A DNA stretch of 64,000 bases, taken from Algibacter sp. L1A34 (GTDB taxonomy: Bacteria; Bacteroidota; Bacteroidia; Flavobacteriales; Flavobacteriaceae). The stretch is taken from NCBI RefSeq assembly GCF_009796805.1, contig NZ_CP047029.1, positions 3,238,001 to 3,302,000 of the forward strand, read 5' to 3'. The translations under genes were made by a program, and so were the position numbers. Positions 1-64,000 of this stretch are shown here, one piece after another (position 1 is the stretch's first letter; every line of letters begins with the position of its first letter). Below the pieces are notes generated by a model. The model made no database searches and was not told the origin of the DNA. It saw only the letters and a list, made by a program, of their open reading frames with translations.

Positions 1-57
1 TCGTCTACACTAAAATCGAAGTAAACGAAAAACAAAATTTTCAACGTATTTATAAAG

Positions 58-65
58 TAAATTTG
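58..65 (+). promoter_or_regulatory. Candidate -7 promoter box for the first gene
   Basis: TAAATTTG matches the Bacteroidota -7 consensus TAnnTTTG exactly and lies 22 bases before the ATG of the T9SS gene. No clear TTTG -33 box is visible at the expected spacing, so the call rests on the -7 box alone. Confidence 0.45.
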
Positions 66-87
66 TTCTATCATAAAAACCCAAATC

Positions 88-2703
88 ATGACAACAGCAT
101 TACCTTTCTTAAAAAACAAAATACTTGTACTTATTGCGCTGATATTTAGTTTAATGAGTTCTTCACAAAACACACCTTTTAATTGTGATTATAGTGCTTA
201 TCTTTTTCAATATAACGATGTTTACGCGATTGATTTAGCTTCTGGAAATTCGTTTCTTGCTGCGGAGAATATCACTTCTGGAAATATTAATGCAACTGCC
301 TACAATCCTGCAGATGGTTATATTTGGGGATATTTAAGTACACCTTCTCAAACTATTGTTAGAATAGGAAAAGATTTTAAAACTACATCTTTTAATATTC
401 CTGAACTTGATACTAAAAATAAATATATTGGAGATGTTAATCCAGATGGTATATATTTTTTGAAAGGTGGCGGAAGCACTTATTATAAAGTAGATTTAAA
501 CCCAGAATCTGCTAATTATTCAAAATATTTATCTACAGAAACATTATCGCAGAATATTAGTATTCATGATTGGGCTTTCAATGCTGTAGATGGTAACTTA
601 TATGCTTTAGAAAAAACGTCTAATATTTTATATAGAATTAATCCGGTAACTAGTGCTGTTGAAAGTTTGGGTGAAGTTCCAATTTTAGCGGGATTAAACT
701 ATACATATGGTGCTGTTTATTTTGATGCCGATGGTCGTTTTTACGTATCAGCCAATCAAACAGGAACTATTTACGTAATACAAAGTGTTCAAGATTTAAC
801 CCCCGAATCTACCATGGACTCTAACTTATTCGCATTTGGACCTTCAAGTGCAAGTAACGATGGAGCGCGTTGCCCTACAGCTCCAGTTGCTCAAGAAATT
901 TGTGATAACGGAATTGATGATGATGGAGATGGATTAATAGATTGTGAAGATCCATCATGCTCTGGTTATACAGGTTGTCCTGTGGTATCTTTCTCCTCAA
1001 CTTCTAGCGGAAACGATGGTGGTTTGGAAAGTAATAATAGATTATCACAACAAATTAGCCAAAGAAATTTTAATAGAGCTAAAAGTAATTATAAGTTTAA
1101 TCAAACTACAGCAAAACGTTTTGCTAAGTCTAAACAATACGGAAGATCTACGGCTAGTAAAAATGGTGTTTTTCAATTGTCAGATTTAATGCCTTTAGAT
1201 GTTATTAATGAAGATGATGTTATCGAATCTTCTCCAACAGATTTAATAGGTATTACAAATGCAACAGAGGTGTATTCTGTAGATTATATGAGAAATAATG
1301 AGTCTGTAGCTTCAATACTTTTATTAAAAACAGAAAATGGTGTTTATGAGCATACAAAGTACATTTGTGATCGTTTATTAGGAGCGCAATTAATTTCAGT
1401 TTCAACTATAGAAATCAACGACCACCAATTTATTAAATCTTTAATTAGAACCATTGAAGGTACTGTCGAGTTTGTATTAAGCCTTTCTGCAAAATCAATA
1501 AATAACGATCAAAACTTCGGAATTGAAAGCCACTGGAATTTAGATAAATATGAAGATAATATAGGGTTTTATAACTTTCAAATCTGGTCTAATTCGTTAG
1601 ACGATTTATTAAAATTAGGAGAAGAAGTTGTTCAGCTTTTAGATGTTCAAAAACCAATTGATAATTATAATAACTCAACACCTCCAACGGTATTTGTTAG
1701 AACAGGTCATTATAACAACGGTAAATTAAATCTTCAAATTGTAAATACAAATAGGAGTGAAGCGGTTGTTTTTGATGGTGGTGTAAGAACAACAGAAACA
1801 CACGAGGTAGAGTATGTTTCAACTAATATTAATTTAACCGGTGATTATATTTCTAATATTGAAGTTGATGCAGGAAGCTTATTCGATATTGGATTTAGAA
1901 TAGGTGATGGCGTTCAAACTCCAGACGATTTATTTATGTCGGACGGTCCATGGGGTTATGATGATGCTGCTCCTAGTACTCAAGTTACAGAATATACAAT
2001 AGCCGCAAACACAGAAGCACTAAGTGATGAAGATTTTAATATAGAACGTAACATTACGTTAAAAGCTAAAACTAGCGAATACATAGCTGCTTATCGCGCT
2101 TTAACTCCTAAGTTTAATCCAATTGATTTAACAGACTATAAAAGTTTTAAATTTGAAGCAAAAGGCACAGGAACACTTATTGTAAGATTAGTAAAAGAGA
2201 GTGTTACCAACTGGGAAACTCAATATAAAACCTCAGTTAATTTAACTAACGATATAGCAAGCTACATATTACCATTTTCAGAATTTGAATCTAGTAATGG
2301 AGAAGCATTAGATGCTAGCGATGTTACATCTATTGTATTTACTATGTTGGCCGAAAATGGAGAAGAAGTTATAAAGGAAATGACTTTAGAGCAACTTCGT
2401 TTCTCAACAGCAGGAACGTTATCTGTGTCTAAAATATCAGAAGATAATGGTTTAATTACAGCAGCTATACCTAACCCAATGACTTCTAAAACAGGTATTC
2501 AATTTACAGCAGAACAAGCAGAGAATGTTGAACTTTTAGTTTATAATCAGTTAGGTAGTTTAGTAAATAAAATTCCTTTTAGTTCAAAACTAGGTAAAAA
2601 TGAAATTGTACTTCACCGTGGAAATTTAAGCAATGGCATCTATTTCTGTAAAATAAAAAGTAGTACATCTACATACAAAACCACAAAACTACTTCTAGAA
2701 TAA
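88..2703 (+). CDS. T9SS type A sorting-domain secreted protein with N-terminal propeller-like region
   Basis: Secreted protein of 871 residues. A signal peptide covers about the first 27 residues (hydrophobic LVLIALIFSLMSS). Residues 30 to 260 contain spaced repeats resembling a beta-propeller (DWAFNAVDGNLYALE, GAVYFDADGRFYVSA). A cysteine/aspartate stretch near 275 (EICDNGIDDDGDGLIDCEDP) looks like a calcium-binding linker. The middle includes a beta-sandwich region near 690 to 780. The last 80 residues, from IPNPM to KTTKLLLE, are a type A T9SS sorting domain, so the protein should cross the outer membrane and be cell-surface bound or released. No catalytic motif was recognised; adhesion or substrate binding is possible. 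It stands alone, with its own promoter box and terminator. Confidence 0.8.
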   Translation: MTTALPFLKNKILVLIALIFSLMSSSQNTPFNCDYSAYLFQYNDVYAIDLASGNSFLAAENITSGNINATAYNPADGYIWGYLSTPSQTIVRIGKDFKTTSFNIPELDTKNKYIGDVNPDGIYFLKGGGSTYYKVDLNPESANYSKYLSTETLSQNISIHDWAFNAVDGNLYALEKTSNILYRINPVTSAVESLGEVPILAGLNYTYGAVYFDADGRFYVSANQTGTIYVIQSVQDLTPESTMDSNLFAFGPSSASNDGARCPTAPVAQEICDNGIDDDGDGLIDCEDPSCSGYTGCPVVSFSSTSSGNDGGLESNNRLSQQISQRNFNRAKSNYKFNQTTAKRFAKSKQYGRSTASKNGVFQLSDLMPLDVINEDDVIESSPTDLIGITNATEVYSVDYMRNNESVASILLLKTENGVYEHTKYICDRLLGAQLISVSTIEINDHQFIKSLIRTIEGTVEFVLSLSAKSINNDQNFGIESHWNLDKYEDNIGFYNFQIWSNSLDDLLKLGEEVVQLLDVQKPIDNYNNSTPPTVFVRTGHYNNGKLNLQIVNTNRSEAVVFDGGVRTTETHEVEYVSTNINLTGDYISNIEVDAGSLFDIGFRIGDGVQTPDDLFMSDGPWGYDDAAPSTQVTEYTIAANTEALSDEDFNIERNITLKAKTSEYIAAYRALTPKFNPIDLTDYKSFKFEAKGTGTLIVRLVKESVTNWETQYKTSVNLTNDIASYILPFSEFESSNGEALDASDVTSIVFTMLAENGEEVIKEMTLEQLRFSTAGTLSVSKISEDNGLITAAIPNPMTSKTGIQFTAEQAENVELLVYNQLGSLVNKIPFSSKLGKNEIVLHRGNLSNGIYFCKIKSSTSTYKTTKLLLE

Positions 2704-2727
2704 TTAATAGCAAATTAATCTTGTAGT

Positions 2728-2760
2728 ATGGTAAAAGACGTAAGTTTTTTACCATTTTTT
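2728..2760 (+). terminator. Rho-independent terminator after the T9SS gene
   Basis: ATGGTAAAA at 2728-2736 pairs with TTTTACCAT at 2747-2755, and a T run follows. It lies 25 bases after the stop codon of the upstream gene. Confidence 0.75.
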
Positions 2761-3195
2761 TGTTTAAATAAGTTCTAGTTTAACCGATTAAATTAGGCGT
2801 ACTTTTAAATTGTTGTCTTTACTTTAATAAATCAGGTTTTGTTCGCTACCAACTTAATACAAAAGGATTTTATGGGTTTACTTTAAGAGAGATTTTGAAG
2901 GTTAGTATTGTTGTTTTCTTTTATTATTAATTGTCTTAAGCGTATTGAAATAATTATGACTATTAAAATGAAATAGAGTTGGATTTGCTTAACTGATAAA
3001 AGAGTAAGATAGGCAGTGAATGATTAAAATAGTACTCTTATTAACTAAAAGAGCCGAATTTGTGACTCTATTTATTACATATTAATTAAGAAGTGCTTTA
3101 GTGAGAACTTCTTTGAGTATATATTAGATGAAGCATAGTTTTTGATTGCGAACCTTTTTAATTTGATTAACTTTTTTTAGACAGAATTTTTATAA
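2761..3195. other. Intergenic stretch with no recognised feature
   Basis: AT-rich sequence between two convergent genes and their terminators. No coding frame of note, tRNA-like structure or repeat was found. Confidence 0.5.
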
Positions 3196-3228
3196 CAAAA
3201 AAAGACACTATTAAATAGTGCCTTTTTT
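3196..3228 (-). terminator. Hairpin terminator for the TPR/barrel gene, probably bidirectional
   Basis: An A run, then CACTATT (3205-3211) pairing with AATAGTG, then a T run. On the minus strand this is a stem followed by T residues 24 bases after the stop of the TPR/barrel gene. The symmetry would allow function in both directions. Confidence 0.7.
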
Positions 3229-3251
3229 CATGAATTCATATTTAAGTAAGT

Positions 3252-5312
3252 CTATTCTCTAAAAATGGGTTTATCAAACAATAGCCATTTAAAGCGTAAA
3301 CCAATTTCGTTAAATGTAAAACCAGCAGCTGTTGCCGAAGCAATATTACTTCGTGTACCATAAAAATTCAGTAAGGCACGCTCAGAAAATTTATAACCTA
3401 ATTTTCCTTGTATGCGGTAAGTACTTTGGCTACCACCATCTTCAATATATTGTATACCTGTTGCAGCAGTTAACTCATAAAACCATTCTTTTGGTTTCGT
3501 TATGCTTTCATCCTTTATTATGTTCGCAAATACTTCGACTGCGTTAAATGTTTCCGGACTAAAATATATAGTTGGTACCTGGTTTTTAAAGGTAATATAT
3601 TGGTAATTTAAACCTGCTTTTAATGCCGGTTTACTCATTATGTTGTAGTAAAGTGATGTGAATAATAAATTTCTAGCATTATCATCGTTTTGCCATGTAT
3701 AAAAATACTGTGTAAACCAACCTAAGTTAAAATTAGTACTTAAGTTATAGTTGGCGTAAAGATTATTCATAACGATTTCTCGATCTAATAATTCAGCATT
3801 AAAGCTTTGAATTTCACTTTTAAATCCAATATCTAAAACCTGAAGTTTAAAAGGTTTTATGTTTAATGAAATATCGCTTACTAATTGCGTATAATCACTC
3901 GTATTAGCTTTCGCGGAAGTAACTCCGGCCAAACCTTTAAACGTAATATTTGGTAGTAACTGATAGGAGAGACCTAATGAAAAATCGTTAGAAGTTGCAT
4001 CATTATCCGTTACTTTATTACTAGTAGTTCTATATGAATAACTGGCCAACCATTTAAATTTTGTTGAAGTTGGGAATTCAATATTTGTATTAACAGAGAA
4101 GGCTTTGTTATCTCCATTATCAAAGGAATAAGATGTTTTAGTTTCCCAAAAAGGAGTAAAGGTTGTATTTAGTGTTTTAATAAAATTGGTAGCATCTTTT
4201 TGCTTATCGTAAAAGGTTAACGTGTTTTCGGCAGATTTGTACGCTGCACTATATTTTCCTATAGCTTTTAACGCATTGGCTTTCCCTAAGTTTCCATCGA
4301 AAGAACTGTCGTCATTTTCTAAAATACTGTTATAATCTGTAACGCTATTTTTAAAATTACTTTTGTAGATATTTAAAGTGGCTCGTAAGGCTAAAATCCA
4401 GTTTTCATTGGGGTGTTTTTCAATCAAAGTATCAATTAAAACTTGAGCATCTTTATATTTTTTATTCCAAATTAAAGCTTGAATATAGCGTACTTGGGTT
4501 TGTTGTATTATTGAAGCATCGGTTAATTTAGGGATAGAACTATAAGCTTCTTCACTTATTATAAGCGCTTCCTTTTCTTTGCCTTTTAAGTGTTTTACTA
4601 AAGCTAAACCGTTTAAAGCAATTGTTTTATTATCTGGGTTTTTAGCTATGGTGTTGTATGTAGTTTCGGCTTCTTCAAAATTTTCTGAAATTAGATAAAG
4701 GTTGGCTAAATTTAGTAAAGTGTCCTTATCATCTTCAAAAAGGACTAAGTTTTCTTTTAATAGACGTTCGGCTTCATCATAATTTTGAGCTTGTTGATTT
4801 TGATATGCATATCCTAAATAGATATATTTTTTTGAGGTTAAAGCATTTTGATTTCCTGGTAAAACTTCTAAAGCTTTGTTTACATAAGTTAAAGCCTCTT
4901 GGTATAATTTAAGGTTTGATAACGTATTGGCATAACCTAAAAGAGCTGGAAAGGATTTAGAATCTTCCTTTATTAAAATTTCATAAAAAGCCTTGGCATC
5001 GGTATAATTTTTATCCCAAAGTAGGGATTCTGCATAATTCAATTTTATTTCAAAATCGTCTGGATATAAACTTAACAATTCTGTAAATATATTAACAGCC
5101 TTGTCCGATTCTCCAAGTAATCCAACCGCACGGCCATAGCATAATCTTGCTGTTTTATTATCTGGATAATCCTTTAAAATTATTTCGAAAAACGTTTCTG
5201 CTTTTGCGTATTTACCAGTTTCTAGATAGGTAAAACCTTCCTTCATATCCTGTGCATAGGTAAGCGAGGATATAAATAAGGCAAGTAATAATAGTAACTT
5301 TTTAAAGAGCAT
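3252..5312 (-). CDS. TPR-repeat outer-membrane beta-barrel protein, candidate polysaccharide exporter
   Basis: 686 residues. A signal peptide (LLLLLALFISSLTYAQ) is followed by a tetratricopeptide superhelix over about residues 22 to 360, with many repeats of the form A-x-FYEIL-x-D and AL-x-YVNKAL-x-LPGN. The last 300 residues have alternating amphipathic strands (FKWLASYSYRTTS, LKAGLNYQYITF) typical of an outer-membrane barrel. Periplasmic TPR plus barrel is the architecture of polysaccharide exporters such as PgaA, BcsC and PelB, and the next gene on this strand is a glycosyltransferase. The export role is inferred from architecture and neighbours only. A YaiO-type barrel is an alternative, but those are usually shorter. 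Confidence 0.72.
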   Translation of the reverse strand: MLFKKLLLLLALFISSLTYAQDMKEGFTYLETGKYAKAETFFEIILKDYPDNKTARLCYGRAVGLLGESDKAVNIFTELLSLYPDDFEIKLNYAESLLWDKNYTDAKAFYEILIKEDSKSFPALLGYANTLSNLKLYQEALTYVNKALEVLPGNQNALTSKKYIYLGYAYQNQQAQNYDEAERLLKENLVLFEDDKDTLLNLANLYLISENFEEAETTYNTIAKNPDNKTIALNGLALVKHLKGKEKEALIISEEAYSSIPKLTDASIIQQTQVRYIQALIWNKKYKDAQVLIDTLIEKHPNENWILALRATLNIYKSNFKNSVTDYNSILENDDSSFDGNLGKANALKAIGKYSAAYKSAENTLTFYDKQKDATNFIKTLNTTFTPFWETKTSYSFDNGDNKAFSVNTNIEFPTSTKFKWLASYSYRTTSNKVTDNDATSNDFSLGLSYQLLPNITFKGLAGVTSAKANTSDYTQLVSDISLNIKPFKLQVLDIGFKSEIQSFNAELLDREIVMNNLYANYNLSTNFNLGWFTQYFYTWQNDDNARNLLFTSLYYNIMSKPALKAGLNYQYITFKNQVPTIYFSPETFNAVEVFANIIKDESITKPKEWFYELTAATGIQYIEDGGSQSTYRIQGKLGYKFSERALLNFYGTRSNIASATAAGFTFNEIGLRFKWLLFDKPIFRE

Positions 5313-5481
5313 AGTGTGTTTAATTTATTACAAGTGCAAGTTAATCATTAGTATTGAAATATTCTTCTAGAGTAACATAAGACTAAAAGAAATTAAATAC
5401 TTTTCATTGATTATTATGCCATATTTCTGTTAGAAATAAATTAGTATTAATTTTAAAGTTTTATAAGAAAAAGGACTTTTT

Positions 5482-6621
5482 TTATCTATAATGTAATGCT
5501 ATTTGTCCAAGTTGTCCAACAATTTGAACAGAGTCTCTCATGGATAGTTTAGATCCATCGGCATGAACCCATCTTTTAAGAGGTTGTTCACAGATGTATG
5601 AAATTGCTTTTTGCTTTCCGTAATGATTTCGCATTCTCATAAAGATTTCAACATCAAAAATCCAACGCGTAATAAACTTATCTTTAAACATAATATTAAC
5701 AATATCTTTATCCATAATTTTTGCGCCACATTGTGTATCATTGAATGACATACCCAAGATGGTTCTAATTATAAGGTTTATTGTTTTACTTATTATTGCA
5801 CGGGCAGATTCTTTAGCAATATTAGCACCCATTCTTGTCATTCTGGAGCCACTAACAATTTTAAAATCTGTGGTTTCTATGGTTTTAACTAGATCGTCAA
5901 AATCTCTAAAATCTGTTGATAAATCGGCATCTAAATACCCTATATAATCTAATTGAGGGTCTTTTGCCAAGTGTAATACACCTTGTCTTACGGCTTCAGC
6001 CTTTCCTCCATTTTTTTCACAGTTATAAATACTTATATTTTTTTCTCTATCTTTTTGTAATTCATTTAAAACATCTAAAGTTTTATCTGTACTACCATCA
6101 TTTACAAAACATAAATGATAGCCTAAATTACTATCAACAAAATCAATAAACTCTTTACTTAATAGTCTATCTTCCTCATTATAACAAGGAATAACAACAC
6201 CTACACAACGTTTTTGAAGTATCTGATCTTTTGTGGTCTTACTTTGTAGCTTATCTGTTTTTAACCCAAATATTCTAGATATCCTTACAGTTACTTCGTT
6301 AAGAGATACGGGTTTTTTCATGTAATCATCAATACCTAAGTCAAAGCCATCAATAATGGTATCATCATCAGTATTTCCAGAAAGTACTAAAATTTTTGTA
6401 TCAGATTTTTTTTCAATTCTAATTTTCTTTACAACCTCTAATCCAGACATGCCATCCATATTAATATCTACAATAACGATATCTGGTTTAAACGTGTCGA
6501 AAAGATCTAAGCCTTTTTCTCCGCTGTCAGCACATTTTATATCAAAGCCTAAATCGGTTAAATGCTTTTCTAATGATAACAGAATTAATTGCTGATCATC
6601 TATGGCTAGAATTTTTATCAT
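5482..6621 (-). CDS. Response regulator receiver fused to a GT2 glycosyltransferase
   Basis: 379 residues in two domains. Residues 1 to 120 are a CheY-like receiver with the full active site: acidic pair D8/D9, phospho-acceptor D52 (VIVDINM), S81 and K103 (KKP). From about residue 139 comes a dolichyl-phosphate-mannose-synthase-like GT2 domain: VVIPCYNEE, VNDGS near 174, GGKAEAVRQG, and the metal-binding LDADLS near 231. There is no C-terminal membrane segment, so it is cytoplasmic or peripheral. Phosphorylation of D52 would be expected to change transferase activity or partner binding; that is inference. A paralogue lies at 17326. No histidine kinase is in the window. The start is supported by the receiver beginning at MIKILAIDD. 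Confidence 0.88.
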   Translation of the reverse strand: MIKILAIDDQQLILLSLEKHLTDLGFDIKCADSGEKGLDLFDTFKPDIVIVDINMDGMSGLEVVKKIRIEKKSDTKILVLSGNTDDDTIIDGFDLGIDDYMKKPVSLNEVTVRISRIFGLKTDKLQSKTTKDQILQKRCVGVVIPCYNEEDRLLSKEFIDFVDSNLGYHLCFVNDGSTDKTLDVLNELQKDREKNISIYNCEKNGGKAEAVRQGVLHLAKDPQLDYIGYLDADLSTDFRDFDDLVKTIETTDFKIVSGSRMTRMGANIAKESARAIISKTINLIIRTILGMSFNDTQCGAKIMDKDIVNIMFKDKFITRWIFDVEIFMRMRNHYGKQKAISYICEQPLKRWVHADGSKLSMRDSVQIVGQLGQIALHYR

Positions 6622-6721
6622 GATTTTAGGTTTTTGTTTAATTTTTTATTTTAACATTTTATTTGAAAGTGTATTATCAAGTTGTAAATGTAATATTTTA
6701 TTGAAAGAAAGATATTATAAT

Positions 6722-6755
6722 TTTGATTTATTTATCGACAAAGTGTTATATTTAC
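6722..6755 (+). promoter_or_regulatory. Candidate promoter upstream of the first GT4 gene
   Basis: TTTG at 6722-6725 is followed after 21 bases by TATATTTAC (6747-6755), one mismatch from TAnnTTTG. Spacing is near the 19 bases typical of Bacteroidota sigma factor promoters. The ATG is about 108 bases downstream. Confidence 0.4.
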
Positions 6756-6862
6756 ACGTTTTAATGTAGGATATAGTATAATTGACCTAATTAATTTGTC
6801 TTTATTTAAGGATTTATTTCTTAGTTATTAGAACAAATAAAAATGAACCAAACGAACTTATT

Positions 6863-8041
6863 ATGAAGTTAGCCATTATAACCGCATACCCACCAAGTAA
6901 AGTTACTTTAACCGAATATGCCTATCATTTAGTTAAATCTTTCAGGCAAAACAAAGCAATAACAGAATTAATATTATTATGCGATTTTACAGAAGGAGCA
7001 AAGGATATTGAATTTGAAGAAGCTGGGTGTAAAATTACGGTTAAAGAGTGTTGGTCTTTTAATAGCTATTCGAACATATTAAATGTTACCAAAGCAATAA
7101 ATAAGACACAACCAGATGCTGTTTTATTTAATTTACAATTCATGAAATTTGGTGACAAAAAAATAGCAGCAGCATTGGGATTGATGTTACCCTTAGTATG
7201 TAAGCTTAAAAAGATACCAAATATTGTGTTATTGCATAATATTTTAGAAGAAGTAGACTTAGGAAGTGCTGGTTTTACATCTAATAAAGTGATGCAAAAA
7301 CTATATGGTTTTATAGGAACAACTTTAACTAAATTAATTCTTAAAGCAGATACTGTTGCTGTTACTATGCAGAAGTATGTTGATATTTTACAACCTAAAT
7401 ATAACGTTAATAATGTTAAATTAATACCGCATGGTACGTTTGAAATTCCAGATGAGCCAGATTATAAAGTACCTACAAATCCTATGCAAGTGATGGCTTT
7501 TGGTAAATTTGGCACTTATAAAAAAGTTGAGAATATGATAGAAGCCGTTGCGAAGGTTAGGGAGTCTACAGGTTTAAATCTAGAGGTTGTTATCGCTGGT
7601 ACAGATAACCCTAATGTTCCAGGATATTTAGCTAAAGTAAAAGATGATTATAAGCATATACCGCAAATTCGTTTTACGGGTTATGTTGAAGAATATTCAG
7701 TTCCTATTTTATTTAATGAAAGCACGGTTGTTGTCTTTCCTTATACATCTACCACAGGTAGTTCTGGTGTGTTACATCAAGCAGGTAGTTATGGTAAGGC
7801 TGTAATTATGCCAGATTTAGGAGATTTAGCGCTATTAGTTAAAGATGAAGGCTATCAAGGAGAATTTTTCGATCCAACATCTGTAGCTAGTTTAGCTAAA
7901 GCTATTGAAAATATTGTTACTAATGACGCTTATAGGATAGAATTAGGACGTGTAAATTACAAAGCAGCAACGGCACATCCTATGTCACATATAGCTCAAA
8001 TGTATATAGATACCTTTAATAAAATTATTAGCGAAAAATAA
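6863..8041 (+). CDS. GT4-family glycosyltransferase (copy 1)
   Basis: 392 residues with GT-B fold features. The N-terminal start MKLAIITAYPPSKVTLTEYAYHLV carries the usual donor/acceptor glycine-serine-type loop region. The second half has FGKFGTYKKVENMIEA, VVIAGTDNPNV and the nucleotide-sugar signature GSSGVLHQAGSYGKAVIMPD. No membrane segment is seen, so it should act at the inner face of the cytoplasmic membrane, adding a sugar to a lipid-linked glycan; donor and acceptor cannot be told. By eye most positions match the protein at 9710, and the two copies flank a flippase gene. An acidic residue in the usual E-x7-E position is not obvious, so this is a divergent GT4. Confidence 0.82.
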   Translation: MKLAIITAYPPSKVTLTEYAYHLVKSFRQNKAITELILLCDFTEGAKDIEFEEAGCKITVKECWSFNSYSNILNVTKAINKTQPDAVLFNLQFMKFGDKKIAAALGLMLPLVCKLKKIPNIVLLHNILEEVDLGSAGFTSNKVMQKLYGFIGTTLTKLILKADTVAVTMQKYVDILQPKYNVNNVKLIPHGTFEIPDEPDYKVPTNPMQVMAFGKFGTYKKVENMIEAVAKVRESTGLNLEVVIAGTDNPNVPGYLAKVKDDYKHIPQIRFTGYVEEYSVPILFNESTVVVFPYTSTTGSSGVLHQAGSYGKAVIMPDLGDLALLVKDEGYQGEFFDPTSVASLAKAIENIVTNDAYRIELGRVNYKAATAHPMSHIAQMYIDTFNKIISEK

Positions 8042-8231
8042 TTTTTAAAATAATGTATAGCTTTTATTTTGATAATAGATCTATTCATCTAAAGCTAAAC
8101 GTAATTCACCGAAATATAAAAGCACGCCATTGATTATTAAGAGATATTTGTAATAGAAATAAAGATCTTATAATAAAGTGTTTGTAGGTATTGGCATAAT
8201 TAATAGAACACTAATTTTTAAAACAAAAGGC

Positions 8232-9482
8232 ATGCAAATTTTAAGCACTTTAAAATCTAAAAAAATTACTCCAGAGCAATTCTTTATGTTAAGTGTTCTA
8301 ATAGTAAACGGTGGTAATTATTTGTATAATTTAATTCTAGGTCGTGTATTAGGGCCAGCTCAATTTGCAGATGCGGCAGTTCTTATTACATTTTTGTTAG
8401 TATTGAGTTTTGCAGCCATGACGTTTCAATTAGTAACAGCAAAATTCTCAGTACTTTTTGAGAACGAAATTTTTAAAAGTTTTGTTTCCAAAATATATAA
8501 AAATGCACTTTTGGTTGGTGTTATAATGGGAGTACTCATTATCATTTTTTCAAACCAATTGCAAAACCTATTTAACACATCTTCATCAAATATGTTTCTT
8601 ATTTTTGGTTGTGGTGTTCCGTTATACTTTTTAATGAGTGTAAATCGTGGTGTTTATCAGGGAAAAAAAGCATTTAAATCTTTGTCGATTACCTATCAAA
8701 GTGAGATGTTAAGTCGTTTAATTATAACGTTAGGACTTATTTTAATTTTTGATATACAATCGTCAGTGGTTATTGCTATTGGTATTGTCGTTTCTTTTGT
8801 GTTTGGATTGATACCGTTTAGATTTCCTACTCTAATTCCGAAGAAGGCCTTAATATTAAGTGATACACATTCAAAAGACATAAGGAGTTTCTTTATGATT
8901 ACTGCATTTTATGAGCTCACACAAATCATTATAAACAATAGTGATATACTTTTAGTTAAGCATTACTTTGAATCTTATGAAGCTGGTTTATATGCTTCTT
9001 TAGCTTTAATAGGTAGAATTGTTTACTTTATCGCTTGGATGTTTGTTATGCTCTTATTACCAACAGTAGTTCAACTAAAAAAAGAAGGGAAAGAAACTGC
9101 GCCAACGCTTTTTAAATATGTAGGCTATATTGCCGCTATTTCAATATGCATAATAGTGGTTTGTTTATGTTTTCCAGAAACTATTATAACATTGCTTTTT
9201 GGTGATAGTTATATAGCTATGGCACCTTTATTATGGCAATACGCGATTGCAACATCTATGTTTGCTATATCTAATATCTTCGCTTATTACTATTTATCTT
9301 TAGATAAATATATTCCCGTAGTTATATCTGGTATATTCGGGATGCTGCAAATGGGATTAGTTATTTTTTATCATGATAGTTTAGAGCAAGTAGTACACAT
9401 GCAAATTATAGCAATGGTTTTATTGTTAATTATACAACTGTCATTTTTCTTTTTTGAATATAAATCGAAAACTGAAAAATAG
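8232..9482 (+). CDS. Oligosaccharide flippase of the MOP superfamily (Wzx-like)
   Basis: About 416 residues from ATG 8232; an upstream TTG frame begins at 8178 but its first 18 residues are unlike the family, so I take M-QILSTLKSKK as the start. The chain is almost entirely hydrophobic helices, about 12 to 14, with the family-like opening NGGNYLYNLILGRVLGPAQFAD. Such proteins flip lipid-linked oligosaccharides across the cytoplasmic membrane. It sits between two GT4 genes on the same strand and ends in a strong terminator, so copy 1 GT4 and the flippase are probably one unit. A PelG-like role in a synthase-type system is an alternative reading. Confidence 0.8.
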   Translation: MQILSTLKSKKITPEQFFMLSVLIVNGGNYLYNLILGRVLGPAQFADAAVLITFLLVLSFAAMTFQLVTAKFSVLFENEIFKSFVSKIYKNALLVGVIMGVLIIIFSNQLQNLFNTSSSNMFLIFGCGVPLYFLMSVNRGVYQGKKAFKSLSITYQSEMLSRLIITLGLILIFDIQSSVVIAIGIVVSFVFGLIPFRFPTLIPKKALILSDTHSKDIRSFFMITAFYELTQIIINNSDILLVKHYFESYEAGLYASLALIGRIVYFIAWMFVMLLLPTVVQLKKEGKETAPTLFKYVGYIAAISICIIVVCLCFPETIITLLFGDSYIAMAPLLWQYAIATSMFAISNIFAYYYLSLDKYIPVVISGIFGMLQMGLVIFYHDSLEQVVHMQIIAMVLLLIIQLSFFFFEYKSKTEK

Positions 9483-9507
9483 TTAACCTATAACAATTCA
9501 AAAACAG

Positions 9508-9537
9508 AAACCTCTAGCTTATTCTAGAGGTTTTTTT
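9508..9537 (+). terminator. Rho-independent terminator after the flippase
   Basis: AAACCTCTAG (9508-9517) pairs with CTAGAGGTTT (9524-9533) across a six-base loop, followed by a T run. The strong stem ends the GT4/flippase unit. Confidence 0.88.
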
Positions 9538-9674
9538 ATTTTATAAAAGTAAAAGAATTATAATAGCAATAATAACTATAACAATCAGTTATAGTTAATC
9601 TATAGTGATATTCCATTCGTCTGCAGCAATTGGTAATCTATCTAAAGACAACTGTTTTACTCTTTTTAATATTG

Positions 9675-9682
9675 CAAATTTG
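9675..9682 (+). promoter_or_regulatory. Weak candidate -7 box for the second GT4 gene
   Basis: CAAATTTG is one base from TAnnTTTG and lies 27 bases before the ATG at 9710. It sits inside the ten-base palindrome GCAAATTTGC. A separate promoter is expected because a terminator precedes it. Confidence 0.3.
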
Positions 9683-9709
9683 CAGTGTAAAAATTAATTA
9701 AAACTTATA

Positions 9710-10912
9710 ATGAAACTAGCAATAGTAACTGCATACCCTCCAAGTAAAGTAACCTTAAACGAGTATGCATACCATTTGGTAAAACACTTTAGACAGAAAG
9801 AAGACGTAACAGAATTGGTTTTATTAACCGATAAAACTTATGAGCATAAAGATGTTGTTTTTACCGAAGATGGATGTCAAATTACAATAGAAGAGTGTTG
9901 GGAGTTTAATAGTTATAGTACTATTTTAAACGTTACCAATGCAATAAGTCGTGTAAATCCAGATGCTGTATTATTTAATTTACAGTTTATGAAGTTTGGT
10001 GATAAAAAAGTAGCGGCTGCTTTAGGTTTAATGTTGCCTTTAGTTTGTAAGTTAAAAAAAATACCAAGTATTGTTTTATTACATAATATTTTAGAAGAAG
10101 TTGATTTAGGAAGCGCAGGGTTTACAAAAAATAAGGTGATGCAGAAAGTTTATGGCTTTATAGGATCTAGTTTAACCCGTTTAATTCTACAAGCTGATAC
10201 GGTTGCTGTAACCATGCAAAAATATGTAGATATTTTAGAAAAGAAATACAACGCCAAAAACGTGAAATTAATTCCTCATGGTACTTTTGAAATTCCTGAA
10301 AAACCAGATTTTAATGTACCAGTTGGACCGATGCAAATTATGACATTCGGAAAATTTGGAACTTATAAGAAAGTAGAAGGGATGATTGAGGCTGTAGAAA
10401 AAGTTAGAGAATCTACAGGTCTAGATTTAGAAGTTGTTATTGCAGGAACAGATAATCCTAACGTACCAGGTTATTTAGCCAAAGTACAAGAAGATTATAA
10501 GCACGTGCCGCAAGTTCGTTTTACCGGTTATGTGGAAGAAAAGGAAGTGCCTAAATTATTTAACGATAGTGCTGTAGTTGTGTTTCCTTATACATCTACC
10601 ACAGGTAGTTCTGGTGTATTACATCAAGCAGGAAGTTATGGTAAAGCTGTGGTTATGCCAGACTTAGGAGATTTGACTTCTTTAATACAAGATGAAGGAT
10701 ATCGCGGTGAATTTTTTGAGCCTACAAGTGTTGATAGCTTAGCAAAAGCGATTGAAAATATTGTAACAAATAAAATCTATAGACGTGAATTAGGAAAGGC
10801 TAATTATCAAGCAGCAACGGGATATCCTATGTCCGAAATAACAGAAATATATTTAAATACTTTTAAAAAAATTATGGAGATACCTTCTAGAGCTGTAATG
10901 TTAATAGTTTAA
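9710..10912 (+). CDS. GT4-family glycosyltransferase (copy 2)
   Basis: 400 residues, near-duplicate of the protein at 6863 along its whole length, including FGKFGTYKKVEGMIEA and GSSGVLHQAGSYGKAVVMPD. Expected to act on the same class of lipid-linked acceptor at the cytoplasmic face. Differences cluster in the N-terminal acceptor half (for example DKTYEHKDVVFTEDGC against DFTEGAKDIEFEEAGC), which suggests a changed acceptor. The last residues EIPSRAVMLIV replace the short SEK ending of copy 1 and look like read-through into formerly non-coding sequence. It ends only two bases from the stop of the convergent hydrolase gene, with no terminator visible between them. Confidence 0.82.
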   Translation: MKLAIVTAYPPSKVTLNEYAYHLVKHFRQKEDVTELVLLTDKTYEHKDVVFTEDGCQITIEECWEFNSYSTILNVTNAISRVNPDAVLFNLQFMKFGDKKVAAALGLMLPLVCKLKKIPSIVLLHNILEEVDLGSAGFTKNKVMQKVYGFIGSSLTRLILQADTVAVTMQKYVDILEKKYNAKNVKLIPHGTFEIPEKPDFNVPVGPMQIMTFGKFGTYKKVEGMIEAVEKVRESTGLDLEVVIAGTDNPNVPGYLAKVQEDYKHVPQVRFTGYVEEKEVPKLFNDSAVVVFPYTSTTGSSGVLHQAGSYGKAVVMPDLGDLTSLIQDEGYRGEFFEPTSVDSLAKAIENIVTNKIYRRELGKANYQAATGYPMSEITEIYLNTFKKIMEIPSRAVMLIV

Positions 10913-10914
10913 AA

Positions 10915-12432
10915 TTAGTTAGAAGAAATATATTTTAAAGCGGGTTTAGTCTCTCCATTTTTGTTGATAAAACCAAAATGTTCTTGAGCTCGCTTGCGCC
11001 AAGGAAGTCGTCCAACGACTTCCTTTGGTATTTCTACAAAGTCGTAAAGTGTCCAAGACATAAAACTGATGGTATTATTACTGAAAATAGTTTGGCATTT
11101 TTTATGATATTCGCTCTGGTCTTTTTCATTATTTCCAAAAGGATTCCATAAACCTTTGTAAGATGATAACCCGAATTCGGTGATAGCAATAGGCTTATTT
11201 GAAACTTCTAGTTTTAAATTTCTAAAGGCTAATTCTAAATCATCCAAATCTTCATAATAATGAAAACTAATAAGGTCTAATTTGTCTTTTAGAATAGTAG
11301 CGCTTTCAATATTAGACCACCCAATTGTTACAGGATGCTTTGGGTCTATTGTTTTCACTAAATCGATCATTTTATCTAACCATGCAGTAACTAATGTTTC
11401 TCCACGAGAATCAAAATCCAAATTGGGTTCGTTTTTAATGTCCCAAGCTAATAGTGCGTTATGGTTTTTAAAGGTTTCAATAATTTTTTCTGCGTGACGC
11501 TGATTTAAAGTCCAGTTTAAAACTGAATAATCACCGTAAAAATCGAACAATGTTAAAACTACTTTCAGGTTATTTTCTTCTGCAGCATCTAAAGTTTGTT
11601 TTAATTTCTCTAATTTTAGTGAGTTCACTTTTGCTTTCCCGAAGTCATCATATTGCACAAAAATCCTCACCGAACTTAAGCCAGCATCTTTTATAATTTT
11701 AAAATCTTTTGCTATGGTGTCTTTTGCAAAAGCATCGCCAAACATATTCCAAGGGGTTGCTTGCGGATAGTAATTAATGCCTTTAATGGTTAGCCCGTTA
11801 GTTTCAATTGGTGCAGCTTCAACTTTATATAGTTCACTGTTTTCTTTTACCAAATGCCTAATACGCCAAAAACCATCCTCTAATAAAAATACTATTTTAT
11901 AAGTAGATGTTTCTGTGGTTTCTAAAACTAATTTTTTGGCTTTAAAAACACGTTTAAACTCGACAACATTTCTATCTGTAATGACTGCTAATTGTCCATC
12001 CTCACTAAAAAACTCTAAAGTAGGATTGTGGTTTAAAGTGGTTGCTTCAATATTGATGTTTTCATCTTTATTGCGTTCAATAAAATCAAAAATATTTTCT
12101 TTGGCACTATCTGTATAATAATCTTTGATGCCAGCTATCGAATTACTGCTGTAGGCAACTTGCTTAACATACCAAGCATCTAAATAGTCGTTTTCTAAAG
12201 CCTTTAAATTTTGGTTATCCATTGGTCTGCCTTCATTATTTAAAGGTTCCCAAACAATTTTAGGTAGATATTGTTCTATTTTTTTAATTTCGGTATGCAA
12301 CATTTTACTTCGGTCTGCTCCCGTATTTAGGTAACTGAATAAGGCGCTAACACCATAAATTATTAGAGCAATAATTATAATATATGATGCTACTAGTATG
12401 GTACGCAGTATGTTTTTGTTAAGCCCTACCAT
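10915..12432 (-). CDS. Membrane-anchored TIM-barrel glycoside hydrolase (GH5/clan GH-A type)
   Basis: 505 residues. One N-terminal membrane helix (ILVASYIIIIALIIYGVSALF) is followed by an NTF2-like or IMS-like domain over about residues 55 to 205 (ending GFWRIRHLVK), then a (beta/alpha)8 domain from about 210. Clan GH-A acid/base glutamate is visible in AWDIKNEPN and the nucleophile glutamate in IAITEFGLSS. It should face the periplasm and cut or trim a glycan made by neighbouring enzymes, as export-linked hydrolases do in other exopolysaccharide systems; the substrate is unknown. Its start overlaps the stop of the upstream gene by seven bases, so it is translationally coupled as third gene of the 16732 to 10915 operon. 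Confidence 0.78.
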   Translation of the reverse strand: MVGLNKNILRTILVASYIIIIALIIYGVSALFSYLNTGADRSKMLHTEIKKIEQYLPKIVWEPLNNEGRPMDNQNLKALENDYLDAWYVKQVAYSSNSIAGIKDYYTDSAKENIFDFIERNKDENINIEATTLNHNPTLEFFSEDGQLAVITDRNVVEFKRVFKAKKLVLETTETSTYKIVFLLEDGFWRIRHLVKENSELYKVEAAPIETNGLTIKGINYYPQATPWNMFGDAFAKDTIAKDFKIIKDAGLSSVRIFVQYDDFGKAKVNSLKLEKLKQTLDAAEENNLKVVLTLFDFYGDYSVLNWTLNQRHAEKIIETFKNHNALLAWDIKNEPNLDFDSRGETLVTAWLDKMIDLVKTIDPKHPVTIGWSNIESATILKDKLDLISFHYYEDLDDLELAFRNLKLEVSNKPIAITEFGLSSYKGLWNPFGNNEKDQSEYHKKCQTIFSNNTISFMSWTLYDFVEIPKEVVGRLPWRKRAQEHFGFINKNGETKPALKYISSN

Positions 12433-13643
12433 AGTTTTTTTGTATTGGATTCTTTTGTTTTTCCAGCAGTTTCAATTCTAAAATTATAATCGCCATTTTC
12501 ATAAATAGCAGGTTTTAAAATAAAGTTAACATAGCCATTATATGATGTTTTTGTAAGCGTATCTATAAGTAAATTGTCTTTATAAATTTTAAGTTTTACT
12601 TGTAAACCATCAGGAATCATTTGTAGCATAAAACTTTGCAAAGGCCCTATCGTTATTTTTCTGTTTTTTTCTGAAAACGCAATATCAAAATCTTCAATAA
12701 CTTGTTTGTATTTAAGTGATATTATTTTGCTTTCAGACATGCCATCTATGTAAGCTTTGATACTCCAAGTATCTTTGAAATTTGGATGAATTATTTTAGC
12801 ATGCGCCACACCTTCAATAGTAGTTCCTGTAGTTTTTAAAATATTTTCGTCAGCATTGGTGATAAAAAACGTAACAAATGTACCATCACTAACCACATTG
12901 CCTTGCTTGTCTTTTATTATAGATGTTGAAAATGTAGTGACTTGATTTCCATCTGCATAATCATGAGGTCGCTTTGCCGAAATAGTGAAATCGGTTGGAA
13001 TTGCAGCTTTTATATTTATAGTAAATTCTTTAGAATTGATACCTAAACTTTCAGAGGACACTAACATTCTGCCGCTTTCTTTTTTAGAATTTATATTTTT
13101 ATAAGCAATTAAATTTTTAGTAAAAATATCATTGTTTTCTTCGGAAGCTAAAAATTGATGTTTTGCTTTTACTAAAGAGTTTTCAGCTAAAGGGTTATCT
13201 AAAGAATCTGTTGGAATAACAACCAGCATAGTATAATCCGTTCCACCAGCTTCAATACTTGGTGGCCCTATATATGTCTCCATAGTTGCAACTTCTTTTC
13301 TGGGTGTTATTTTGATTGTACCTGTAATAGATTCAATAGTATCCAATATTTTCCAATTAACGGCACCTATTTTTTTACTGATAGTTTGTGGAAGAGTATA
13401 TTGAAGTGTGTTGCTTTCTAAATTTGGTGACACTAAAGTAGAACCATAGCTATTTGAACAATACAATAAAGGTTTTGAAGTTTCTGTAGTTGAGAATTTT
13501 AAAACAATTTTACTGCCAGCTTCATAATTGGTTTGTGAGGTTAATAGCTCTATTTTATTTGCCGTTTCATTTTGTTGCACGACAGCAAAAGATGATAATA
13601 AAATTAAACCTAAAACGAATATGTATATATGCTTTAACTGCAT
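12426..13643 (-). CDS. Secreted Ig-like multidomain protein of the glycan operon
   Basis: 405 residues, function not recognised. An N-terminal signal sequence or anchor (IYIFVLGLILLSSFAVV) is followed by all-beta sequence that looks like several immunoglobulin-like or macroglobulin-like domains; the segment KDKQGNVVSDGTFVTFFITN resembles invasin or big-1 type Ig repeats. It lies between a GT-C-like membrane protein (one-base overlap with its stop, TAATG) and a membrane-anchored hydrolase (seven-base overlap), so the three are made together and may form one complex in the periplasm. A structural or glycan-binding role is a guess. Confidence 0.7.
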   Translation of the reverse strand: MQLKHIYIFVLGLILLSSFAVVQQNETANKIELLTSQTNYEAGSKIVLKFSTTETSKPLLYCSNSYGSTLVSPNLESNTLQYTLPQTISKKIGAVNWKILDTIESITGTIKITPRKEVATMETYIGPPSIEAGGTDYTMLVVIPTDSLDNPLAENSLVKAKHQFLASEENNDIFTKNLIAYKNINSKKESGRMLVSSESLGINSKEFTINIKAAIPTDFTISAKRPHDYADGNQVTTFSTSIIKDKQGNVVSDGTFVTFFITNADENILKTTGTTIEGVAHAKIIHPNFKDTWSIKAYIDGMSESKIISLKYKQVIEDFDIAFSEKNRKITIGPLQSFMLQMIPDGLQVKLKIYKDNLLIDTLTKTSYNGYVNFILKPAIYENGDYNFRIETAGKTKESNTKKLW

Positions 13644-16600
13644 TAATTTGGACTTCCTATGTACGTGTTAATTTCAATTTTAATATAACTAAATTCTGGA
13701 TGATCAATTTTTTGTAATTGTGCATCGCTGTGGTTTTTAATTCTATCTGGTACTATTTTACTAGCAATAGCATTGTTTGGTAAACCATTTACAAAAATAT
13801 TTTTCATATCATCATTAATAATTTTCACTCGGCCATCTTTTAAAATTTGGTATTCAAAAGCTTGTTTGCGTTGCTGCCTGATTCCTGCTTTTACAAATAA
13901 ATGGTCTACCCAAACCATATTCTTATTCGCATCATAATAGGTAATTAAAAGTTGTGGAATGGTTATTTCCTGAATTCCGCTATTAAATAAGTTCCCGTTT
14001 ATAGTTCCGTTTTTAATATTAATAGCACTCAACACTACATTTTTATATAAATCAGAACCAGACACATTTCCTGCTATTTGTAGGTTGAATTTTGTTGGTT
14101 GTTCTTCAAAAGCAATAGGTGTAAATTCATCTGGGTTAAACGTATCAGGAATAGAATCTTGTGTTTTAGACCAAGCTATACCTTCAAAATTAATACGAAA
14201 ACTACTAGATTCTTTAGGCATCAACTTATGCTTAATATGATATTTTGCATTGTAGGTTGCTAGTTGTTTATTGTCATCATTATACAAGGTTCCTTTTAAA
14301 ATAACATCTGCAGGAACATTGTCTATATTTTGAACTTCACCAATAATGGCATAACTGCCATCATACTTTACTAATTTGGCCGAAAGTACTTCTAAAACAG
14401 GTTGTTTTAGTATGTCCTCATGGTGTGTTTGCTCGGTTGTAATGCGGCGTCTACCTTGGTTGAAATATTTTGTGGTATTGGCAGAGTATAGTTGATCTGG
14501 TGGTAAATCGTTGTTTAAATCGTCTGGTTGTAAATACCATTTCCCTTTCCGTTTAGATAGCGATTTATAATCTGTTTTTTCAATTTTTTCTAAAGGTGTA
14601 ATCCAATTCGTAGTCACTTTTGCAGAGACTGTACTATCGTTGTATTTTGTAATTTCAGTCTCTATAGCATCCATTTTAGCATAACTACTTAATAAGCCAT
14701 CAGTCACCGAAATTTCTAGCATATATTGGGCTATAGGTAATTTACTTTCTGGATCCACTAAACTATATGCTTTTTCAAATTCTTTAAAATCTAAAGCATC
14801 GTAATAGGCAATAATTGCATTCTCGGGACTGCGTTGCGAATCGTTTTTTAGGTAGAATAAATAAATACCATAAAATAACACAATGGCCAAAATGAACGAC
14901 CAAATATGAGTAATACGTAAAACGTTTCGTGAAAACTTATTATAAGTAACAGGGTATTTTAAAAAGTATGGAATGGGTTTTACTCGTGTTTTTAGCATGT
15001 TTACCCAAAGCATTTGTATGTTAAGTACAAAAGCAACTAAAACAGTTAAAAAAGGAATAACACCCCAAATAATTTTAATCCATTTTGCAACATCTTCTTT
15101 TGGTAAAATAGCAGAGACAGGAGGGATGTTAAGGCGTTCCCAAACCATAATTCCATTTTCTAATTGACGTAAACGTTGCCAACCACAGAAGTAGAGAATA
15201 GGGTCGTAAAATTTATCGTTAGAAAATATATACTTGAGGTTATATTTTTCGGGTGTTGTTAAAAACTGTTGTAAAGATCCAATACCCGCAACACCTTTAA
15301 ATTTTGAGTTCTCTAAACGTTCTATTGGTCTGGTTGTTAATTCGGGTAATCGCCTTGCAGAGTGATAGTTTCCATCTACCGTCATCGCATTAGTTTGTGC
15401 ACTTAACCAAGCCATTTGGTCGCCAAAAACAAGTGTTAAAAAACGCCATTTGTCGTGATCATCTTGATTTAAAAAATTCACGATTGGGAGCATCTTTATT
15501 TTCTGTGGCTGCGATGGTCTAAAATAATTTAAACTCATGGTGAACATTACCATAAACACTAATAATCCAGCTAGTATTCCACCAATAATACGATGGTAAA
15601 TAGCACCAAGTTTAGTTTGTATTAATTCTTTTAAATCACCTTCCACAAAACGATAGGTGAATTCGCCTAACATGGGTATCGATAAAATGGAGGCCCAAAG
15701 TGTAAACCTATCAAGCGTTAAAATATTAAAAGCAGTTTCACCTAACATTTTTAGTGGTACAGGCGTAGTACCTCCAGTTCCTAAAATGGTACAAATGGTT
15801 ATGGATAAACCAAAAAACATATATCGTTTACTGTAGTATCGGTAAAATATATAAGGCAATAATATGAGTAAAATTCCCCAAGGGATTAAAAAGAACACCA
15901 ATCCAGACGAAGTGATTTCTAAAAAATTATCTCGGGAACCATGAGGGATTGGAACTTGGGTAATTGGGTTGGCCTTTGAGTTTAACCAATATGGAAAAAT
16001 GCAGCCTATAATTAGTACTAACGATAACATCCCGAAACTAATTATACGCTTAAAGAGTTTGAAAAAACTATTTAAAAATACTTTAAAGGTTACTTCTTTC
16101 ATCGAGTTGACTTGCTCTCTCGAAACATCCATTATAACCATCCCTATTAAAGGAAAGATGAAAAAGATCATCCCGAAAATAGGTGTAACGTGATGAGATG
16201 TAACCGTTACAGCTATTAATGATAAAGATGTCGCTAAGTACCATTTCTTACCTGTTTTTAACCATAAATAAATTTCTGGTAAGGCGTGCATTAAAACAGA
16301 AACACCAATAATACTTGGTAATTGTCCAAAAATATGGAGTGTTTCTACAAATGAAGACGAGAATACAGCTAAAACTGCTGCATAACCAGCAACTGTTTTG
16401 CTGGCCGTCATCATTAAAGAAAAGCGATAAGCTCCGGTAATAAATAGAACAATAGCAATAAGAGCAACACTGAACATTCCAAATTTCAACCCACCAATCA
16501 TAGACAATAGTGCTATAGATTGGTGGACTAAGGGCGGATAACTTTGTACCGTAAACCCGGTATACCATTCGTAATTCCAAGGTTCGAACCAACTATTTGC

Positions 16601-16732
16601 GTAATGATCTGCAAAAAACAAGTGTATTAATGCATCATACGTGGTTTCCAAAGTGAAAAAGATAGCACTACCATGAAAGGCTAACCCTAAAAGGATGGCC
16701 GTGATTAAGAATTTATTTGAGGTTTCTTTCAT
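13643..16732 (-). CDS. Large polytopic GT-C-like membrane protein with periplasmic NTF2-like and FxLYD-like domains
   Basis: 1029 residues. About ten transmembrane helices in residues 1 to 420 and two or three more between about 555 and 640. The first luminal loop holds FFADHYANSWFEPWNYEWYTG and YPPLVHQS, similar to the PTPS-related/YfhO group of GT-C lipid-linked sugar transferases. After the last helix, residues 645 to 740 look NTF2-like (SPENAIIAYYDALDFKEFEKAYSLV), and 770 to 850 resemble an FxLYD domain. It would use a polyprenyl-phosphate sugar on the periplasmic side, which fits DPM1-like GT2 enzymes nearby that could make such donors. It is the first gene of an overlapping three-gene operon. 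The enzymatic role is inferred from fold and context. Confidence 0.7.
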   Translation of the reverse strand: MKETSNKFLITAILLGLAFHGSAIFFTLETTYDALIHLFFADHYANSWFEPWNYEWYTGFTVQSYPPLVHQSIALLSMIGGLKFGMFSVALIAIVLFITGAYRFSLMMTASKTVAGYAAVLAVFSSSFVETLHIFGQLPSIIGVSVLMHALPEIYLWLKTGKKWYLATSLSLIAVTVTSHHVTPIFGMIFFIFPLIGMVIMDVSREQVNSMKEVTFKVFLNSFFKLFKRIISFGMLSLVLIIGCIFPYWLNSKANPITQVPIPHGSRDNFLEITSSGLVFFLIPWGILLILLPYIFYRYYSKRYMFFGLSITICTILGTGGTTPVPLKMLGETAFNILTLDRFTLWASILSIPMLGEFTYRFVEGDLKELIQTKLGAIYHRIIGGILAGLLVFMVMFTMSLNYFRPSQPQKIKMLPIVNFLNQDDHDKWRFLTLVFGDQMAWLSAQTNAMTVDGNYHSARRLPELTTRPIERLENSKFKGVAGIGSLQQFLTTPEKYNLKYIFSNDKFYDPILYFCGWQRLRQLENGIMVWERLNIPPVSAILPKEDVAKWIKIIWGVIPFLTVLVAFVLNIQMLWVNMLKTRVKPIPYFLKYPVTYNKFSRNVLRITHIWSFILAIVLFYGIYLFYLKNDSQRSPENAIIAYYDALDFKEFEKAYSLVDPESKLPIAQYMLEISVTDGLLSSYAKMDAIETEITKYNDSTVSAKVTTNWITPLEKIEKTDYKSLSKRKGKWYLQPDDLNNDLPPDQLYSANTTKYFNQGRRRITTEQTHHEDILKQPVLEVLSAKLVKYDGSYAIIGEVQNIDNVPADVILKGTLYNDDNKQLATYNAKYHIKHKLMPKESSSFRINFEGIAWSKTQDSIPDTFNPDEFTPIAFEEQPTKFNLQIAGNVSGSDLYKNVVLSAINIKNGTINGNLFNSGIQEITIPQLLITYYDANKNMVWVDHLFVKAGIRQQRKQAFEYQILKDGRVKIINDDMKNIFVNGLPNNAIASKIVPDRIKNHSDAQLQKIDHPEFSYIKIEINTYIGSPN

Positions 16733-16806
16733 TAATGACTTGACAGGTAGTAACTACATGGTAAAGATAAATAATTTAATTACGGTACATAATTTATTTA
16801 TCTATA

Positions 16807-16814
16807 CAAATCTA
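16807..16814 (-). promoter_or_regulatory. -7 box for the GT-C/Ig/hydrolase operon
   Basis: On the minus strand TAGATTTG matches TAnnTTTG. It lies 74 bases upstream of the start at 16732, in the gap between divergent transcription units. Confidence 0.45.
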
Positions 16815-16876
16815 CCATTCGTCTACAGTTCTTCATTCCTTAGGCTAAATATTAATTTTAAACGCCTCTTCAAATG

Positions 16877-16884
16877 TATTTTTG
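16877..16884 (+). promoter_or_regulatory. -7 box for the receiver/GT2 operon
   Basis: TATTTTTG is an exact TAnnTTTG match, 30 bases before the ATG at 16915. This also argues that translation starts at 16915 and not at the in-frame TTG at 16882, which would overlap the promoter. Confidence 0.5.
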
Positions 16885-16914
16885 TCAGGTAATCCATTAT
16901 TAAAATTAGTAAAA

Positions 16915-17286
16915 ATGAAAATATTAGCCATCGACGATGACCAATTAGTTTTGCTTCCCTTAAGCAAAAGATTAGAGGAATTAGGATATAAAGTCTGTAC
17001 CACAACCAATCCTAAAAAAGGGACCGAATTATTTGGGTCATTCAAACCAGATTTAATTATTGTCGATATCAATATGCCTAAATTTTCAGGATTAGAATAT
17101 ATCAGGTATGTTAGAAAGATTAAAAATTCCTCTATTCCAATTATCGTGCTATCTGGAAATACAAGTATAGAAGTTATGTCCGAAGGATTCAAATTAGGAA
17201 TTAGCGATTATATAAAAAAACCAATAAGTTTAAGTGAGATTTGTAATCGTATTAAACGTATTAATATTTATTTCAGAACCCATTAA
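16915..17286 (+). CDS. Stand-alone response regulator receiver protein
   Basis: 123 residues, a single CheY-like receiver with no output domain. The active site is complete: D7/D8/D9 acidic cluster, phospho-acceptor D51 (IIVDINMP), S80 and K102. The start ATG 16915 is chosen because the fold begins there (MKILAIDDD), as in the two receiver/GT2 fusions. It lies 39 bases before a receiver/GT2 fusion and its receiver resembles that one closely, so it may be a duplicate that lost its transferase half, a phosphate sink or a relay partner. No kinase or phosphotransfer protein is in the window. Confidence 0.85.
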   Translation: MKILAIDDDQLVLLPLSKRLEELGYKVCTTTNPKKGTELFGSFKPDLIIVDINMPKFSGLEYIRYVRKIKNSSIPIIVLSGNTSIEVMSEGFKLGISDYIKKPISLSEICNRIKRINIYFRTH

Positions 17287-17325
17287 CCATTTCTATTAAC
17301 CTTAACCTACAATAAAAAATTAGTT

Positions 17326-18513
17326 ATGAAAATATTAGCCATAGATGACCAACAGTTGGTTTTACTTCCTCTCCAAAAGCGATTAAGCGATTTAGGATAC
17401 GAAGTTAAAATAGAAACTGATGCGAATAAAGCGATATCCCTTTACAACGACTTTGTTCCAGATCTAGTAATTGTCGATATTAATATGCCTAGCGTCTCTG
17501 GGTTAGATATTGTAAAATATATAAGAAACTCCGAATATAGCGATACTCCAATTATGGTTTTATCGGGTAACACTGAAGATAAAGTGATTACTGAAGGTTT
17601 TGAATTAGGTATTAACGATTATATGAAAAAACCTTTAAGCTTAAACGAAATTTCAGCAAGGGTAAAAAGATTAATCGGTCAACCAGATGTTGTATCTACC
17701 AATGATACAACTGGAGATGGTGTAATACAACACCGTTGTGTAGGCGTTGTAATCCCTTGTTATGATGAAGAAGAGCGCCTGTTAAGTAAAGAGTTTACAG
17801 ATTTTATAAGTAAAAACACGGGTTACCATTTGTGTTTTGTTAATGATGGTAGTAAAGATGATACTTTAAGAGTTTTAAAAGATTTAAAAAAGGGTCGAGA
17901 AGATTTTATTACTGTTTACGATTGTGAAAAAAATGGAGGTAAAGCGGAAGCTGTTAGACTTGGGATGTTGCATATGGCTCAGCATGATGATCTAGATTAT
18001 ATTGGCTTTTTAGATGCCGATTTATCAACCGATTTAAGAGATTTTGACGATTTAGTTAAAACCATAGAAAGTTCAGATTTTAAAATTGTTAGTGGCTCTC
18101 GAATTAGTAGAATGGGAGCAAATATCACTAAAGAATCTGCAAGAAAAATAATTAGTATGACTATTAATTTCATTATCCGAAAGATTTTGGGAATGGATTT
18201 TAAGGATACGCAATGTGGTGCTAAAATTTTCAGTAAAGATGTTATTGAACTTTCTTTTAGAGAAAAGTTTGTAACACAATGGATTTTTGATGTTGAGATA
18301 TTTAAAAGAATGACGCTTTATTTCGGCACAGAAAAAGCTAAAACATATATCTGTGAACAACCATTAAAAAGATGGATACATGCCGATGGATCTAAGTTAT
18401 CTATGAAAGATTCTGTAAAAATTGTATTTCAATTGGCACAAATTGCATGGGTATATAGAGGAAAAAAAATGAATACTTCAAATATAAAAGCTGTTAATAG
18501 TTTTTCTAGCTAA
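17326..18513 (+). CDS. Response regulator receiver fused to a GT2 glycosyltransferase (second copy)
   Basis: 395 residues. Receiver at 1 to 118 with D7/D8, D51 (VIVDINMP), S80 and K102. GT2 domain from about 138: VVIPCYDEE, VNDGS at about 172-176, GGKAEAVRLG, LDADLS at about 229-234, then GAKIF and ICEQPLKRWIHADGSKLSMKDS. The order and key residues match the fusion at 5482. The DPM1-like GT2 group usually moves a sugar to polyprenyl phosphate, which would feed the GT-C-like protein encoded divergently at 13643. A C-terminal extension of about 20 residues is not shared with the paralogue. It is the middle gene of a three-gene unit with a lone receiver before and a GT2 remnant after. Confidence 0.88.
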   Translation: MKILAIDDQQLVLLPLQKRLSDLGYEVKIETDANKAISLYNDFVPDLVIVDINMPSVSGLDIVKYIRNSEYSDTPIMVLSGNTEDKVITEGFELGINDYMKKPLSLNEISARVKRLIGQPDVVSTNDTTGDGVIQHRCVGVVIPCYDEEERLLSKEFTDFISKNTGYHLCFVNDGSKDDTLRVLKDLKKGREDFITVYDCEKNGGKAEAVRLGMLHMAQHDDLDYIGFLDADLSTDLRDFDDLVKTIESSDFKIVSGSRISRMGANITKESARKIISMTINFIIRKILGMDFKDTQCGAKIFSKDVIELSFREKFVTQWIFDVEIFKRMTLYFGTEKAKTYICEQPLKRWIHADGSKLSMKDSVKIVFQLAQIAWVYRGKKMNTSNIKAVNSFSS

Positions 18514-18518
18514 TTATA

Positions 18519-18944
18519 ATGAAAATTGGAGTAATAATAGTGTTTGATAATAACGCTGTAGATATTGAAAAAGGTTTATTTGATGGCTTGTTTGGTTTTC
18601 GTAGTGATGTTCACTTATGTTTAGTAAACAATGGCAGTAGAGATGATACTCTGGATAAATTAGAAATGTTAATTGATACGTCGGGATTAGATTGCACTTT
18701 AATAGATATTAAGCAAAATAAAGGAGTGAATTTTGCGATAAAGGCAGGTGCTAGATATTTTTTTAGCCAAAATAAGTTGAAATATTTTGGATATTCTACC
18801 ACCTCAAATGTAAGAGCAACAAACGATTTGTTCTCATTAATGAATGAAATTGAAAATTTTTTAAAAACAATGATTAATTATAAAGTGGATAAGTCGCAAA
18901 GTACAAGTCCAATTAAACCGGTGTTTTTTAAAATTCAGAAATAA
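18519..18944 (+). CDS. Short GT2-like protein lacking the DxD motif, likely non-catalytic
   Basis: 141 residues starting five bases after the receiver/GT2 fusion. It aligns by eye with the first half of that GT2 domain: HLCLVNNGSRDDTL matches HLCFVNDGSKDDTL, NKGVNFAIKAG matches NGGKAEAVRLG, and YFGYSTTSNVR matches YIGFLDADLST. The metal-binding DAD is therefore replaced by TTS (about 94-96) and the NDGS aspartate is N38. The acceptor half of the fold is missing. It is either a decayed duplicate or a retained regulatory subunit; the open frame, tight spacing and clean stop favour an expressed protein. No DxD means transferase activity is unlikely. Confidence 0.7.
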   Translation: MKIGVIIVFDNNAVDIEKGLFDGLFGFRSDVHLCLVNNGSRDDTLDKLEMLIDTSGLDCTLIDIKQNKGVNFAIKAGARYFFSQNKLKYFGYSTTSNVRATNDLFSLMNEIENFLKTMINYKVDKSQSTSPIKPVFFKIQK

Positions 18945-19023
18945 CAAACAATTAAATATCGCTTGTAAAGCATCGTGATATTTAACTTGTGAAAGCACGC
19001 ATAACCTAACTTATGTTGTTACT

Positions 19024-19064
19024 AAAAAACGTTGAAATCCTCCCCAGATTTTAGCGTTTTTTTT
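19024..19064 (+). terminator. Terminator after the receiver/GT2 operon
   Basis: A long stem: 19024-19039 pairs with about 19047-19062 with two G-U pairs and a CUCCCCA loop, followed by more T residues. A weaker hairpin (TTAAATATC at 18952 with GATATTTAA at 18977) lies just before it. Confidence 0.82.
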
Positions 19065-19167
19065 ATTCTAAATTTTGTCAAATCACTTTGCGATTAATGC
19101 GGTAATTCTTTTAGTAATCTTAATATTATTGCCAATAAGTACTTTGTCTGTTTTGTTTGATATGAAA

Positions 19168-20175
19168 TTAACCACCAATCGTAATCATACTACGGTTATT
19201 GTTATGCAATTTAGGCTCTTGTAACTTCTTTAAAGTATCCATACCACCTCGCACTTTAAATTTAGCTTGTACCGCTTTTTGTATAATAGGTTCTATGTTT
19301 TTCCCTTCTCTCAAGCTTGTTAGTAAATCCGATTCTCCAGAAGAAAATAAACAGTTTTTTAATTGTCCGTTGGCTGTTAAACGCAATCTGTTACAAGAAT
19401 CGCAAAAGGGATTGGTAACCGAACTAATCACTGCAAAACTACCTTTATAACCTCTTATTTTGTAGTTTTTAGATGTATCATTTGGAGCATCGATTAAGCG
19501 TTCAATTTCTTCTTCGGAAAAGGAAGCGTTAACTAAATGCATCACATCGGCATAAGATACCATTTTGCTCATATCCCATTTATTGCCATCAAAAGGCATA
19601 AATTCTATAAACCGAACAGAAATTGGTAAATCTTTGGTGAAATGAATGAAATCGATAATTTCATCTTCATTAAAATCTTTCATTAAAACGGCGTTCAATT
19701 TCACATTAAAACCTTCTTTTACTAGAAGTAGAATGTTGTTATAAACTTTCGTGAATTGATCACGACGGGTAATATGTTTAAATTTTTCCGCATCTAAAGA
19801 ATCTAAACTCACGTTGATTTTTTTAACGCCATGTTTTTTAAGAATATCAATATATTTATCGATAATTACAGCATTAGAGGTAATTGATAATTCCACAGGA
19901 AGTGATGCCAAACGTTCTAAAATAACAGGAATATCTTTTCTTATTAACGGTTCGCCACCTGTAAGTCTAATTTTTGTAACACCATGTTTTACAAAGGTTT
20001 TAGCAATGTCATAGATTTCCTCATAAGTCATTAAATGGCTTTTTGGAGAAAGAGGAACACCTTCGGCAGGCATGCAGTATGAGCATCGTAAATTGCAACG
20101 CTCAATTAACGAAATTCGTAAATATGCGTGATCTCTACCGTGTAAATCTTGTAATACGGGGATTTCGTTTTTCAT
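19168..20175 (-). CDS. moaA: GTP 3',8-cyclase MoaA (molybdenum cofactor step 1)
   Basis: 335 residues, usual length. Radical-SAM enzyme that, with MoaC, turns GTP into cyclic pyranopterin monophosphate in the cytoplasm. The N-terminal iron-sulfur motif is C27-x3-C31-x2-C34 (ERCNLRCSYC), LTGGEPL follows near 68, and the C-terminal cluster has CDSC then C after 13 residues (LKNC). The chain ends in ITIGG, the conserved double glycine tail needed for activity. It is the last gene of the molybdenum-cofactor operon, 63 bases after moaCB. Confidence 0.96.
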   Translation of the reverse strand: MKNEIPVLQDLHGRDHAYLRISLIERCNLRCSYCMPAEGVPLSPKSHLMTYEEIYDIAKTFVKHGVTKIRLTGGEPLIRKDIPVILERLASLPVELSITSNAVIIDKYIDILKKHGVKKINVSLDSLDAEKFKHITRRDQFTKVYNNILLLVKEGFNVKLNAVLMKDFNEDEIIDFIHFTKDLPISVRFIEFMPFDGNKWDMSKMVSYADVMHLVNASFSEEEIERLIDAPNDTSKNYKIRGYKGSFAVISSVTNPFCDSCNRLRLTANGQLKNCLFSSGESDLLTSLREGKNIEPIIQKAVQAKFKVRGGMDTLKKLQEPKLHNNNRSMITIGG

Positions 20176-20238
20176 TACTATTCTTTTAATTTATTCTATA
20201 TTTTCACGTTTAAAAAACCAGAAGTAATCTTTTACTAA

Positions 20239-21150
20239 CTAATCGTGTCTTGCACCTTTCAAAATCCTGAAACTATGCAAAACAGCAGGGAAAATGGCAT
20301 CCATAGATTCCTTGGCTCCATTGGTTGAACCTGGTAAAGCTAAAATCAAAGTATCTTTTATTGTTCCTGCAACACTGCGCGAAAGCATAGAAAATGGTGT
20401 ACGATCTTGCCCATAATTTCTAATAGCTTCTTCAATACCCGGAATACGTCTATCAAGCAAAGGAATTAAAGCTTCTGGAGTAACATCACGTCCCGAAAGC
20501 CCTGTGCCACCGGTGTATATTACCATATCGATACCTTGTGCTTCAAAATGTTTAGCTTTATTTTGAATGTCATCAATTTCATCTGGAATAATAACGTATT
20601 CTGCAATTTTCACATCGCAAGATTCTAATTTTGAAATAATTGCTTTTCCTGCTTTATCTTCTTTATGCCCTGCCGAAATAGTATCGGAACACACCACAAC
20701 AGCAGCTTTTAAATCTTTTCTAAAACGATCTCTAAAATCCGATTTTCCGCCTTTTTTCTCTAATAATTTAATAGCATGAATTTCAATGCCTTTATCAATA
20801 GGCTTCAGCATGTCGTACATATTTAGTGCAACAACACTTGCGCCATGCATCGCTTCAACTTCAACACCTGTTTTATAAATAGTTTTTACTGTGAAAAGCA
20901 CCGTGATTTCTAGTCCGTTAATTTCGTATTCTACACCTGTAAATTCAATAGGTAAAGGATGACAATCAGGTAAAATATCCGGCGTTCGTTTTACACCCAA
21001 CAGCCCGGCAGCTTTGCTCATCGCAAAAACATGACCTTTAGGTACGGTATCGTTTTTAATAGCTTCTATAGTTTCGGGTTTACTTACTTTTACCACAGCT
21101 TGAGCAGTTGCGGTACGTAAAGTTGTGCTTTTATGGGTGATGTCTACCAT
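20239..21150 (-). CDS. moaCB: MoaC-MoaB fusion, bifunctional molybdenum cofactor protein
   Basis: 303 residues. Residues 1 to 150 are MoaC (cyclic pyranopterin monophosphate synthase), with CHPLPIEF, VEVEAMHGASVVALNMYDMLKP. Residues 150 to 303 are MoaB/MogA-like (molybdopterin adenylyltransferase), with VVCSDTISAG, IYTGGTGLSGRDVTPEAL and ALPGSTNGAKE. The fusion joins early and late steps of one pathway in one chain and is known in Bacteroidota. It sits between moaE and moaA in the same operon. Confidence 0.93.
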   Translation of the reverse strand: MVDITHKSTTLRTATAQAVVKVSKPETIEAIKNDTVPKGHVFAMSKAAGLLGVKRTPDILPDCHPLPIEFTGVEYEINGLEITVLFTVKTIYKTGVEVEAMHGASVVALNMYDMLKPIDKGIEIHAIKLLEKKGGKSDFRDRFRKDLKAAVVVCSDTISAGHKEDKAGKAIISKLESCDVKIAEYVIIPDEIDDIQNKAKHFEAQGIDMVIYTGGTGLSGRDVTPEALIPLLDRRIPGIEEAIRNYGQDRTPFSMLSRSVAGTIKDTLILALPGSTNGAKESMDAIFPAVLHSFRILKGARHD

Positions 21151-21237
21151 TGTATTGTTATGTGTTTAACTGAAATTTGCGTAAAGCATTTAGTTTATTA
21201 GGGGTTTTTCAATTTAATTCTTTCGCTATAAAATATA

Positions 21238-21681
21238 TTATGAATTCACTTTCCATTGATGTGTTTCATCTTCAAAAATTTCTTTTCCAAAAACAGGAAC
21301 GTCTGCTTTAATCGCTTCAACAATAAACTCTAAAGCTTTAAAAACCACTTTTCGTCTTGGAGAAGATACAAATACAAAGAGGCAGATCTCACCTGCTTTT
21401 ACAGTTCCTAAACTGTGATAAATATGCATGCAGGTTAAGTCGAATTTTTCAAAAGCCAATTCTCTAACTTCATGAAATTTAGCGTTGGCCATCTCTTCGT
21501 ATGCTGTATATTCTATAGCGGCCACCGTTTTATTATCGATAACATCGGCACGTACTTGGCCTAAAAATATATTATGTGCACCAATGCTCGTTTTGGTTTG
21601 ATGTTTAGCAATTGAATTTCCGATAAATTCGGATGAAATTGCGCCTTGTTGAAATACGTTTTTTGATTTTTTAGGTTCCAT
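21238..21681 (-). CDS. moaE: Molybdopterin synthase large subunit MoaE
   Basis: 147 residues. With thiocarboxylated MoaD it adds the dithiolene sulfurs to precursor Z. Family features include FLGQVRAD, ALEFIVEAIKADVPVFGKE with the catalytic lysine of the VFGKE motif, and SSPRRK near 107. It lies 11 bases after moeB and 87 bases before moaCB on the same strand. Confidence 0.94.
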   Translation of the reverse strand: MEPKKSKNVFQQGAISSEFIGNSIAKHQTKTSIGAHNIFLGQVRADVIDNKTVAAIEYTAYEEMANAKFHEVRELAFEKFDLTCMHIYHSLGTVKAGEICLFVFVSSPRRKVVFKALEFIVEAIKADVPVFGKEIFEDETHQWKVNS

Positions 21682-21692
21682 ATGTTTGTTTT

Positions 21693-22775
21693 TTAGACTG
21701 TTTTAGTTTTTAAAGTTTCTATGAGTTCTAAAGCTCCTTCTTTTAAACTAAAACAATTATTAATTCCATTGTTTTTCAAAATTGAAACGGCTTTTTTACT
21801 GCGCATTCCCGATTTGCAAAACAAGTAATTCTCTTTTTTTGAATCTATTGTATTTAAGTTGTTCCCTAATTGAGATAAAGGAAGGTTTATCACATTTAGA
21901 CTTTTAATTTTAGGTGTCTCATGTGTTTCACGAACATCGATAAATTGAATATTTTCTTTATTTAATATCCTTTTAATTGAAATTGTTTCGTTCTCGAATT
22001 CACAATTGAAATTAAATATTTTAGATTGAAAGTTATCTTTTTTATCTAAAACCGTTTGAATAACAGTTTCATTTCTTTTTATTTTTAAGGTCGAAGTTTG
22101 ATAAGTTAAGGCATTGTAAAACAGAATTTTTCCTGAAAGCACGTTGCCTATGCCTAAAATAATCTTTAAAACTTCGTTGGCTTGCATAGTGCCGATAATA
22201 CCAGGAAGGACACCTAAAACTCCAGTTTCCGAACAATTAGGAACGCTATCTTTCTCCGGTGGATTTGCAAATAAGCAACGGTAACTTGGCCCGTTTTGAT
22301 AGTTAAATACCGAAACCTGACCTTCGAATTTATAAATAGCTCCAAATACCAATGGTTTGTTGGTTATTACGCAAGCATCGTTAACTAAGTATCTGGTTTC
22401 AAAATTATCAGATCCATCAACTATAATGTCGTAGTTTTTAAATAAACTTAAGGCGTTTTTATAAGTCAGTTTTTTAGGAAATGCTTTTATAGAAACGGTA
22501 TCGTTTAAATCTTCTAAACGTTGTTTTGCAGCAATAGCTTTGTTGATTCCTAGAGTTGATTTTCCGAATAAAACTTGGCGTTGCAAATTAGATAATTCTA
22601 CCACATCAAAATCTATAATCCCAATTGTCCCAATTCCTGCAGCCGCTAAATATTGTAAAATAGGGCAACCCAAACCACCAGCGCCAATAACTAAAACCTT
22701 GGCTTGGTTTAGTTTATTTTGACCTGTTTTTCCTATTTCAGAAAGGGTGATATGCCGGTTGTATCTGCTGCTCAT
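21693..22775 (-). CDS. moeB: MoeB/ThiF-type adenylyltransferase with C-terminal rhodanese domain
   Basis: 360 residues. The E1-like domain (1 to about 245) has the ATP loop GAGGLGCPILQYLAAAG, IDFDVVELSNLQRQ and the substrate-site segment NCSETGVLGVLPG. It adenylates the C-terminal glycine of MoaD. The rhodanese domain (about 270 to 360) keeps its active cysteine in FCKSGMRSKKA and can deliver sulfur, so one protein may activate and sulfurise MoaD. Of the two CxxC zinc pairs seen in E. coli MoeB neither is obvious here. It lies 45 bases after moaD. Confidence 0.92.
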   Translation of the reverse strand: MSSRYNRHITLSEIGKTGQNKLNQAKVLVIGAGGLGCPILQYLAAAGIGTIGIIDFDVVELSNLQRQVLFGKSTLGINKAIAAKQRLEDLNDTVSIKAFPKKLTYKNALSLFKNYDIIVDGSDNFETRYLVNDACVITNKPLVFGAIYKFEGQVSVFNYQNGPSYRCLFANPPEKDSVPNCSETGVLGVLPGIIGTMQANEVLKIILGIGNVLSGKILFYNALTYQTSTLKIKRNETVIQTVLDKKDNFQSKIFNFNCEFENETISIKRILNKENIQFIDVRETHETPKIKSLNVINLPLSQLGNNLNTIDSKKENYLFCKSGMRSKKAVSILKNNGINNCFSLKEGALELIETLKTKTV

Positions 22776-22820
22776 TAACTTATTTTATTTTGAAAAAAAT
22801 TTATACTAAAACTTAAATAA

Positions 22821-23054
22821 TTATCCACCAGCAAATGGAGGCAATAATGCAATATCTGCACCTGTTATTTCTGTGTTTCCCGAAACCAATTCTTGATTTT
22901 GAGCCACTTGAAAATCTTTGTGTTTTAAGTTTTCATATTTTGAATACAATACCTTTAAAAGTTCAGAAACGTCACCTCCTAAAAACTCAATTAACTCTTC
23001 ATTAACCTGAGTAACTTCAGCAATTTGTCCAAAATATTTTATGCTTATTTGCAT
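22821..23054 (-). CDS. moaD: Molybdopterin synthase small subunit MoaD
   Basis: 77 residues, ubiquitin-like fold, ending in LLPPFAGG. The terminal Gly-Gly is the site of adenylation and thiocarboxylation. Its start overlaps the end of mobA by ten bases, showing tight coupling. Confidence 0.94.
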   Translation of the reverse strand: MQISIKYFGQIAEVTQVNEELIEFLGGDVSELLKVLYSKYENLKHKDFQVAQNQELVSGNTEITGADIALLPPFAGG

Positions 23055-23623
23055 GCTTTTAGTTGTTTTAATTCGTCTTTAGTATTTACGTTTGTTGTAA
23101 ACTGATTTTCATTGTCTTCAATTGAAACACTCTTAACTTTACATTGATTTATAGCAAACTGTAACTTGCGTTCACCTTTGTTTAGAAGGTTTATAAAAGT
23201 TGTTTCGCAAGACTTATTATATAAAGCAATTAGCGGCATTTTTTGTCCTTTACTTTCTATTTGAATAACTTCTGATGTTTTATCAATACCTAAAATTAAT
23301 CGATTTAAAATATTGGCATTTATTAAGGGAATGTCGCAACTTAAAACCAAATTGTACTCGGTTTTAGATGCTTTTAAACCTGAATAAATTCCCGCTAAAG
23401 GTCCTGTGTTTTCAATAATATCGTCTATTCTTTTTAAACCAAATACATCATAATCTGTATTATTTGAAACAATTATTATTTTGGAAACTAATGGTTTTAA
23501 AGCATCGATGCTATGTTGTATAAACGATTTATCATTCAACATTAAAAAACCTTTGTCCGTACCCATTCTAGAGCTTTTTCCTCCTGCTAGAATAATACCC
23601 GATATGTTTTTTTTATCTATCAT
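23045..23623 (-). CDS. mobA: Molybdenum cofactor guanylyltransferase MobA
   Basis: 192 residues from ATG 23623. A longer frame begins with GTG at 23647 but would run into the preceding gene; the ATG one base after that gene's stop fits better. Features: GIILAGGKSSRMGTDKG nucleotide-binding loop, LSCDIPLIN metal-binding aspartate. It links GMP to molybdopterin to give the MGD form used by nitrate reductases of the DMSO reductase family. MGD synthesis therefore implies such an enzyme elsewhere in the genome. Confidence 0.92.
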   Translation of the reverse strand: MIDKKNISGIILAGGKSSRMGTDKGFLMLNDKSFIQHSIDALKPLVSKIIIVSNNTDYDVFGLKRIDDIIENTGPLAGIYSGLKASKTEYNLVLSCDIPLINANILNRLILGIDKTSEVIQIESKGQKMPLIALYNKSCETTFINLLNKGERKLQFAINQCKVKSVSIEDNENQFTTNVNTKDELKQLKACK

Positions 23624-23624
23624 A

Positions 23625-24365
23625 TTATGTGAAAAATAATTTGCCACAGGCCATAATTAAAACAAAAGCTAAAATATAGCGCAACTGCATGTTGTTAATT
23701 TTTTTACTTCCATAATATCCACCTAGAATACCACCGATTAACGCAATGGCTACTAATAAAAATGATTCTTTTTCAATGGTTACACCACTATATAATTGAC
23801 CAACCAAACCTGATGCTGAATTCACCCAAATAAATAATGCCGAAACAGCTGCTGCTTCCTTCATTTTACCCCAATGGAATAATAGAATTACCGGGCTTAA
23901 AATGATGCCACCACCAATACCAATTAGTCCTGAGAAAAAACCAATAGTGCCACCGAAAAGCAATCCTTTCCAGAGCTTAATTTCTTTTATGTTATCGCTT
24001 TCTTTTCCAAAAACATTCAGCATTTTAAGTATGGCGAAAATCAATAAAACAGCTAATATTTTTTTATAGATAGAAGCATCAATTTCAATAGTTCCTCCTA
24101 AAAAAGCGAATGGAATAGAGGTGATTGCAAAAGCTAGAAATAGTTTTTTATTAAAAAATCCAGCTTTATAATAATAATAAAATGATATACCTGCTACAAA
24201 TATATTAAGCAGTAGAGCAGTGGGTTTCATGGTTTCTGGAGCAAACGAAAATATTGCCATTAATGCTAAATAACCGCTAGCGCCACCATGGCCTACACTG
24301 GAGTACAGAAAGGATATAATGGGCAAAATAATTAAAAACAAGGTTATGTTTTCGGTTTGTAGCAT
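23625..24365 (-). CDS. TauE/SafE-family membrane permease
   Basis: 246 residues, about seven to eight membrane helices, with the family motif SVGHGGASGYLALMAIF at the N terminus and the internal repeat LIGIGGGIILSPVILL. TauE/SafE proteins are implicated in sulfite or sulfur-anion export. Its place inside the cofactor operon, between mobA and the ModE-like gene, suggests an oxyanion role tied to molybdenum or sulfur supply, but the substrate is unknown. No ModABC molybdate importer is in the window. Confidence 0.85.
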   Translation of the reverse strand: MLQTENITLFLIILPIISFLYSSVGHGGASGYLALMAIFSFAPETMKPTALLLNIFVAGISFYYYYKAGFFNKKLFLAFAITSIPFAFLGGTIEIDASIYKKILAVLLIFAILKMLNVFGKESDNIKEIKLWKGLLFGGTIGFFSGLIGIGGGIILSPVILLFHWGKMKEAAAVSALFIWVNSASGLVGQLYSGVTIEKESFLLVAIALIGGILGGYYGSKKINNMQLRYILAFVLIMACGKLFFT

Positions 24366-24374
24366 GTTAAACTT

Positions 24375-24713
24375 TTATAGCTCTTCGAGTTTTATTAATT
24401 GTTCGTCTAAAAAGTTCCAGCAGTTTTGGTTTATTTCATCGAAAACGGAAATTAATTTTTTGCCGTAATCGGTAAGTTCCGCACCACCACCACCTTTTCC
24501 GCCAGTGCTATTTATGGTTACTGGTTTTTTAGCCGATTTGTTAACTGAATCTATTAAACCCCATGCTTTTTTGTATGATAAACCTAAAGTTTTCGCAGCT
24601 TTAGATAAAGAACCTTCTGTTTCAATGGCTTTTAATAATTGCACACGACCTTCACCCAAAAGCACATGGTTTTCGGCTTCTATCCAAATTCGACTTTTAA
24701 TTTTATAGCTCAT
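24375..24713 (-). CDS. ModE-type winged-helix regulator without a molybdate-binding domain
   Basis: 112 residues, corresponding to the ModE N-terminal DNA-binding domain: LGEGRVQLLKAIETEGSLSKAAKTLGLSYKKAWGLID, followed by GGKGGGGAELTDYGKKL. The C-terminal molybdate-binding (TOBE) domains of full ModE are absent, so any metal sensing must be indirect. It is one base after moeA and ten bases before the permease gene, so it is probably controlled with the genes it may regulate. Confidence 0.88.
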   Translation of the reverse strand: MSYKIKSRIWIEAENHVLLGEGRVQLLKAIETEGSLSKAAKTLGLSYKKAWGLIDSVNKSAKKPVTINSTGGKGGGGAELTDYGKKLISVFDEINQNCWNFLDEQLIKLEEL

Positions 24714-24714
24714 A

Positions 24715-25896
24715 TTATATGGGTAAAATTATAGTTTCAACTGTTTTGCCTATAGTTATTTCTTGTTCGTTTTCATCCATAAATACTAAAGCATTTGCTA
24801 AAGCAAAAGTTTGTTGCATAGCCGAACTTTGTCCTTCTAAAATTTCAACTTCACCTTTATTGTAAATGGCTTTTAAAAATTGAGCTCTATCACCTTTTTT
24901 TATAAAGTTTGTTATCGATTTGGCGTCTACTCGTTCTAGTTCTAAGGCATCACGATTCATCATGTTTTGCAAAGCGATGTATACATAAATGTAAAAACAT
25001 GTTAATGCTGCTGCAGGGTTTCCTGGTAAAGCAAAAACTTGAGTGCTTCCTTTTTTTCCGTAGAATAATGGTTTTCCTGGTTTTTGTTTTACTTTATAAA
25101 ATAGCTCTTCAACGTGTAATTCTGTTAAGGCTCTGCCAACAAAATCGTAATCACCAACCGATATACCACCTGTTATAATAACAAGATCATTCTCGTTAAT
25201 GGCCTCTTTTAATTTGGTTACCGTTTGGCCATAATTATCAGATACATTATATAAATTAACATCGTAGAATTTTAAATTGTACAATGCGCTCAAAAGCATT
25301 TTTGAATTGCTTTCGTAAATTTTCCCGTAGCTTAAATCGTTTCCAGGTTCTATTAATTCGTTACCTGTTGTTATAATAGCTATCGCTGGTTTTTTGTAAA
25401 CCGCAACAGTTCCAATACCTAAAGATGCTAAAAACCCAATAGCTGCGGGTGTTAGTTTTGTACCTTCTTTTAAAGCTAAATCCCCTTGTTTAACTTGTTC
25501 GCCTAGCGGACGGATATTTTGATTTAAAGATGTTGAGCCTTCAATATGAATAAACGTTTTTTCGATCTTAACCTTTTCTTGCATAACTACCGCATTTGCA
25601 GAATTAGGTACCGCAGCTCCAGTAAATATGCGCACGGCTTCTCCTGGTTTTAATATAGGTTGGTGTTTATCGCCTGCCTGAATTTCACCTATTAAGAGGT
25701 AAGTTGCACCATTATGTAAGTTTAAAGCGTAACCATCCATTGCGGATTGGTTAAAAGGCGGCATATTTATAGGAGACTTCACAGCTTTAGAGAGGATATA
25801 ACCTCCTGCTTTTTCTACCGTTTTTACGGTAGTTTTCATTAAAGGCTTGGTGTTTTGTTTAACTGTAGAAATGGCTTGTTCTATGGAAATCATCAT
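24715..25896 (-). CDS. moeA: Molybdopterin molybdotransferase MoeA
   Basis: 393 residues, usual size. Inserts molybdate into adenylated molybdopterin. Features: PPFNQSAMDGYAL, IFTGAAVPNSANAVVMQE, TGGISVGDYDF and KQKPGKPLFYG, PGNPAAALTC. First gene of the nine-gene cofactor operon, with an exact -7 box upstream. Translation may begin at either of the two adjacent ATG codons at 25896 or 25893. Confidence 0.94.
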   Translation of the reverse strand: MMISIEQAISTVKQNTKPLMKTTVKTVEKAGGYILSKAVKSPINMPPFNQSAMDGYALNLHNGATYLLIGEIQAGDKHQPILKPGEAVRIFTGAAVPNSANAVVMQEKVKIEKTFIHIEGSTSLNQNIRPLGEQVKQGDLALKEGTKLTPAAIGFLASLGIGTVAVYKKPAIAIITTGNELIEPGNDLSYGKIYESNSKMLLSALYNLKFYDVNLYNVSDNYGQTVTKLKEAINENDLVIITGGISVGDYDFVGRALTELHVEELFYKVKQKPGKPLFYGKKGSTQVFALPGNPAAALTCFYIYVYIALQNMMNRDALELERVDAKSITNFIKKGDRAQFLKAIYNKGEVEILEGQSSAMQQTFALANALVFMDENEQEITIGKTVETIILPI

Positions 25897-25915
25897 AAAT
25901 ATCGTTATGTATTGG

Positions 25916-25923
25916 CAAATATA
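25916..25923 (-). promoter_or_regulatory. -7 box for the molybdenum-cofactor operon
   Basis: On the minus strand TATATTTG is followed by CC, an exact match to TAnnTTTG, about 20 bases upstream of moeA. The divergent nrfH gene begins 247 bases away. Confidence 0.5.
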
Positions 25924-26142
25924 ACGAATTTAATTTTTTATTTTAACTTTATTATAACATGATATTTGTCATTAATTTTTATAAAATAATACTACATTTT
26001 TGCTAAATAATTAAAAGACTTGATGTTAGTTTTGTTTGAAATAATAAAAAAACGTATTTTTAACAGAATATTAAGATTTGAATTGAAGAACATTTAAAAG
26101 AGGTAAAAGGCAGCTTATTAATAAACTTGATAATTTATACTT

Positions 26143-26742
26143 GTGAATATCCAAAACAAATTATTACCAAATAAAAAATCTAGATGGCGTACAATAGCGG
26201 TTTTTTTTATTGCTATTATTACAGGTTTAGGTTTGTTTATGACAAAAGAAGCTGAACTAGTTTCCTATATGTCCGATGATCCTTTAGCTTGTGTAAACTG
26301 CCATGTAATGACGCCAGTTTATAATAGCTGGATGCATAGTTCTCATAGGCAATGGGCTTCCTGTAACGATTGCCATGTGCCACATAATAACATATTTAAT
26401 AAGTACTATTTTAAAGCGAAGGATGGTTTATTTCATGCATCGGTTTTTACTTTAAGAGCAGAACCCGAAGTAATGTTTATGAGAGAGGAATCTCAAGAAG
26501 TGGTTCAAAATAACTGTATTCGTTGCCATGTGCAACAAGTTACTCAAGTAAAGTATGATGGTTATATAGAAGATCATGCTAAAAATAGAACAGAAAGACA
26601 ATGCTGGTCATGTCACCAAGAAGTACCACATGGTACAGTTCATGGCATTTCAACAATTAAAAGTAATATTTCGCCACTACCAACCGATAAAGAAGAAGCT
26701 GTAATACCAAGCTGGTTGGAGAAAGAAATGGAAACCAAATAG
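26143..26742 (+). CDS. nrfH: NrfH-like tetraheme cytochrome c, quinol dehydrogenase
   Basis: 199 residues starting at GTG. One N-terminal membrane helix (TIAVFFIAIITGLGLFM) anchors a periplasmic domain with four heme c sites: CVNCH, CNDCH, CIRCH and CWSCH. NrfH takes electrons from menaquinol and gives them to NrfA. The gene is 26 bases before nrfA. A GTG start is unusual here, but no in-frame ATG precedes the membrane helix. Confidence 0.93.
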   Translation: MNIQNKLLPNKKSRWRTIAVFFIAIITGLGLFMTKEAELVSYMSDDPLACVNCHVMTPVYNSWMHSSHRQWASCNDCHVPHNNIFNKYYFKAKDGLFHASVFTLRAEPEVMFMREESQEVVQNNCIRCHVQQVTQVKYDGYIEDHAKNRTERQCWSCHQEVPHGTVHGISTIKSNISPLPTDKEEAVIPSWLEKEMETK

Positions 26743-26768
26743 ATTATTAAAATAATTATACTTAATAC

Positions 26769-28265
26769 ATGAAAAACAAGGTTTTATTTATCGTAACAGT
26801 AGTAGTCGTGTTTCTACTGGGATTATTAGCATCAAGTATTGTTAATAGGAAAAACGAAGCTAAATATCAATATGTTCCAAAGGTTAACATTGGCGATAAT
26901 GAACCAAGAAACGCCGAATGGGGAAAAAATTATCCAGCGGAATATCAATCGTTTTTGCAAACAGCCGATACTAGTTTTGCCTCTTTTCAAGGAGGTTCTG
27001 CTATGCGCGACATGTTAGATGAAGATACAAATCTAGTAGTGCTTTGGGCTGGTTATGGTTTCTCTAAAGATTATAGCCAAGGTAGAGGACACATGAATGC
27101 TATTAAGGATATAACAAATTCACTTAGAACTGGTGGACCTAAAGGAGAAGGTGATGGACCAATGCCTGCTACATGTTGGACTTGTAAGAGTCCTGATGTG
27201 CCACGTTTAATGAATGAAAAAGGTATAGCCGAATTTTATTCTGGTAAATGGGCTGATAAAGGTGACGAGATTGTAAACCCAATTGGTTGTGCAGATTGTC
27301 ATGATTCTAAAACTATGAAATTAACGATATCTCGTCCTGCTTTAGTGGAAGCCTTTGATGCTATGGGTAAAGATATTAACCAAGCCACGCACCAAGAAAT
27401 GCGATCTTTGGTTTGTGCGCAATGCCATGTGGAGTATTATTTCGATAAAAAAATACCAGGAAAAGAAGGTGTTCCATATTTGAAGTTACCTTGGGAAAAC
27501 GGTATGTCTGTAGAAGCTATGGAAGAGTATTATGATGCTATTGAATTTAGTGATTGGACACACAAATTAAGTCGTGCGCCAATGTTAAAAGCACAACATC
27601 CAGGTTACGAAACATACTTAACTGGAGTTCATGCAGATCGTGGTGTATCTTGCGCAGATTGCCATATGCCATATAAAAGTGAAGGCGGACAAAAATTTAC
27701 GGATCACCATATACAATCACCTTTAAACAATGTATCTAACGCTTGTCAAGTTTGCCATAGAGAAGATGCTGATAAATTAAAGTTGAACGTTTACGATCGT
27801 CAACGTAAAACAGCAGAGAACAGATTAAAATTAGAAGGATTTATAGTGAAAGCGCATGTAGAAGCTAAAAAAGCTTGGGATTTGGGAGCTACGGAAGAAC
27901 AAATGAAAGATATTTTAATGGATATTCGTCACGCACAATGGCGTTGGGATTATGCAGCAGCATCTCACGGTGCATCATTTCACTCGCCAGTTGAAACTGC
28001 TAGAGTTATAGGTAGTGGTTTTACAATTATTCAAGACGGACGTGTAAAATTAGCACGTTTACTTGCAGATTTAGGATATAATAAACCAGTTGAAATGCCA
28101 GACATTTCCACAAAAGCAAAAGCTCAAGAATATATAGGCTTGGATATGGAAGCTTTAAGAAAAGAAAAAGCTGAATTCAAGAAAAACTTAGTACCTAAGT
28201 GGTTAGAAGCTGCTAAAGAAAGAGAGTCTAAATACGATTCTAAAGATGTATCTTTAAACAATTAG
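26769..28265 (+). CDS. nrfA: Cytochrome c nitrite reductase NrfA
   Basis: 498 residues with an N-terminal hydrophobic segment. Five heme sites: the special CWTCK site, which carries the catalytic heme with lysine ligand, then CADCH, CAQCH, CADCH and CQVCH. It reduces nitrite to ammonium with six electrons in the periplasm, using NrfH as electron donor. Downstream ccsBA supplies covalent heme attachment, including a lysine-type site, so the three genes form a functional set. Confidence 0.96.
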   Translation: MKNKVLFIVTVVVVFLLGLLASSIVNRKNEAKYQYVPKVNIGDNEPRNAEWGKNYPAEYQSFLQTADTSFASFQGGSAMRDMLDEDTNLVVLWAGYGFSKDYSQGRGHMNAIKDITNSLRTGGPKGEGDGPMPATCWTCKSPDVPRLMNEKGIAEFYSGKWADKGDEIVNPIGCADCHDSKTMKLTISRPALVEAFDAMGKDINQATHQEMRSLVCAQCHVEYYFDKKIPGKEGVPYLKLPWENGMSVEAMEEYYDAIEFSDWTHKLSRAPMLKAQHPGYETYLTGVHADRGVSCADCHMPYKSEGGQKFTDHHIQSPLNNVSNACQVCHREDADKLKLNVYDRQRKTAENRLKLEGFIVKAHVEAKKAWDLGATEEQMKDILMDIRHAQWRWDYAAASHGASFHSPVETARVIGSGFTIIQDGRVKLARLLADLGYNKPVEMPDISTKAKAQEYIGLDMEALRKEKAEFKKNLVPKWLEAAKERESKYDSKDVSLNN

Positions 28266-28290
28266 GAATTAGTATTCGTTTTTAATAATT

Positions 28291-28344
28291 AAGAAAGATA
28301 GTTTTTGATGATTAGTAAGATCACCAAAGCTATCTTTCTTCTTT
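28291..28344 (+). terminator. Hairpin between nrfA and ccsBA, possible attenuator
   Basis: AAGAAAGATAG (28291-28301) pairs perfectly with CTATCTTTCTT (28330-28340), followed by CTTTT. The T run is short and the loop is 28 bases, so partial termination or mRNA protection is as likely as full termination. Confidence 0.5.
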
Positions 28345-28356
28345 TAATAGAGTTTT

Positions 28357-31300
28357 ATGCAGAAATTATACAAGTTTTTTTCATCATCACGATTGGCTTT
28401 ACTTTTATTACTAACATTTGCCGTATCAATGGCTATAGCCACGTTTGTTGAGAATGATTATGGAACAAAAACAGCCTGGGTTATCATTTACGATTCTTGG
28501 TGGTTCGAGGTGGTAATGGTTGGTCTGGTTTTTTCATTTATTGCAAATATTTTTAAATATAATTTGCTTCGGAAGGAAAAATGGCCAATTCTGCTTTTTC
28601 ATGTTTCATTTATCATTATTATTTTAGGTGCAGGTATTACACGATACACCTCTTATGGAGGTGTTATGCGGATTAGAGAAGGGCAATCATCTAATTTTGT
28701 TATTTCCGACACTAATTTCCTGTCTCTTACAATTACCGATGGAACAACTTCAAAAACAGTAAAAGAAAAATTATCTTTTTCATCTATAAAAAATAACGAT
28801 TTCACTTTAAAAACAGATTTTGAAGGCGCAACAGTAGCTGTGTCTTATAAAGATTATGTAGAAGATGCTATTGCAGAAGTTATTGAGGATGAGAAACACG
28901 GCGAGCCACTCCTAGAAATGGTAGTAACTGAAGGGAAAGGCAGGAACACGGTATATCTTAAAAAAGGAGAAATTGAAAAAATAGGGGAACACCAGCATGA
29001 AATTGGTTTCAATTCTAATAAAAAAGGCATTATTAATATTGTCGAAGAAAATGGTGCTTTCAGTATCAATTCTCCACACGATTTAGATTTCTTCATCATG
29101 TCGTCTCAACAGGCAGGAATAATATCGAAAGATAGTTTGCATGCTATTACCTTAAGAACTTTATATCGATCTGGCGATATCTCATTTGTACCACTAACGT
29201 ATTTTGAAAGCGGAATTTTTCATTTAAAAAGTGAATCTGAAGATTCTAAAGAAAATGATAAAATGAAGGATGACGCGTTACTTGTAAATGTATCTGTAAA
29301 TGATGTTGAAAAGCCATTAAATATATTGTATCGTGAAGGGTTTTTACCAACACATCACGAGGTTAATATTGATAATTTAAGAGTGATTTTATCTTATGGA
29401 GCAGGAGCAATAGAAACACCGTTTGCTATTCAGTTAGATGATTTTCAGCTGGAGCGTTATCCCGGTTCTTCTAGTCCGTCGGCCTATGCTAGTGAAGTTA
29501 CTATTATAGATAACGATGAAAAAACACCTTTTAGAATTTTCATGAATAATGTGTTAGATTACAGAGGTTATCGTTTTTTTCAAGCTAGTTATGATACCGA
29601 TGAAAAAGGTACCGTACTTTCTGTTAATCATGATAGTTTAGGTACTTGGATTACTTATTTAGGTTATCTGCTTATGACGTTTGGTATGTTTGCCACGCTT
29701 TTTGGAAAAACATCTCGTTTTCATTTAATTAATAAAAAGTTGAAGCATTTAAAAAAGAAACATGTAGCCGTTGTTATATTGCTTTTTGGTTTGCAAGCCT
29801 CATTTGCACAACAATTAAACGATTCTACGGCACTGCAAATAGAGAATTTAGTAAAATCGCAAGAAGTAGATAGAGCACATGCTGATTATTTCGGGCGGAT
29901 TTTGGTGCAAGATCTTGACGGTAGAATAAAACCTGTAAATACTTTAGGATCTGAATTTTTAAGAAAAATATCAAGAAAATCGAGTTTTTCATATCAAATA
30001 AATGATGAAAAAGTAACTTTTGATGCGAATCAAACGTTTTTAGCCATGCATATAGCGCCACATGTTTGGCAGAAAATACCGCTAGTTAAAGTTGATTTCG
30101 ATAAAACAGGCGATCTTTTTAAAGATGTGGTAGTTGGTACAAATAATCTTTTACCTTATACTAGTTTGCTAGATGATAAAGGTGATTATATTTTAACCAA
30201 TCAAGTTGAAGAAGCTAACAAGAAAAAGCCTGCAGAACGTAATGAGTTTGATAAAGAGGTTTTAAAAGTTGATGAGCGATTTAATATTTTATATAATTTA
30301 TTTGCTGGAAATTATTTAAAAATTTTCCCGAATAAGAATGATGCCAATAATACGTGGTTCAGTTTTAAACATCATTTTAGAGATTTTCCAGAGGAAGATG
30401 CTCAGTTCGCGCAAAACATTATCCCATCTTATTTTAATGACATTGTAATGCTTAAGTATGATGATGCTCAAGAGAAATTAATGTACATTAAAAAGTATCA
30501 AGAAGTTTTAGGTGCAAGTGTGATACCAACTCCGGAGCGCATAGAAGCAGAACTTTGGTACAATAAGGCCAATATTAATTTTTGGTTATTTCAAGTGTTT
30601 TTTACACTTGGGTTGGTGTTATTAGTTTTAGCTATTGTAAAAATGTTTGTTCAAAAGAAAGCTATAGAATTTTTTAATAATGCATTTATAGTATTAACGC
30701 TCGTTTCATTTTTATGCTTTACCGGAAATATTATTTTACGTTGGTATGTGGCCCAACATGCGCCATGGAGTAATGGCTACGAGATGTTGGTTTTTGTTTC
30801 TTGGGTGCTGCTTTTATGCGGTTTACTTACGTTCCGTAAATCCGATTTTTCTTTACCTTTAGCAACACTGTTTTCAGGAGCTTTATTATTTGTAAGTTAC
30901 TTAGATTGGTTAAATCCTGAAATCACGAATTTAATGCCTGTTTTAAAGTCGTATTGGTTAAAAATACATGTGGCAACCATTGTTAGTAGCTATGCGCCTT
31001 TGGCTTTATCTGCTATTTTAGGCTTAATGGCCTTGTTGCTTTATATTTTTAAAACACCCAAAACTAAGGCGATAATAGAAATTAAAATTAAAGAGCTAAC
31101 TTATATTAATGAAATAGCCATGACTATTGGTTTGTTTGTTTTAGCTGTAGGTACGTTTTTAGGAGGTGTTTGGGCTAATGAATCTTGGGGACGTTATTGG
31201 GCTTGGGATCCAAAGGAAACATGGGCTTTAATAAGTATTATTGTTTATGCTATTGTGTTGCATTTAAGATTTATCCCGAAACTGAATAACAACTTTGTTG

Positions 31301-31500
31301 TAAACGTAGCAAGTATGTTTGCTTTTTGGTCTATTATCATGACGTCTTTTGGAGTAAACTATTACTTGTCTGGGTTGCATAGTTATGCCGCTGGCGATCC
31401 GTTGCCAATCCCTAAATTTGTTTATGTTTTAGCGGCGTTTATGGTTATTGTAACGCTTTTAGCGTATTACAGAAAGAAGACTTTTTGTCGTAAAAAATGA
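28357..31500 (+). CDS. ccsBA: CcsBA-type cytochrome c biogenesis protein (NrfI-like fusion)
   Basis: 1047 residues. The N-terminal half is ResB/CcsB-like with membrane segments near residues 10 and 45 to 95 and a periplasmic part; the C-terminal half is CcsA-like with about eight helices and the heme-handling WWD-type motif ESWGRYWAWDPKETWAL. A second hydrophobic segment near 430 to 490 joins the halves. The protein exports heme and attaches it to apocytochromes. Adjacent to nrfHA, it matches NrfI of epsilonproteobacteria, which serves the CxxCK site of NrfA; that specificity is inferred from position. Confidence 0.93.
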   Translation: MQKLYKFFSSSRLALLLLLTFAVSMAIATFVENDYGTKTAWVIIYDSWWFEVVMVGLVFSFIANIFKYNLLRKEKWPILLFHVSFIIIILGAGITRYTSYGGVMRIREGQSSNFVISDTNFLSLTITDGTTSKTVKEKLSFSSIKNNDFTLKTDFEGATVAVSYKDYVEDAIAEVIEDEKHGEPLLEMVVTEGKGRNTVYLKKGEIEKIGEHQHEIGFNSNKKGIINIVEENGAFSINSPHDLDFFIMSSQQAGIISKDSLHAITLRTLYRSGDISFVPLTYFESGIFHLKSESEDSKENDKMKDDALLVNVSVNDVEKPLNILYREGFLPTHHEVNIDNLRVILSYGAGAIETPFAIQLDDFQLERYPGSSSPSAYASEVTIIDNDEKTPFRIFMNNVLDYRGYRFFQASYDTDEKGTVLSVNHDSLGTWITYLGYLLMTFGMFATLFGKTSRFHLINKKLKHLKKKHVAVVILLFGLQASFAQQLNDSTALQIENLVKSQEVDRAHADYFGRILVQDLDGRIKPVNTLGSEFLRKISRKSSFSYQINDEKVTFDANQTFLAMHIAPHVWQKIPLVKVDFDKTGDLFKDVVVGTNNLLPYTSLLDDKGDYILTNQVEEANKKKPAERNEFDKEVLKVDERFNILYNLFAGNYLKIFPNKNDANNTWFSFKHHFRDFPEEDAQFAQNIIPSYFNDIVMLKYDDAQEKLMYIKKYQEVLGASVIPTPERIEAELWYNKANINFWLFQVFFTLGLVLLVLAIVKMFVQKKAIEFFNNAFIVLTLVSFLCFTGNIILRWYVAQHAPWSNGYEMLVFVSWVLLLCGLLTFRKSDFSLPLATLFSGALLFVSYLDWLNPEITNLMPVLKSYWLKIHVATIVSSYAPLALSAILGLMALLLYIFKTPKTKAIIEIKIKELTYINEIAMTIGLFVLAVGTFLGGVWANESWGRYWAWDPKETWALISIIVYAIVLHLRFIPKLNNNFVVNVASMFAFWSIIMTSFGVNYYLSGLHSYAAGDPLPIPKFVYVLAAFMVIVTLLAYYRKKTFCRKK

Positions 31501-31574
31501 GAGTAGTAGAATAGATTTAAACTCTTAATCAATAGAACGATATACATAAAATCTATTTTTAAAATTACGGTTTT

Positions 31575-31614
31575 AATAATAAAGGCATCATAAATATATG
31601 ATGTCTTTATTATT
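31575..31614 (+). terminator. Long hairpin after ccsBA
   Basis: An 18-pair stem, 31575-31592 with 31597-31614, contains a single G-U pair and a four-base loop. The T stretch is within the stem and not after it, so this may be a bidirectional structure or an RNA end protector. Confidence 0.6.
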
Positions 31615-31664
31615 TGAAGAATCTATTTGTGTAATTATCAAAAATAAGTAGTGTTTTAAATAAT

Positions 31665-31680
31665 TACGTATTAATACTTA
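31665..31680. promoter_or_regulatory. Palindromic operator candidate upstream of the Crp/Fnr gene
   Basis: TACGTATTAATACTTA differs at one base from the perfect 16-base palindrome at 32782 before the nitrate importer. Its last two bases are the TA of the -7 box for the regulator gene, so a protein bound here would block RNA polymerase. Autorepression is inferred. Confidence 0.5.
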
Positions 31681-31686
31681 TATTTG
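31679..31686 (+). promoter_or_regulatory. -7 box of the Crp/Fnr regulator gene
   Basis: TATATTTG is an exact TAnnTTTG match 23 bases before the ATG at 31710. Confidence 0.55.
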
Positions 31687-31709
31687 TGTAAGTAGCTTAA
31701 AAGCTTGAT

Positions 31710-32468
31710 ATGCAAAACACAGTTATAAATACATATAGAACAACATCGAACGGGAGATCGCTCACAGGGACAGCTTGCGAAGTATGTGTTAATAACAATT
31801 GTTTAATAAAGAATGCATTAAATACCTTAGGTCCTGCAATTCTAGAAAAAGAAAAGAGTGATATCCGTTGTAAAAAAGGACAACAATTTATAATAGAAGG
31901 AGCGCCAGTTAATGGGTTGTTTTTTATTCTGAAAGGAACGGTTAAGGTTTTCAGGACTGGTATTAATGGTCGTGAGCAAATAGTTCGTTTTGCTAAAGAA
32001 GGCGAAATTATCGGGCATCGTGGTTTTGGTACCGAAGAGTATTATTCTATTGGTGCTGTGGCTTTACAAGACACTGTGCTTTGTTATTTTTCTAAAGATA
32101 GTTTACAAGAAGCCTTAAGGAAAAGTCCTGAGTTTAGTTATGAGTTAATGCTTTTTTATGCCAACGAGCTTAATCGTAGTGAATCTAAAGTAAAGTCTAT
32201 TTCTCAAATGACGGTTCGTGAGCGAGTTATTGATACATTGTTATACATTAATAGAAAATTTGGAGATTTACGTGGTTATCTCAATTTACCACTAAGTAGA
32301 AAAGAATACGCCGATTACGCAGGAACCACAGAAGAACAGGTTATTCGTGTATTTTCTTTATTAAAAAAAGAAGGTTTAATTTCTGCTAAAGGAAAAAAAA
32401 TTGGTGTTCCTAATGTACAATCGCTCAAAAATGAAATTAGCGAACATAACTATTTCTTAGATAGTTAA
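31710..32468 (+). CDS. Crp/Fnr-family transcription regulator
   Basis: 252 residues. A cyclic-nucleotide-type effector domain spans about residues 45 to 170 (GQQFIIEGAPVNGLFFILKGTVKVFRTG), followed by a winged helix with the Crp-type recognition segment LSRKEYADYAGTTEEQVIRVFSLLKKEG. The N terminus holds cysteines in CEVCVNNNCLIK (about 23-32), which could bind an iron-sulfur cluster as in Fnr proteins, although spacing differs from the E. coli form. Placed between nrf/ccs and nitrate import genes, it is the natural regulator of both. The signal it senses is unknown. Confidence 0.88.
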   Translation: MQNTVINTYRTTSNGRSLTGTACEVCVNNNCLIKNALNTLGPAILEKEKSDIRCKKGQQFIIEGAPVNGLFFILKGTVKVFRTGINGREQIVRFAKEGEIIGHRGFGTEEYYSIGAVALQDTVLCYFSKDSLQEALRKSPEFSYELMLFYANELNRSESKVKSISQMTVRERVIDTLLYINRKFGDLRGYLNLPLSRKEYADYAGTTEEQVIRVFSLLKKEGLISAKGKKIGVPNVQSLKNEISEHNYFLDS

Positions 32469-32766
32469 GCTACATTTCAAAGTAATACAACATACTTTTT
32501 CATTTCTTTCTTCAACTTAAAAACCGCCTTGTTTTTTTCTAAGTTATGCTTCATTTAAAATATTATTTCAACTTAATTTTTATAAATACTCATTTTTATA
32601 CGTAGTTTTTCACGCTCACTATGTTGGTTTACGTAGTTTGTTTTATGTGTTTAAGTTGTTTTTAATCAGTTAGTTATTTCTTTTAACTGTGTTTTCGCAG
32701 GTTTTTATATGCTAAAAAAGATGTTATTATATGGGGAATATCATGTAATAAATTAGGTTCTACTTA
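32469..32766. other. Long leader region before the nitrate importer
   Basis: About 300 bases of AT-rich sequence with several T-rich stretches and short inverted repeats. No gene or clear terminator was found. It lies between the regulator gene and the promoter box at 32767. Confidence 0.45.
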
Positions 32767-32774
32767 TATATTTG
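32767..32774 (+). promoter_or_regulatory. -7 box of the nitrate importer operon
   Basis: TATATTTG followed by C matches TAnnTTTG exactly, about 46 bases before the ATG of the binding-protein gene. The palindrome at 32782 begins seven bases after it. Confidence 0.6.
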
Positions 32775-32781
32775 CAACAAG

Positions 32782-32797
32782 TAAGTATTAATACTTA
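32782..32797. promoter_or_regulatory. Perfect 16-base palindrome, candidate operator of the nitrate importer
   Basis: TAAGTATTAATACTTA is a perfect inverted repeat near the expected transcription start. It shares 15 of 16 bases with the site at 31665. Its core is not the usual Fnr or NtcA site. The Crp/Fnr protein at 31710 is the obvious candidate ligand. Confidence 0.55.
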
Positions 32798-32820
32798 GTA
32801 ATTAATTAAAACAATTCAAC

Positions 32821-34215
32821 ATGAAATCATTATTAACAAAATCCTCTTTAGTTCTTTCCTTAGCGATTGCATTAAGTGCTTGTGGGGGCAAAGAGAAAAA
32901 GAAAGAAATAGCAGAAACTGTTGTCGCTGAAGTTTCTAAAACAAAAACATTAGATATTGAAAAACCTCAATTAACATTTGGTTTTATAAAATTGACAGAT
33001 ATGGCACCTTTAGCCATTGCAAAAGAAAAAGGATTTTTTGAAGATGAAGGCTTATTTGTTTCAGTTGAAGCACAATCGAACTGGAAAAATATTTTAGACC
33101 GTGTCATTGATGGTCAGTTAGATGGTTCTCACATGTTAGCGGGACAGCCAATTGCTGCTGGAGCAGGATTTGGACGTCAAGCCGATTTAGTAACGCCATT
33201 TTCAATGGATTTAAATGGTAATGCCATTACGGTATCTAACGATGTTTGGTCTAAAATGAAATCTCATGTACCAACAGGAGAAGATGGAAAACCTGTACAC
33301 CCAATTAAGGCAGAAGCATTACAACCTGTAATTACAGAGTATAAAAATTCTGGTAAGCCTTTTAAAATGGGAATGGTATTTCCGGTATCTACACATAATT
33401 ATGAAATTAGATATTGGTTAGCAGCAGCTGGAATTCACCCAGGAATGTATACTGCAGATAATGTTCAAGGACAAATTGATGCTGAAGTTTTACTATCTGT
33501 AACACCTCCGCCACAAATGCCAGCAACATTAGAAGCAGGAACTATTCACGGGTATTGTGTAGGTGAACCATGGAATCAACAAGCCGTATTTAAAGGTATT
33601 GGAGTTCCTGTAGTAACAAATTACGATATCTGGAAAAACAACCCAGAGAAGGTTTTTGTAATGACAAAAAAGTTTGTTGAAGATAACCCAAACACGGCTA
33701 TAGCTGTTACTAAAGCTTTAATTAGAGCTGGTAAATGGTTAGATGAGCCAAGTAATAGAGCAGAGGCTGTAAAAATATTATCAATGTCTCAATATGTTGG
33801 TGCGCCAGAAGAGGTTTTAGCGAATTCTATGACAGGAACTTTTGAGTTCGAAAAAGGAGATAAGCGTGATATGCCAGATTTTAATGTATTCTATAAGTAC
33901 AATGCAACATATCCGTTTTATTCTGATGGTATTTGGTTCTTAACTCAAATGCGTAGATGGGGACAAATTCCTGAGGCTAAGCCAGCAGCATGGTATGCAG
34001 AAACTATTAATAACATTTACAGACCAGATATCTGGAAAGAAGCGGCTAAGCTTTTAGTTGAAGAAGGAAATATTCCTGCAGGAGATATTCCAACAACAGA
34101 TGGATTTAAGCCTGCAACATCAGATTTTATAGATGGGACGACTTACGATGGAAAAGATCCAATTTCTTACATCAACAGTTTTAAAATAGGAAATAAAGAT
34201 AAAGCGATACAATAA
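32821..34215 (+). CDS. nrtA: Nitrate-type ABC transporter substrate-binding lipoprotein
   Basis: 464 residues. Lipobox LSAC near residue 20 after a short signal sequence predicts a lipid-anchored periplasmic protein. The binding domain has NrtA/CmpA family segments: [21 protein letters not shown], the [11 protein letters not shown] ligand loop, [22 protein letters not shown] and GYCVGEPWN. Nitrate or nitrite is the likely ligand; bicarbonate or cyanate are alternatives in this family, and neighbouring Nrf and molybdenum-cofactor genes favour nitrate. First of the importer genes, behind a clear promoter. Confidence 0.87.
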
Positions 34216-34242
34216 TTAGTAAAGCCAATAAATAAAGAAGTC

Positions 34243-35349
34243 ATGAAACAAAGTATAACATTAGGAAAAGTAACCAATTTTATAGGTCTAGGTTTTTTAA
34301 GCACATTAAAAGATTTATTTACTGGTAAGCTGGAAAGAGAAGATTTAAAAAACCTCCTACGTAAAACAGTTGTTCCACTGGCTTCTATGCTATTATTTAT
34401 TGGACTGTGGCATTTGGGTGCAAAATCTTTGTACAACATTGAAGCCGAACATAAAATTGAAAAAGCACTTACAGATCAAGGACAAGAAGCTGCCGATGCT
34501 TTGCAAGCATGTATTGCATCGGGAGATTCTAGTTGCCAACCTAATACGTTGCCATCTCCAAGCCAGGTTTGGGATTCTTATAAATCGTTATTAAGAGACC
34601 ATAATATTATAAAAGCAGATAAAGCTGCGTTTATAGAAAAAACAGCTGTTTTAAATGAAAAACGATTGGCAGAAGGCAAGGATGCTATTACTTATACGGG
34701 GCGACCATCATTCGTAGATCAAATATTTAGAAGTTTAAAAACGGTATTCGCAGGGTTTTTATTGGCCTTGTTTATTGCTGTGCCCTTGGGGATTTTCATA
34801 GGGTTGAGTCCTACTTTAAAAAGTGCTTTTAATTGGTTTATTCAAATTTTTAAGCCTGTTTCTCCGGTAGTATGGTATTTACTTGTTTTTATGATTGTAA
34901 AAACACTATTGATTGGCTCTAGTGAAGATAGTTCGTTTACTATATCCTTTATAAGTGTTGGTTTATGTTCTATGTGGGCTACTTTGGTTAATACGGCAAT
35001 GGGTGTGGCTACTGTAGATAAAGATTATATTAATGTTGCTAAAGTATTGAAGTTAGGACCATTTCAAAAAATATTTAAAGTTGTACTTCCTTCATCTTTA
35101 CCATTAATTTTTACTGGTTTAAAAATCACATTATCAGTAGCTTGGATGGTTTTAATTGCTATTGAGTTATTGGCGCAGAGTCCTGGTTTAGGGTTGTTTG
35201 TTTGGGAAGAATTCCAAAACGGAGCTAACGATTCTAATGCAAAAATTATTGTAGCCATGTTTGTTATTGGAATCATTGGTTTCTTATTAGATAGAATTAT
35301 GCTAACCATACAAAACTGGGTGTCTTTTGATAAAACAGAAGGGATTTAA
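34243..35349 (+). CDS. nrtB: Nitrate-type ABC transporter permease
   Basis: 368 residues. An N-terminal segment of about 150 residues, holding one helix (LASMLLFIGLWHLG) and a charged linker, precedes the usual five- to six-helix permease core from about 165. The coupling motif is EAA-like (AKVLKLGPFQKIFKVVLPSSLPLIFTGL). The extra N-terminal part makes it longer than typical NrtB of about 275 residues; its role is unknown. It lies 27 bases after nrtA. Confidence 0.87.
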   Translation: MKQSITLGKVTNFIGLGFLSTLKDLFTGKLEREDLKNLLRKTVVPLASMLLFIGLWHLGAKSLYNIEAEHKIEKALTDQGQEAADALQACIASGDSSCQPNTLPSPSQVWDSYKSLLRDHNIIKADKAAFIEKTAVLNEKRLAEGKDAITYTGRPSFVDQIFRSLKTVFAGFLLALFIAVPLGIFIGLSPTLKSAFNWFIQIFKPVSPVVWYLLVFMIVKTLLIGSSEDSSFTISFISVGLCSMWATLVNTAMGVATVDKDYINVAKVLKLGPFQKIFKVVLPSSLPLIFTGLKITLSVAWMVLIAIELLAQSPGLGLFVWEEFQNGANDSNAKIIVAMFVIGIIGFLLDRIMLTIQNWVSFDKTEGI

Positions 35350-35365
35350 TTGAACAGACGAATTT

Positions 35366-35450
35366 GCGTTAGGGATTGCAGTGGAAAGCCCACAGCGTAG
35401 GAACGGAGCGAGGACTTGAAGCGTAAAGCCCGACCCTTGTGGTAACGCCC
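35366..35450. repeat. GC-rich intergenic repeat-like element inside the importer operon
   Basis: An 85-base block richer in G and C than its surroundings, beginning GCGTTAGGG and ending CCTTGTGGTAACGCCC, with imperfect inverted ends (GCGTTA with TAACGC) and inner short stems. Similar blocks (GCGTTAGGG start, CCCGACCC, AACGCCC end) are, to my recollection, scattered between genes in Flavobacteriaceae genomes, but this could not be checked. It separates the permease gene from the first ATPase gene. Confidence 0.6.
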
Positions 35451-35467
35451 AAATAAAACTTAGAAAA

Positions 35468-36319
35468 ATGGCATATTTAGAATTAAATAATATTTATAAA
35501 ACTTACGGTAAAGGCGAAAACGAACCGGAAGTATTATCGAACATTAATTTATCGATAGAAGAAGGTGAGTTTGTTGCTATTGTAGGGTTTACTGGTAGCG
35601 GAAAAACAACTTTGGTAAACTTAATTAACGGTTTAATTACTCCAACTAAAGGTGAGGTTTTATTTAAAGGCGAGCCGGTTATAGGAACTAGCCATGAGCG
35701 TGGTGTGATTTTTCAGAATTACTCGTTATTGCCTTGGTTAACGGTTGGGCAAAATGTGTATATGGCCGTTAAAGAAGCTTTTCCTAAAAAAACTAAAGCA
35801 GAGTTACATGCTATTGTTGCCGATTATGTAGAGATGGTGAGTTTAACGCCCGCTATTAATAAAAGGCCTAAAGAATTATCGGGTGGTATGCGCCAGCGTG
35901 TATCGGTTGCTAGAGCATTAGCTATGAAGCCAGAGATGATTATTATGGACGAACCACTTGGTGCTCTAGATGCATTAACGCGTGGTAATTTACAAGATGA
36001 AATTTTAAATATCTGGGGAAAAGATAAACGTACAGCTCTATTAATTACGAACGATGTGGATGAAGGGATTTATATGGCAGACCGTATTATTCCGTTACGT
36101 CCAGGACCAAATGCAACTTTAGGACCTGAGTTTAAAATTGATATTGAACGCCCTAGAGATAAAACGGAAATGAATGATAATCCTAATTTCAAAAAAACAA
36201 GAAATGCTATTATTGAGTATTTAATGGATATTGGAAATGAAAGGAAAACTGAGGCTAAGGAAGCCATTGTACTTCCGGATTTAAGTCCTAAGGATTTTGT
36301 TAATCAATTTGAATTTTAA
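35468..36319 (+). CDS. nrtC: Nitrate-type ABC transporter ATPase 1, switch histidine replaced
   Basis: 283 residues. Walker [10 protein letters not shown] (40-48), Q-loop Q83, signature LSGGM (137-141) and Walker B MIIMDEP are intact. The switch-loop histidine, normally in ITHD, is N195 ([10 protein letters not shown], codon AAC at 36050). It is probably one half of a heterodimer with the next gene's product, whose signature is LSQGM. The gene symbol follows the NrtA-D layout but it lacks the fused binding domain of cyanobacterial NrtC, so NrtD-type is an alternative name. It overlaps the next gene by one base. Confidence 0.85.
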
Positions 36320-37149
36320 TGAGCGATATAATGGAAAATATAAAAGCAAAACACGTTTTTAAGAACGAACTTTTTCCTTCGAATGAGGTGATGTTAAATT
36401 TAGAGCATTTAAAGAAGGTTTACCCAACGCCTAAAGGAGATTATGTGGTTTTGGAAGATTTAAACTTACAGATTAGAAAGGAAGAGTTTGTTACCATCAT
36501 TGGCCATTCGGGCTGTGGAAAAACAACCATGCTTTCTATGATTGCGGGATTAAATCCTATTTCTGGTGGTCATATATCTGTTTTAGGAAAACACATAAAA
36601 GGACCAGGACCGGATAGAGGTGTTATTTTTCAGGCGCCTAGTTTAATGCCTTGGATGACCTCTTTACAAAATGTGCTACTTGGTGTTAATAAAGTGTTTC
36701 CGCATGCTACAAAAGCACAAAGGCATGATATTGCTAAGTACTATTTACAGAAAGTAGGGTTGGAGGATGCTTTTGATAAAAAGGCATCAGATTTGTCTCA
36801 AGGTATGCAACAGCGTGTAGGTATTGCTCGTGCCTTCGCTATTAAACCTAAAGTGCTATTGCTAGATGAGCCTTTTGGTATGCTAGATTCTTTAACACGA
36901 GGTGAGTTGCAAGATATTTTAATTGAAATTTGGAATAAAGAAAAAATTACAGCAGTTATGATCACGCACGATGTAGATGAAGCTATCTTTTTAGCAGATC
37001 GTGTGGTTATGATGACGAGTGGCCCTAAGGCGAAAATTGGAGATATTTTGAACATTGATTTTGAGCGCCCAAGAACACGAAAATCGGTGTTAGAGCATGA
37101 TGATTACTACAAATATAGAAAACACTTAATAGACTTTTTAGAACACTAA
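36319..37149 (+). CDS. nrtD: Nitrate-type ABC transporter ATPase 2
   Basis: 276 residues. Walker A GHSGCGKTT, signature LSQGMQQR (normally LSGGQ), Walker B VLLLDEP and an intact switch histidine in MITHDVDEA. It would power the NrtB permease with the preceding ATPase. In the dimer the site built from this subunit's Walker motifs and the other's LSGGM is complete, whereas the reverse site has N for H and LSQGM. Start ATG overlaps the stop of the preceding gene. Confidence 0.87.
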   Translation: MSDIMENIKAKHVFKNELFPSNEVMLNLEHLKKVYPTPKGDYVVLEDLNLQIRKEEFVTIIGHSGCGKTTMLSMIAGLNPISGGHISVLGKHIKGPGPDRGVIFQAPSLMPWMTSLQNVLLGVNKVFPHATKAQRHDIAKYYLQKVGLEDAFDKKASDLSQGMQQRVGIARAFAIKPKVLLLDEPFGMLDSLTRGELQDILIEIWNKEKITAVMITHDVDEAIFLADRVVMMTSGPKAKIGDILNIDFERPRTRKSVLEHDDYYKYRKHLIDFLEH

Positions 37150-37154
37150 AAATG

Positions 37155-37164
37155 AGTATTAATA
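37155..37164. promoter_or_regulatory. Half-site like the nitrate operator, before the porin gene
   Basis: AGTATTAATA matches the core of the palindromes at 31665 and 32782. It is centred about 48 bases upstream of the expected start site of the -7 box at 37200, a position typical for activators. Confidence 0.3.
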
Positions 37165-37199
37165 TGAGATTTATCATAAAGTAAGACTTAACAGTCGCA

Positions 37200-37207
37200 T
37201 ATATTTG
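37200..37207 (+). promoter_or_regulatory. -7 box of the porin gene
   Basis: TATATTTG followed by CC is an exact match to TAnnTTTG, 65 bases before the ATG. The porin may thus be transcribed on its own as well as from the importer promoter. Confidence 0.5.
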
Positions 37208-37272
37208 CCATGATAAATTAAACTTAATGATACTAAATAAAACGAACAATTAACGACTACAAATTTAAAATT

Positions 37273-38529
37273 ATGAAAAAAATTTATTTAACTATAGGCA
37301 TCTTAACCATGATGGTTCAATTTGCTCAAGCACAATTTACATTAGATGGTGAGTTTAGGCCAAGAACAGAATACCGTAATGGTTTTGGAAGTATTATTCC
37401 CGATGCTGCAGATCCAGGTTTTGGTATTTCTACTAGAATTAGATTAAATACAGGTTACTCTACAGAGGCTTATAAGTTTTATGTAAGCTTGCAAGATATT
37501 ATGGTTTGGGGAGAAAACAGACAAATTTTACCATACGATCAAAATAACTCGTTTGCAGTATTTCAAGCTTGGGCAGAAGTGAAATTAGGAGAAGGATTTA
37601 CTACTAAATTAGGACGCCAAGTTATTTCTTATGATGATCAACGTATTTTTGGTGGCTTAGATTGGGCACAACAAGGGCGTAATCATGATGCTGCATTATT
37701 GAAATACAAAAAAGGTAAATTTTTATTAGATGTAGGATTAGCGTTTAGTCAAGATTATTCTAATCCAACAGGGTTTCAATCAACTTCTACAGCATACGGT
37801 ACAACAGGTTTCTTTTCTTATAAAACAATGCAATATGCTTATTTAAAACAATCTTGGGATAGTTTCTCAGGTAGCTTATTGTTATTAAACAATGGTTTCC
37901 AAAAATATGAAGCCGATGGTGTTACTCCAGATGGTGTAAACAGTATTCAAACTTTGGGAACACATTTAGATTATAAAAGTGGTGATTTTGGAGCGGCTTT
38001 AAATGCTTACACGCAAATGGGTGATACTGTTGATGGTGCATATTTATTAGGTCTAGAGCTTACTTATAAAGCATCGGCTAAAGTTGCTTTAGGTGCAGGT
38101 ATGGAGATTATTAGTGGTAACGATACAACAACTTCAGATTCTGAGGCGTTTTTTCCATTATACGGAACAAACCACAAGTTTAATGGTTTTATGGATTATT
38201 TCTACGTAGGGAACCATGCCAATAATGTTGGTTTAGTTGATTTCCACGTAAGTGCTAACTTCAAATTAAACGAAACGTCTAGCTTAATGGTTAAAGCTTT
38301 AAATTTTAGCGGAGAGCAAGAATTAGCTAGTGGAGAGAAATCTTTAGGAACCGAGTTAGATTTAGTGTACTCTAAACAGTTTAAAGGTTATGCTTTAAAA
38401 TTAGGTTACTCGCAAATGTTTGCTAGCGATGGTATGTACGAATTAAAAGGTGTTACAGAATCTGCTGCTGCAGATATGCAAAACTGGGCTTGGGCTATGT
38501 TAGTTATCAAACCTAAGTTTTTAAACTAA
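37273..38529 (+). CDS. Alginate-export-family outer-membrane porin
   Basis: 418 residues. Signal peptide ending in AQAQ at about residue 20, then FTLDGEFRPRTEYRNGFG and repeated amphipathic strands through the final residues. The fold resembles the alginate-export barrel family, also found next to nitrate importers in Bacteroidota. It probably lets nitrate cross the outer membrane for the NrtA-D importer, but anion selectivity is inferred from context. Confidence 0.8.
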   Translation: MKKIYLTIGILTMMVQFAQAQFTLDGEFRPRTEYRNGFGSIIPDAADPGFGISTRIRLNTGYSTEAYKFYVSLQDIMVWGENRQILPYDQNNSFAVFQAWAEVKLGEGFTTKLGRQVISYDDQRIFGGLDWAQQGRNHDAALLKYKKGKFLLDVGLAFSQDYSNPTGFQSTSTAYGTTGFFSYKTMQYAYLKQSWDSFSGSLLLLNNGFQKYEADGVTPDGVNSIQTLGTHLDYKSGDFGAALNAYTQMGDTVDGAYLLGLELTYKASAKVALGAGMEIISGNDTTTSDSEAFFPLYGTNHKFNGFMDYFYVGNHANNVGLVDFHVSANFKLNETSSLMVKALNFSGEQELASGEKSLGTELDLVYSKQFKGYALKLGYSQMFASDGMYELKGVTESAAADMQNWAWAMLVIKPKFLN

Positions 38530-38559
38530 GAGCTTTTAAAATAAAATTGATATTATATG

Positions 38560-38586
38560 AAATCCCGCTTATGGCGGGATTTTTTA
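38560..38586 (+). terminator. Terminator after the porin gene
   Basis: AAATCCCGC (38560-38568) pairs with GCGGGATTT (38574-38582), followed by T residues. Strong and close to the stop codon. Confidence 0.9.
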
Positions 38587-38705
38587 TGTTTAAGAATTAA
38601 GCCTAATCGGAAAAGAACTTACACGCATTGAAAAACGCTGTTAACTCATTCTTGATATTTTGTAGGCTATGATATTTATAAATTCGAATAAGAAAAATAA
38701 ATATT

Positions 38706-39419
38706 ATGAAACAACAATTAAGTATTTCGGTAAAGCAACCATGTTCGGAAGATTATAATCAATTTAAACCTACGGCTTGTGGCGGGTTTTGTAATTCCTG
38801 CGACAAGGAAGTTATAGACTTCAGGAGAATGAGTGATGATAAGTTAAAGGCTTATTTTAAAACCAATAAGGAAAATACCTGTGGCATTTTTGCGACCTCG
38901 CAGTTAAAGACTTATACTTTCGAAGATAAAAAAGGAAGACATACATCGTCTTTTAATTTTCTAAGAGTAGCTAGTGTGGCTTTTATTTCGTTAATTTCTT
39001 TACAAAATATACAGGCGCAACAACTACAACGACCGACGCAAACGGTACAAAAAGTAAGTGCTTTTGATAGTGAAAAGCAAACTGAAACAACTCCTTCTAA
39101 AACTGAATTTTTAAAAGGAACGGTTTCTGATACGTCTAGTCCGTTACCAGGTGTAAATATTATATTAAAAGGTACTACTATTGGTACAAGCACTAATTTT
39201 GATGGTGAGTTTGAGTTTCCTGAAACCTTAAAGGAAGGAGATATTTTGGTTATAAGTTACATTGGTTTCGAAACACAAGAAATCGCCATTAAAAAGAATC
39301 AAAAACCATTAGAGATTGTAATGCGTGATGATGTTTGCATACTTGTTGGTAAAGTAGCAGTAAAAGAGCTTTACGAGTCTAAGCCAAACTTATGGCAAAA
39401 AATAAAAGGTATATTTTAG
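38706..39419 (+). CDS. Membrane protein with N-terminal cysteine motif and CarboxypepD_reg-like domain
   Basis: 237 residues. The N terminus has C13, then C25-x3-C29-x2-C32 (ACGGFCNSC), possibly a metal or heme/iron-sulfur site on the cytoplasmic side. A hydrophobic helix lies near 83 to 104, and a carboxypeptidase-regulatory-like beta-sandwich follows (LPGVNIILKGTTIGTSTNFDGEFEF), the fold found at the N terminus of SusC/TonB-dependent receptors. No receptor barrel is present. The stop codon abuts the ATG of the next gene, so the pair is coupled. Function is unknown. Confidence 0.7.
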   Translation: MKQQLSISVKQPCSEDYNQFKPTACGGFCNSCDKEVIDFRRMSDDKLKAYFKTNKENTCGIFATSQLKTYTFEDKKGRHTSSFNFLRVASVAFISLISLQNIQAQQLQRPTQTVQKVSAFDSEKQTETTPSKTEFLKGTVSDTSSPLPGVNIILKGTTIGTSTNFDGEFEFPETLKEGDILVISYIGFETQEIAIKKNQKPLEIVMRDDVCILVGKVAVKELYESKPNLWQKIKGIF

Positions 39420-40448
39420 ATGAAACGCTTTATATTCATTTTAATAGCCTTTGTCGGTTTTTCGGCAATATCTCAACAGTCAGATTTCAATACTATCGAT
39501 TTTAAAAAAACCGATAGTATTTCTGAGTTGTATAACTATACTGCATTAAAGAATTTGCCAGTTTTAGCACATAATCTCACGTTTCATTTAGATTCTGATG
39601 TCGAAAAATTTAGAGCCATTTACAAATGGGTTTGCCTCAATATAGAAGGCGATTATTGTTTTTATTTGAAAACCACTCGTAAGCGGAAAAAGTTTAAAAA
39701 TGATAGTTTGGATTTTACCAATTGGAATAAGAGTTTACAGAAAAAAGTGTTTAAACAGTTGGTAGACAACCAAAAAACTATTTGTTCAGGTTATGCTTAT
39801 TTAATTAAAGAATTGGCGGCACTATCTGGTATTGAGTGCGAGATTGTAAATGGCTATAGTCGTTCGCCAAGTAGTCAAATTGGTGAACTAGGTGTAGCAA
39901 ATCATTCATGGAATGCGGTGAAGCTGAATAATAAATGGTATTTGGTAGATGCTACTTTAGCGAGTGGTTATTTTAATGTGAATGAAAACCAATTTGTTAA
40001 GAATTATAACGATGGTTATTTTTTAGCCTCACCAGAGCAGTTTTCTAAAAGTCATTTCCCTTTAGATTCAAAGTGGTTATTGTTAGATGATAAACCACGG
40101 GCTGATGAATTTGTTAATGGGCCGATAGTTTATGGAAGTTCTTTTAAATATAATATTTTGCCTATTTTTCCACAGAATCTAAAAAATGAAATTTTAAAAA
40201 ATGATTATGTTGTTTTCAAGTTGAAGGTTTTTGACGAGAATGATATAGAAGAGATAGAGCTTATAATAACCAAAGGAAGTAGTTCTAAAGCAATTAAATT
40301 AGTCGACTATAAATATGAAGATGGTTTACTTGAATTCAAACATCAGTTTAATAAAAAAGGCTCCTTTGATGTTCATCTTAAAAAAGGAAATGATATTCTT
40401 GCTTCTTATAGCGTAATAGTGGAGAAGGAGAAAAAGATTTTGATATAA
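39420..40448 (+). CDS. Secreted transglutaminase-like (cysteine peptidase fold) protein
   Basis: 342 residues, signal peptide ending near FSAISQQ. Transglutaminase-core motifs: KTICSGYAYLIKELA with catalytic cysteine, NHSWNAVKLNNKWYLVDATLASG with histidine and aspartate, giving a complete Cys-His-Asp triad. Such domains act as peptidases, transamidases or peptide scaffolds outside the cell. A C-terminal Ig-like region follows from about 230. It directly follows and is coupled to the cysteine-motif membrane protein. Confidence 0.78.
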   Translation: MKRFIFILIAFVGFSAISQQSDFNTIDFKKTDSISELYNYTALKNLPVLAHNLTFHLDSDVEKFRAIYKWVCLNIEGDYCFYLKTTRKRKKFKNDSLDFTNWNKSLQKKVFKQLVDNQKTICSGYAYLIKELAALSGIECEIVNGYSRSPSSQIGELGVANHSWNAVKLNNKWYLVDATLASGYFNVNENQFVKNYNDGYFLASPEQFSKSHFPLDSKWLLLDDKPRADEFVNGPIVYGSSFKYNILPIFPQNLKNEILKNDYVVFKLKVFDENDIEEIELIITKGSSSKAIKLVDYKYEDGLLEFKHQFNKKGSFDVHLKKGNDILASYSVIVEKEKKILI

Positions 40449-40481
40449 TTTAAGAAAGTATGAGTGCTATTTTGTTTTAAA

Positions 40482-40519
40482 AATCTCGTCTTATTTTTAA
40501 AAACAAATGAGACGAGATT
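40482..40519 (+). terminator. Hairpin after the transglutaminase-like gene
   Basis: AATCTCGTCT (40482-40491) pairs with AGACGAGATT (40510-40519). No T run follows directly, and a perfect palindrome comes seven bases later. Confidence 0.5.
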
Positions 40520-40525
40520 ATTGTA

Positions 40526-40557
40526 AAGCTTGTAAAAAATTAATTTTTTACAAGCTT
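40526..40557. terminator. Perfect 32-base palindrome between convergent genes
   Basis: AAGCTTGTAAAAAATT followed directly by its reverse complement. It has no loop, contains an A run and a T run, and covers the stop codon of the minus-strand NHL-repeat gene, encoding its last few residues. It can act as a bidirectional terminator. Confidence 0.65.
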
Positions 40558-41892
40558 ATAAGTTGTACTTTGGTTTTTGTCATTACTCAACTTAACAAAA
40601 TAAATTCCTTTACTTAAGTTATCCATAGAAGCAGAATAAATATCACTATTTACAGTTACTTTATTTACAACTTGCCCAGTTGAATTTAGGATAGAAATTT
40701 CAGAGATGTTCTCTTTAGATTCTATAGTCAGTTTTTGGTCTCCAGAAATAGGGTTAGGATAAAAGCTAATTATATTTTTAGAGAAGTTATTGACACTTAA
40801 AGAAGATGATGCTAATTTTCTAATTCGGTGATTATTGTAATCCGCAAAGATTACATTTCCAGAATTATCAATAGCAATACCTGTTGGTTTATTTAACAAA
40901 GTAGCTGTGCCTATTTGTCCATCTCCATTATATCCTCCACCAGAATAACCAGTAGTGCCAGTTCCAACAATAGTATTAATAATACCATCTGTTCCAATTT
41001 TTCTAACTCTATGATTATCTCTGTCAACAACATATATATTTCCGGTTGCATCTAATGCAATTCCATTGGGGTCATTGAATTCTGCATCTGTAGCTTGTCC
41101 TCCGTCTCCACTAAAAGCATTAAAACCTCCTTTGCCTGCAACAGTAGTAATAATACCGCTGGTGCTTATTTTTCTAATTCGATCGTTGCTTCTGTCTGAA
41201 AAATAGACATTTCCATCGGCGTCGACAGCTATGCCATCAGGGCTTTTTAATTTTGCGGCAGTGGCTAGACCGTTATCTCCAGAAAATCCACTATCACCGG
41301 TTCCGGCATAAGTAGATATAACTCCACTTGTATTAATTTTTCTTATTTTATGGTTGTACCAATCAGAAATATAAATATTTCCAGTAGCATCAACAGCAAC
41401 ATCCGTAGGGGTGTCTAAGTTAGCAGCAGTAGCTTGACCACCATCACCACTATCACCATCAGTACCATTACCTGCAACAGTAGTTATAATGCCGTTAGTA
41501 GCCACTTTTCTAATTCTATGATTATTTCTATCGGATATATATAAATTGCCATTAGCATCTACTCCTAATCCTGAAGGGAAGTCTAGTTTTGCCACATTAG
41601 CTGGGCCTCCATCACCATCAAAACTACAATTACCAACAACACCCGCTACTGTTGTTATTGTTCCATCTGTAGCTATCTTTCTAACAACACAATTAGTGAT
41701 TTCTGAAAAATAAATATTTCCAGAATTATCAATCACAACATCTGAAGGAAAGTTTGTAACAGCAGAAGTAGCAGGACCTCCATCACCACTATAACCTTGA
41801 CTACCATCACCGGCAATAGTTGACACATTTCCATATTGAGAAAAGGAAAGTTGGAAGCATAAAAACAATAAAAAAGCGTATTTTTTTTTCAT
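40540..41892 (-). CDS. T9SS-secreted NHL-repeat beta-propeller protein
   Basis: 450 residues. Signal peptide (YAFLLFLCFQLSFSQ), then about six NHL repeats of about 55 residues with the form TTVAGNGTDGDSGDGG, A-x-LDTPTDVAVDATGNIYISD and NHKIRKI. They form a propeller for protein or glycan binding. The last 80 residues are a T9SS type A sorting domain (FYPNPISGDQ to YKLVKN). Function beyond surface binding is not known. The repeats differ at DNA level, so they are old. Confidence 0.85.
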   Translation of the reverse strand: MKKKYAFLLFLCFQLSFSQYGNVSTIAGDGSQGYSGDGGPATSAVTNFPSDVVIDNSGNIYFSEITNCVVRKIATDGTITTVAGVVGNCSFDGDGGPANVAKLDFPSGLGVDANGNLYISDRNNHRIRKVATNGIITTVAGNGTDGDSGDGGQATAANLDTPTDVAVDATGNIYISDWYNHKIRKINTSGVISTYAGTGDSGFSGDNGLATAAKLKSPDGIAVDADGNVYFSDRSNDRIRKISTSGIITTVAGKGGFNAFSGDGGQATDAEFNDPNGIALDATGNIYVVDRDNHRVRKIGTDGIINTIVGTGTTGYSGGGYNGDGQIGTATLLNKPTGIAIDNSGNVIFADYNNHRIRKLASSSLSVNNFSKNIISFYPNPISGDQKLTIESKENISEISILNSTGQVVNKVTVNSDIYSASMDNLSKGIYFVKLSNDKNQSTTYKLVKN

Positions 41893-42094
41893 AAATGTAG
41901 GTTTTAAATGAAAACAAATATCTAATTAATATTGTTAAAAAAAAATTAGTTATTAAAATAACCTTATTAAAACAATGTAAAAGTTTACTTTTTTTACCAT
42001 TTAACGATAAAAATGTTATTGATGTCTAATATTTACCTGTTTATTAAATGTTGCGATGAACTCATTTATAGGTGTTTAAAAAAAGGAGTTTCTG

Positions 42095-42202
42095 TTTTTT
42101 TAGTTTAAGTAGTTATTATAGTAAATCTAAAACGGGACCAGTAATTATTTTTTAGTTTAGTAGTTGTTTCAATTAAATTAGCAAATCTAAAGTAGGAATA
42201 CT
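42095..42202. repeat. Two imperfect tandem copies of about 54 bases
   Basis: Each copy begins TTTTTTAGTTTA (42095 and 42148), continues GTAGTT, and ends with AAATCTAAA plus a short GGGA/AGGA block. The rest of 41893-42239 is AT-rich with no gene seen. Confidence 0.4.
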
Positions 42203-42239
42203 GTTGTATATTTTAAAACGGAATAGTAATATTGAATTA

Positions 42240-42518
42240 ATGAAAAGAATATTAAAAAAAATAATTTGGTTAATACTATACTTGGCATTCAATATTGTTT
42301 TGTTTTTTATTGAAATAAATCTTTTCTTCAAGAAGAATAATACTAGTTACAGCAGCAATAGTGCTATTAATTCATTGGATGATTTTTTTGCTTTATCTCA
42401 TGCTTCTTTTAATGTCCTTGGAGAATTAGCAATAGTTGGTTTTTCATTTGTAGCTATGGGTATAACTTTGGTTGCTTTTTTTACCACTTCACGTTTATTT
42501 TCTAAAACCAAAATATAA
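42240..42518 (+). CDS. Small two-helix membrane protein, unknown
   Basis: 92 residues from ATG 42240; a longer TTG frame starts at 42204 but the ATG opens the natural MKRILKKIIWLILY helix. Two hydrophobic helices (about 6-24 and 58-80) flank a polar loop rich in asparagine and serine. No family recognised. It lies between two minus-strand T9SS genes and has no clear terminator or partner. Confidence 0.5.
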   Translation: MKRILKKIIWLILYLAFNIVLFFIEINLFFKKNNTSYSSNSAINSLDDFFALSHASFNVLGELAIVGFSFVAMGITLVAFFTTSRLFSKTKI

Positions 42519-42640
42519 AACGAGTAAGAAGAAGTTTTTATTTAGTTTGTTAGCCGCTTTCTCTATAGTAAGTATACTAAAATTGATTGTTTATATCTGA
42601 ACTTTGCCTTAGTAATAAATTTATTAAACTATTATCAAAA

Positions 42641-44629
42641 CTACTGCTTTATAAATTTAGCAAAACTACTATTACCCTGGCTATCATTAACTTTTAATAA
42701 GTAAATTCCCGTATTTAGTTTTGAAACATTTAAATCATCTTCATCTCCCGAAAACTGTAACAATGCTTTACCTGTGATATCATAAACGAATAGGGAAACA
42801 AATTCTTCAGATATTTTAAATGAATTTTTTACTGGATTAGGATATATCTTAATTGTTGCATTAGCAATTTCGTGAAAGTCTTTTGTTGAAAGATTTTCAT
42901 TTTCTCCTACTAAAAAAGCACCTAAAGGACGCTGATAAACAGATGCGGGAGCATTGTTTGTAAATTGTTGATTTAAAAATTCTAATATTTCAACTTCGTC
43001 ATCCGGGGTTGTTCCGTCTGTAGAAGTTGTATTTGAAAAAGTTACAGATCCGCCTGCATCAGTAATTCTTTTTGCAAATCTATAGGCTTGTTCTCCATCA
43101 AACATTAAATCAGATCTTTCACTAGACCATGTTGCTCGTATAGGTAAAAACAAATGCTTTAATGTTTTTTTACTTGACTTATACACAGATGTTGATGATT
43201 CTTCAATGTCTGTTACCGTAAACTCTTCGTAAGCCCAAGAATTAGGCGGTGCTCCTTGACCTAAAGGAGTAATATGCCCCGCTGTAAAGTCTGACCAAGG
43301 ATTTGTTGCTGTCATCTTTATAATCGCGTAATCTCTTTCATCAATATCATCGACACCATCTGTATCTACCAATATTAGCTCTCCATCTTCGTCTACAAAA
43401 GAATCCTTATCAATATTAGTTGTTATAGTAGCATTAGGTGCTGCATTACGAACCATTCGCACAAATTCTGCTCTTTGAGCAGTCGTGTTTTCAGGATCTG
43501 AATCTCCAAGACTGGAATTGACGTTATAGCTTCCAAAAGCATCTAACCAATATCCATCAACACCTAAGTCAGTAAAACGTTTTATATAACCTTCACATAA
43601 ATTAACCCATGCTGCATGACCATCACCAGAAAAATAAGTGTCTACGTAATTATTCCAAGCTACTGCTCCTTCCGCTGTAGCTCTATCTCCAGGACTTAAA
43701 GTATTTAAATATAAAATTACTTTTTTACTCTTATTTTTTAATATGTTAATAACGTCAATAATAATTTGTTCGTTAGCTAAACTAGGCACAAATTCTTCAT
43801 CAATAATGGAATTTGGAACTCCCATCACAGCATCTACATTAAGGTTTGTTCTTAAAGTCCATAGTTGAGAGTTCGCATTATTGGTAGCATTGGTAATTAC
43901 ATGTCCCATTGTTGGGTAGTTATTTGCCATTTCTTGTGCTCCCGCAATATAATCATAGGCTTTTCCTCCATCTGCAATAGGAGCCACATATTGATCTAAA
44001 TCTTCACCTCCTCTTACGTAAAAACGACCTCCCCATGATCCTTTAAGTACGTCTACAAGAGGTTTTTGTTCCATTGAACCATATATTTGATCTATATAGT
44101 AAGTGATCTCAGATGTTGATACTTGTCCATTTCCATAACCAATATGCATTTGGTTGTAACCACCGTCTAAAAACCCACCTGCAGGTAAATCTCCTGGATT
44201 AAAAATAAAAGAAAATTGTTCCCATTCTTGTCCTTTTGTAAATTTTAATGTGATTTGCTTAAAATCTCCTGTAGTTGTATTTGTTAAATACAAACGGATA
44301 CGATTTACAGCTGATACATCTGCTGTTGGAATATCTATATATGCTTTTAAACTTATTGTATATAATGCATCAGAAACAATATTCTGAGGTATTTCGAAAT
44401 ACAAAAAACCTCGAGTTACATTTGATTTTCTTTTAAACTTAGAGCTGACTGTATTTGTATTTAATCCGCCTGTATTGGGGTTGGGTTGATTTAAAGTAAA
44501 AGTACCGTCTAAAGTGTTTGTAAATATAATGTTCTCTGTTTGTGACTCATTTTCATACCAGAGAGATTGCGCCTGTATTTTACTTCCAAATAAAAGAAGT
44601 GAACTAAAAATTAGTAATTTTAATTTCAT
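42641..44629 (-). CDS. T9SS-secreted putative glycoside-hydrolase-like protein
   Basis: 662 residues. Signal peptide (LLIFSSLLLFGSKIQAQ). Residues 25 to 190 look like a jelly-roll carbohydrate-binding domain (RGFLYFEIPQNIVSDALYTISLKAYID). Residues 200 to 560 have a barrel-like pattern with KKVILYLNT, FTDLGVDGYWLDAFGSY and ITTNID, where the aspartates of GYWLDAF could be catalytic as in GH29-like or related barrels. The last 75 residues are a T9SS type A domain (IYPNPVKNSF to FAKFIKQ). Substrate unknown; a marine polysaccharide is plausible. No sugar-uptake genes are next to it, so it is not in an obvious PUL. Confidence 0.68.
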   Translation of the reverse strand: MKLKLLIFSSLLLFGSKIQAQSLWYENESQTENIIFTNTLDGTFTLNQPNPNTGGLNTNTVSSKFKRKSNVTRGFLYFEIPQNIVSDALYTISLKAYIDIPTADVSAVNRIRLYLTNTTTGDFKQITLKFTKGQEWEQFSFIFNPGDLPAGGFLDGGYNQMHIGYGNGQVSTSEITYYIDQIYGSMEQKPLVDVLKGSWGGRFYVRGGEDLDQYVAPIADGGKAYDYIAGAQEMANNYPTMGHVITNATNNANSQLWTLRTNLNVDAVMGVPNSIIDEEFVPSLANEQIIIDVINILKNKSKKVILYLNTLSPGDRATAEGAVAWNNYVDTYFSGDGHAAWVNLCEGYIKRFTDLGVDGYWLDAFGSYNVNSSLGDSDPENTTAQRAEFVRMVRNAAPNATITTNIDKDSFVDEDGELILVDTDGVDDIDERDYAIIKMTATNPWSDFTAGHITPLGQGAPPNSWAYEEFTVTDIEESSTSVYKSSKKTLKHLFLPIRATWSSERSDLMFDGEQAYRFAKRITDAGGSVTFSNTTSTDGTTPDDEVEILEFLNQQFTNNAPASVYQRPLGAFLVGENENLSTKDFHEIANATIKIYPNPVKNSFKISEEFVSLFVYDITGKALLQFSGDEDDLNVSKLNTGIYLLKVNDSQGNSSFAKFIKQ

Positions 44630-44710
44630 TGGGGTTTTGTTTTTTTTATTAAAACACTTGCAATGTAGTATTTTTCATGAATTATCACCGTTAAAGCGTG
44701 TTTTTTTTGC

Positions 44711-44938
44711 CTATTTTCTATGTTTGACGTTCTGTTTAAATTTATAACCTTTTTCTTTTAAAATTTTATTTTCAATAATTATATGTCTGTAAGTGTTTTG
44801 CTTTTCCGTTGGAATATTTTGTGAAAAAACCTCAAACAAAAGATTACCTGTTTTAAACCCTGCAAGAGTTGGATTAATTCCATTTTGCTTTATAGTATAA
44901 ACTTTAAAGTCCTTTTTGTTAGAAAAATTTTCTATCAA
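44711..44938 (-). CDS. Possible small protein or gene fragment, unknown
   Basis: 75 codons, charged and of natural composition (KDFKVYTIKQNGINPT, TEKQNTYRHIIIENKILKEKG). No family recognised. Its start region overlaps the TPR fragment on the other strand by 23 bases, which suggests that one or both are remnants of rearranged genes. Confidence 0.25.
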   Translation of the reverse strand: MIENFSNKKDFKVYTIKQNGINPTLAGFKTGNLLFEVFSQNIPTEKQNTYRHIIIENKILKEKGYKFKQNVKHRK

Positions 44939-45125
44939 ATATACGCTAGAAAACTACGATCTAAATATAGAATATTATCCAAATAGCTCAAAAGTTTATA
45001 AAGATTTAGCAGACTTTTATCTATTGCAGGAAGATACTATTGCAGCTAAGGAATATTATGCTAAAACCCTCGAATTGGATGATAATTCTGTAGTTGATAA
45101 AATACTAAGAAAATTAGAGAATTAA
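44916..45125 (+). pseudogene. Orphan C-terminal TPR fragment
   Basis: Encodes NIEYYPNSSKVYKDLADFYLLQEDTIAAKEYYAKTLEL and a short tail, the pattern found at the C terminus of several flavobacterial serine hydrolases and esterases that end in a TPR. The frame has no ATG start (TTG only) and a stop lies just upstream, so the catalytic part has been lost. Best read as debris. Confidence 0.55.
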
Positions 45126-45263
45126 AGCAAGCATAGGAAAAGCTTTAACATAACAAAGTGCAGGCATAAAAAACTCGTTTTCCGTTATTATTAGATAATT
45201 TCAATTAGAATAAAAGTATACAGTAATTAGGGATGAAACTTAATTAATTATAAAGTATCAAAT

Positions 45264-45271
45264 ACATTTGT
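45264..45271 (+). promoter_or_regulatory. -7 box of the yifB gene
   Basis: TACATTTG is an exact TAnnTTTG match, 29 bases before the ATG. Confidence 0.5.
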
Positions 45272-45300
45272 TACATTTAAGCATAAAACAATGTTGATTT

Positions 45301-46836
45301 ATGCTTAAAAAAGTTTTTGCTAGTGCCGTTTTCGGTGTGGAAGCTTCGACAATTACAGTCGAGGTAAACGTAGATAAGGGAGTCGGTTATCATTTAGTAG
45401 GTTTACCAGATAATGCTATTAAGGAGAGTAATTTTAGAATTGCCGCCGCACTTCAGAATAACGGATATAAAATTCCTGGTAAAAAAATTATCATTAATAT
45501 GTCGCCAGCAGATTTGCGAAAAGAAGGATCTGCTTACGATTTAACTTTAGCTATCGGCATATTAGCTTCAACAGACCAAATTAAAGCTGACGATTTAGAT
45601 AAATATCTCATTATGGGAGAATTATCTCTCGATGGGAATTTACAGCCTATAAAAGGCGCTTTACCCATTGCTGTAAAAGCAAGAGAAGAAGGATTTAAAG
45701 GTTTTATTTTGCCAGTCCAGAATGCGAAAGAAGCCGCTATTGTAGATAATTTGGAAGTTTTTGGTGTAGAAAATATTAAACAAGTGATTGACTTTTTTGA
45801 TAAAGGCATCGCTCTAGAGCAAACCATAATTAATACACGAGAAGAGTTTGAGAAAAGTTTAGATTTTCCTGAATTCGATTTCTCGGATGTAAAAGGCCAA
45901 GAAGGCATTAAACGCTGTATGGAAATTGCTGCGGCTGGCGGACATAATATTATTTTAATTGGGCCACCAGGAGCAGGGAAAACTATGTTAGCAAAACGAT
46001 TGCCTAGTATTTTACCACCAATGACGTTGCATGAAGCTTTGGAGACTACTAAAATTCATTCGGTGGTTGGTCGTGTAAAAGATACTGGGTTAATGTCGCA
46101 ACGTCCGTTTAGAAGTCCGCATCATACAATATCAAACGTCGCTTTAGTCGGCGGAGGAAGTTACCCGCAACCTGGCGAAATTTCTATGTCGCATAACGGT
46201 GTTTTATTTTTAGATGAATTACCAGAGTTTAAGCGCGAAGTATTAGAAGTTATGCGCCAACCATTAGAGGATAGAGAAGTAACAATTTCAAGAGCAAAAT
46301 TTACGGTTACCTATCCATCATCTTTTATGTTGGTGGCAAGTATGAATCCTAGTCCGAGTGGTTATTTTAACGATCCTAATGCGCCCGTAACATCAAGTCC
46401 TGCAGAAATGCAACGTTATTTAAGTAAAGTTTCTGGACCGCTTTTAGATCGTATTGATATCCATATAGAAGTAACACCTGTGCCTTTTGAAAAACTATCG
46501 GATGATAGAAAGGGAGAAACATCTGTTGATATTAGAAAACGTGTTACGAAAGCTAGAGAACGACAAACACAACGTTTTGCAGAGTCTGATACCGTACATT
46601 ATAATGCGCAAATGAATACCAAACAAATTAGAAAACATTGTGTGTTAGATGAAGCTTCTAAGCAGTTATTAAAAACAGCTATGGAACGTTTGAATTTATC
46701 GGCTCGAGCTTATGATAGAATTTTGAAAGTTTCAAGAACTATCGCCGATTTAGAAGGTGTTGACAAAGTTGATGGTTCGCATATTGGTGAGGCAATTCAG
46801 TATAGAAGCTTAGATCGTGAAGGTTGGTTGGGATAG
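45301..46836 (+). CDS. yifB: YifB/ComM-family AAA+ ATPase (magnesium-chelatase-like)
   Basis: 511 residues, family length. The N-terminal Lon-like domain (about 1 to 170) is followed by an AAA+ core with Walker A GPPGAGKTML, Walker B GVLFLDELPEF, sensor ASMNPSPSG and the C-terminal magnesium-chelatase region (LSARAYDRILKVSRTIADLEG). ComM is a helicase aiding branch migration of incoming DNA during natural transformation. Solitary gene with its own promoter box. Confidence 0.93.
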   Translation: MLKKVFASAVFGVEASTITVEVNVDKGVGYHLVGLPDNAIKESNFRIAAALQNNGYKIPGKKIIINMSPADLRKEGSAYDLTLAIGILASTDQIKADDLDKYLIMGELSLDGNLQPIKGALPIAVKAREEGFKGFILPVQNAKEAAIVDNLEVFGVENIKQVIDFFDKGIALEQTIINTREEFEKSLDFPEFDFSDVKGQEGIKRCMEIAAAGGHNIILIGPPGAGKTMLAKRLPSILPPMTLHEALETTKIHSVVGRVKDTGLMSQRPFRSPHHTISNVALVGGGSYPQPGEISMSHNGVLFLDELPEFKREVLEVMRQPLEDREVTISRAKFTVTYPSSFMLVASMNPSPSGYFNDPNAPVTSSPAEMQRYLSKVSGPLLDRIDIHIEVTPVPFEKLSDDRKGETSVDIRKRVTKARERQTQRFAESDTVHYNAQMNTKQIRKHCVLDEASKQLLKTAMERLNLSARAYDRILKVSRTIADLEGVDKVDGSHIGEAIQYRSLDREGWLG

Positions 46837-47067
46837 ATTGCTTGTAGGTTTGTAATTTTTGTTCCAAATATTATATAAGGTGAAAATGAAGTAATAAGGA
46901 TTTTTTTAATAGTAAAGGAGCACTGTTTTATACCTTTTGAACTTTAGCTTATAGTGATTATTTTACTTTTATTGTAGTATTGATTAATCTTGCTAATGTT
47001 ACAAGAGTAATGTTTTTAACATTGTATAAATAAATTGTAAATGTTAAAACAGTAGTTAAGTTTTTTT

Positions 47068-48390
47068 ATGACTAAATTGATTTTAAATAAGCGTTGTATT
47101 CTATTTTTTATGGTTCTCTTTTTTTTAATCGTAAAAGCGTATAGTTCTGTTTTTATATGTAATACACCTTATAATTTCGATGGAGACGCTGTGGTATCTC
47201 AAGAGGGATCTTTTAACATGTTTTCTTTAGATGTTCTGCCACCCAGTTGTACAACCTTATCATCACCAATATCTGGAGATACAGGTGTTCCTGTAAACAC
47301 AACGTTATCTTGGAACTCTGTATCCAATGTAACAGGTTATAAATTAACTATAGGAACCGTTTCTGGCGGAACGGATATTTTGAATGCGTTTGATGTTGGA
47401 AATGTTTTAATTTATAATCTACCTATCAGTTTACCAGAGAGCACAACTATATATGTTAGCATAATACCTTATAATTTAGATGGAGATGCTCTAGGATGCC
47501 AAGAGGATTTTTTTAACACATTCGCTCCAAATGTTCTGGCACCTATTTGTACAATATTAAGATCCCCATTGGCAGGAGATATTAGAGTACCTCTTGAAAC
47601 CGATTTATCTTGGGAGTCTATCTCCAATGCTACAGGCTATAAGTTGACTATAGGAACAACTTCCGGAGGAACAGACATACTAAATGCTTTTGATGTTGGT
47701 AACGTATTAAGTTATAATTTGCCTTTGAATTTACCAGAGTTTACAGCTATTTATGTTAGCATAACCCCATACAATATAGCTGGTGAAGCCTTTGCCTGTG
47801 ATGAAGAATTTTTTACAACAAAATCTTTAGTTCCAGTGCCTAGTTGCACGAGTTTGTTAGTACCATTAGATAATGCTAAAAATGTACCTGTTGATACAAA
47901 TATAGAATGGCCCTCTGTTCCTGGTGCAACTGGCTACATGTTAACTTTAGAAACACTTACAACAGGAATAGATGTTTTAAATATATTCGACCTTGGAGAT
48001 GTTACCAGTTATACACCTCCTACAAATTTGCCTAAAAACAGAACTATTGTAATTACAATAGTTCCTTATAATATAGGAGGAGAAGCTATAGGCTGTATTG
48101 AAGAGTTTTTTAAAACAGGAGAAGTTATAGGAGCCGAAATACCTCCTAAGTTTTTTACACCAAACAACGACAACACTAACGATTATTGGATAGTTCCAAA
48201 CCTATTAAACCAAGTCTCTAAAGTGTTAATTTATAATCGTTACGGAAAGCTGTTAAAGCAAATCAATGATTTATCCATAGGATGGGACGGCACACTTAAT
48301 GGAAATCCTTTGCAGAAAGATGATTATTGGTATCAAATAATCTATAAAGATGGCAAGGTTTTAAAAGGTCATTTTAGTTTAGTTCGATAA
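47068..48390 (+). CDS. T9SS type B surface protein with three and a half Ig-like repeats
   Basis: 440 residues. Signal peptide (ILFFMVLFFLIVKAYS). Three repeats of about 95 residues start at CTTLSSPISGD, CTILRSPLAGD and CTSLLVPLDNA, each with GYKLTIGT or GYMLTLET, then DVGNV and PYN-x-DGDA. The mature N terminus begins in mid-repeat (ICNTPYNFDGDAVVSQEG), so half a repeat precedes the first full one. The C terminus (PPKFFTPNNDNTNDYW to GHFSLVR) is a T9SS type B (gliding-type) sorting domain. Likely adhesin-like; partner unknown. Confidence 0.85.
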   Translation: MTKLILNKRCILFFMVLFFLIVKAYSSVFICNTPYNFDGDAVVSQEGSFNMFSLDVLPPSCTTLSSPISGDTGVPVNTTLSWNSVSNVTGYKLTIGTVSGGTDILNAFDVGNVLIYNLPISLPESTTIYVSIIPYNLDGDALGCQEDFFNTFAPNVLAPICTILRSPLAGDIRVPLETDLSWESISNATGYKLTIGTTSGGTDILNAFDVGNVLSYNLPLNLPEFTAIYVSITPYNIAGEAFACDEEFFTTKSLVPVPSCTSLLVPLDNAKNVPVDTNIEWPSVPGATGYMLTLETLTTGIDVLNIFDLGDVTSYTPPTNLPKNRTIVITIVPYNIGGEAIGCIEEFFKTGEVIGAEIPPKFFTPNNDNTNDYWIVPNLLNQVSKVLIYNRYGKLLKQINDLSIGWDGTLNGNPLQKDDYWYQIIYKDGKVLKGHFSLVR

Positions 48391-48490
48391 TGTTTAACAT
48401 ACGCAGTTAGATGGTAGTTTTATTGTCTCTTTTTAAATGATAAATTAAAACTCTTTTCAAAAATTGAATTAGAAAAAGTATTCGTATAAT

Positions 48491-49189
48491 TTAAGCCAAT
48501 TCTAAAGCGATTTTAATCATATCCTTAAATGTAGTCTCACGTTCTTTACTTGTGGTACGCTCACCAGTTACTAAAGAATCAGAAATGGTAAGAATTGTTA
48601 ATGCATTCACACCATGTTTGGATGCAATTGTATAAAGTCCAGCCGTTTCCATTTCAACACAAAGAACTCCAAATTTGGACCATTTTTTATAAGATTCAAA
48701 ATCGTCAGCATAAAATTCATCCGAAGTAAATACATTACCAGCTTTTATAGGTATGTTTTTTGTTTTTGCAGCATCTACAGCTTTTTGAAACAATTCAAAG
48801 TTTGCGGTAGGTGCGTAATCTGCTCCTCCAAAACGGAGTACGTTAACTCCAGAATTTGATGATGCGGCCATGGCTAAAACAATATCTCTAATTTTTATCT
48901 CCTTTTGATAAGAGCCAGCACTTCCAACGCGAACTAAATTTTTAACACCATATTCTGTAATGAGTTCGTTCGCATAAATTGAAATAGAAGGCACACCCAT
49001 ACCTGTGCCCATAACAGAAACTTGTTTTCCTTGATAGGTACCTGTAAATCCTAACATCCCTCTAACTTTGTTAAAGCAAACCGGATTTTCTAAAAATGTT
49101 TCAGCAATCCATTTTGCCCTTAAAGGATCTCCTGGTAATAGAATGGTTTCTGCAATTTCACCTTTTTTGGCTTCAATATGTACACTCAT
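48491..49189 (-). CDS. deoD: Purine-nucleoside phosphorylase DeoD
   Basis: 232 residues. Family features: [16 protein letters not shown] phosphate loop, [37 protein letters not shown] and TISDSL with the catalytic aspartate. It splits purine nucleosides with phosphate into base and (deoxy)ribose-1-phosphate. It follows deoC by two bases, forming a nucleoside-salvage pair. Confidence 0.95.
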
Positions 49190-49191
49190 TA

Positions 49192-49866
49192 TTAATAATT
49201 TGAATTTAATGATTTATCATTGGTAATTATTGCAATCCCAGAAGATGTTCCTAAACGTTCAGCACCAATATTTATGAATTCTAAAGCGGTTTTAGTGTCT
49301 TTAATACCTCCCGAAGCTTTTATTTTGACTTCATTTTTTGCTACACTCTTCATAAGTTTTACATCTTCAATAGTAGCGCCACCAGTTCCAAAACCTGTTG
49401 AGGTTTTTATAAAGTCGGCACCACTTTGTATGGCAAGTTCACTAGCTTTAATAATTTCTACTTCTTCAAGATAGCAGGTTTCTAAAATAACTTTTAGAAT
49501 ATTATTAGGCATAATTTCTTTAACAGCTTCGATATCTTTCCAAACGGCATCAAAATCTTTACTTTTTAGTAATCCAATATTGATAACCATATCAATCTCA
49601 TCTGCACCATCATTTAATGCTGATTTAGCTTCTTCAACTTTGGCTTGAGTACTCATTGCTCCCAATGGAAAACCAATAACACTGCACACGTTTACTTTAC
49701 TGTTTTTTAATTCTGATTTGGCTAATGCCACATAACAACTATTAACACAAACTGAAAAAAATTGGTATTCTTTAGCTTCTTTACAGAGTTTAATGATCTC
49801 GTTTTTTGTGGCTGTCGGTTTTAGTAGAGTGTGGTCTATATATGTATTTAAAAGTTTCATAGTCAT
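49192..49866 (-). CDS. deoC: Deoxyribose-phosphate aldolase DeoC
   Basis: 224 residues. Type I aldolase with the Schiff-base lysine in [15 protein letters not shown] and the second lysine in [16 protein letters not shown] at the N terminus. It cleaves deoxyribose-5-phosphate to glyceraldehyde-3-phosphate and acetaldehyde. First of the deoC-deoD pair. Translation may start at either the first or third codon (both ATG). Confidence 0.94.
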
Positions 49867-50273
49867 ATTAAAAATAAGTATGTTTTTATAAATAAAACGG
49901 ATTAATAACTAGTGATTTATAAAACCCTAAGATGCACATAAAGAGTGTTTCCAAACTATGATTTAAGTCAGGTTTTTATTATTTACTGAATAATAACATA
50001 ATCTTAATTACTTGTTTTATGTTATTTGCAGTTAATGCACAAGATAATGAAATTAGTTCAACTGCAAATTATAGAAAATGGCAAGTAAGATTGCATACTT
50101 TAATTTAAATATTAAAAAGATGGTTGTTTTGTTTTAGATATAAGCGATTAATTTCAAAATAAGGAAGTCATTTGTAGCTTTTTATACTGAATTGGCACAT
50201 GTTTAATTCGCTAAACTTTTGTTAAAGTATTCATAACCAATATATGTTACTTGCAAATTATTTATTGTTTAGC
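49867..50273. other. Intergenic stretch with a possible gene remnant
   Basis: About 400 bases. A frame at 50019-50108 encodes a signal-peptide-like start (MLFAVNAQDNEISST) then stops after 29 codons; hydrophobic codons continue in frame upstream without a start. It may be the remains of a secreted protein gene. Nothing else was recognised. Confidence 0.4.
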
Positions 50274-50307
50274 TATATTCGCACAAGTTTAAACAAAAAA
50301 AATAGTT

Positions 50308-50535
50308 ATGGATATTTTAAAAGAAGCAACAATCTTTGAAAGCGCCAAGATGAGTCATATGTCTACAAGTGATAGAGTGGTGGCTTCAAGAGAAGCAAAG
50401 CGGCTTATTTTAGCAATCAACGAGATTTATAAGAAAACTAAAGATATTACGCTCATGGATGCCATGAAGAGGTTAACAGCTAAGAAAAAGAGGATTGATA
50501 TTCGGTTAAAGGGAAGACCTGATTCAGGTATCTAA
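50308..50535 (+). CDS. Small basic helical protein, unknown
   Basis: 75 residues, charged and helical (REAKRLILAINEIYKKT, MDAMKRLTAKKKRIDIRLKGRP). No family recognised. A near-match promoter box TATATTCG lies at 50274, 34 bases upstream. High lysine/arginine content in the tail would fit nucleic-acid binding or a toxin-antitoxin-type partner, but no partner gene is present. Confidence 0.6.
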   Translation: MDILKEATIFESAKMSHMSTSDRVVASREAKRLILAINEIYKKTKDITLMDAMKRLTAKKKRIDIRLKGRPDSGI

Positions 50536-50744
50536 TAATGCGTAAAAGCAGTGGACTAAATATTTTTAGAACTCATTTAAAGGCGTGTTGCAATAATCTT
50601 GTGATAGTACATTTTAAGGATGAGTTTTGAGTTACTTTCTAATAAAATTCTAATACACACACACATTTTTTCTCTGTTATTTCAACTCAATAAATTTTTA
50701 TAAAATTTCTAGAATTTACTTTTTTACTTCAATAGCTTACTTGA

Positions 50745-50768
50745 GTTTGTTTGTTTGTTTGTTTGTTT
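50745..50768 (+). repeat. (GTTT)6 tetranucleotide repeat upstream of glutathione peroxidase
   Basis: Six perfect GTTT units, ending 35 bases before the ATG. Each unit boundary reads TTTG, the Bacteroidota -33 box, and TAGGTTTA at 50775 is one mismatch from the -7 box, so repeat number could change -33 spacing. Confidence 0.65.
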
Positions 50769-50803
50769 TAAAATTAGGTTTAAATATCTTTTAAAAAATA
50801 GTT

Positions 50804-51328
50804 ATGAAAACAATTGATAAAGCCAAATTAGCTTCGAATAAATCTACTGAAATAAAAAAGTATTCAATTTATGATATAGCTATTAATGCTATAGATGGTA
50901 AATCTATTTCTCTTTCAGAATTTAAAGGGAAGAAAATACTTTTTGTTAATGTTGCTTCAAAGTGCGGATTTACAAAACAATATAAGGATTTGCAAATGTT
51001 GAATGATAAGTATAAAGAAGAGCTAGTAATTATTGGCTCACCATGTAATCAATTTGGACAACAAGAGAGAGGTGATGCTTCACAAATCCAAAAATTTTGT
51101 GAACTCAATTTTGGTGTTAAATTTTTACTTACAGAAAAGATTGATGTTAAAGGAGCTAAACAACATTCTTTATATAAGTGGTTGACAACTAAAGGTCTTA
51201 ACGGGAAAATGAGCTCAAGTGTAAAATGGAATTTTCAAAAATATTTAGTTGATGATAATGGCGGTCTTATAGATTACTATTATTCAATAACCAATCCAAT
51301 GAGTTCAAAAATAACTAAGTATTTGTGA
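50804..51328 (+). CDS. Glutathione-peroxidase-family thiol peroxidase
   Basis: 174 residues. Peroxidatic cysteine (in place of selenocysteine) in NVASKCGFTKQY, then the conserved SPCNQFGQQE and the catalytic KWNFQKYLVD. It lacks a signal peptide. Bacterial enzymes of this group usually use thioredoxin, with the cysteine of SPCNQF or FCELN as resolving candidate. Solitary gene behind the GTTT repeat and before a strong terminator. Confidence 0.92.
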   Translation: MKTIDKAKLASNKSTEIKKYSIYDIAINAIDGKSISLSEFKGKKILFVNVASKCGFTKQYKDLQMLNDKYKEELVIIGSPCNQFGQQERGDASQIQKFCELNFGVKFLLTEKIDVKGAKQHSLYKWLTTKGLNGKMSSSVKWNFQKYLVDDNGGLIDYYYSITNPMSSKITKYL

Positions 51329-51433
51329 TATTTTAAACTTTGGCTAATGTTAAGTAGAGCTAATATTTATTAGTTAAGAAGAATTGATTTGTCAAGTTTT
51401 GATTAGCTAATAGAATACAAAATTAGAATATAT

Positions 51434-51474
51434 AAAAAACCCCGTATACATAATGTTTACGGGGCTTTTTTTTT
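51434..51474 (+). terminator. Terminator after the glutathione peroxidase gene
   Basis: CCCCGTA (51440-51446) pairs with TACGGGG (51458-51464), flanked by an A run and followed by a long T run. Confidence 0.88.
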
Positions 51475-51905
51475 GGAGAGTAGTGAGCTATCTATAATTA
51501 TTACTTTACCAATGTTTAAAGTTTTTTTGATGGCTAAAAAATGTAGTTTTCCGAATTGGCCACTTTTCAATATTTATTTAATAGTAATGATTAAATATTA
51601 GACTATTTTACTGTTAATTCATTTTATAAGTCCGAAGGTGTTGTGTTTTTAAATCAAATTTTATCTTAGAATACCTTTCATTAATATTCGAACATATGTA
51701 TCAGGAATAATAACATGCATTGCTTATTTTTTAAGTCATTTAAATAAAATATAGAAGAAATTTCATTATTAAAATTAAAGGTTTATCTTACATTTTATTA
51801 TTCAGTATTATAGATTGTGCAATACTTTTTTTAGAGTGTTTTGTTTTATTTGAAAGTAATTTTAACATATCTCGACAAACCCATAACTAACACATTAACA
51901 ATCAA
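51475..51905. other. Intergenic stretch before the ten-gene operon
   Basis: About 430 AT-rich bases with no gene recognised. It must hold the operon promoter; no exact TAnnTTTG box was found near the start, and TAGATTGTG close to 51813 is only a partial match. Confidence 0.4.
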
Positions 51906-52571
51906 ATGAAATTAACTAAAACTTTAGGGTATCTAGGCCTTATTGCTTCTATTCTTGTAGGTTTGGGCGAATACTTTTTACACTATTCACCCTCAATTTT
52001 AGAACATTCCGAAAACTATCAATTTTTTAAATTTGTATCATTAAATAATCTTACCGCAGGTCATTTCTTGGCCGTTATTGGATTGCCTTTTTATTTTGCA
52101 GGATACATTCATATATACAGAATGTTAAAATCTGGAAACGAAACATTGGCTAGGCTGGTTTTAGCTATAGGGTTTATAGCTTTTGCTGTTGGCGGTGTAT
52201 GGATTGGCTCACGCGCTTCTATTGGTAATATTGTGCATTTAAAAGAGAGTATGGATGCCTCAGTTTACCAAAACCTATTAGCGCATTACACCAACCACAT
52301 GGAAGTATTAGTGCAAGCGCTACGTGTTATTATAGCAACATTATCTATTGTTTTTGCTGTCGCTATTTTAAAAGGAGGCACGTATTACAAAAAATGGATG
52401 GCAATTTTCAACCCTATTGTTATACTTATTTTATTAGTGGTTTTAGGAAAACTAATACCTGCTTTAGGAAAGCACATGCTGCCTATCTTAATGAACGTCA
52501 CTCATTTTATTCTTTTCGGATTATCATTATACCAATTTAACAAATACATTAAAAATCAAAAAAATGCTTAA
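51906..52571 (+). CDS. Polytopic membrane protein, DUF6796-like
   Basis: 221 residues, about six helices. The pattern GYLGLIASILVGLGEYFLHYSP, GHFLAVIGLPFYFAGYIHIYRML and GGVWIGSRA suggests the DUF6796 group of unknown function; the assignment is from memory. First gene of a tight ten-gene operon, overlapping the next gene by eight bases. Confidence 0.68.
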   Translation: MKLTKTLGYLGLIASILVGLGEYFLHYSPSILEHSENYQFFKFVSLNNLTAGHFLAVIGLPFYFAGYIHIYRMLKSGNETLARLVLAIGFIAFAVGGVWIGSRASIGNIVHLKESMDASVYQNLLAHYTNHMEVLVQALRVIIATLSIVFAVAILKGGTYYKKWMAIFNPIVILILLVVLGKLIPALGKHMLPILMNVTHFILFGLSLYQFNKYIKNQKNA

Positions 52572-54231
52572 AAAAATTCTAAAATTCACAGGAATAGTAA
52601 TCCTTTTACTGGTTGTACTCATTCTTGGTTTTTTCTGGCGCGATTCAGTTTCAGATAAATACGACATCACAATAGAAGATAGTAAAATCCCTTTATTCGA
52701 GGACGTTGTAATCGATTTTAAACATCAATATAATGGCGATAAATCGTTACCAATTGCACCTTCAGCTTTAATAGATATTGATAACGATAATATAGATGAA
52801 GTCTTTTTTGGAGGCGGTATGTTTCAAGAAGACGCCATTTTTGCTTATCGAGATAATAAGTTTGTCGATATTTCTTCCGAAGTTAATTTACAGAAAAAAG
52901 GAAACACTTTAACCACGGTTGGTGTCGTTTCTGCCGATTTTGATAACAACGGATTTACAGATATTATACTTGGTAGAGAAGATGGGTTAACAATCTATTA
53001 TAATACCAATGGAAAATTTACCGCTAAAAAGATTGACACACCTATAAACGAAAAATCAACACCTGCGGGATTAACGGTTGGAGATATTGATAAAGATGGT
53101 GATTTAGATATTTTTATGGCAACCTACCTTAAAAAAGAGTTAATGGAAGGTCAAACCATTTTTGAAGATTATACTTATGGTTCTACAAGTGAATTACTTT
53201 TAAATACTGGAAACGAAAACTTTGTAAGTATTACTAAACAAGCTGGCTTAGACTATGTTCATAATACGTTTCAAGGTGTATTGGTCGATATTGATAACGA
53301 TTCTTGGTTAGATTTAGTTGTGGTACATGATACCGGTGAAGCAAGAACGTATAGAAATAATGGAGACCTAACATACACTATGAAGCCAAACCCATTAACC
53401 AAAAAATTTGCCTACCCAATGGGATTAGCAGTTGGTGATTATAATAATGATGGTTTGGTAGATTTTATGTTTTCTAATACAGGAAGTACGTTACCAAGAG
53501 CTTTAGCTAAAGGTGATATAAAAGATGCATCTTTATTTAATGAAAAATGGATTCTGTTTAGAAATGATGGCGATTTTAAATTTACAGATACAGCCGAAGA
53601 AACTAAAATTGCAGATTATGAATTTTCTTGGGGATGTACTTTCGCAGATATGAATAACGACGGTTTACAAGATTTAATGGTAGCTGAAAATTATGTGGAT
53701 TTTGCACCTAATAAACTATTTAAGTTACCTAGTAGATTTTTAGTTCAGAAGGAAGATGGCACGTTTGCACCAACCGAAGAAAAAAGTGGTGTTGTTAACC
53801 CATATTACGCTATAACATCATTAGTAAGTGATTTTAATCAAGATGGTTATTTAGACATGATTTGGGTAAATATCGATTCGCCATCTTTAGCCTACATCAA
53901 TAAAGGCGGAACTAATAATTATCTACAAGTAGATTTGGGAGAATCTGTAAATGCACAAGGAGCAAAAGTAACAGTAACTACGCCAACAAAAACGTTAACC
54001 GATTGGTTGGTAAGTGGAGAAGGTTTAGCTAGTGATCAAACGGCATTACTTCAATTTGGATTAGGTAAAGAATCTACTGTTCTGAATGTAAAAGTCCTTT
54101 TGGCAGACAACAGGGAAATTAGTCTTGATAACCCAAAAATTAACTCGATTATAGATTTAAAATCGCAGGTTAAAGTTCAAGTTGCTCAAGAAATAGATGT
54201 AGATACAGAAACAATCGAAGAAAGTAAGTAA
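52564..54231 (+). CDS. FG-GAP/VCBS-repeat protein with ASPIC/UnbV-type C-terminal domain
   Basis: 555 residues. One N-terminal helix (GIVILLLVVLILGFFW) anchors or directs it to the periplasm. Beta-propeller repeats with calcium-binding loops DIDNDNIDE, DFDNNGFTD, DIDKDGDLD, DIDNDSWLD, DYNNDGLVD, DMNNDGLQD and DFNQDGYLD follow. The last 100 residues (NNYLQVDLG, QGAKVTVTT) resemble the ASPIC/UnbV domain of CRTAC1 proteins. Function is unknown; propellers of this type often bind partners or substrates. Three bases separate it from the next gene. Confidence 0.82.
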   Translation: MLKKILKFTGIVILLLVVLILGFFWRDSVSDKYDITIEDSKIPLFEDVVIDFKHQYNGDKSLPIAPSALIDIDNDNIDEVFFGGGMFQEDAIFAYRDNKFVDISSEVNLQKKGNTLTTVGVVSADFDNNGFTDIILGREDGLTIYYNTNGKFTAKKIDTPINEKSTPAGLTVGDIDKDGDLDIFMATYLKKELMEGQTIFEDYTYGSTSELLLNTGNENFVSITKQAGLDYVHNTFQGVLVDIDNDSWLDLVVVHDTGEARTYRNNGDLTYTMKPNPLTKKFAYPMGLAVGDYNNDGLVDFMFSNTGSTLPRALAKGDIKDASLFNEKWILFRNDGDFKFTDTAEETKIADYEFSWGCTFADMNNDGLQDLMVAENYVDFAPNKLFKLPSRFLVQKEDGTFAPTEEKSGVVNPYYAITSLVSDFNQDGYLDMIWVNIDSPSLAYINKGGTNNYLQVDLGESVNAQGAKVTVTTPTKTLTDWLVSGEGLASDQTALLQFGLGKESTVLNVKVLLADNREISLDNPKINSIIDLKSQVKVQVAQEIDVDTETIEESK

Positions 54232-54234
54232 GAA

Positions 54235-54504
54235 ATGAAGTTTATAAAACAATTATTAGGAAAAGGTAAACAGGAGACGATCAATGATTTATCTAAGGGC
54301 TATTGTCCTAATTGTTGGGGGCATCAAGAGTACGATAACCTCATAAGAGAAAAGTATGAAGATGCACAGATAAGTGTTAATAACCATAGTGCTAATTATG
54401 CATTTGTACAGAATTTCATGGTAACACATCTAAATGGCATAAAATTAAAGAGCACAGTTAAAGGTACAGAATGCCCTACATGTGTGGTTGTAAATAACAA
54501 ATAA
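54235..54504 (+). CDS. Small protein with two CPxC motifs
   Basis: 89 residues. CPNC (about 23-26) and CPTC (about 81-84) near each end could hold zinc or act as redox pairs. No signal peptide or membrane helix is seen. No family was recognised. It shares one base with the next gene (TAATG) and sits three bases after the propeller gene. Confidence 0.65.
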   Translation: MKFIKQLLGKGKQETINDLSKGYCPNCWGHQEYDNLIREKYEDAQISVNNHSANYAFVQNFMVTHLNGIKLKSTVKGTECPTCVVVNNK

Positions 54505-54881
54505 TGCTAAAAAGAATTGCATATTATGCTATTCTTGGTATGCTCATAATAGGCGTATATGGAGCTGGCGGATTAGTTGTGGAAGAATTTAAAACAGGTG
54601 AAGGCTGCCCAAAAATAATGGGCATCCCCATGTGTTTGGTTATTCTATTCTGTTTTCTTGTTCCGTTAATAGTACATCTTTTAAAAAAGAAGAATGTCTT
54701 GTACTTTTTATTTACAGGCTTAGCAGGTAGTATTGCTTTAATGGCTTCAGTCATGCAGTTTTTAGGTTATGCCGAATGCCCGAAAACAGCTTCAGGAACG
54801 CCAATGTGTTATTATTCTTTATTGCTTTTTAGTAGTTTAATAGTACTAAAAATTTACCATCAAAAACCAAACAAATTATGA
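54504..54881 (+). CDS. Four-helix membrane protein with duplicated CPK...PMC motif
   Basis: 125 residues with four hydrophobic helices. Two similar halves each have helix, then GCPKIMGIPMC or ECPKTASGTPMC, then helix. The paired cysteines (spacing eight and nine) face the same side by topology and could form disulfides or bind metal. No family was recognised; similarity to thiol-redox membrane proteins is only conceptual. It overlaps the following gene by four bases. Confidence 0.62.
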   Translation: MLKRIAYYAILGMLIIGVYGAGGLVVEEFKTGEGCPKIMGIPMCLVILFCFLVPLIVHLLKKKNVLYFLFTGLAGSIALMASVMQFLGYAECPKTASGTPMCYYSLLLFSSLIVLKIYHQKPNKL

Positions 54882-57800
54882 GTATTTTAAAAAGTTTTAG
54901 AAAAAATATTTTATATTTTTTCCTACTGACGGTTTCCATTGTTTTGGGACAAAAAAACGATAAATCAATCTATCTAATAGCCAATACAGGTACAGCAAAT
55001 GATACTAATGTATTGGATGAAATTATCAAGGATTCTAAAACATCCGAAAATTCTATATTATTATTGCTTGGAAATTCAGTAAACGACAATGATAGTAGTA
55101 AAGATTTTGAACAAAATATTTTATCTCAATTAGATAAGCTGTCTTTGTTCAATGGGGAAGCTTATTTTATGCCTGGAAAAAACGAATGGGTAATTAATGG
55201 ACACAAAGGTGTTCAATCTATTGAAAACCATATTCAAAAAAATAGTAATTCAAAATTTTATCCGGACGATGGTGAGGCTATAAAACATAAAGATATATCT
55301 GAAAATATAGTGCTTATTACCGTCGATACACAGTGGTTTCTGGAAGATTGGGATAAGCATAGTTATATAAATGATGATAGTGAAATTAAAAATAGAACAT
55401 TATTTTTCTTAGAATTTGAGAATAGAATAAAGAAAGCCTATGGTAAAACAATTCTAGTTGCATTACATCATCCTATTGAAACAAATACAAAACAAGGGCT
55501 GTTAAGTAATGTAGGAGGAGTTAGGTCGCACGATTTTCAGAACAAGAAATACAGAAAACTTAGAAACAGATTAAAAACGATTGCTCAGGCTGCTGGTAAT
55601 ATCATTTTTATATCTGGGAAAGATAAAAATTTACAATATATAGATAAAGGCATACCTCAAATTATTAGTGGGGCGGTTGGAAAGACTAAAAATATTAGTA
55701 ACGTTAGTGAAGGTGATTTTGGTCTTGCAGAAAACGGCTTCGCAAAGTTAGAAATAGGTGATAATGGTGCTGCACAAGTAAAATTTTATACTGTAAAAAA
55801 GGGTGTGTCTACTGAAGTTTTTACATCTAAAATTTTAGAAGGAGATGAAGACGATAGTCAAATCAACCATTCTTTTGAAGAAACGTTTCCAAAAACGCAA
55901 TCGGCTTCAATCTATACAGAGGAAGCTATTGATAAAAGTAGTTTTTACAAAACAGTTTGGGGAGAACACTATAGACCGTTTTACGGAACAAATGTAAATG
56001 TACCAGTAGTTTTATTAGATACATTAATGGGCGGACTTTCTCCTATAAAAAGAGGTGGAGGTCAACAATCGAAATCGCTTAGATTAGAAGATAAAAATGG
56101 AAAGCAGTTTGTTATGAGGGCCATAAAAAAGAGCACAGCTAAGTTTTTGCAAGCCAATGCTTTTCCTAATACTTTTATAGAAAATTCACTTGATGATACA
56201 ACTATAGATAAGTTTTTATCAGATTTTTATACTACATCAAATCCTTACGCGGCATTTGCAATTGGTGGATTATCAAGTGCAGTAGGTGTTAATCATACAA
56301 ATCCGATATTATATTACATTCCTAAGCAAAAAACATTAGGTACGTTTAATGAAGATTTTGGTGATGAGTTATACATGATAGAGGAACATGTTGGAAGTAC
56401 GCAGGCAGGTTTAGAAAGTTTTGGAAATCCTAAACAAATATTGAGTACAGCTGATGTTTTACAGGAAATTCATAGATCTGGAAAATCTGTTGTTGATGAG
56501 CCATCATACATTAAAGCGAGACTTTTTGATATGCTTTTAGGAGATTGGGACAGACATGAAGATCAATGGCGTTGGGCTTATTATGATGATGAGGATGGAA
56601 CATCACATTGTGAGCCTATTCCTAGAGATAGAGATCAGGCATTTTCAAAATATGATGGAGCTCTAATTTCTTTTCTAACCCGTTCCATTCCGGCGCTTCG
56701 TAAAATGCAATCTTATGATGAAGAAATTAGAAGTGTAAAATGGTTAGCATCTTCTCCTTATCATTTAGATTTAATGCTGGTTAATTCTTCTGGTTGGGAT
56801 GAATGGGAAAAACAAGCACAACACATTCAAGAGCATCTTACAGATGAAGATGTAGAGAAAGCTTTTGAAGCTTTTCCATTAGAAGTAAGAGGTGAAGTTA
56901 TTGATGATATAAAAGTAAAACTTAAAGGAAGACGGTCTAATTTGGTTAAAATAGCAAAAGCGTATTACGAGTATTTAAATAAATTTAAAGTTATTGTTGG
57001 AACTCAAAAAACAGATACATTTTCTATAACACGCCTTCCAAATGGAGATACTGCTATAAAAATAGATCGTAAAGACATGGGGCTTTTAAACAGAACTTTT
57101 TCTCATGATATTACCAAAGAAATATGGATTTATGGTCTAGACGGAAAAGATACTTTTGTTGTAGATGGAGAAGGAGATCATCTTATTAAAATTAGAATAG
57201 TTGGTGGAAAGAAAAACGATATATACGATTTTAAAAACACCAAAAAAGTAAAACTTTATGATTACAAGAGTAAAGAAAATACCATTGTAAACAAAAAATC
57301 TAAAAAGTGGCTCGTTGATGATTATGAATTAAATAATTACGACCATAAAAAAGTAAAACATAATTTTAGTCAAATACTACCTTTATTAGGTGTAAATCCA
57401 GATGATGGCGTTAAACTAGGGGTTCTAAATAACTTTTCATACTTCGGGTTACAACGCAACGAGTTCACTTATAAACATAGTATAAGTGCGGCATATTACA
57501 CAGGGAACTCAGGGTATGATTTATCTTATAAAGGTGAATTTTCAAATATTTTTCATAAATGGAATTTTGGAGTAGAAGGTAAGTACACGAGTCCAAACTT
57601 TGCACAGAACTTCTTTGGTTTTGGTAATGAAACAAGCTATGATAAAGATGAGGTAGAACTCGATTTTAATAGAGTAAGTATAAAAGAATGGAATGCTGCA
57701 GTGTCATTAATATGGCATGGTGAAAATGGAGGCTCTTTTTATTTTAAACCTTTAATAGAATCTTTTGAAGTTGAAAATGTAGAAGATAGATTTGTTAATA

Positions 57801-58408
57801 TTTTACCTGAAGAAGCAACCCTCTTTGAAAAACAAATTTATGTTGGTAGTGAAGTAAACTATACGTTTAAAAACAGAAATGATATTGCTTATCCTACAAT
57901 GGGCTTAGATGCAGGAATTACAGTTGGTTATAAAACTGTAATTGATGGAGGAAATGATGATAGTTCTTTTGGTTATATTAAACCACATATCGCTGTTAAT
58001 CACAAGTTAAATAAAAGTGGTAGCTTAGTATTTGCAACAAAATTAGGAGGAGAAGCTATTCTTGGAGATGATTTTGAATTGTATCATGCAGCACAATTAG
58101 GAGGTGGAGAAAACCTTCGTGGGTACAGAAAAGAACGTTTTATAGGTGATTATTCAGTGTTTCAAAGTACCGATTTAAGATTGGAAATAGGTGATTTTAA
58201 CAGTGCTATTATTCCAACAAAATATGGTGTAACTGGTGGTTTTGATTATGGTCGAGTTTGGTTGAAAAATGACACGTCAGATAAATGGCACAATAGTTTA
58301 GGAGGTTCTTTTTGGATTAGCGGCTTGGAAACATTTACACTAAATGCAGGATATTATTCAAGTGCCGATGGAGGAATAATCTCAGTTGTGCTTGGTTTCT
58401 CTTTTTAA
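54878..58408 (+). CDS. Outer-membrane barrel protein with degenerate phosphoesterase and kinase-like regions
   Basis: 1176 residues. Signal peptide, then a calcineurin-like phosphoesterase fold (about 30-270) in which most metal ligands are lost: ANTG at 35-38 where GDAG is usual, GNS at 65-67 for GDN, GKNEW at 100-104 for GNHDW, GKDKN at 247-251 for GHEHN; H197/H198 remain. A middle region (about 370-700) has KQFVMRAIKK, GDWDRHEDQW and PIPRDRDQAF, similar to motifs of Fam20/HipA-type kinase folds. The last 370 residues form a BamA/surface-antigen-type barrel (GGGENLRGYRKERF). The family is known as a flavobacterial metallophosphoesterase; the loss of ligands is unusual. Kinase similarity is inference. 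Confidence 0.78.
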   Translation: MSILKSFRKNILYFFLLTVSIVLGQKNDKSIYLIANTGTANDTNVLDEIIKDSKTSENSILLLLGNSVNDNDSSKDFEQNILSQLDKLSLFNGEAYFMPGKNEWVINGHKGVQSIENHIQKNSNSKFYPDDGEAIKHKDISENIVLITVDTQWFLEDWDKHSYINDDSEIKNRTLFFLEFENRIKKAYGKTILVALHHPIETNTKQGLLSNVGGVRSHDFQNKKYRKLRNRLKTIAQAAGNIIFISGKDKNLQYIDKGIPQIISGAVGKTKNISNVSEGDFGLAENGFAKLEIGDNGAAQVKFYTVKKGVSTEVFTSKILEGDEDDSQINHSFEETFPKTQSASIYTEEAIDKSSFYKTVWGEHYRPFYGTNVNVPVVLLDTLMGGLSPIKRGGGQQSKSLRLEDKNGKQFVMRAIKKSTAKFLQANAFPNTFIENSLDDTTIDKFLSDFYTTSNPYAAFAIGGLSSAVGVNHTNPILYYIPKQKTLGTFNEDFGDELYMIEEHVGSTQAGLESFGNPKQILSTADVLQEIHRSGKSVVDEPSYIKARLFDMLLGDWDRHEDQWRWAYYDDEDGTSHCEPIPRDRDQAFSKYDGALISFLTRSIPALRKMQSYDEEIRSVKWLASSPYHLDLMLVNSSGWDEWEKQAQHIQEHLTDEDVEKAFEAFPLEVRGEVIDDIKVKLKGRRSNLVKIAKAYYEYLNKFKVIVGTQKTDTFSITRLPNGDTAIKIDRKDMGLLNRTFSHDITKEIWIYGLDGKDTFVVDGEGDHLIKIRIVGGKKNDIYDFKNTKKVKLYDYKSKENTIVNKKSKKWLVDDYELNNYDHKKVKHNFSQILPLLGVNPDDGVKLGVLNNFSYFGLQRNEFTYKHSISAAYYTGNSGYDLSYKGEFSNIFHKWNFGVEGKYTSPNFAQNFFGFGNETSYDKDEVELDFNRVSIKEWNAAVSLIWHGENGGSFYFKPLIESFEVENVEDRFVNILPEEATLFEKQIYVGSEVNYTFKNRNDIAYPTMGLDAGITVGYKTVIDGGNDDSSFGYIKPHIAVNHKLNKSGSLVFATKLGGEAILGDDFELYHAAQLGGGENLRGYRKERFIGDYSVFQSTDLRLEIGDFNSAIIPTKYGVTGGFDYGRVWLKNDTSDKWHNSLGGSFWISGLETFTLNAGYYSSADGGIISVVLGFSF

Positions 58409-58435
58409 ATCTAACATAAAAACATAAATAAAACC

Positions 58436-60046
58436 ATGAAAAAACCAGTAGTAATTGCTCAAGTAAGTACTTTAGAAAATAAGCAACCGGAACACGCCCT
58501 AGTAAATGGGTTGGATTTAGTAATCGTGAAATTTGATGATGATATTTCTGTACTCTACGGAAGATGTTTACACAGAGGCGCACTAATGTCCGACGGTCAC
58601 GTAGATGGTCATAATTTAATTTGTGGTGTTCATGGATGGGATTATCGTGTAGATTCAGGTGTTTCAGAATATAATAATAAAGAAGTACTTCATAAATTTT
58701 CAACTAAAATTGAAGGTGATGATTTATTTGTAGATGCATTCGAAATTGAATCTTATTTGGTAAATAGCCCACAACCATTTAATCGTGATGCTTATTTAGG
58801 TGCTTATGCAGATACGCATCCGGAAGAAACAGAACCATACACTGGTTATATAAAGGAACTGGCTACAAATGGATTGAAAAATATTGGACATCATGGATTT
58901 TCTGCATCTATGGGAGTAGATAGAGATACGCTTCCTAAATGGAACGATATTCAGTTTTTACCAGCACAATTAGCATCAAGACCTTTATTAGATCATGAAG
59001 ATGTTGCGACTAAAGTTGTTATTGGTCCAAACGCAAAAAAACCGCTAGAACTAGACATGCCACTTTTTGTAAGTGATATGAGTTTTGGAGCATTATCTCG
59101 AGAAGCTAAAATAGCATTATCTAAAGGAGCGCAATTAGCAGGAACAGGAATTTGTTCTGGTGAAGGTGGTATGCTGCCAGAAGAACAAGCTAGCAATTCT
59201 AAATATTTTTACGAATTAGCTTCGGCGCAGTTTGGGTTCTCTTGGGATAAATTAGATAACGTACAAGCCTTTCACTTTAAAGGTGGGCAAGGTGCAAAAA
59301 CAGGAACTGGTGGTCACTTACCAGGATCTAAAGTAAGTAAAGAAATTGCAGAGGTTAGAGGTTTAAAAGAAGGGGAAACAGCTATTTCACCTGCTGCTAA
59401 TCCAAATTTTCATACGGTTGAAGACTTTAAAGTATTTGCAGATAAAGTAAGAGCACGTACAGGAGGAATTCCTATTGGGTTCAAAATTGCTGCAAGTCAT
59501 ATTGAAAAAGATATCCAATTTGCGCTAGATGTTGGTGTAGACTATATTATTCTCGATGGTCGTGGTGGCGGAACAGGTTCTGCTCCAACCATTTTAAGAG
59601 ATCATATTAATGTGCCAACCATTCCAGCATTAGCAAGAGCAAGAGCTTATATGGATAAAGTAGGAGCAACAGGTGTCACTTTAGTAATTACTGGAGGTTT
59701 GCGTGTTGCCGAAGATTTTTCAAAAGCAATGATGCTTGGAGCAGATGCTATAGCAGTATCTAATTCTGCATTACAAGCTATTGGTTGTTTAGGGATGCGC
59801 GCTTGCGGATCTAATAACTGTCCGGTTGGTATTGCAACTCAAAAAGAATCTTTGCGTAGTCGAATAATTATAGACTCTTCTGCTAAACAATTACAAAATT
59901 ACTTTGAAGCAACAAACGATTTAATAAGGGTTGTAGCACGTGCTTGTGGTTACGATGATGTTACTAAGTTTAATCCAGACGACCTTTCAACCTTTGATAG
60001 AGATATACATTATTTAACAGGAATTAACTACGCAGGTTTAAAATAA
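58436..60046 (+). CDS. Rieske ferredoxin domain fused to a glutamate-synthase-type FMN domain
   Basis: 536 residues. Rieske [2Fe-2S] site C44-x-H46 and C63-x2-H66 within residues 1 to 105. The rest is the GltB-type FMN/synthase barrel: MSFGALSREAKIALSKGA, GEGGMLPEEQ, FKGGQGAKTGTGGHLPG, DGRGGGTGSAP and the [3Fe-4S] motif C451-x5-C457-x4-C462 (CGSNNCPVG). The glutaminase domain of true glutamate synthase is absent. Known relatives are FMN-binding glutamate-synthase-family proteins. The reaction is unknown; electron input may come through the fused Rieske cluster. 27 bases after the barrel gene. Confidence 0.87.
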   Translation: MKKPVVIAQVSTLENKQPEHALVNGLDLVIVKFDDDISVLYGRCLHRGALMSDGHVDGHNLICGVHGWDYRVDSGVSEYNNKEVLHKFSTKIEGDDLFVDAFEIESYLVNSPQPFNRDAYLGAYADTHPEETEPYTGYIKELATNGLKNIGHHGFSASMGVDRDTLPKWNDIQFLPAQLASRPLLDHEDVATKVVIGPNAKKPLELDMPLFVSDMSFGALSREAKIALSKGAQLAGTGICSGEGGMLPEEQASNSKYFYELASAQFGFSWDKLDNVQAFHFKGGQGAKTGTGGHLPGSKVSKEIAEVRGLKEGETAISPAANPNFHTVEDFKVFADKVRARTGGIPIGFKIAASHIEKDIQFALDVGVDYIILDGRGGGTGSAPTILRDHINVPTIPALARARAYMDKVGATGVTLVITGGLRVAEDFSKAMMLGADAIAVSNSALQAIGCLGMRACGSNNCPVGIATQKESLRSRIIIDSSAKQLQNYFEATNDLIRVVARACGYDDVTKFNPDDLSTFDRDIHYLTGINYAGLK

Positions 60047-60052
60047 TATATC

Positions 60053-60796
60053 ATGGAAAAACAAATGCATTTAGCAGCACAATATTTAGCTGCAGCTGGA
60101 ATTAGTTTTCTAGAAAAGGAGTCAGACGACAGTCATACAAACCTAGGTTTTAACATAGGAAATGGATGTCTTTCTACGCATACACTTTCCGAAAATGGAG
60201 ATGTATTATGTTTAAATTACAAAAGTTTTACACTAGAGTGGAAATCCAATCAAGAAACAAAAACGTTTAGTTTAGATGGTGCAACGCATGCTGAAGTTTT
60301 AAAATGGCTTACAGATACTTCTAAAGCATTCTTAAATAAAACATATCAATATAAATTTCATTACGATTTACCTTATGCAATAGACGATGCGTTTACATTC
60401 AAATTAGCAGATGTGTCTAAGTTGAAAGCGTTACTGCATTTGCGTGTTTTGGCACAATTGGTTCTTGAAAATATAGATAAACAATACAATCTTAATACTT
60501 CAATTAGAATCTGGCCACATCACTTCGATACAGGTATTTATAGCGCTCTACCAAATTCTGATATTACTATTGGATTAGGTTTAGCAATACCAGATAGTAT
60601 TTGTAACAACCATTATTTATATATCTCTGGATACAAAAATGGAAATACCATCGACACTTCTAAATTACCAAAATTAGAATCTGGAGAGTGGAAATCTAAT
60701 GGATTTACTGGAGCTATTCTCGATACAAATACTATCGTAGAATCTCAAGGTGTCGCATTTTTTAAAGAAGCAATTAACCAACTAAAGAACAATTAA
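60053..60796 (+). CDS. DUF5996-like protein
   Basis: 247 residues, soluble. Segments SIRIWPHHFDTGIYSAL and ITIGLGLAIPDSICNNHYLYISGY resemble the DUF5996 group (IRLWPHHFD motif), assigned from memory with moderate certainty. Histidine-rich WPHHFD suggests a metal site. Six bases after the Rieske/FMN gene and two before the Grx/TrxR gene, so it belongs to the operon, but its role is unknown. Confidence 0.62.
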   Translation: MEKQMHLAAQYLAAAGISFLEKESDDSHTNLGFNIGNGCLSTHTLSENGDVLCLNYKSFTLEWKSNQETKTFSLDGATHAEVLKWLTDTSKAFLNKTYQYKFHYDLPYAIDDAFTFKLADVSKLKALLHLRVLAQLVLENIDKQYNLNTSIRIWPHHFDTGIYSALPNSDITIGLGLAIPDSICNNHYLYISGYKNGNTIDTSKLPKLESGEWKSNGFTGAILDTNTIVESQGVAFFKEAINQLKNN

Positions 60797-60798
60797 TA

Positions 60799-62205
60799 AT
60801 GAATACAATAGATTTATATGGTGCAGATTGGTGCCCAGACTGCCAAAGGGCAAAAGCATATTTAAAAGAGAATAATGTTGATTTTAATTTTATTGATGTC
60901 GATTTAGATAAAGATGCAACGGCGAGAGTAGAGGGTATTAACAATGGGAAACGTATTATACCAACCATTCTTATTAACGAAAAACCATATACCAATCCAG
61001 ATAATAGTGTTTTAGCAAACGTATTAGGGATTAATGAACAAGGACGTGTTATTTTGTATGGTGCAGATTGGTGTCCAGATTGCCAACGTGCAAAAGGATA
61101 TTTGCAGGACAATCATATCAACTTTCAATATATAGAAGTCGATAAATATGATTGGGCTACTCAAAAAGTAGAAGAAATTAATAACGGAAAACGTATTATT
61201 CCTACCTTATTTATTGGTGATAAAAGTTATACCAATCCAGATAATTCGATTCTAAAAGATGTATTAAACATTGGTAAAGAATCAGAAAAAAAGGTTTACG
61301 ATAGTATTATTGTTGGTGCTGGTGCAGCTGGATTAACGGCTTCTATTTACATTCAACGTGATCGTTTTAGTTCTTTAATTCTTGAAAAAAAGAATATTGG
61401 AGGTAATGCCTTTTTAACACAAAAAATTGAAAACTATCCTGGTTTTACAGAGATTTCTGGCCCAAAATTAATGCAACGTATGGCAGAGCAAGCCAAGGTA
61501 TACGGAGCAAGCATTGAAACTGGTGTTGAGGTAAAAAGCATTTCTAAAAACGGTAACTTATTTGATATAGATTCTAATATGGGCGCATACCAAAGTAAAT
61601 CTGTGGTATTAGCTTTAGGTTCTACATATCGCAAATTAGGTATTACAAATGAAGAAGATTTAGTAGGTGCAGGTATTCACTTCTGTGCAACCTGTGATGG
61701 TGCTTTTTATAGAGATAAAGAAGTGCTTGTAATTGGTGGAGGAAATAGTGCTTTGGAAGAAGGTATATTTTTAGCAGGTTTTTGTAAAAAAGTAACGATT
61801 GTAAATCGTGGTTCAGAATTTTCAGCTTCTGAAACTTATATTGAAAAACTACCATCTATAAAAAATATAGAAACTCACCTTAATAAAGAATCCTTAGCAT
61901 TTACTAAGGATGAAAATGGCAATTTTAAAGGTTTGGAAGTTAAAGATAAAGCAACAGGAGAAACCGAAGAATTAACAGCAGATGGTGCTTTCATTTTTAT
62001 AGGATTAATTCCAAACACAACTAGTGTAAAAGGTGTTATTGACTTGAACAAAAACGGATTTATTACCACAACAGCTTTAGGAGAAACCAATGTAGCTGGT
62101 GTTTTTGCTGCTGGAGATTGTCGCGAAGGTGCAATTGCACAAGTAGCAGCCGCTACAGGCGAAGGTGTATTGGCAAGTTATGGTGTGCGTAATCACTTAA
62201 AATAG
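60799..62205 (+). CDS. Double glutaredoxin-thioredoxin reductase fusion
   Basis: 468 residues. Two glutaredoxin-like domains in tandem (about 1-78 and 83-158), each with GADWCPDCQRAK active sites (C12/C15 and C92/C95) and TNPDNS. From about 167 a thioredoxin-reductase unit: FAD loop VGAGAAGLTA, redox pair C296-A-T-C299, NADPH loop GGGNSALEE and GDCREGAI. Length from 167 on is near that of E. coli TrxR. NADPH electrons can pass within one chain to the fused redoxins, and on to neighbours such as the CPxC proteins. The tandem duplication of the redoxin part is the notable feature. Confidence 0.92.
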   Translation: MNTIDLYGADWCPDCQRAKAYLKENNVDFNFIDVDLDKDATARVEGINNGKRIIPTILINEKPYTNPDNSVLANVLGINEQGRVILYGADWCPDCQRAKGYLQDNHINFQYIEVDKYDWATQKVEEINNGKRIIPTLFIGDKSYTNPDNSILKDVLNIGKESEKKVYDSIIVGAGAAGLTASIYIQRDRFSSLILEKKNIGGNAFLTQKIENYPGFTEISGPKLMQRMAEQAKVYGASIETGVEVKSISKNGNLFDIDSNMGAYQSKSVVLALGSTYRKLGITNEEDLVGAGIHFCATCDGAFYRDKEVLVIGGGNSALEEGIFLAGFCKKVTIVNRGSEFSASETYIEKLPSIKNIETHLNKESLAFTKDENGNFKGLEVKDKATGETEELTADGAFIFIGLIPNTTSVKGVIDLNKNGFITTTALGETNVAGVFAAGDCREGAIAQVAAATGEGVLASYGVRNHLK

Positions 62206-62209
62206 AAAC

Positions 62210-62581
62210 ATGGAAAACTGGCATTTACCAATTACAATTGTTCCTGGCTTAGGTTTACTCATTCTTTCTACTTCAAACTTAATGGTAACATTGAGTAATG
62301 AAATAAGTGGGATGATTGAAAATTCTAATAAAAAATCAATTACTGCAAGAAAATTGAAACAACTAAGGTTGCTTAATATGGCTATGGTTTTTTTCTATGT
62401 GGCTGTAGCACTTTTATTAATTTCTGCCGTTATTAATGGCTTATATGAAGTAGGAAAAACGTCTTTATATACAAGCGTTTTGGCAATTATTTTTGCGCTC
62501 ATTGGTCTTATTTCTTTGATTATTTATTCTTTTAGAGCGGTAACCATTCGTCAAAATCAATTTAAAAGCAAACTAGATTAA
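62210..62581 (+). CDS. DUF2721-like membrane protein
   Basis: 123 residues with three hydrophobic segments. The start PGLGLLILSTSNLMVTLSNEI and a basic middle (SITARKLKQLRLLNM) are reminiscent of DUF2721; moderate certainty. Role unknown. Four bases after the Grx/TrxR gene and 12 before the Rieske/TPP gene. Confidence 0.6.
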   Translation: MENWHLPITIVPGLGLLILSTSNLMVTLSNEISGMIENSNKKSITARKLKQLRLLNMAMVFFYVAVALLLISAVINGLYEVGKTSLYTSVLAIIFALIGLISLIIYSFRAVTIRQNQFKSKLD

Positions 62582-62593
62582 ACCTGAAATATT

Positions 62594-64000
62594 ATGAAAA
62601 AAACAACAAAATGGTATAGTGTACTAAAAGATAAGAAAACTTTGCCTGAAGGACGTGTACAAACGGTAACAGCAGGTCATCAAGGTGTATGTTTAACACA
62701 TTACGATGGTAAGTTTTCTGCATTAGATAATAAATGTCCGCATCAAGGTGGTCCATTAGGAGAAGGTTCTATTGAAAACGGGATGCTGCGTTGCCCTTGG
62801 CACGGTTGGGATTTCGATCCATGTTCTGGTTTACCACCAGGAGGTTTTGATGATGGCGTTAAAACCTTTGAAGTAAAAGAAGAAGGTGACGAAATTTTTG
62901 TTGGTGTTTTGGAAGAAGAAGAACATCAAGATACCATTTCGGATGTGATGATGCAGACCATGGTAAATTGGGGAGTTGATACAGGTTTTGGTATGGTTGG
63001 CCATTCTAACTTAGCAGTTGCCGATGCTATGATGCGATTAGAGCAACAAGATAAATTTCAGTTTTTTGGTATTCGTCACGAAGGTGCAGCCGCTTTTGCA
63101 GCTTCAGCTTATGGAAAATTAACTGGGAAACCTGCAGTTTGTTTTGGTATTGCAGGACCAGGTTCTACCAATATGTTTACTGGAATGTGGGATGCAAAAG
63201 TAGACCGATCACCAATGTTAGTGCTCTCTGGTCAAGTAAATACACAAGTATTAGGCACAGGTGCCTTTCAAGAAGTAGATTTAGTTGGTGCGTTTCAAAC
63301 CGTAGCCAATTTTAACCATAGCGTACAACAAAACTCAAAGCATAGCGAGTTAATGAGTTTAGCCATAAAAAGTGCTTTATTAAACAGAGATGTGTCTCAT
63401 ATAACATTTCCAGATGAAGTCGCATTTATGCCAAAACCAGAAGGAGAAGAAGCGCAAACACCAGAAGATAGAATAACACCTATGAATATTTCGCCGCCAA
63501 GGCAAATGGTTGCAAAAGCCGTAGGCATGTTAGAAAATGCTAAAATGCCAGCAATTATTGTTGGTCACGGTGCTCGTTTTCACATGGAAGCTATTACCGC
63601 TTTCGCGGAAAAGTTAAACTGCCCAGTAATTACGACATTTAAAGGAAAAGGATTAATAGCAGATAATCATTCATTAGGCTGTGGTGTACTAGGAAGAAGT
63701 GGTACACCAATAGCCTCTTGGTTTATGAACGAAAGTGATTTACTGCTAGTCTTTGGAGCTTCGTTCTCTAATCATACAGGTATTACACCCAAAAAACCAA
63801 TTATTCAGGTGGATTACGATCCTGCAGCTTTAAGTAAGTTTCATAAAGTAGATGCAGCACTTTGGGGAGAAATTTCCGAAACTTTAGCATTAATTGAAGA
63901 ACAAACGCAAGGAAAACTGAATACAATCGACAGACGTCCAGAGATTGCAGAACGTTGGGCGATTTGGCAAGAAGAAAAAGCAAGTCGATTAAAAGACGAA
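62594..64000 (+). CDS. Rieske domain fused to thiamine-pyrophosphate enzyme (partial, runs off window)
   Basis: 469 codons from ATG 62594, no stop before the window ends. Rieske site C48-x-H50 and C67-x2-H70 within residues 1 to 105. From about 110 on, a TPP enzyme of the acetolactate-synthase/pyruvate-oxidase group: the PYR domain has catalytic glutamate in FGIRHEGAAAFAASAYGK, AGPGSTNMFTG, and the central domain follows (PAIIVGHGARFH). The PP domain that holds TPP lies beyond the edge. Electron flow from the TPP/FAD centre to the Rieske cluster is conceivable. Tightly linked (12 bases) with the rest of the operon, so the operon goes on. Confidence 0.9.
   Translation, partial: MKKTTKWYSVLKDKKTLPEGRVQTVTAGHQGVCLTHYDGKFSALDNKCPHQGGPLGEGSIENGMLRCPWHGWDFDPCSGLPPGGFDDGVKTFEVKEEGDEIFVGVLEEEEHQDTISDVMMQTMVNWGVDTGFGMVGHSNLAVADAMMRLEQQDKFQFFGIRHEGAAAFAASAYGKLTGKPAVCFGIAGPGSTNMFTGMWDAKVDRSPMLVLSGQVNTQVLGTGAFQEVDLVGAFQTVANFNHSVQQNSKHSELMSLAIKSALLNRDVSHITFPDEVAFMPKPEGEEAQTPEDRITPMNISPPRQMVAKAVGMLENAKMPAIIVGHGARFHMEAITAFAEKLNCPVITTFKGKGLIADNHSLGCGVLGRSGTPIASWFMNESDLLLVFGASFSNHTGITPKKPIIQVDYDPAALSKFHKVDAALWGEISETLALIEEQTQGKLNTIDRRPEIAERWAIWQEEKASRLKDE

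Follow-up and report, generated by a model that had tools for sequence, protein, structure and literature searches.

Two enzymes encoded close together in Algibacter sp. L1A34 each carry a Rieske [2Fe-2S] domain at the N-terminus, one in front of a thiamine diphosphate (TPP) enzyme and one in front of a glutamate-synthase barrel, and the locus that encodes them raises the question of whether each enzyme passes electrons via its own Rieske cluster and, if so, to whom. The window that we analyzed is a stretch of 64,000 nucleotides (contig NZ_CP047029.1, positions 3,238,001 to 3,302,000); its features are listed in Table 1.

Table 1. Features of the locus (window numbering; core genes and the frequent partner are marked)
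Feature	Description	Position	Strand	Basis
Hairpin	Hairpin with T-run, terminator-like	51440..51474	+	By eye
g1	DUF6796 membrane protein, 221 aa	51906..52571	+	PF20599, E 2.5e-18
g2	FG-GAP/UnbV_ASPIC propeller, 555 aa	52564..54231	+	PF13517, PF07593
g3	Soluble protein with two CxxC pairs, 89 aa	54235..54504	+	ORF
g4	Small cysteine-containing membrane protein, 125 aa	54504..54881	+	ORF
g5	Degenerate phosphatase-like N-terminal part and Omp85-type C-terminal barrel, 1176 aa	54878..58408	+	
g6 (core)	Rieske [2Fe-2S] and glutamate-synthase FMN barrel, 536 aa	58436..60046	+	PF00355, PF01645
g7 (core)	Protein of unmatched fold, 247 aa	60053..60796	+	
g8	Grx-Grx-thioredoxin reductase fusion, 468 aa	60799..62205	+	Grx, Grx and Pyr_redox_2 profiles
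g9 (frequent partner)	DUF2721-like membrane protein, 123 aa	62210..62581	+	PF11026, E 0.011
g10 (core)	Rieske [2Fe-2S] and pyruvate-oxidase-like TPP enzyme, 649 aa	62594..64000 (to 64543)	+	

The ORF coordinates bear out the ten tightly spaced, same-strand genes of the original prediction, which run from position 51906 to the window end: neighbors overlap by 8 (g1/g2), 1 (g3/g4) or 4 bases (g4/g5), or are separated by 3 (g2–g3), 27 (g5–g6), 6 (g6–g7), 2 (g7–g8), 4 (g8–g9) or 12 bases (g9–g10). However, while these ORFs are real, the ten genes are not the natural unit. The g10 gene ends 543 bases beyond the window; next, at a distance of 15 bases, comes a YHS gene and, after a further 168 bases, genes for HtrA, an ion channel, an NhaP antiporter, a DUF6268 protein, a polyphosphate kinase (PPK) and a PycTM protein. 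The last of these proteins matches the PycTM and 2TM effector models; a Pycsar or defence reading of the gene was set aside, as no cyclase was recognized among the ORFs read on either side.

At the other end, the hairpin, judged by eye, appears to form the start boundary, parting the unit from an upstream glutathione-peroxidase (GPx) gene; its loop exceeds the limit of 8 used in our terminator scan, which began at position 50500, and it is not among the sites listed by that scan. No clear internal terminator emerged from this simple scan, which returned 9 terminator-like sites, as compared with 7.1 ± 2.4 expected, on both strands between positions 50500 and 67000. On the + strand between positions 47001 and 77000, a Bacteroidota-type promoter pattern occurs only inside the g5 coding sequence. 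We infer that the run is co-transcribed. The locus is computed to be absent from four genus mates. To place the left edge of the accessory block, we compared 92 kb of the window genome with two mates: DNA synteny (matches >150 bases) is seen only from about position 71896 onward. For the 3.4 kb that lie past this point in one of the mates, the rest of the window genome offers no more than a 71% match over 637 bases and another of 61 bases.

Profiles identify a Rieske domain and the N, M and C TPP_enzyme domains in g10. In all 85 aligned copies, the Rieske ligands (C-x-H...C-x2-H), the catalytic E163, and D550, N576 and N577 of the TPP motif are kept, and G551 is present in 83. By sequence, the nearest solved relatives in the PDB are EcPoxB, then LpPOX. 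The best NCBIfam model, pyruvate oxidase PRK08611, scores 393.7 bits, below its cut-off of 742, and PRK09124 scores 291.3 bits against a cut-off of 792; all NCBIfam models listed for g10 fall below their cut-offs. Among the Foldseek matches listed, LpPOX and a truncated PoxB (3eya) come first by E-value, and 3eya has the highest target TM-score (about 0.90). The target TM-scores of the other matches listed are 0.78–0.81 (LpPOX), 0.82–0.88 (PQO), 0.78–0.87 (AHAS/acetolactate synthases) and at most 0.88 (hydroxyacyl-CoA lyases), so that fold scores hardly separate pyruvate oxidases from AHAS or lyases.

The active-site segment GK-I-(S/T)-KEQ, found in 85/85 copies, has a Glu at the position of the Glu in PoxB and LpPOX, and the AHAS segment GMVRQ is absent from the aligned copies (0/85). 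GMVRQ is present in 24/24 of the non-Rieske TPP matches listed with loci in the phylum search, where it is followed by W (18), Q (5) or E (1); we take GMVRQ(W/Q) to be a mark of the AHAS family. Judged by sequence and by this segment, the TPP part of g10 appears nearer to the pyruvate oxidases than to the acetolactate synthases. It also has features of its own: K582, present in 85/85 copies, stands where EcPoxB and LpPOX have Phe, so that g10 may differ in the route of its electrons or even in the reaction that it catalyzes. None of the 85 copies has residues past the C-terminus of the window protein, whereas EcPoxB (572 aa) extends beyond the part aligned to g10, which ends at 527. The C-terminal extension of E. 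coli PoxB is a membrane peptide.

The second fusion, g6, matches the Glu_synthase profile with 281.9 bits (cut-off 20.4). Its Rieske ligands C44, H46, C63 and H66, likewise in the pattern C-x-H...C-x2-H, are kept in 51 of 52 aligned rows, the remaining row having a gap, and the cluster cysteines C451, C457 and C462 are kept in all 52. The PDB matches of the Rieske domain are soluble monooxygenase ferredoxins. Only the Rieske and Glu_synthase domains exceed their cut-offs, leaving no glutaminase domain, and no gltD-like small-subunit gene was recognized by eye among the neighbors of g6. The window genome encodes a further relative (G000:C1:4461075-4462085), whose match spans the barrel only.

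We surveyed 249 genomes of the family, and the loci of 84 relatives (80 loci for some counts). The Rieske-TPP N-terminus occurs in 23 of the 249 genomes and Rieske-GltS in 29; 18 have both, 5 the TPP fusion only, 11 the GltS fusion only and 215 neither (Fisher p 8e-16 for co-occurrence, a statistic that ignores kinship). As there are genomes with either one alone, neither fusion needs the other. In 18/18 genomes with both, they share a contig, in 17 within 2.6 kb; of the 36 well-flanked loci that contain both, 35 have them on the same strand. Since the two fusions also adjoin in many other Bacteroidota, the neighborhood check answers the objection that their pairing might be limited to this strain. 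The recurring partners among the 84 relatives are Rieske-GltS (52, one a weak 29% match), the g7 family (45), NhaP (36) and the DUF2721-like family of g9 (29). In 26 of the 84, another Rieske domain is found as part of a membrane protein that resembles MsrQ and ferric reductases; one such protein of 357 aa (L115) combines the Ferric_reduct and Rieske profiles, and the MsrQ score is 47 bits, under the cut-off of 130. The window genome has three Rieske matches, namely g6, g10 and a protein judged NirD-like by eye, and the MsrQ-like protein is not among them. A Crp-type regulator family is found in the loci of 18/84 relatives and is missing from the 30 kb of the window genome that were clustered.

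The core gene g7 has no Pfam match at E<=1, and the predicted DUF5996 likeness had to be abandoned, PF19459 finding nothing in the whole genome at that threshold. Its structure model (pLDDT 96.4) matches no PDB fold at E<=0.001 and is possibly a new fold; a family so persistent and so confidently predicted is a good target for structural work. For g9, the DUF2721 label holds for a relative that passes the cut-off, but the window protein itself falls short and has a better, also sub-threshold, match to PF03631 (E 0.00056).

The remaining genes of the run are rarer. Profiles identified the predicted membrane protein as DUF6796 and confirmed the propeller and Grx-Grx-TrxR, as they did both Rieske fusions. 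The outer-membrane pseudo-phosphatase fared less evenly: g5 matches only Omp85_fam, below cut-off (61.9 versus 200 bits), and its phosphatase half has no profile match, the loss of the metal-ligand motifs being judged by eye. No Pfam match was found for g3 at E<=0.001. g1 is present in 2/80 loci and g4 in 4/80, while g2 is found in 5/84 relatives, g3 in 8/84, g5 in 14/84 and g8 in 5/84. Because so few relatives have them, g2, g3, g5 and g8 look like local additions, and, on the basis of this distribution, the internal thiol-reductase chain of the original prediction was rejected as a core part.

We propose, with a probability of about 0.58, that the locus is an accessory, stress-type Bacteroidota operon centered on a pair of flavoenzymes, both with a built-in ferredoxin-like Rieske domain. 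In the pyruvate-oxidase-type g10, thiamine diphosphate activated by Glu163 would decarboxylate pyruvate or a close 2-oxoacid, and the electrons would pass via FAD to the N-terminal Rieske cluster, rather than to membrane quinone, because g10 lacks the membrane peptide of PoxB. Ferredoxin-dependent glutamate synthase takes its electrons from a separate ferredoxin; in g6, a glutamate-synthase-type FMN/3Fe-4S barrel, the Rieske domain may play that role. Substrates, FAD binding, electron partners, the direction of electron flow and induction by stress are all putative here. The setting would be ionic and oxidative stress, as suggested by NhaP, the ion channel, HtrA, polyphosphate kinase and the YHS protein, and by the OsmC, MsrA, redoxin and DUF427 proteins of some relatives. 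Among other run members (122 of 136 scanned, best 25 of 126 Pfam families), we found DUF427 (8), malic enzyme (6), Redoxin (5), MsrA, OsmC and HtrA-type trypsin (3 each), together with families that have no plain stress link, namely YjeF_N (5), TauE and AraC-type regulators (3 each); most of the 122 proteins fall outside the stress families, and the near-identical loci L106 and L116 count twice. The stress association is drawn from neighbors and Bacillus proteins.

How far the two enzymes are wired together is a separate matter. A rather unlikely extension is a soluble two-enzyme circuit in which the Rieske domain has replaced the membrane anchor and pyruvate electrons reach Rieske proteins, above all the Rieske-GltS-like enzyme and, in relatives, the Rieske-MsrQ membrane protein. 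Cells under stress would thereby gain reducing power independent of NAD(P)H, with the g7 family as an accessory; if true, such a circuit would be undescribed so far. We regard as unlikely the narrower proposal of a direct relay, in which Rieske-POX reduces Rieske-GltS via the similar Rieske domains of the two enzymes, and pyruvate oxidation pays for reductive glutamate synthesis with no need of NAD(P)H or free ferredoxin. That precisely these two fusions are tightly linked is in keeping with it, as are redox potentials that would permit the transfer, and the family distances of g6 and g10 correlate (r 0.51, 0/2000 permutations, 52 loci), although shared ancestry alone could give the same result and all four other protein pairs tried correlate better (r 0.62 to 0.87). 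Each gene also occurs without the other, in 5 and 11 of 249 genomes, and the Rieske-MsrQ-like protein of 26/84 relatives is another possible partner.

The Rieske domains might instead sense redox state or iron, controlling enzyme activity as a switch rather than conducting electrons, an idea that we consider distinctly unlikely: the N-terminal position, the standard ligands, the monooxygenase-ferredoxin matches of g6 and a stress operon as a likely site of sensing would suit it, but both enzymes belong to flavin redox families whose known members depend on an outside partner such as quinone or ferredoxin, which fits a conduit. Very unlikely, in our view, is a role of g10 as acetolactate synthase or as some other non-redox TPP lyase, protecting against acid by converting pyruvate to acetoin precursors, with a regulatory Rieske domain and with NhaP and the channel aiding pH control. 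The shared superfamily, nearly equal fold matches (AHAS, acetolactate synthase, hydroxyacyl-CoA lyase), and the nearby antiporter and channel allow for this, and fold scores do not disfavor it; sequence and active site do, given the replacement of GMVRQ and the closest solved relatives, and acetolactate formation needs no electron carrier. That the ten genes make up one dedicated pathway with an electron chain of thiol reductases seems highly improbable. All ten genes do lie in one closely spaced run, and Flavivirga aquimarina keeps g2–g6, g8, g10 and YHS in the same order, without g7 and g9, but most of the ten are rare among relatives, among them g1–g4 and g8.

In this locus, an electron carrier is fused both to a YdaP relative and to a GltS-like barrel, presumably of the type of YerD, and the adjoining genes make them testable partners. 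If the preferred reading, two Rieske-fused flavoenzymes in a stress-type operon, is true, the locus would also show how a pyruvate oxidase works away from the membrane. Among the literature matches listed from openly licensed PMC text, neither fusion is the subject of a title or abstract start, and no report was found on the chemistry of paired Rieske-fused enzymes.

Compared with known systems, g10 resembles the pyruvate oxidase/pyruvate:quinone oxidoreductase family (PoxB of E. coli, POX of L. plantarum, PQO of C. glutamicum, YdaP of B. subtilis) in its three-domain TPP fold, its catalytic Glu, its FQE motif and a Glu right after the TPP motif, without the AHAS segment; it differs in its N-terminal Rieske domain, in having no PoxB-type C-terminal extension, and in the invariant Lys that replaces the Phe of the GF(V/I) segment. 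Similarly, g6 shares with the FMN domain of ferredoxin-dependent and NADPH glutamate synthases the barrel, the three cysteines (C-x5-C-x4-C) and conserved Lys282, Gln285, Lys288, Arg308 and Glu243, but has a Rieske domain fused in front, no glutaminase domain and no recognized gltD nearby. The Rieske-MsrQ-like protein of relatives resembles the heme-binding membrane subunit MsrQ/YedZ joined to a soluble Rieske ferredoxin. B. subtilis YerD is, we presume, a single-domain GltS-like homolog of g6; we know of no explanation for the stress roles of YdaP and YerD, nor, to our knowledge, do Bacteroidota share a SigB-type alternative sigma factor. Both yerD and ydaP appear in a list of B. subtilis SigB regulon genes, together with malS, rpe, ohrB, nhaX and trxA (PMC7824861); table entries describe the two as 'paraquat' and 'ethanol stress' proteins (PMC7824861, PMC5717166), and YdaP is termed a PoxB homologue (PMC4476798). 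The Algibacter locus resembles the SigB general-stress regulon in having pyruvate-oxidase-type (YdaP) and presumably YerD-type members; in contrast to the scattered genes of that regulon under an alternative sigma factor, it brings them together as an operon of Rieske-fused forms.

The two Rieske fusions, Rieske-GltS (g6) and Rieske-TPP (g10), belong together. Querying 249 genomes of the family (window genome included) with the 136-residue Rieske-TPP N-terminus (E<1e-60), we obtained matches in 23, with open frames of 649–673 aa in 22 and 453 aa in one (G281); Rieske-GltS is encoded by 29 of the 249. Both fusions are found in 18 genomes, only the TPP fusion in five, only the GltS fusion in 11 and neither in 215 (Fisher p 8e-16, kinship ignored). 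In 18 of 18 genomes with both, the genes share a contig, lying within 2.6 kb of each other in 17 and at 10.5 kb in one. The pairing at the heart of the original prediction of a redox operon thus recurs past this strain, in 18 of 249 family genomes and in other Bacteroidota. The Rieske-GltS copy of one genome (G341) is split into three pieces.

In a sample of the phylum, six of 198 genomes (window genome included) match Rieske-TPP over its full length, the other five at 59–68% identity; weaker matches, among those listed, cover nothing before residue 103 and so leave out the Rieske part. The copy in G088, one of these five, is interrupted by an in-frame stop close to the end. The best 80 Rieske-TPP loci in a scan of named genomes, many from genera that we take to be marine, are nearly all Bacteroidota by title; the exceptions are Shewanella hanedai (one) and MAGs, whose names can be wrong, titled Acidobacteriota (two), Chlorobiota (one), Calditrichia (one) and FCB (one). 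The closest named relatives of the window enzyme are mostly Flavobacteriaceae, and the Shewanella copy nests among Bacteroidota in a quick tree.

Features of the run and of compared loci (window numbering unless a genome or locus is named; the window spans G000:C1:3238001-3302000)
Feature	Position	Strand	Assignment	Basis
Nitrate/cyanate-type ABC transporter genes	32821-37149			by eye
Glutathione-peroxidase gene	50804-51328		upstream of run	
g1	from 51906	+	DUF6796	Pfam
g2		+	FG-GAP/UnbV_ASPIC	Pfam
g3		+	no family above cut-off	Pfam
g4		+	no family above cut-off	Pfam
g5		+	Omp85-type C-terminus	model score below its cut-off
g6	58436-60046	+	Rieske + Glu_synthase	Pfam
g7	60053-60796	+		
g8		+	two glutaredoxins + Pyr_redox_2	Pfam
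g9		+	DUF2721-like	weak match
g10	62594-64543	+	Rieske + three TPP-enzyme domains	Pfam
Polyphosphate kinase	G000:C1:3306945-3308936			
PycTM-type protein	70936-71562 (L005:3936-4562), outside window		PF18967	PADLOC PycTM
Nitrite-reductase-like gene, then NirD-like Rieske gene	G000:C1:3220217, upstream of window			by eye
Rieske-TPP copy of G088	L037:15172-17121			
MsrQ/ferric-reductase-like protein, examples	L036:11533-13424; L052:12595-14436		Ferric_reduct + Rieske	

The gene coordinates bear out a closely spaced run of ten genes: neighbours either overlap by 1 to 8 bases or lie 2 to 27 bases apart. The ten genes and their spacing stand as predicted, but not as the full extent of the unit: g10 ends past the window edge and the run continues. 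A YHS-domain gene, whose protein passes NF041384, follows g10 after 15 bases, and 168 bases further come genes for an HtrA-type protease, an ion channel, an NhaP-type antiporter, a DUF6268 protein, polyphosphate kinase and a PycTM protein, with no gap above 9 bases from the protease gene through the PycTM gene. Upstream, a hairpin and T-run (by eye) separate the glutathione-peroxidase gene from the run. Simple scans found no clear internal terminator in the run, and no promoter pattern of the Bacteroidota type between genes on the + strand; a single transcript is inferred. The phosphatase-like half of g5 appears inactive (by eye). No cyclase was recognised beside the PycTM gene that closes the run. 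Upstream of the window, the nitrite-reductase-like gene precedes one whose product, NirD-like by eye, is the third Rieske match in the window genome.

We clustered the open reading frames of the window, of the best 80 loci and of four loci taken from whole genomes, and counted each family over the 84 relatives. Rieske-GltS occurs in 52 (one of these, in L121, at only 29% identity), the g7 family in 45, NhaP in 36, the DUF2721-like protein in 29, YHS in 17, g5 in 14, the ion channel in 12, g3 in eight, and g2 and g8 in five each. Many relative contigs are short; among the 49 whose TPP gene has 6 kb or more on each side, Rieske-GltS is present in 36, g7 in 35, NhaP in 30 and the DUF2721-like protein in 24. 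In 35 of the 36 well-flanked loci with both fusions, the two genes share a strand; in Nonlabens xylanidelens (L073) they lie about 9 kb apart on opposite strands. Pairwise distances of the core families correlate (r 0.51 to 0.87, five pairs tried, lowest for TPP-GltS), which is what co-inheritance would give. The PycTM family is found in 10 of the 84, immediately 3' of NhaP in several.

Three further families are frequent at relatives' loci but absent from the window. Of the 84 relatives, 26 encode an MsrQ/ferric-reductase-like membrane protein that carries a Rieske domain at its C-terminus; the three Rieske matches of the window genome do not include it. The same 26 loci encode an unnamed partner with, in members seen, a CYFGVM..HxxCA..C motif. 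A Crp-type regulator, not in the window, is found in 18 of 84, and a YpdA-type disulphide reductase, mostly on the opposite strand, in 13.

The g7 family is persistent (the window protein and 45 relatives), and in these 46 sequences W154 and D159 are invariant inside a near-invariant WPHHFD motif. Pfam does not support the DUF5996 label originally given to g7. Its predicted model (pLDDT 96.4, pTM 0.91) has no match in the PDB at E≤0.001 (best E 0.15, TM 0.26), and g7 may represent a new fold.

Within the genus, the operon is accessory. In a comparison of five genomes, window genome included, the Rieske-TPP N-terminus is found only in the window genome, and the upstream glutathione peroxidase is absent from the four genus mates searched. 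The polyphosphate kinase in the operon adds a second copy to the window genome and is about 40% like the kinase found elsewhere in it; the genus mates have one kinase each, 39–40% like the operon enzyme, with no close match. A gene shortly past the accessory block has 91–98% identity in the four mates, and the two mates whose DNA was compared show synteny with the window genome from about 71896 onwards; DNA comparison with genus mates did not reveal the left edge.

The neighbours in the window genome (glutathione peroxidase, HtrA, antiporter, channel, polyphosphate kinase) and at relatives' loci point to ionic and oxidative stress, judging from gene content. A Pfam scan of 122 run members from these relatives' loci found, among the 25 of 126 families listed, DUF427 (8), malic enzyme (6), Redoxin (5), MsrA (3), OsmC (3), HtrA-type (3) and aldo/keto reductase (2), as well as some with no obvious tie to stress: YjeF_N (5), TauE (3) and AraC-type (3). 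In B. subtilis, YerD is presumably a GltS-like protein. YdaP is called a PoxB homologue (PMC4476798). Both ydaP and yerD appear in a list of SigB regulon genes (PMC7824861); a table in PMC5717166 gives YdaP as 'general stress protein, ethanol stress' and YerD as a general stress protein with 'protection against paraquat stress', and osmotic resistance is linked with YerD (PMC7522486).

The closest solved relatives of g10 by sequence are E. coli PoxB, then L. plantarum pyruvate oxidase, and its top NCBIfam model is pyruvate oxidase PRK08611, far under its cut-off. With the AlphaFold model (mean pLDDT 89.9), Foldseek places pyruvate oxidase first by E-value; among the matches listed, the top target TM-score (about 0.90) belongs to truncated PoxB, pyruvate:quinone oxidoreductases score 0.82–0.88, AHAS/acetolactate synthases 0.78–0.87 and hydroxyacyl-CoA lyases up to 0.88, so close to PoxB that fold alone does not decide the identity of g10. 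The Rieske ligands C48/H50/C67/H70, Glu163, FQE, and GK-I-(S/T)-KEQ at 581–587 are kept in all 85 aligned copies. At the latter segment PoxB has GFVAMEM, the L. plantarum enzyme GFIKDEQ and 24 of 24 non-Rieske phylum-search matches checked GMVRQ; the g10 Glu is thus of the oxidase kind, with Phe replaced by Lys. The C-terminal peptide of PoxB has a membrane role; since none of the 85 copies has residues beyond the window g10 C-terminus, such a peptide is missing from g10. For its part, g6 is a GltS FMN barrel whose three cluster cysteines are present in all 52 aligned rows; 51 of these rows have the Rieske ligands. The solved structures related to its Rieske part are those of toluene-4-monooxygenase ferredoxin and NdmA.

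From the observed parts, motifs, linkage and nearest relatives, we infer how electrons might move. In the mechanism that we favour, pyruvate would be decarboxylated on the TPP of g10, and two electrons would pass singly via FAD to the enzyme's own Rieske cluster, which would hand them to a soluble or membrane partner; the Rieske cluster of g6 would supply the 3Fe-4S/FMN centre for a glutamate-synthase-like reductive amination. Malic enzyme in some relatives' runs, two genes past g10 in L062 and L064 (by eye), fits pyruvate as substrate. Against this mechanism stand the occurrence of each fusion gene alone, the Lys for Phe and the indecisive fold scores. Both enzymes are of known kinds, and we found no description of the conserved neighbourhood in which they lie; among the matches listed from the openly accessible literature, no title or abstract opening concerns either Rieske fusion.
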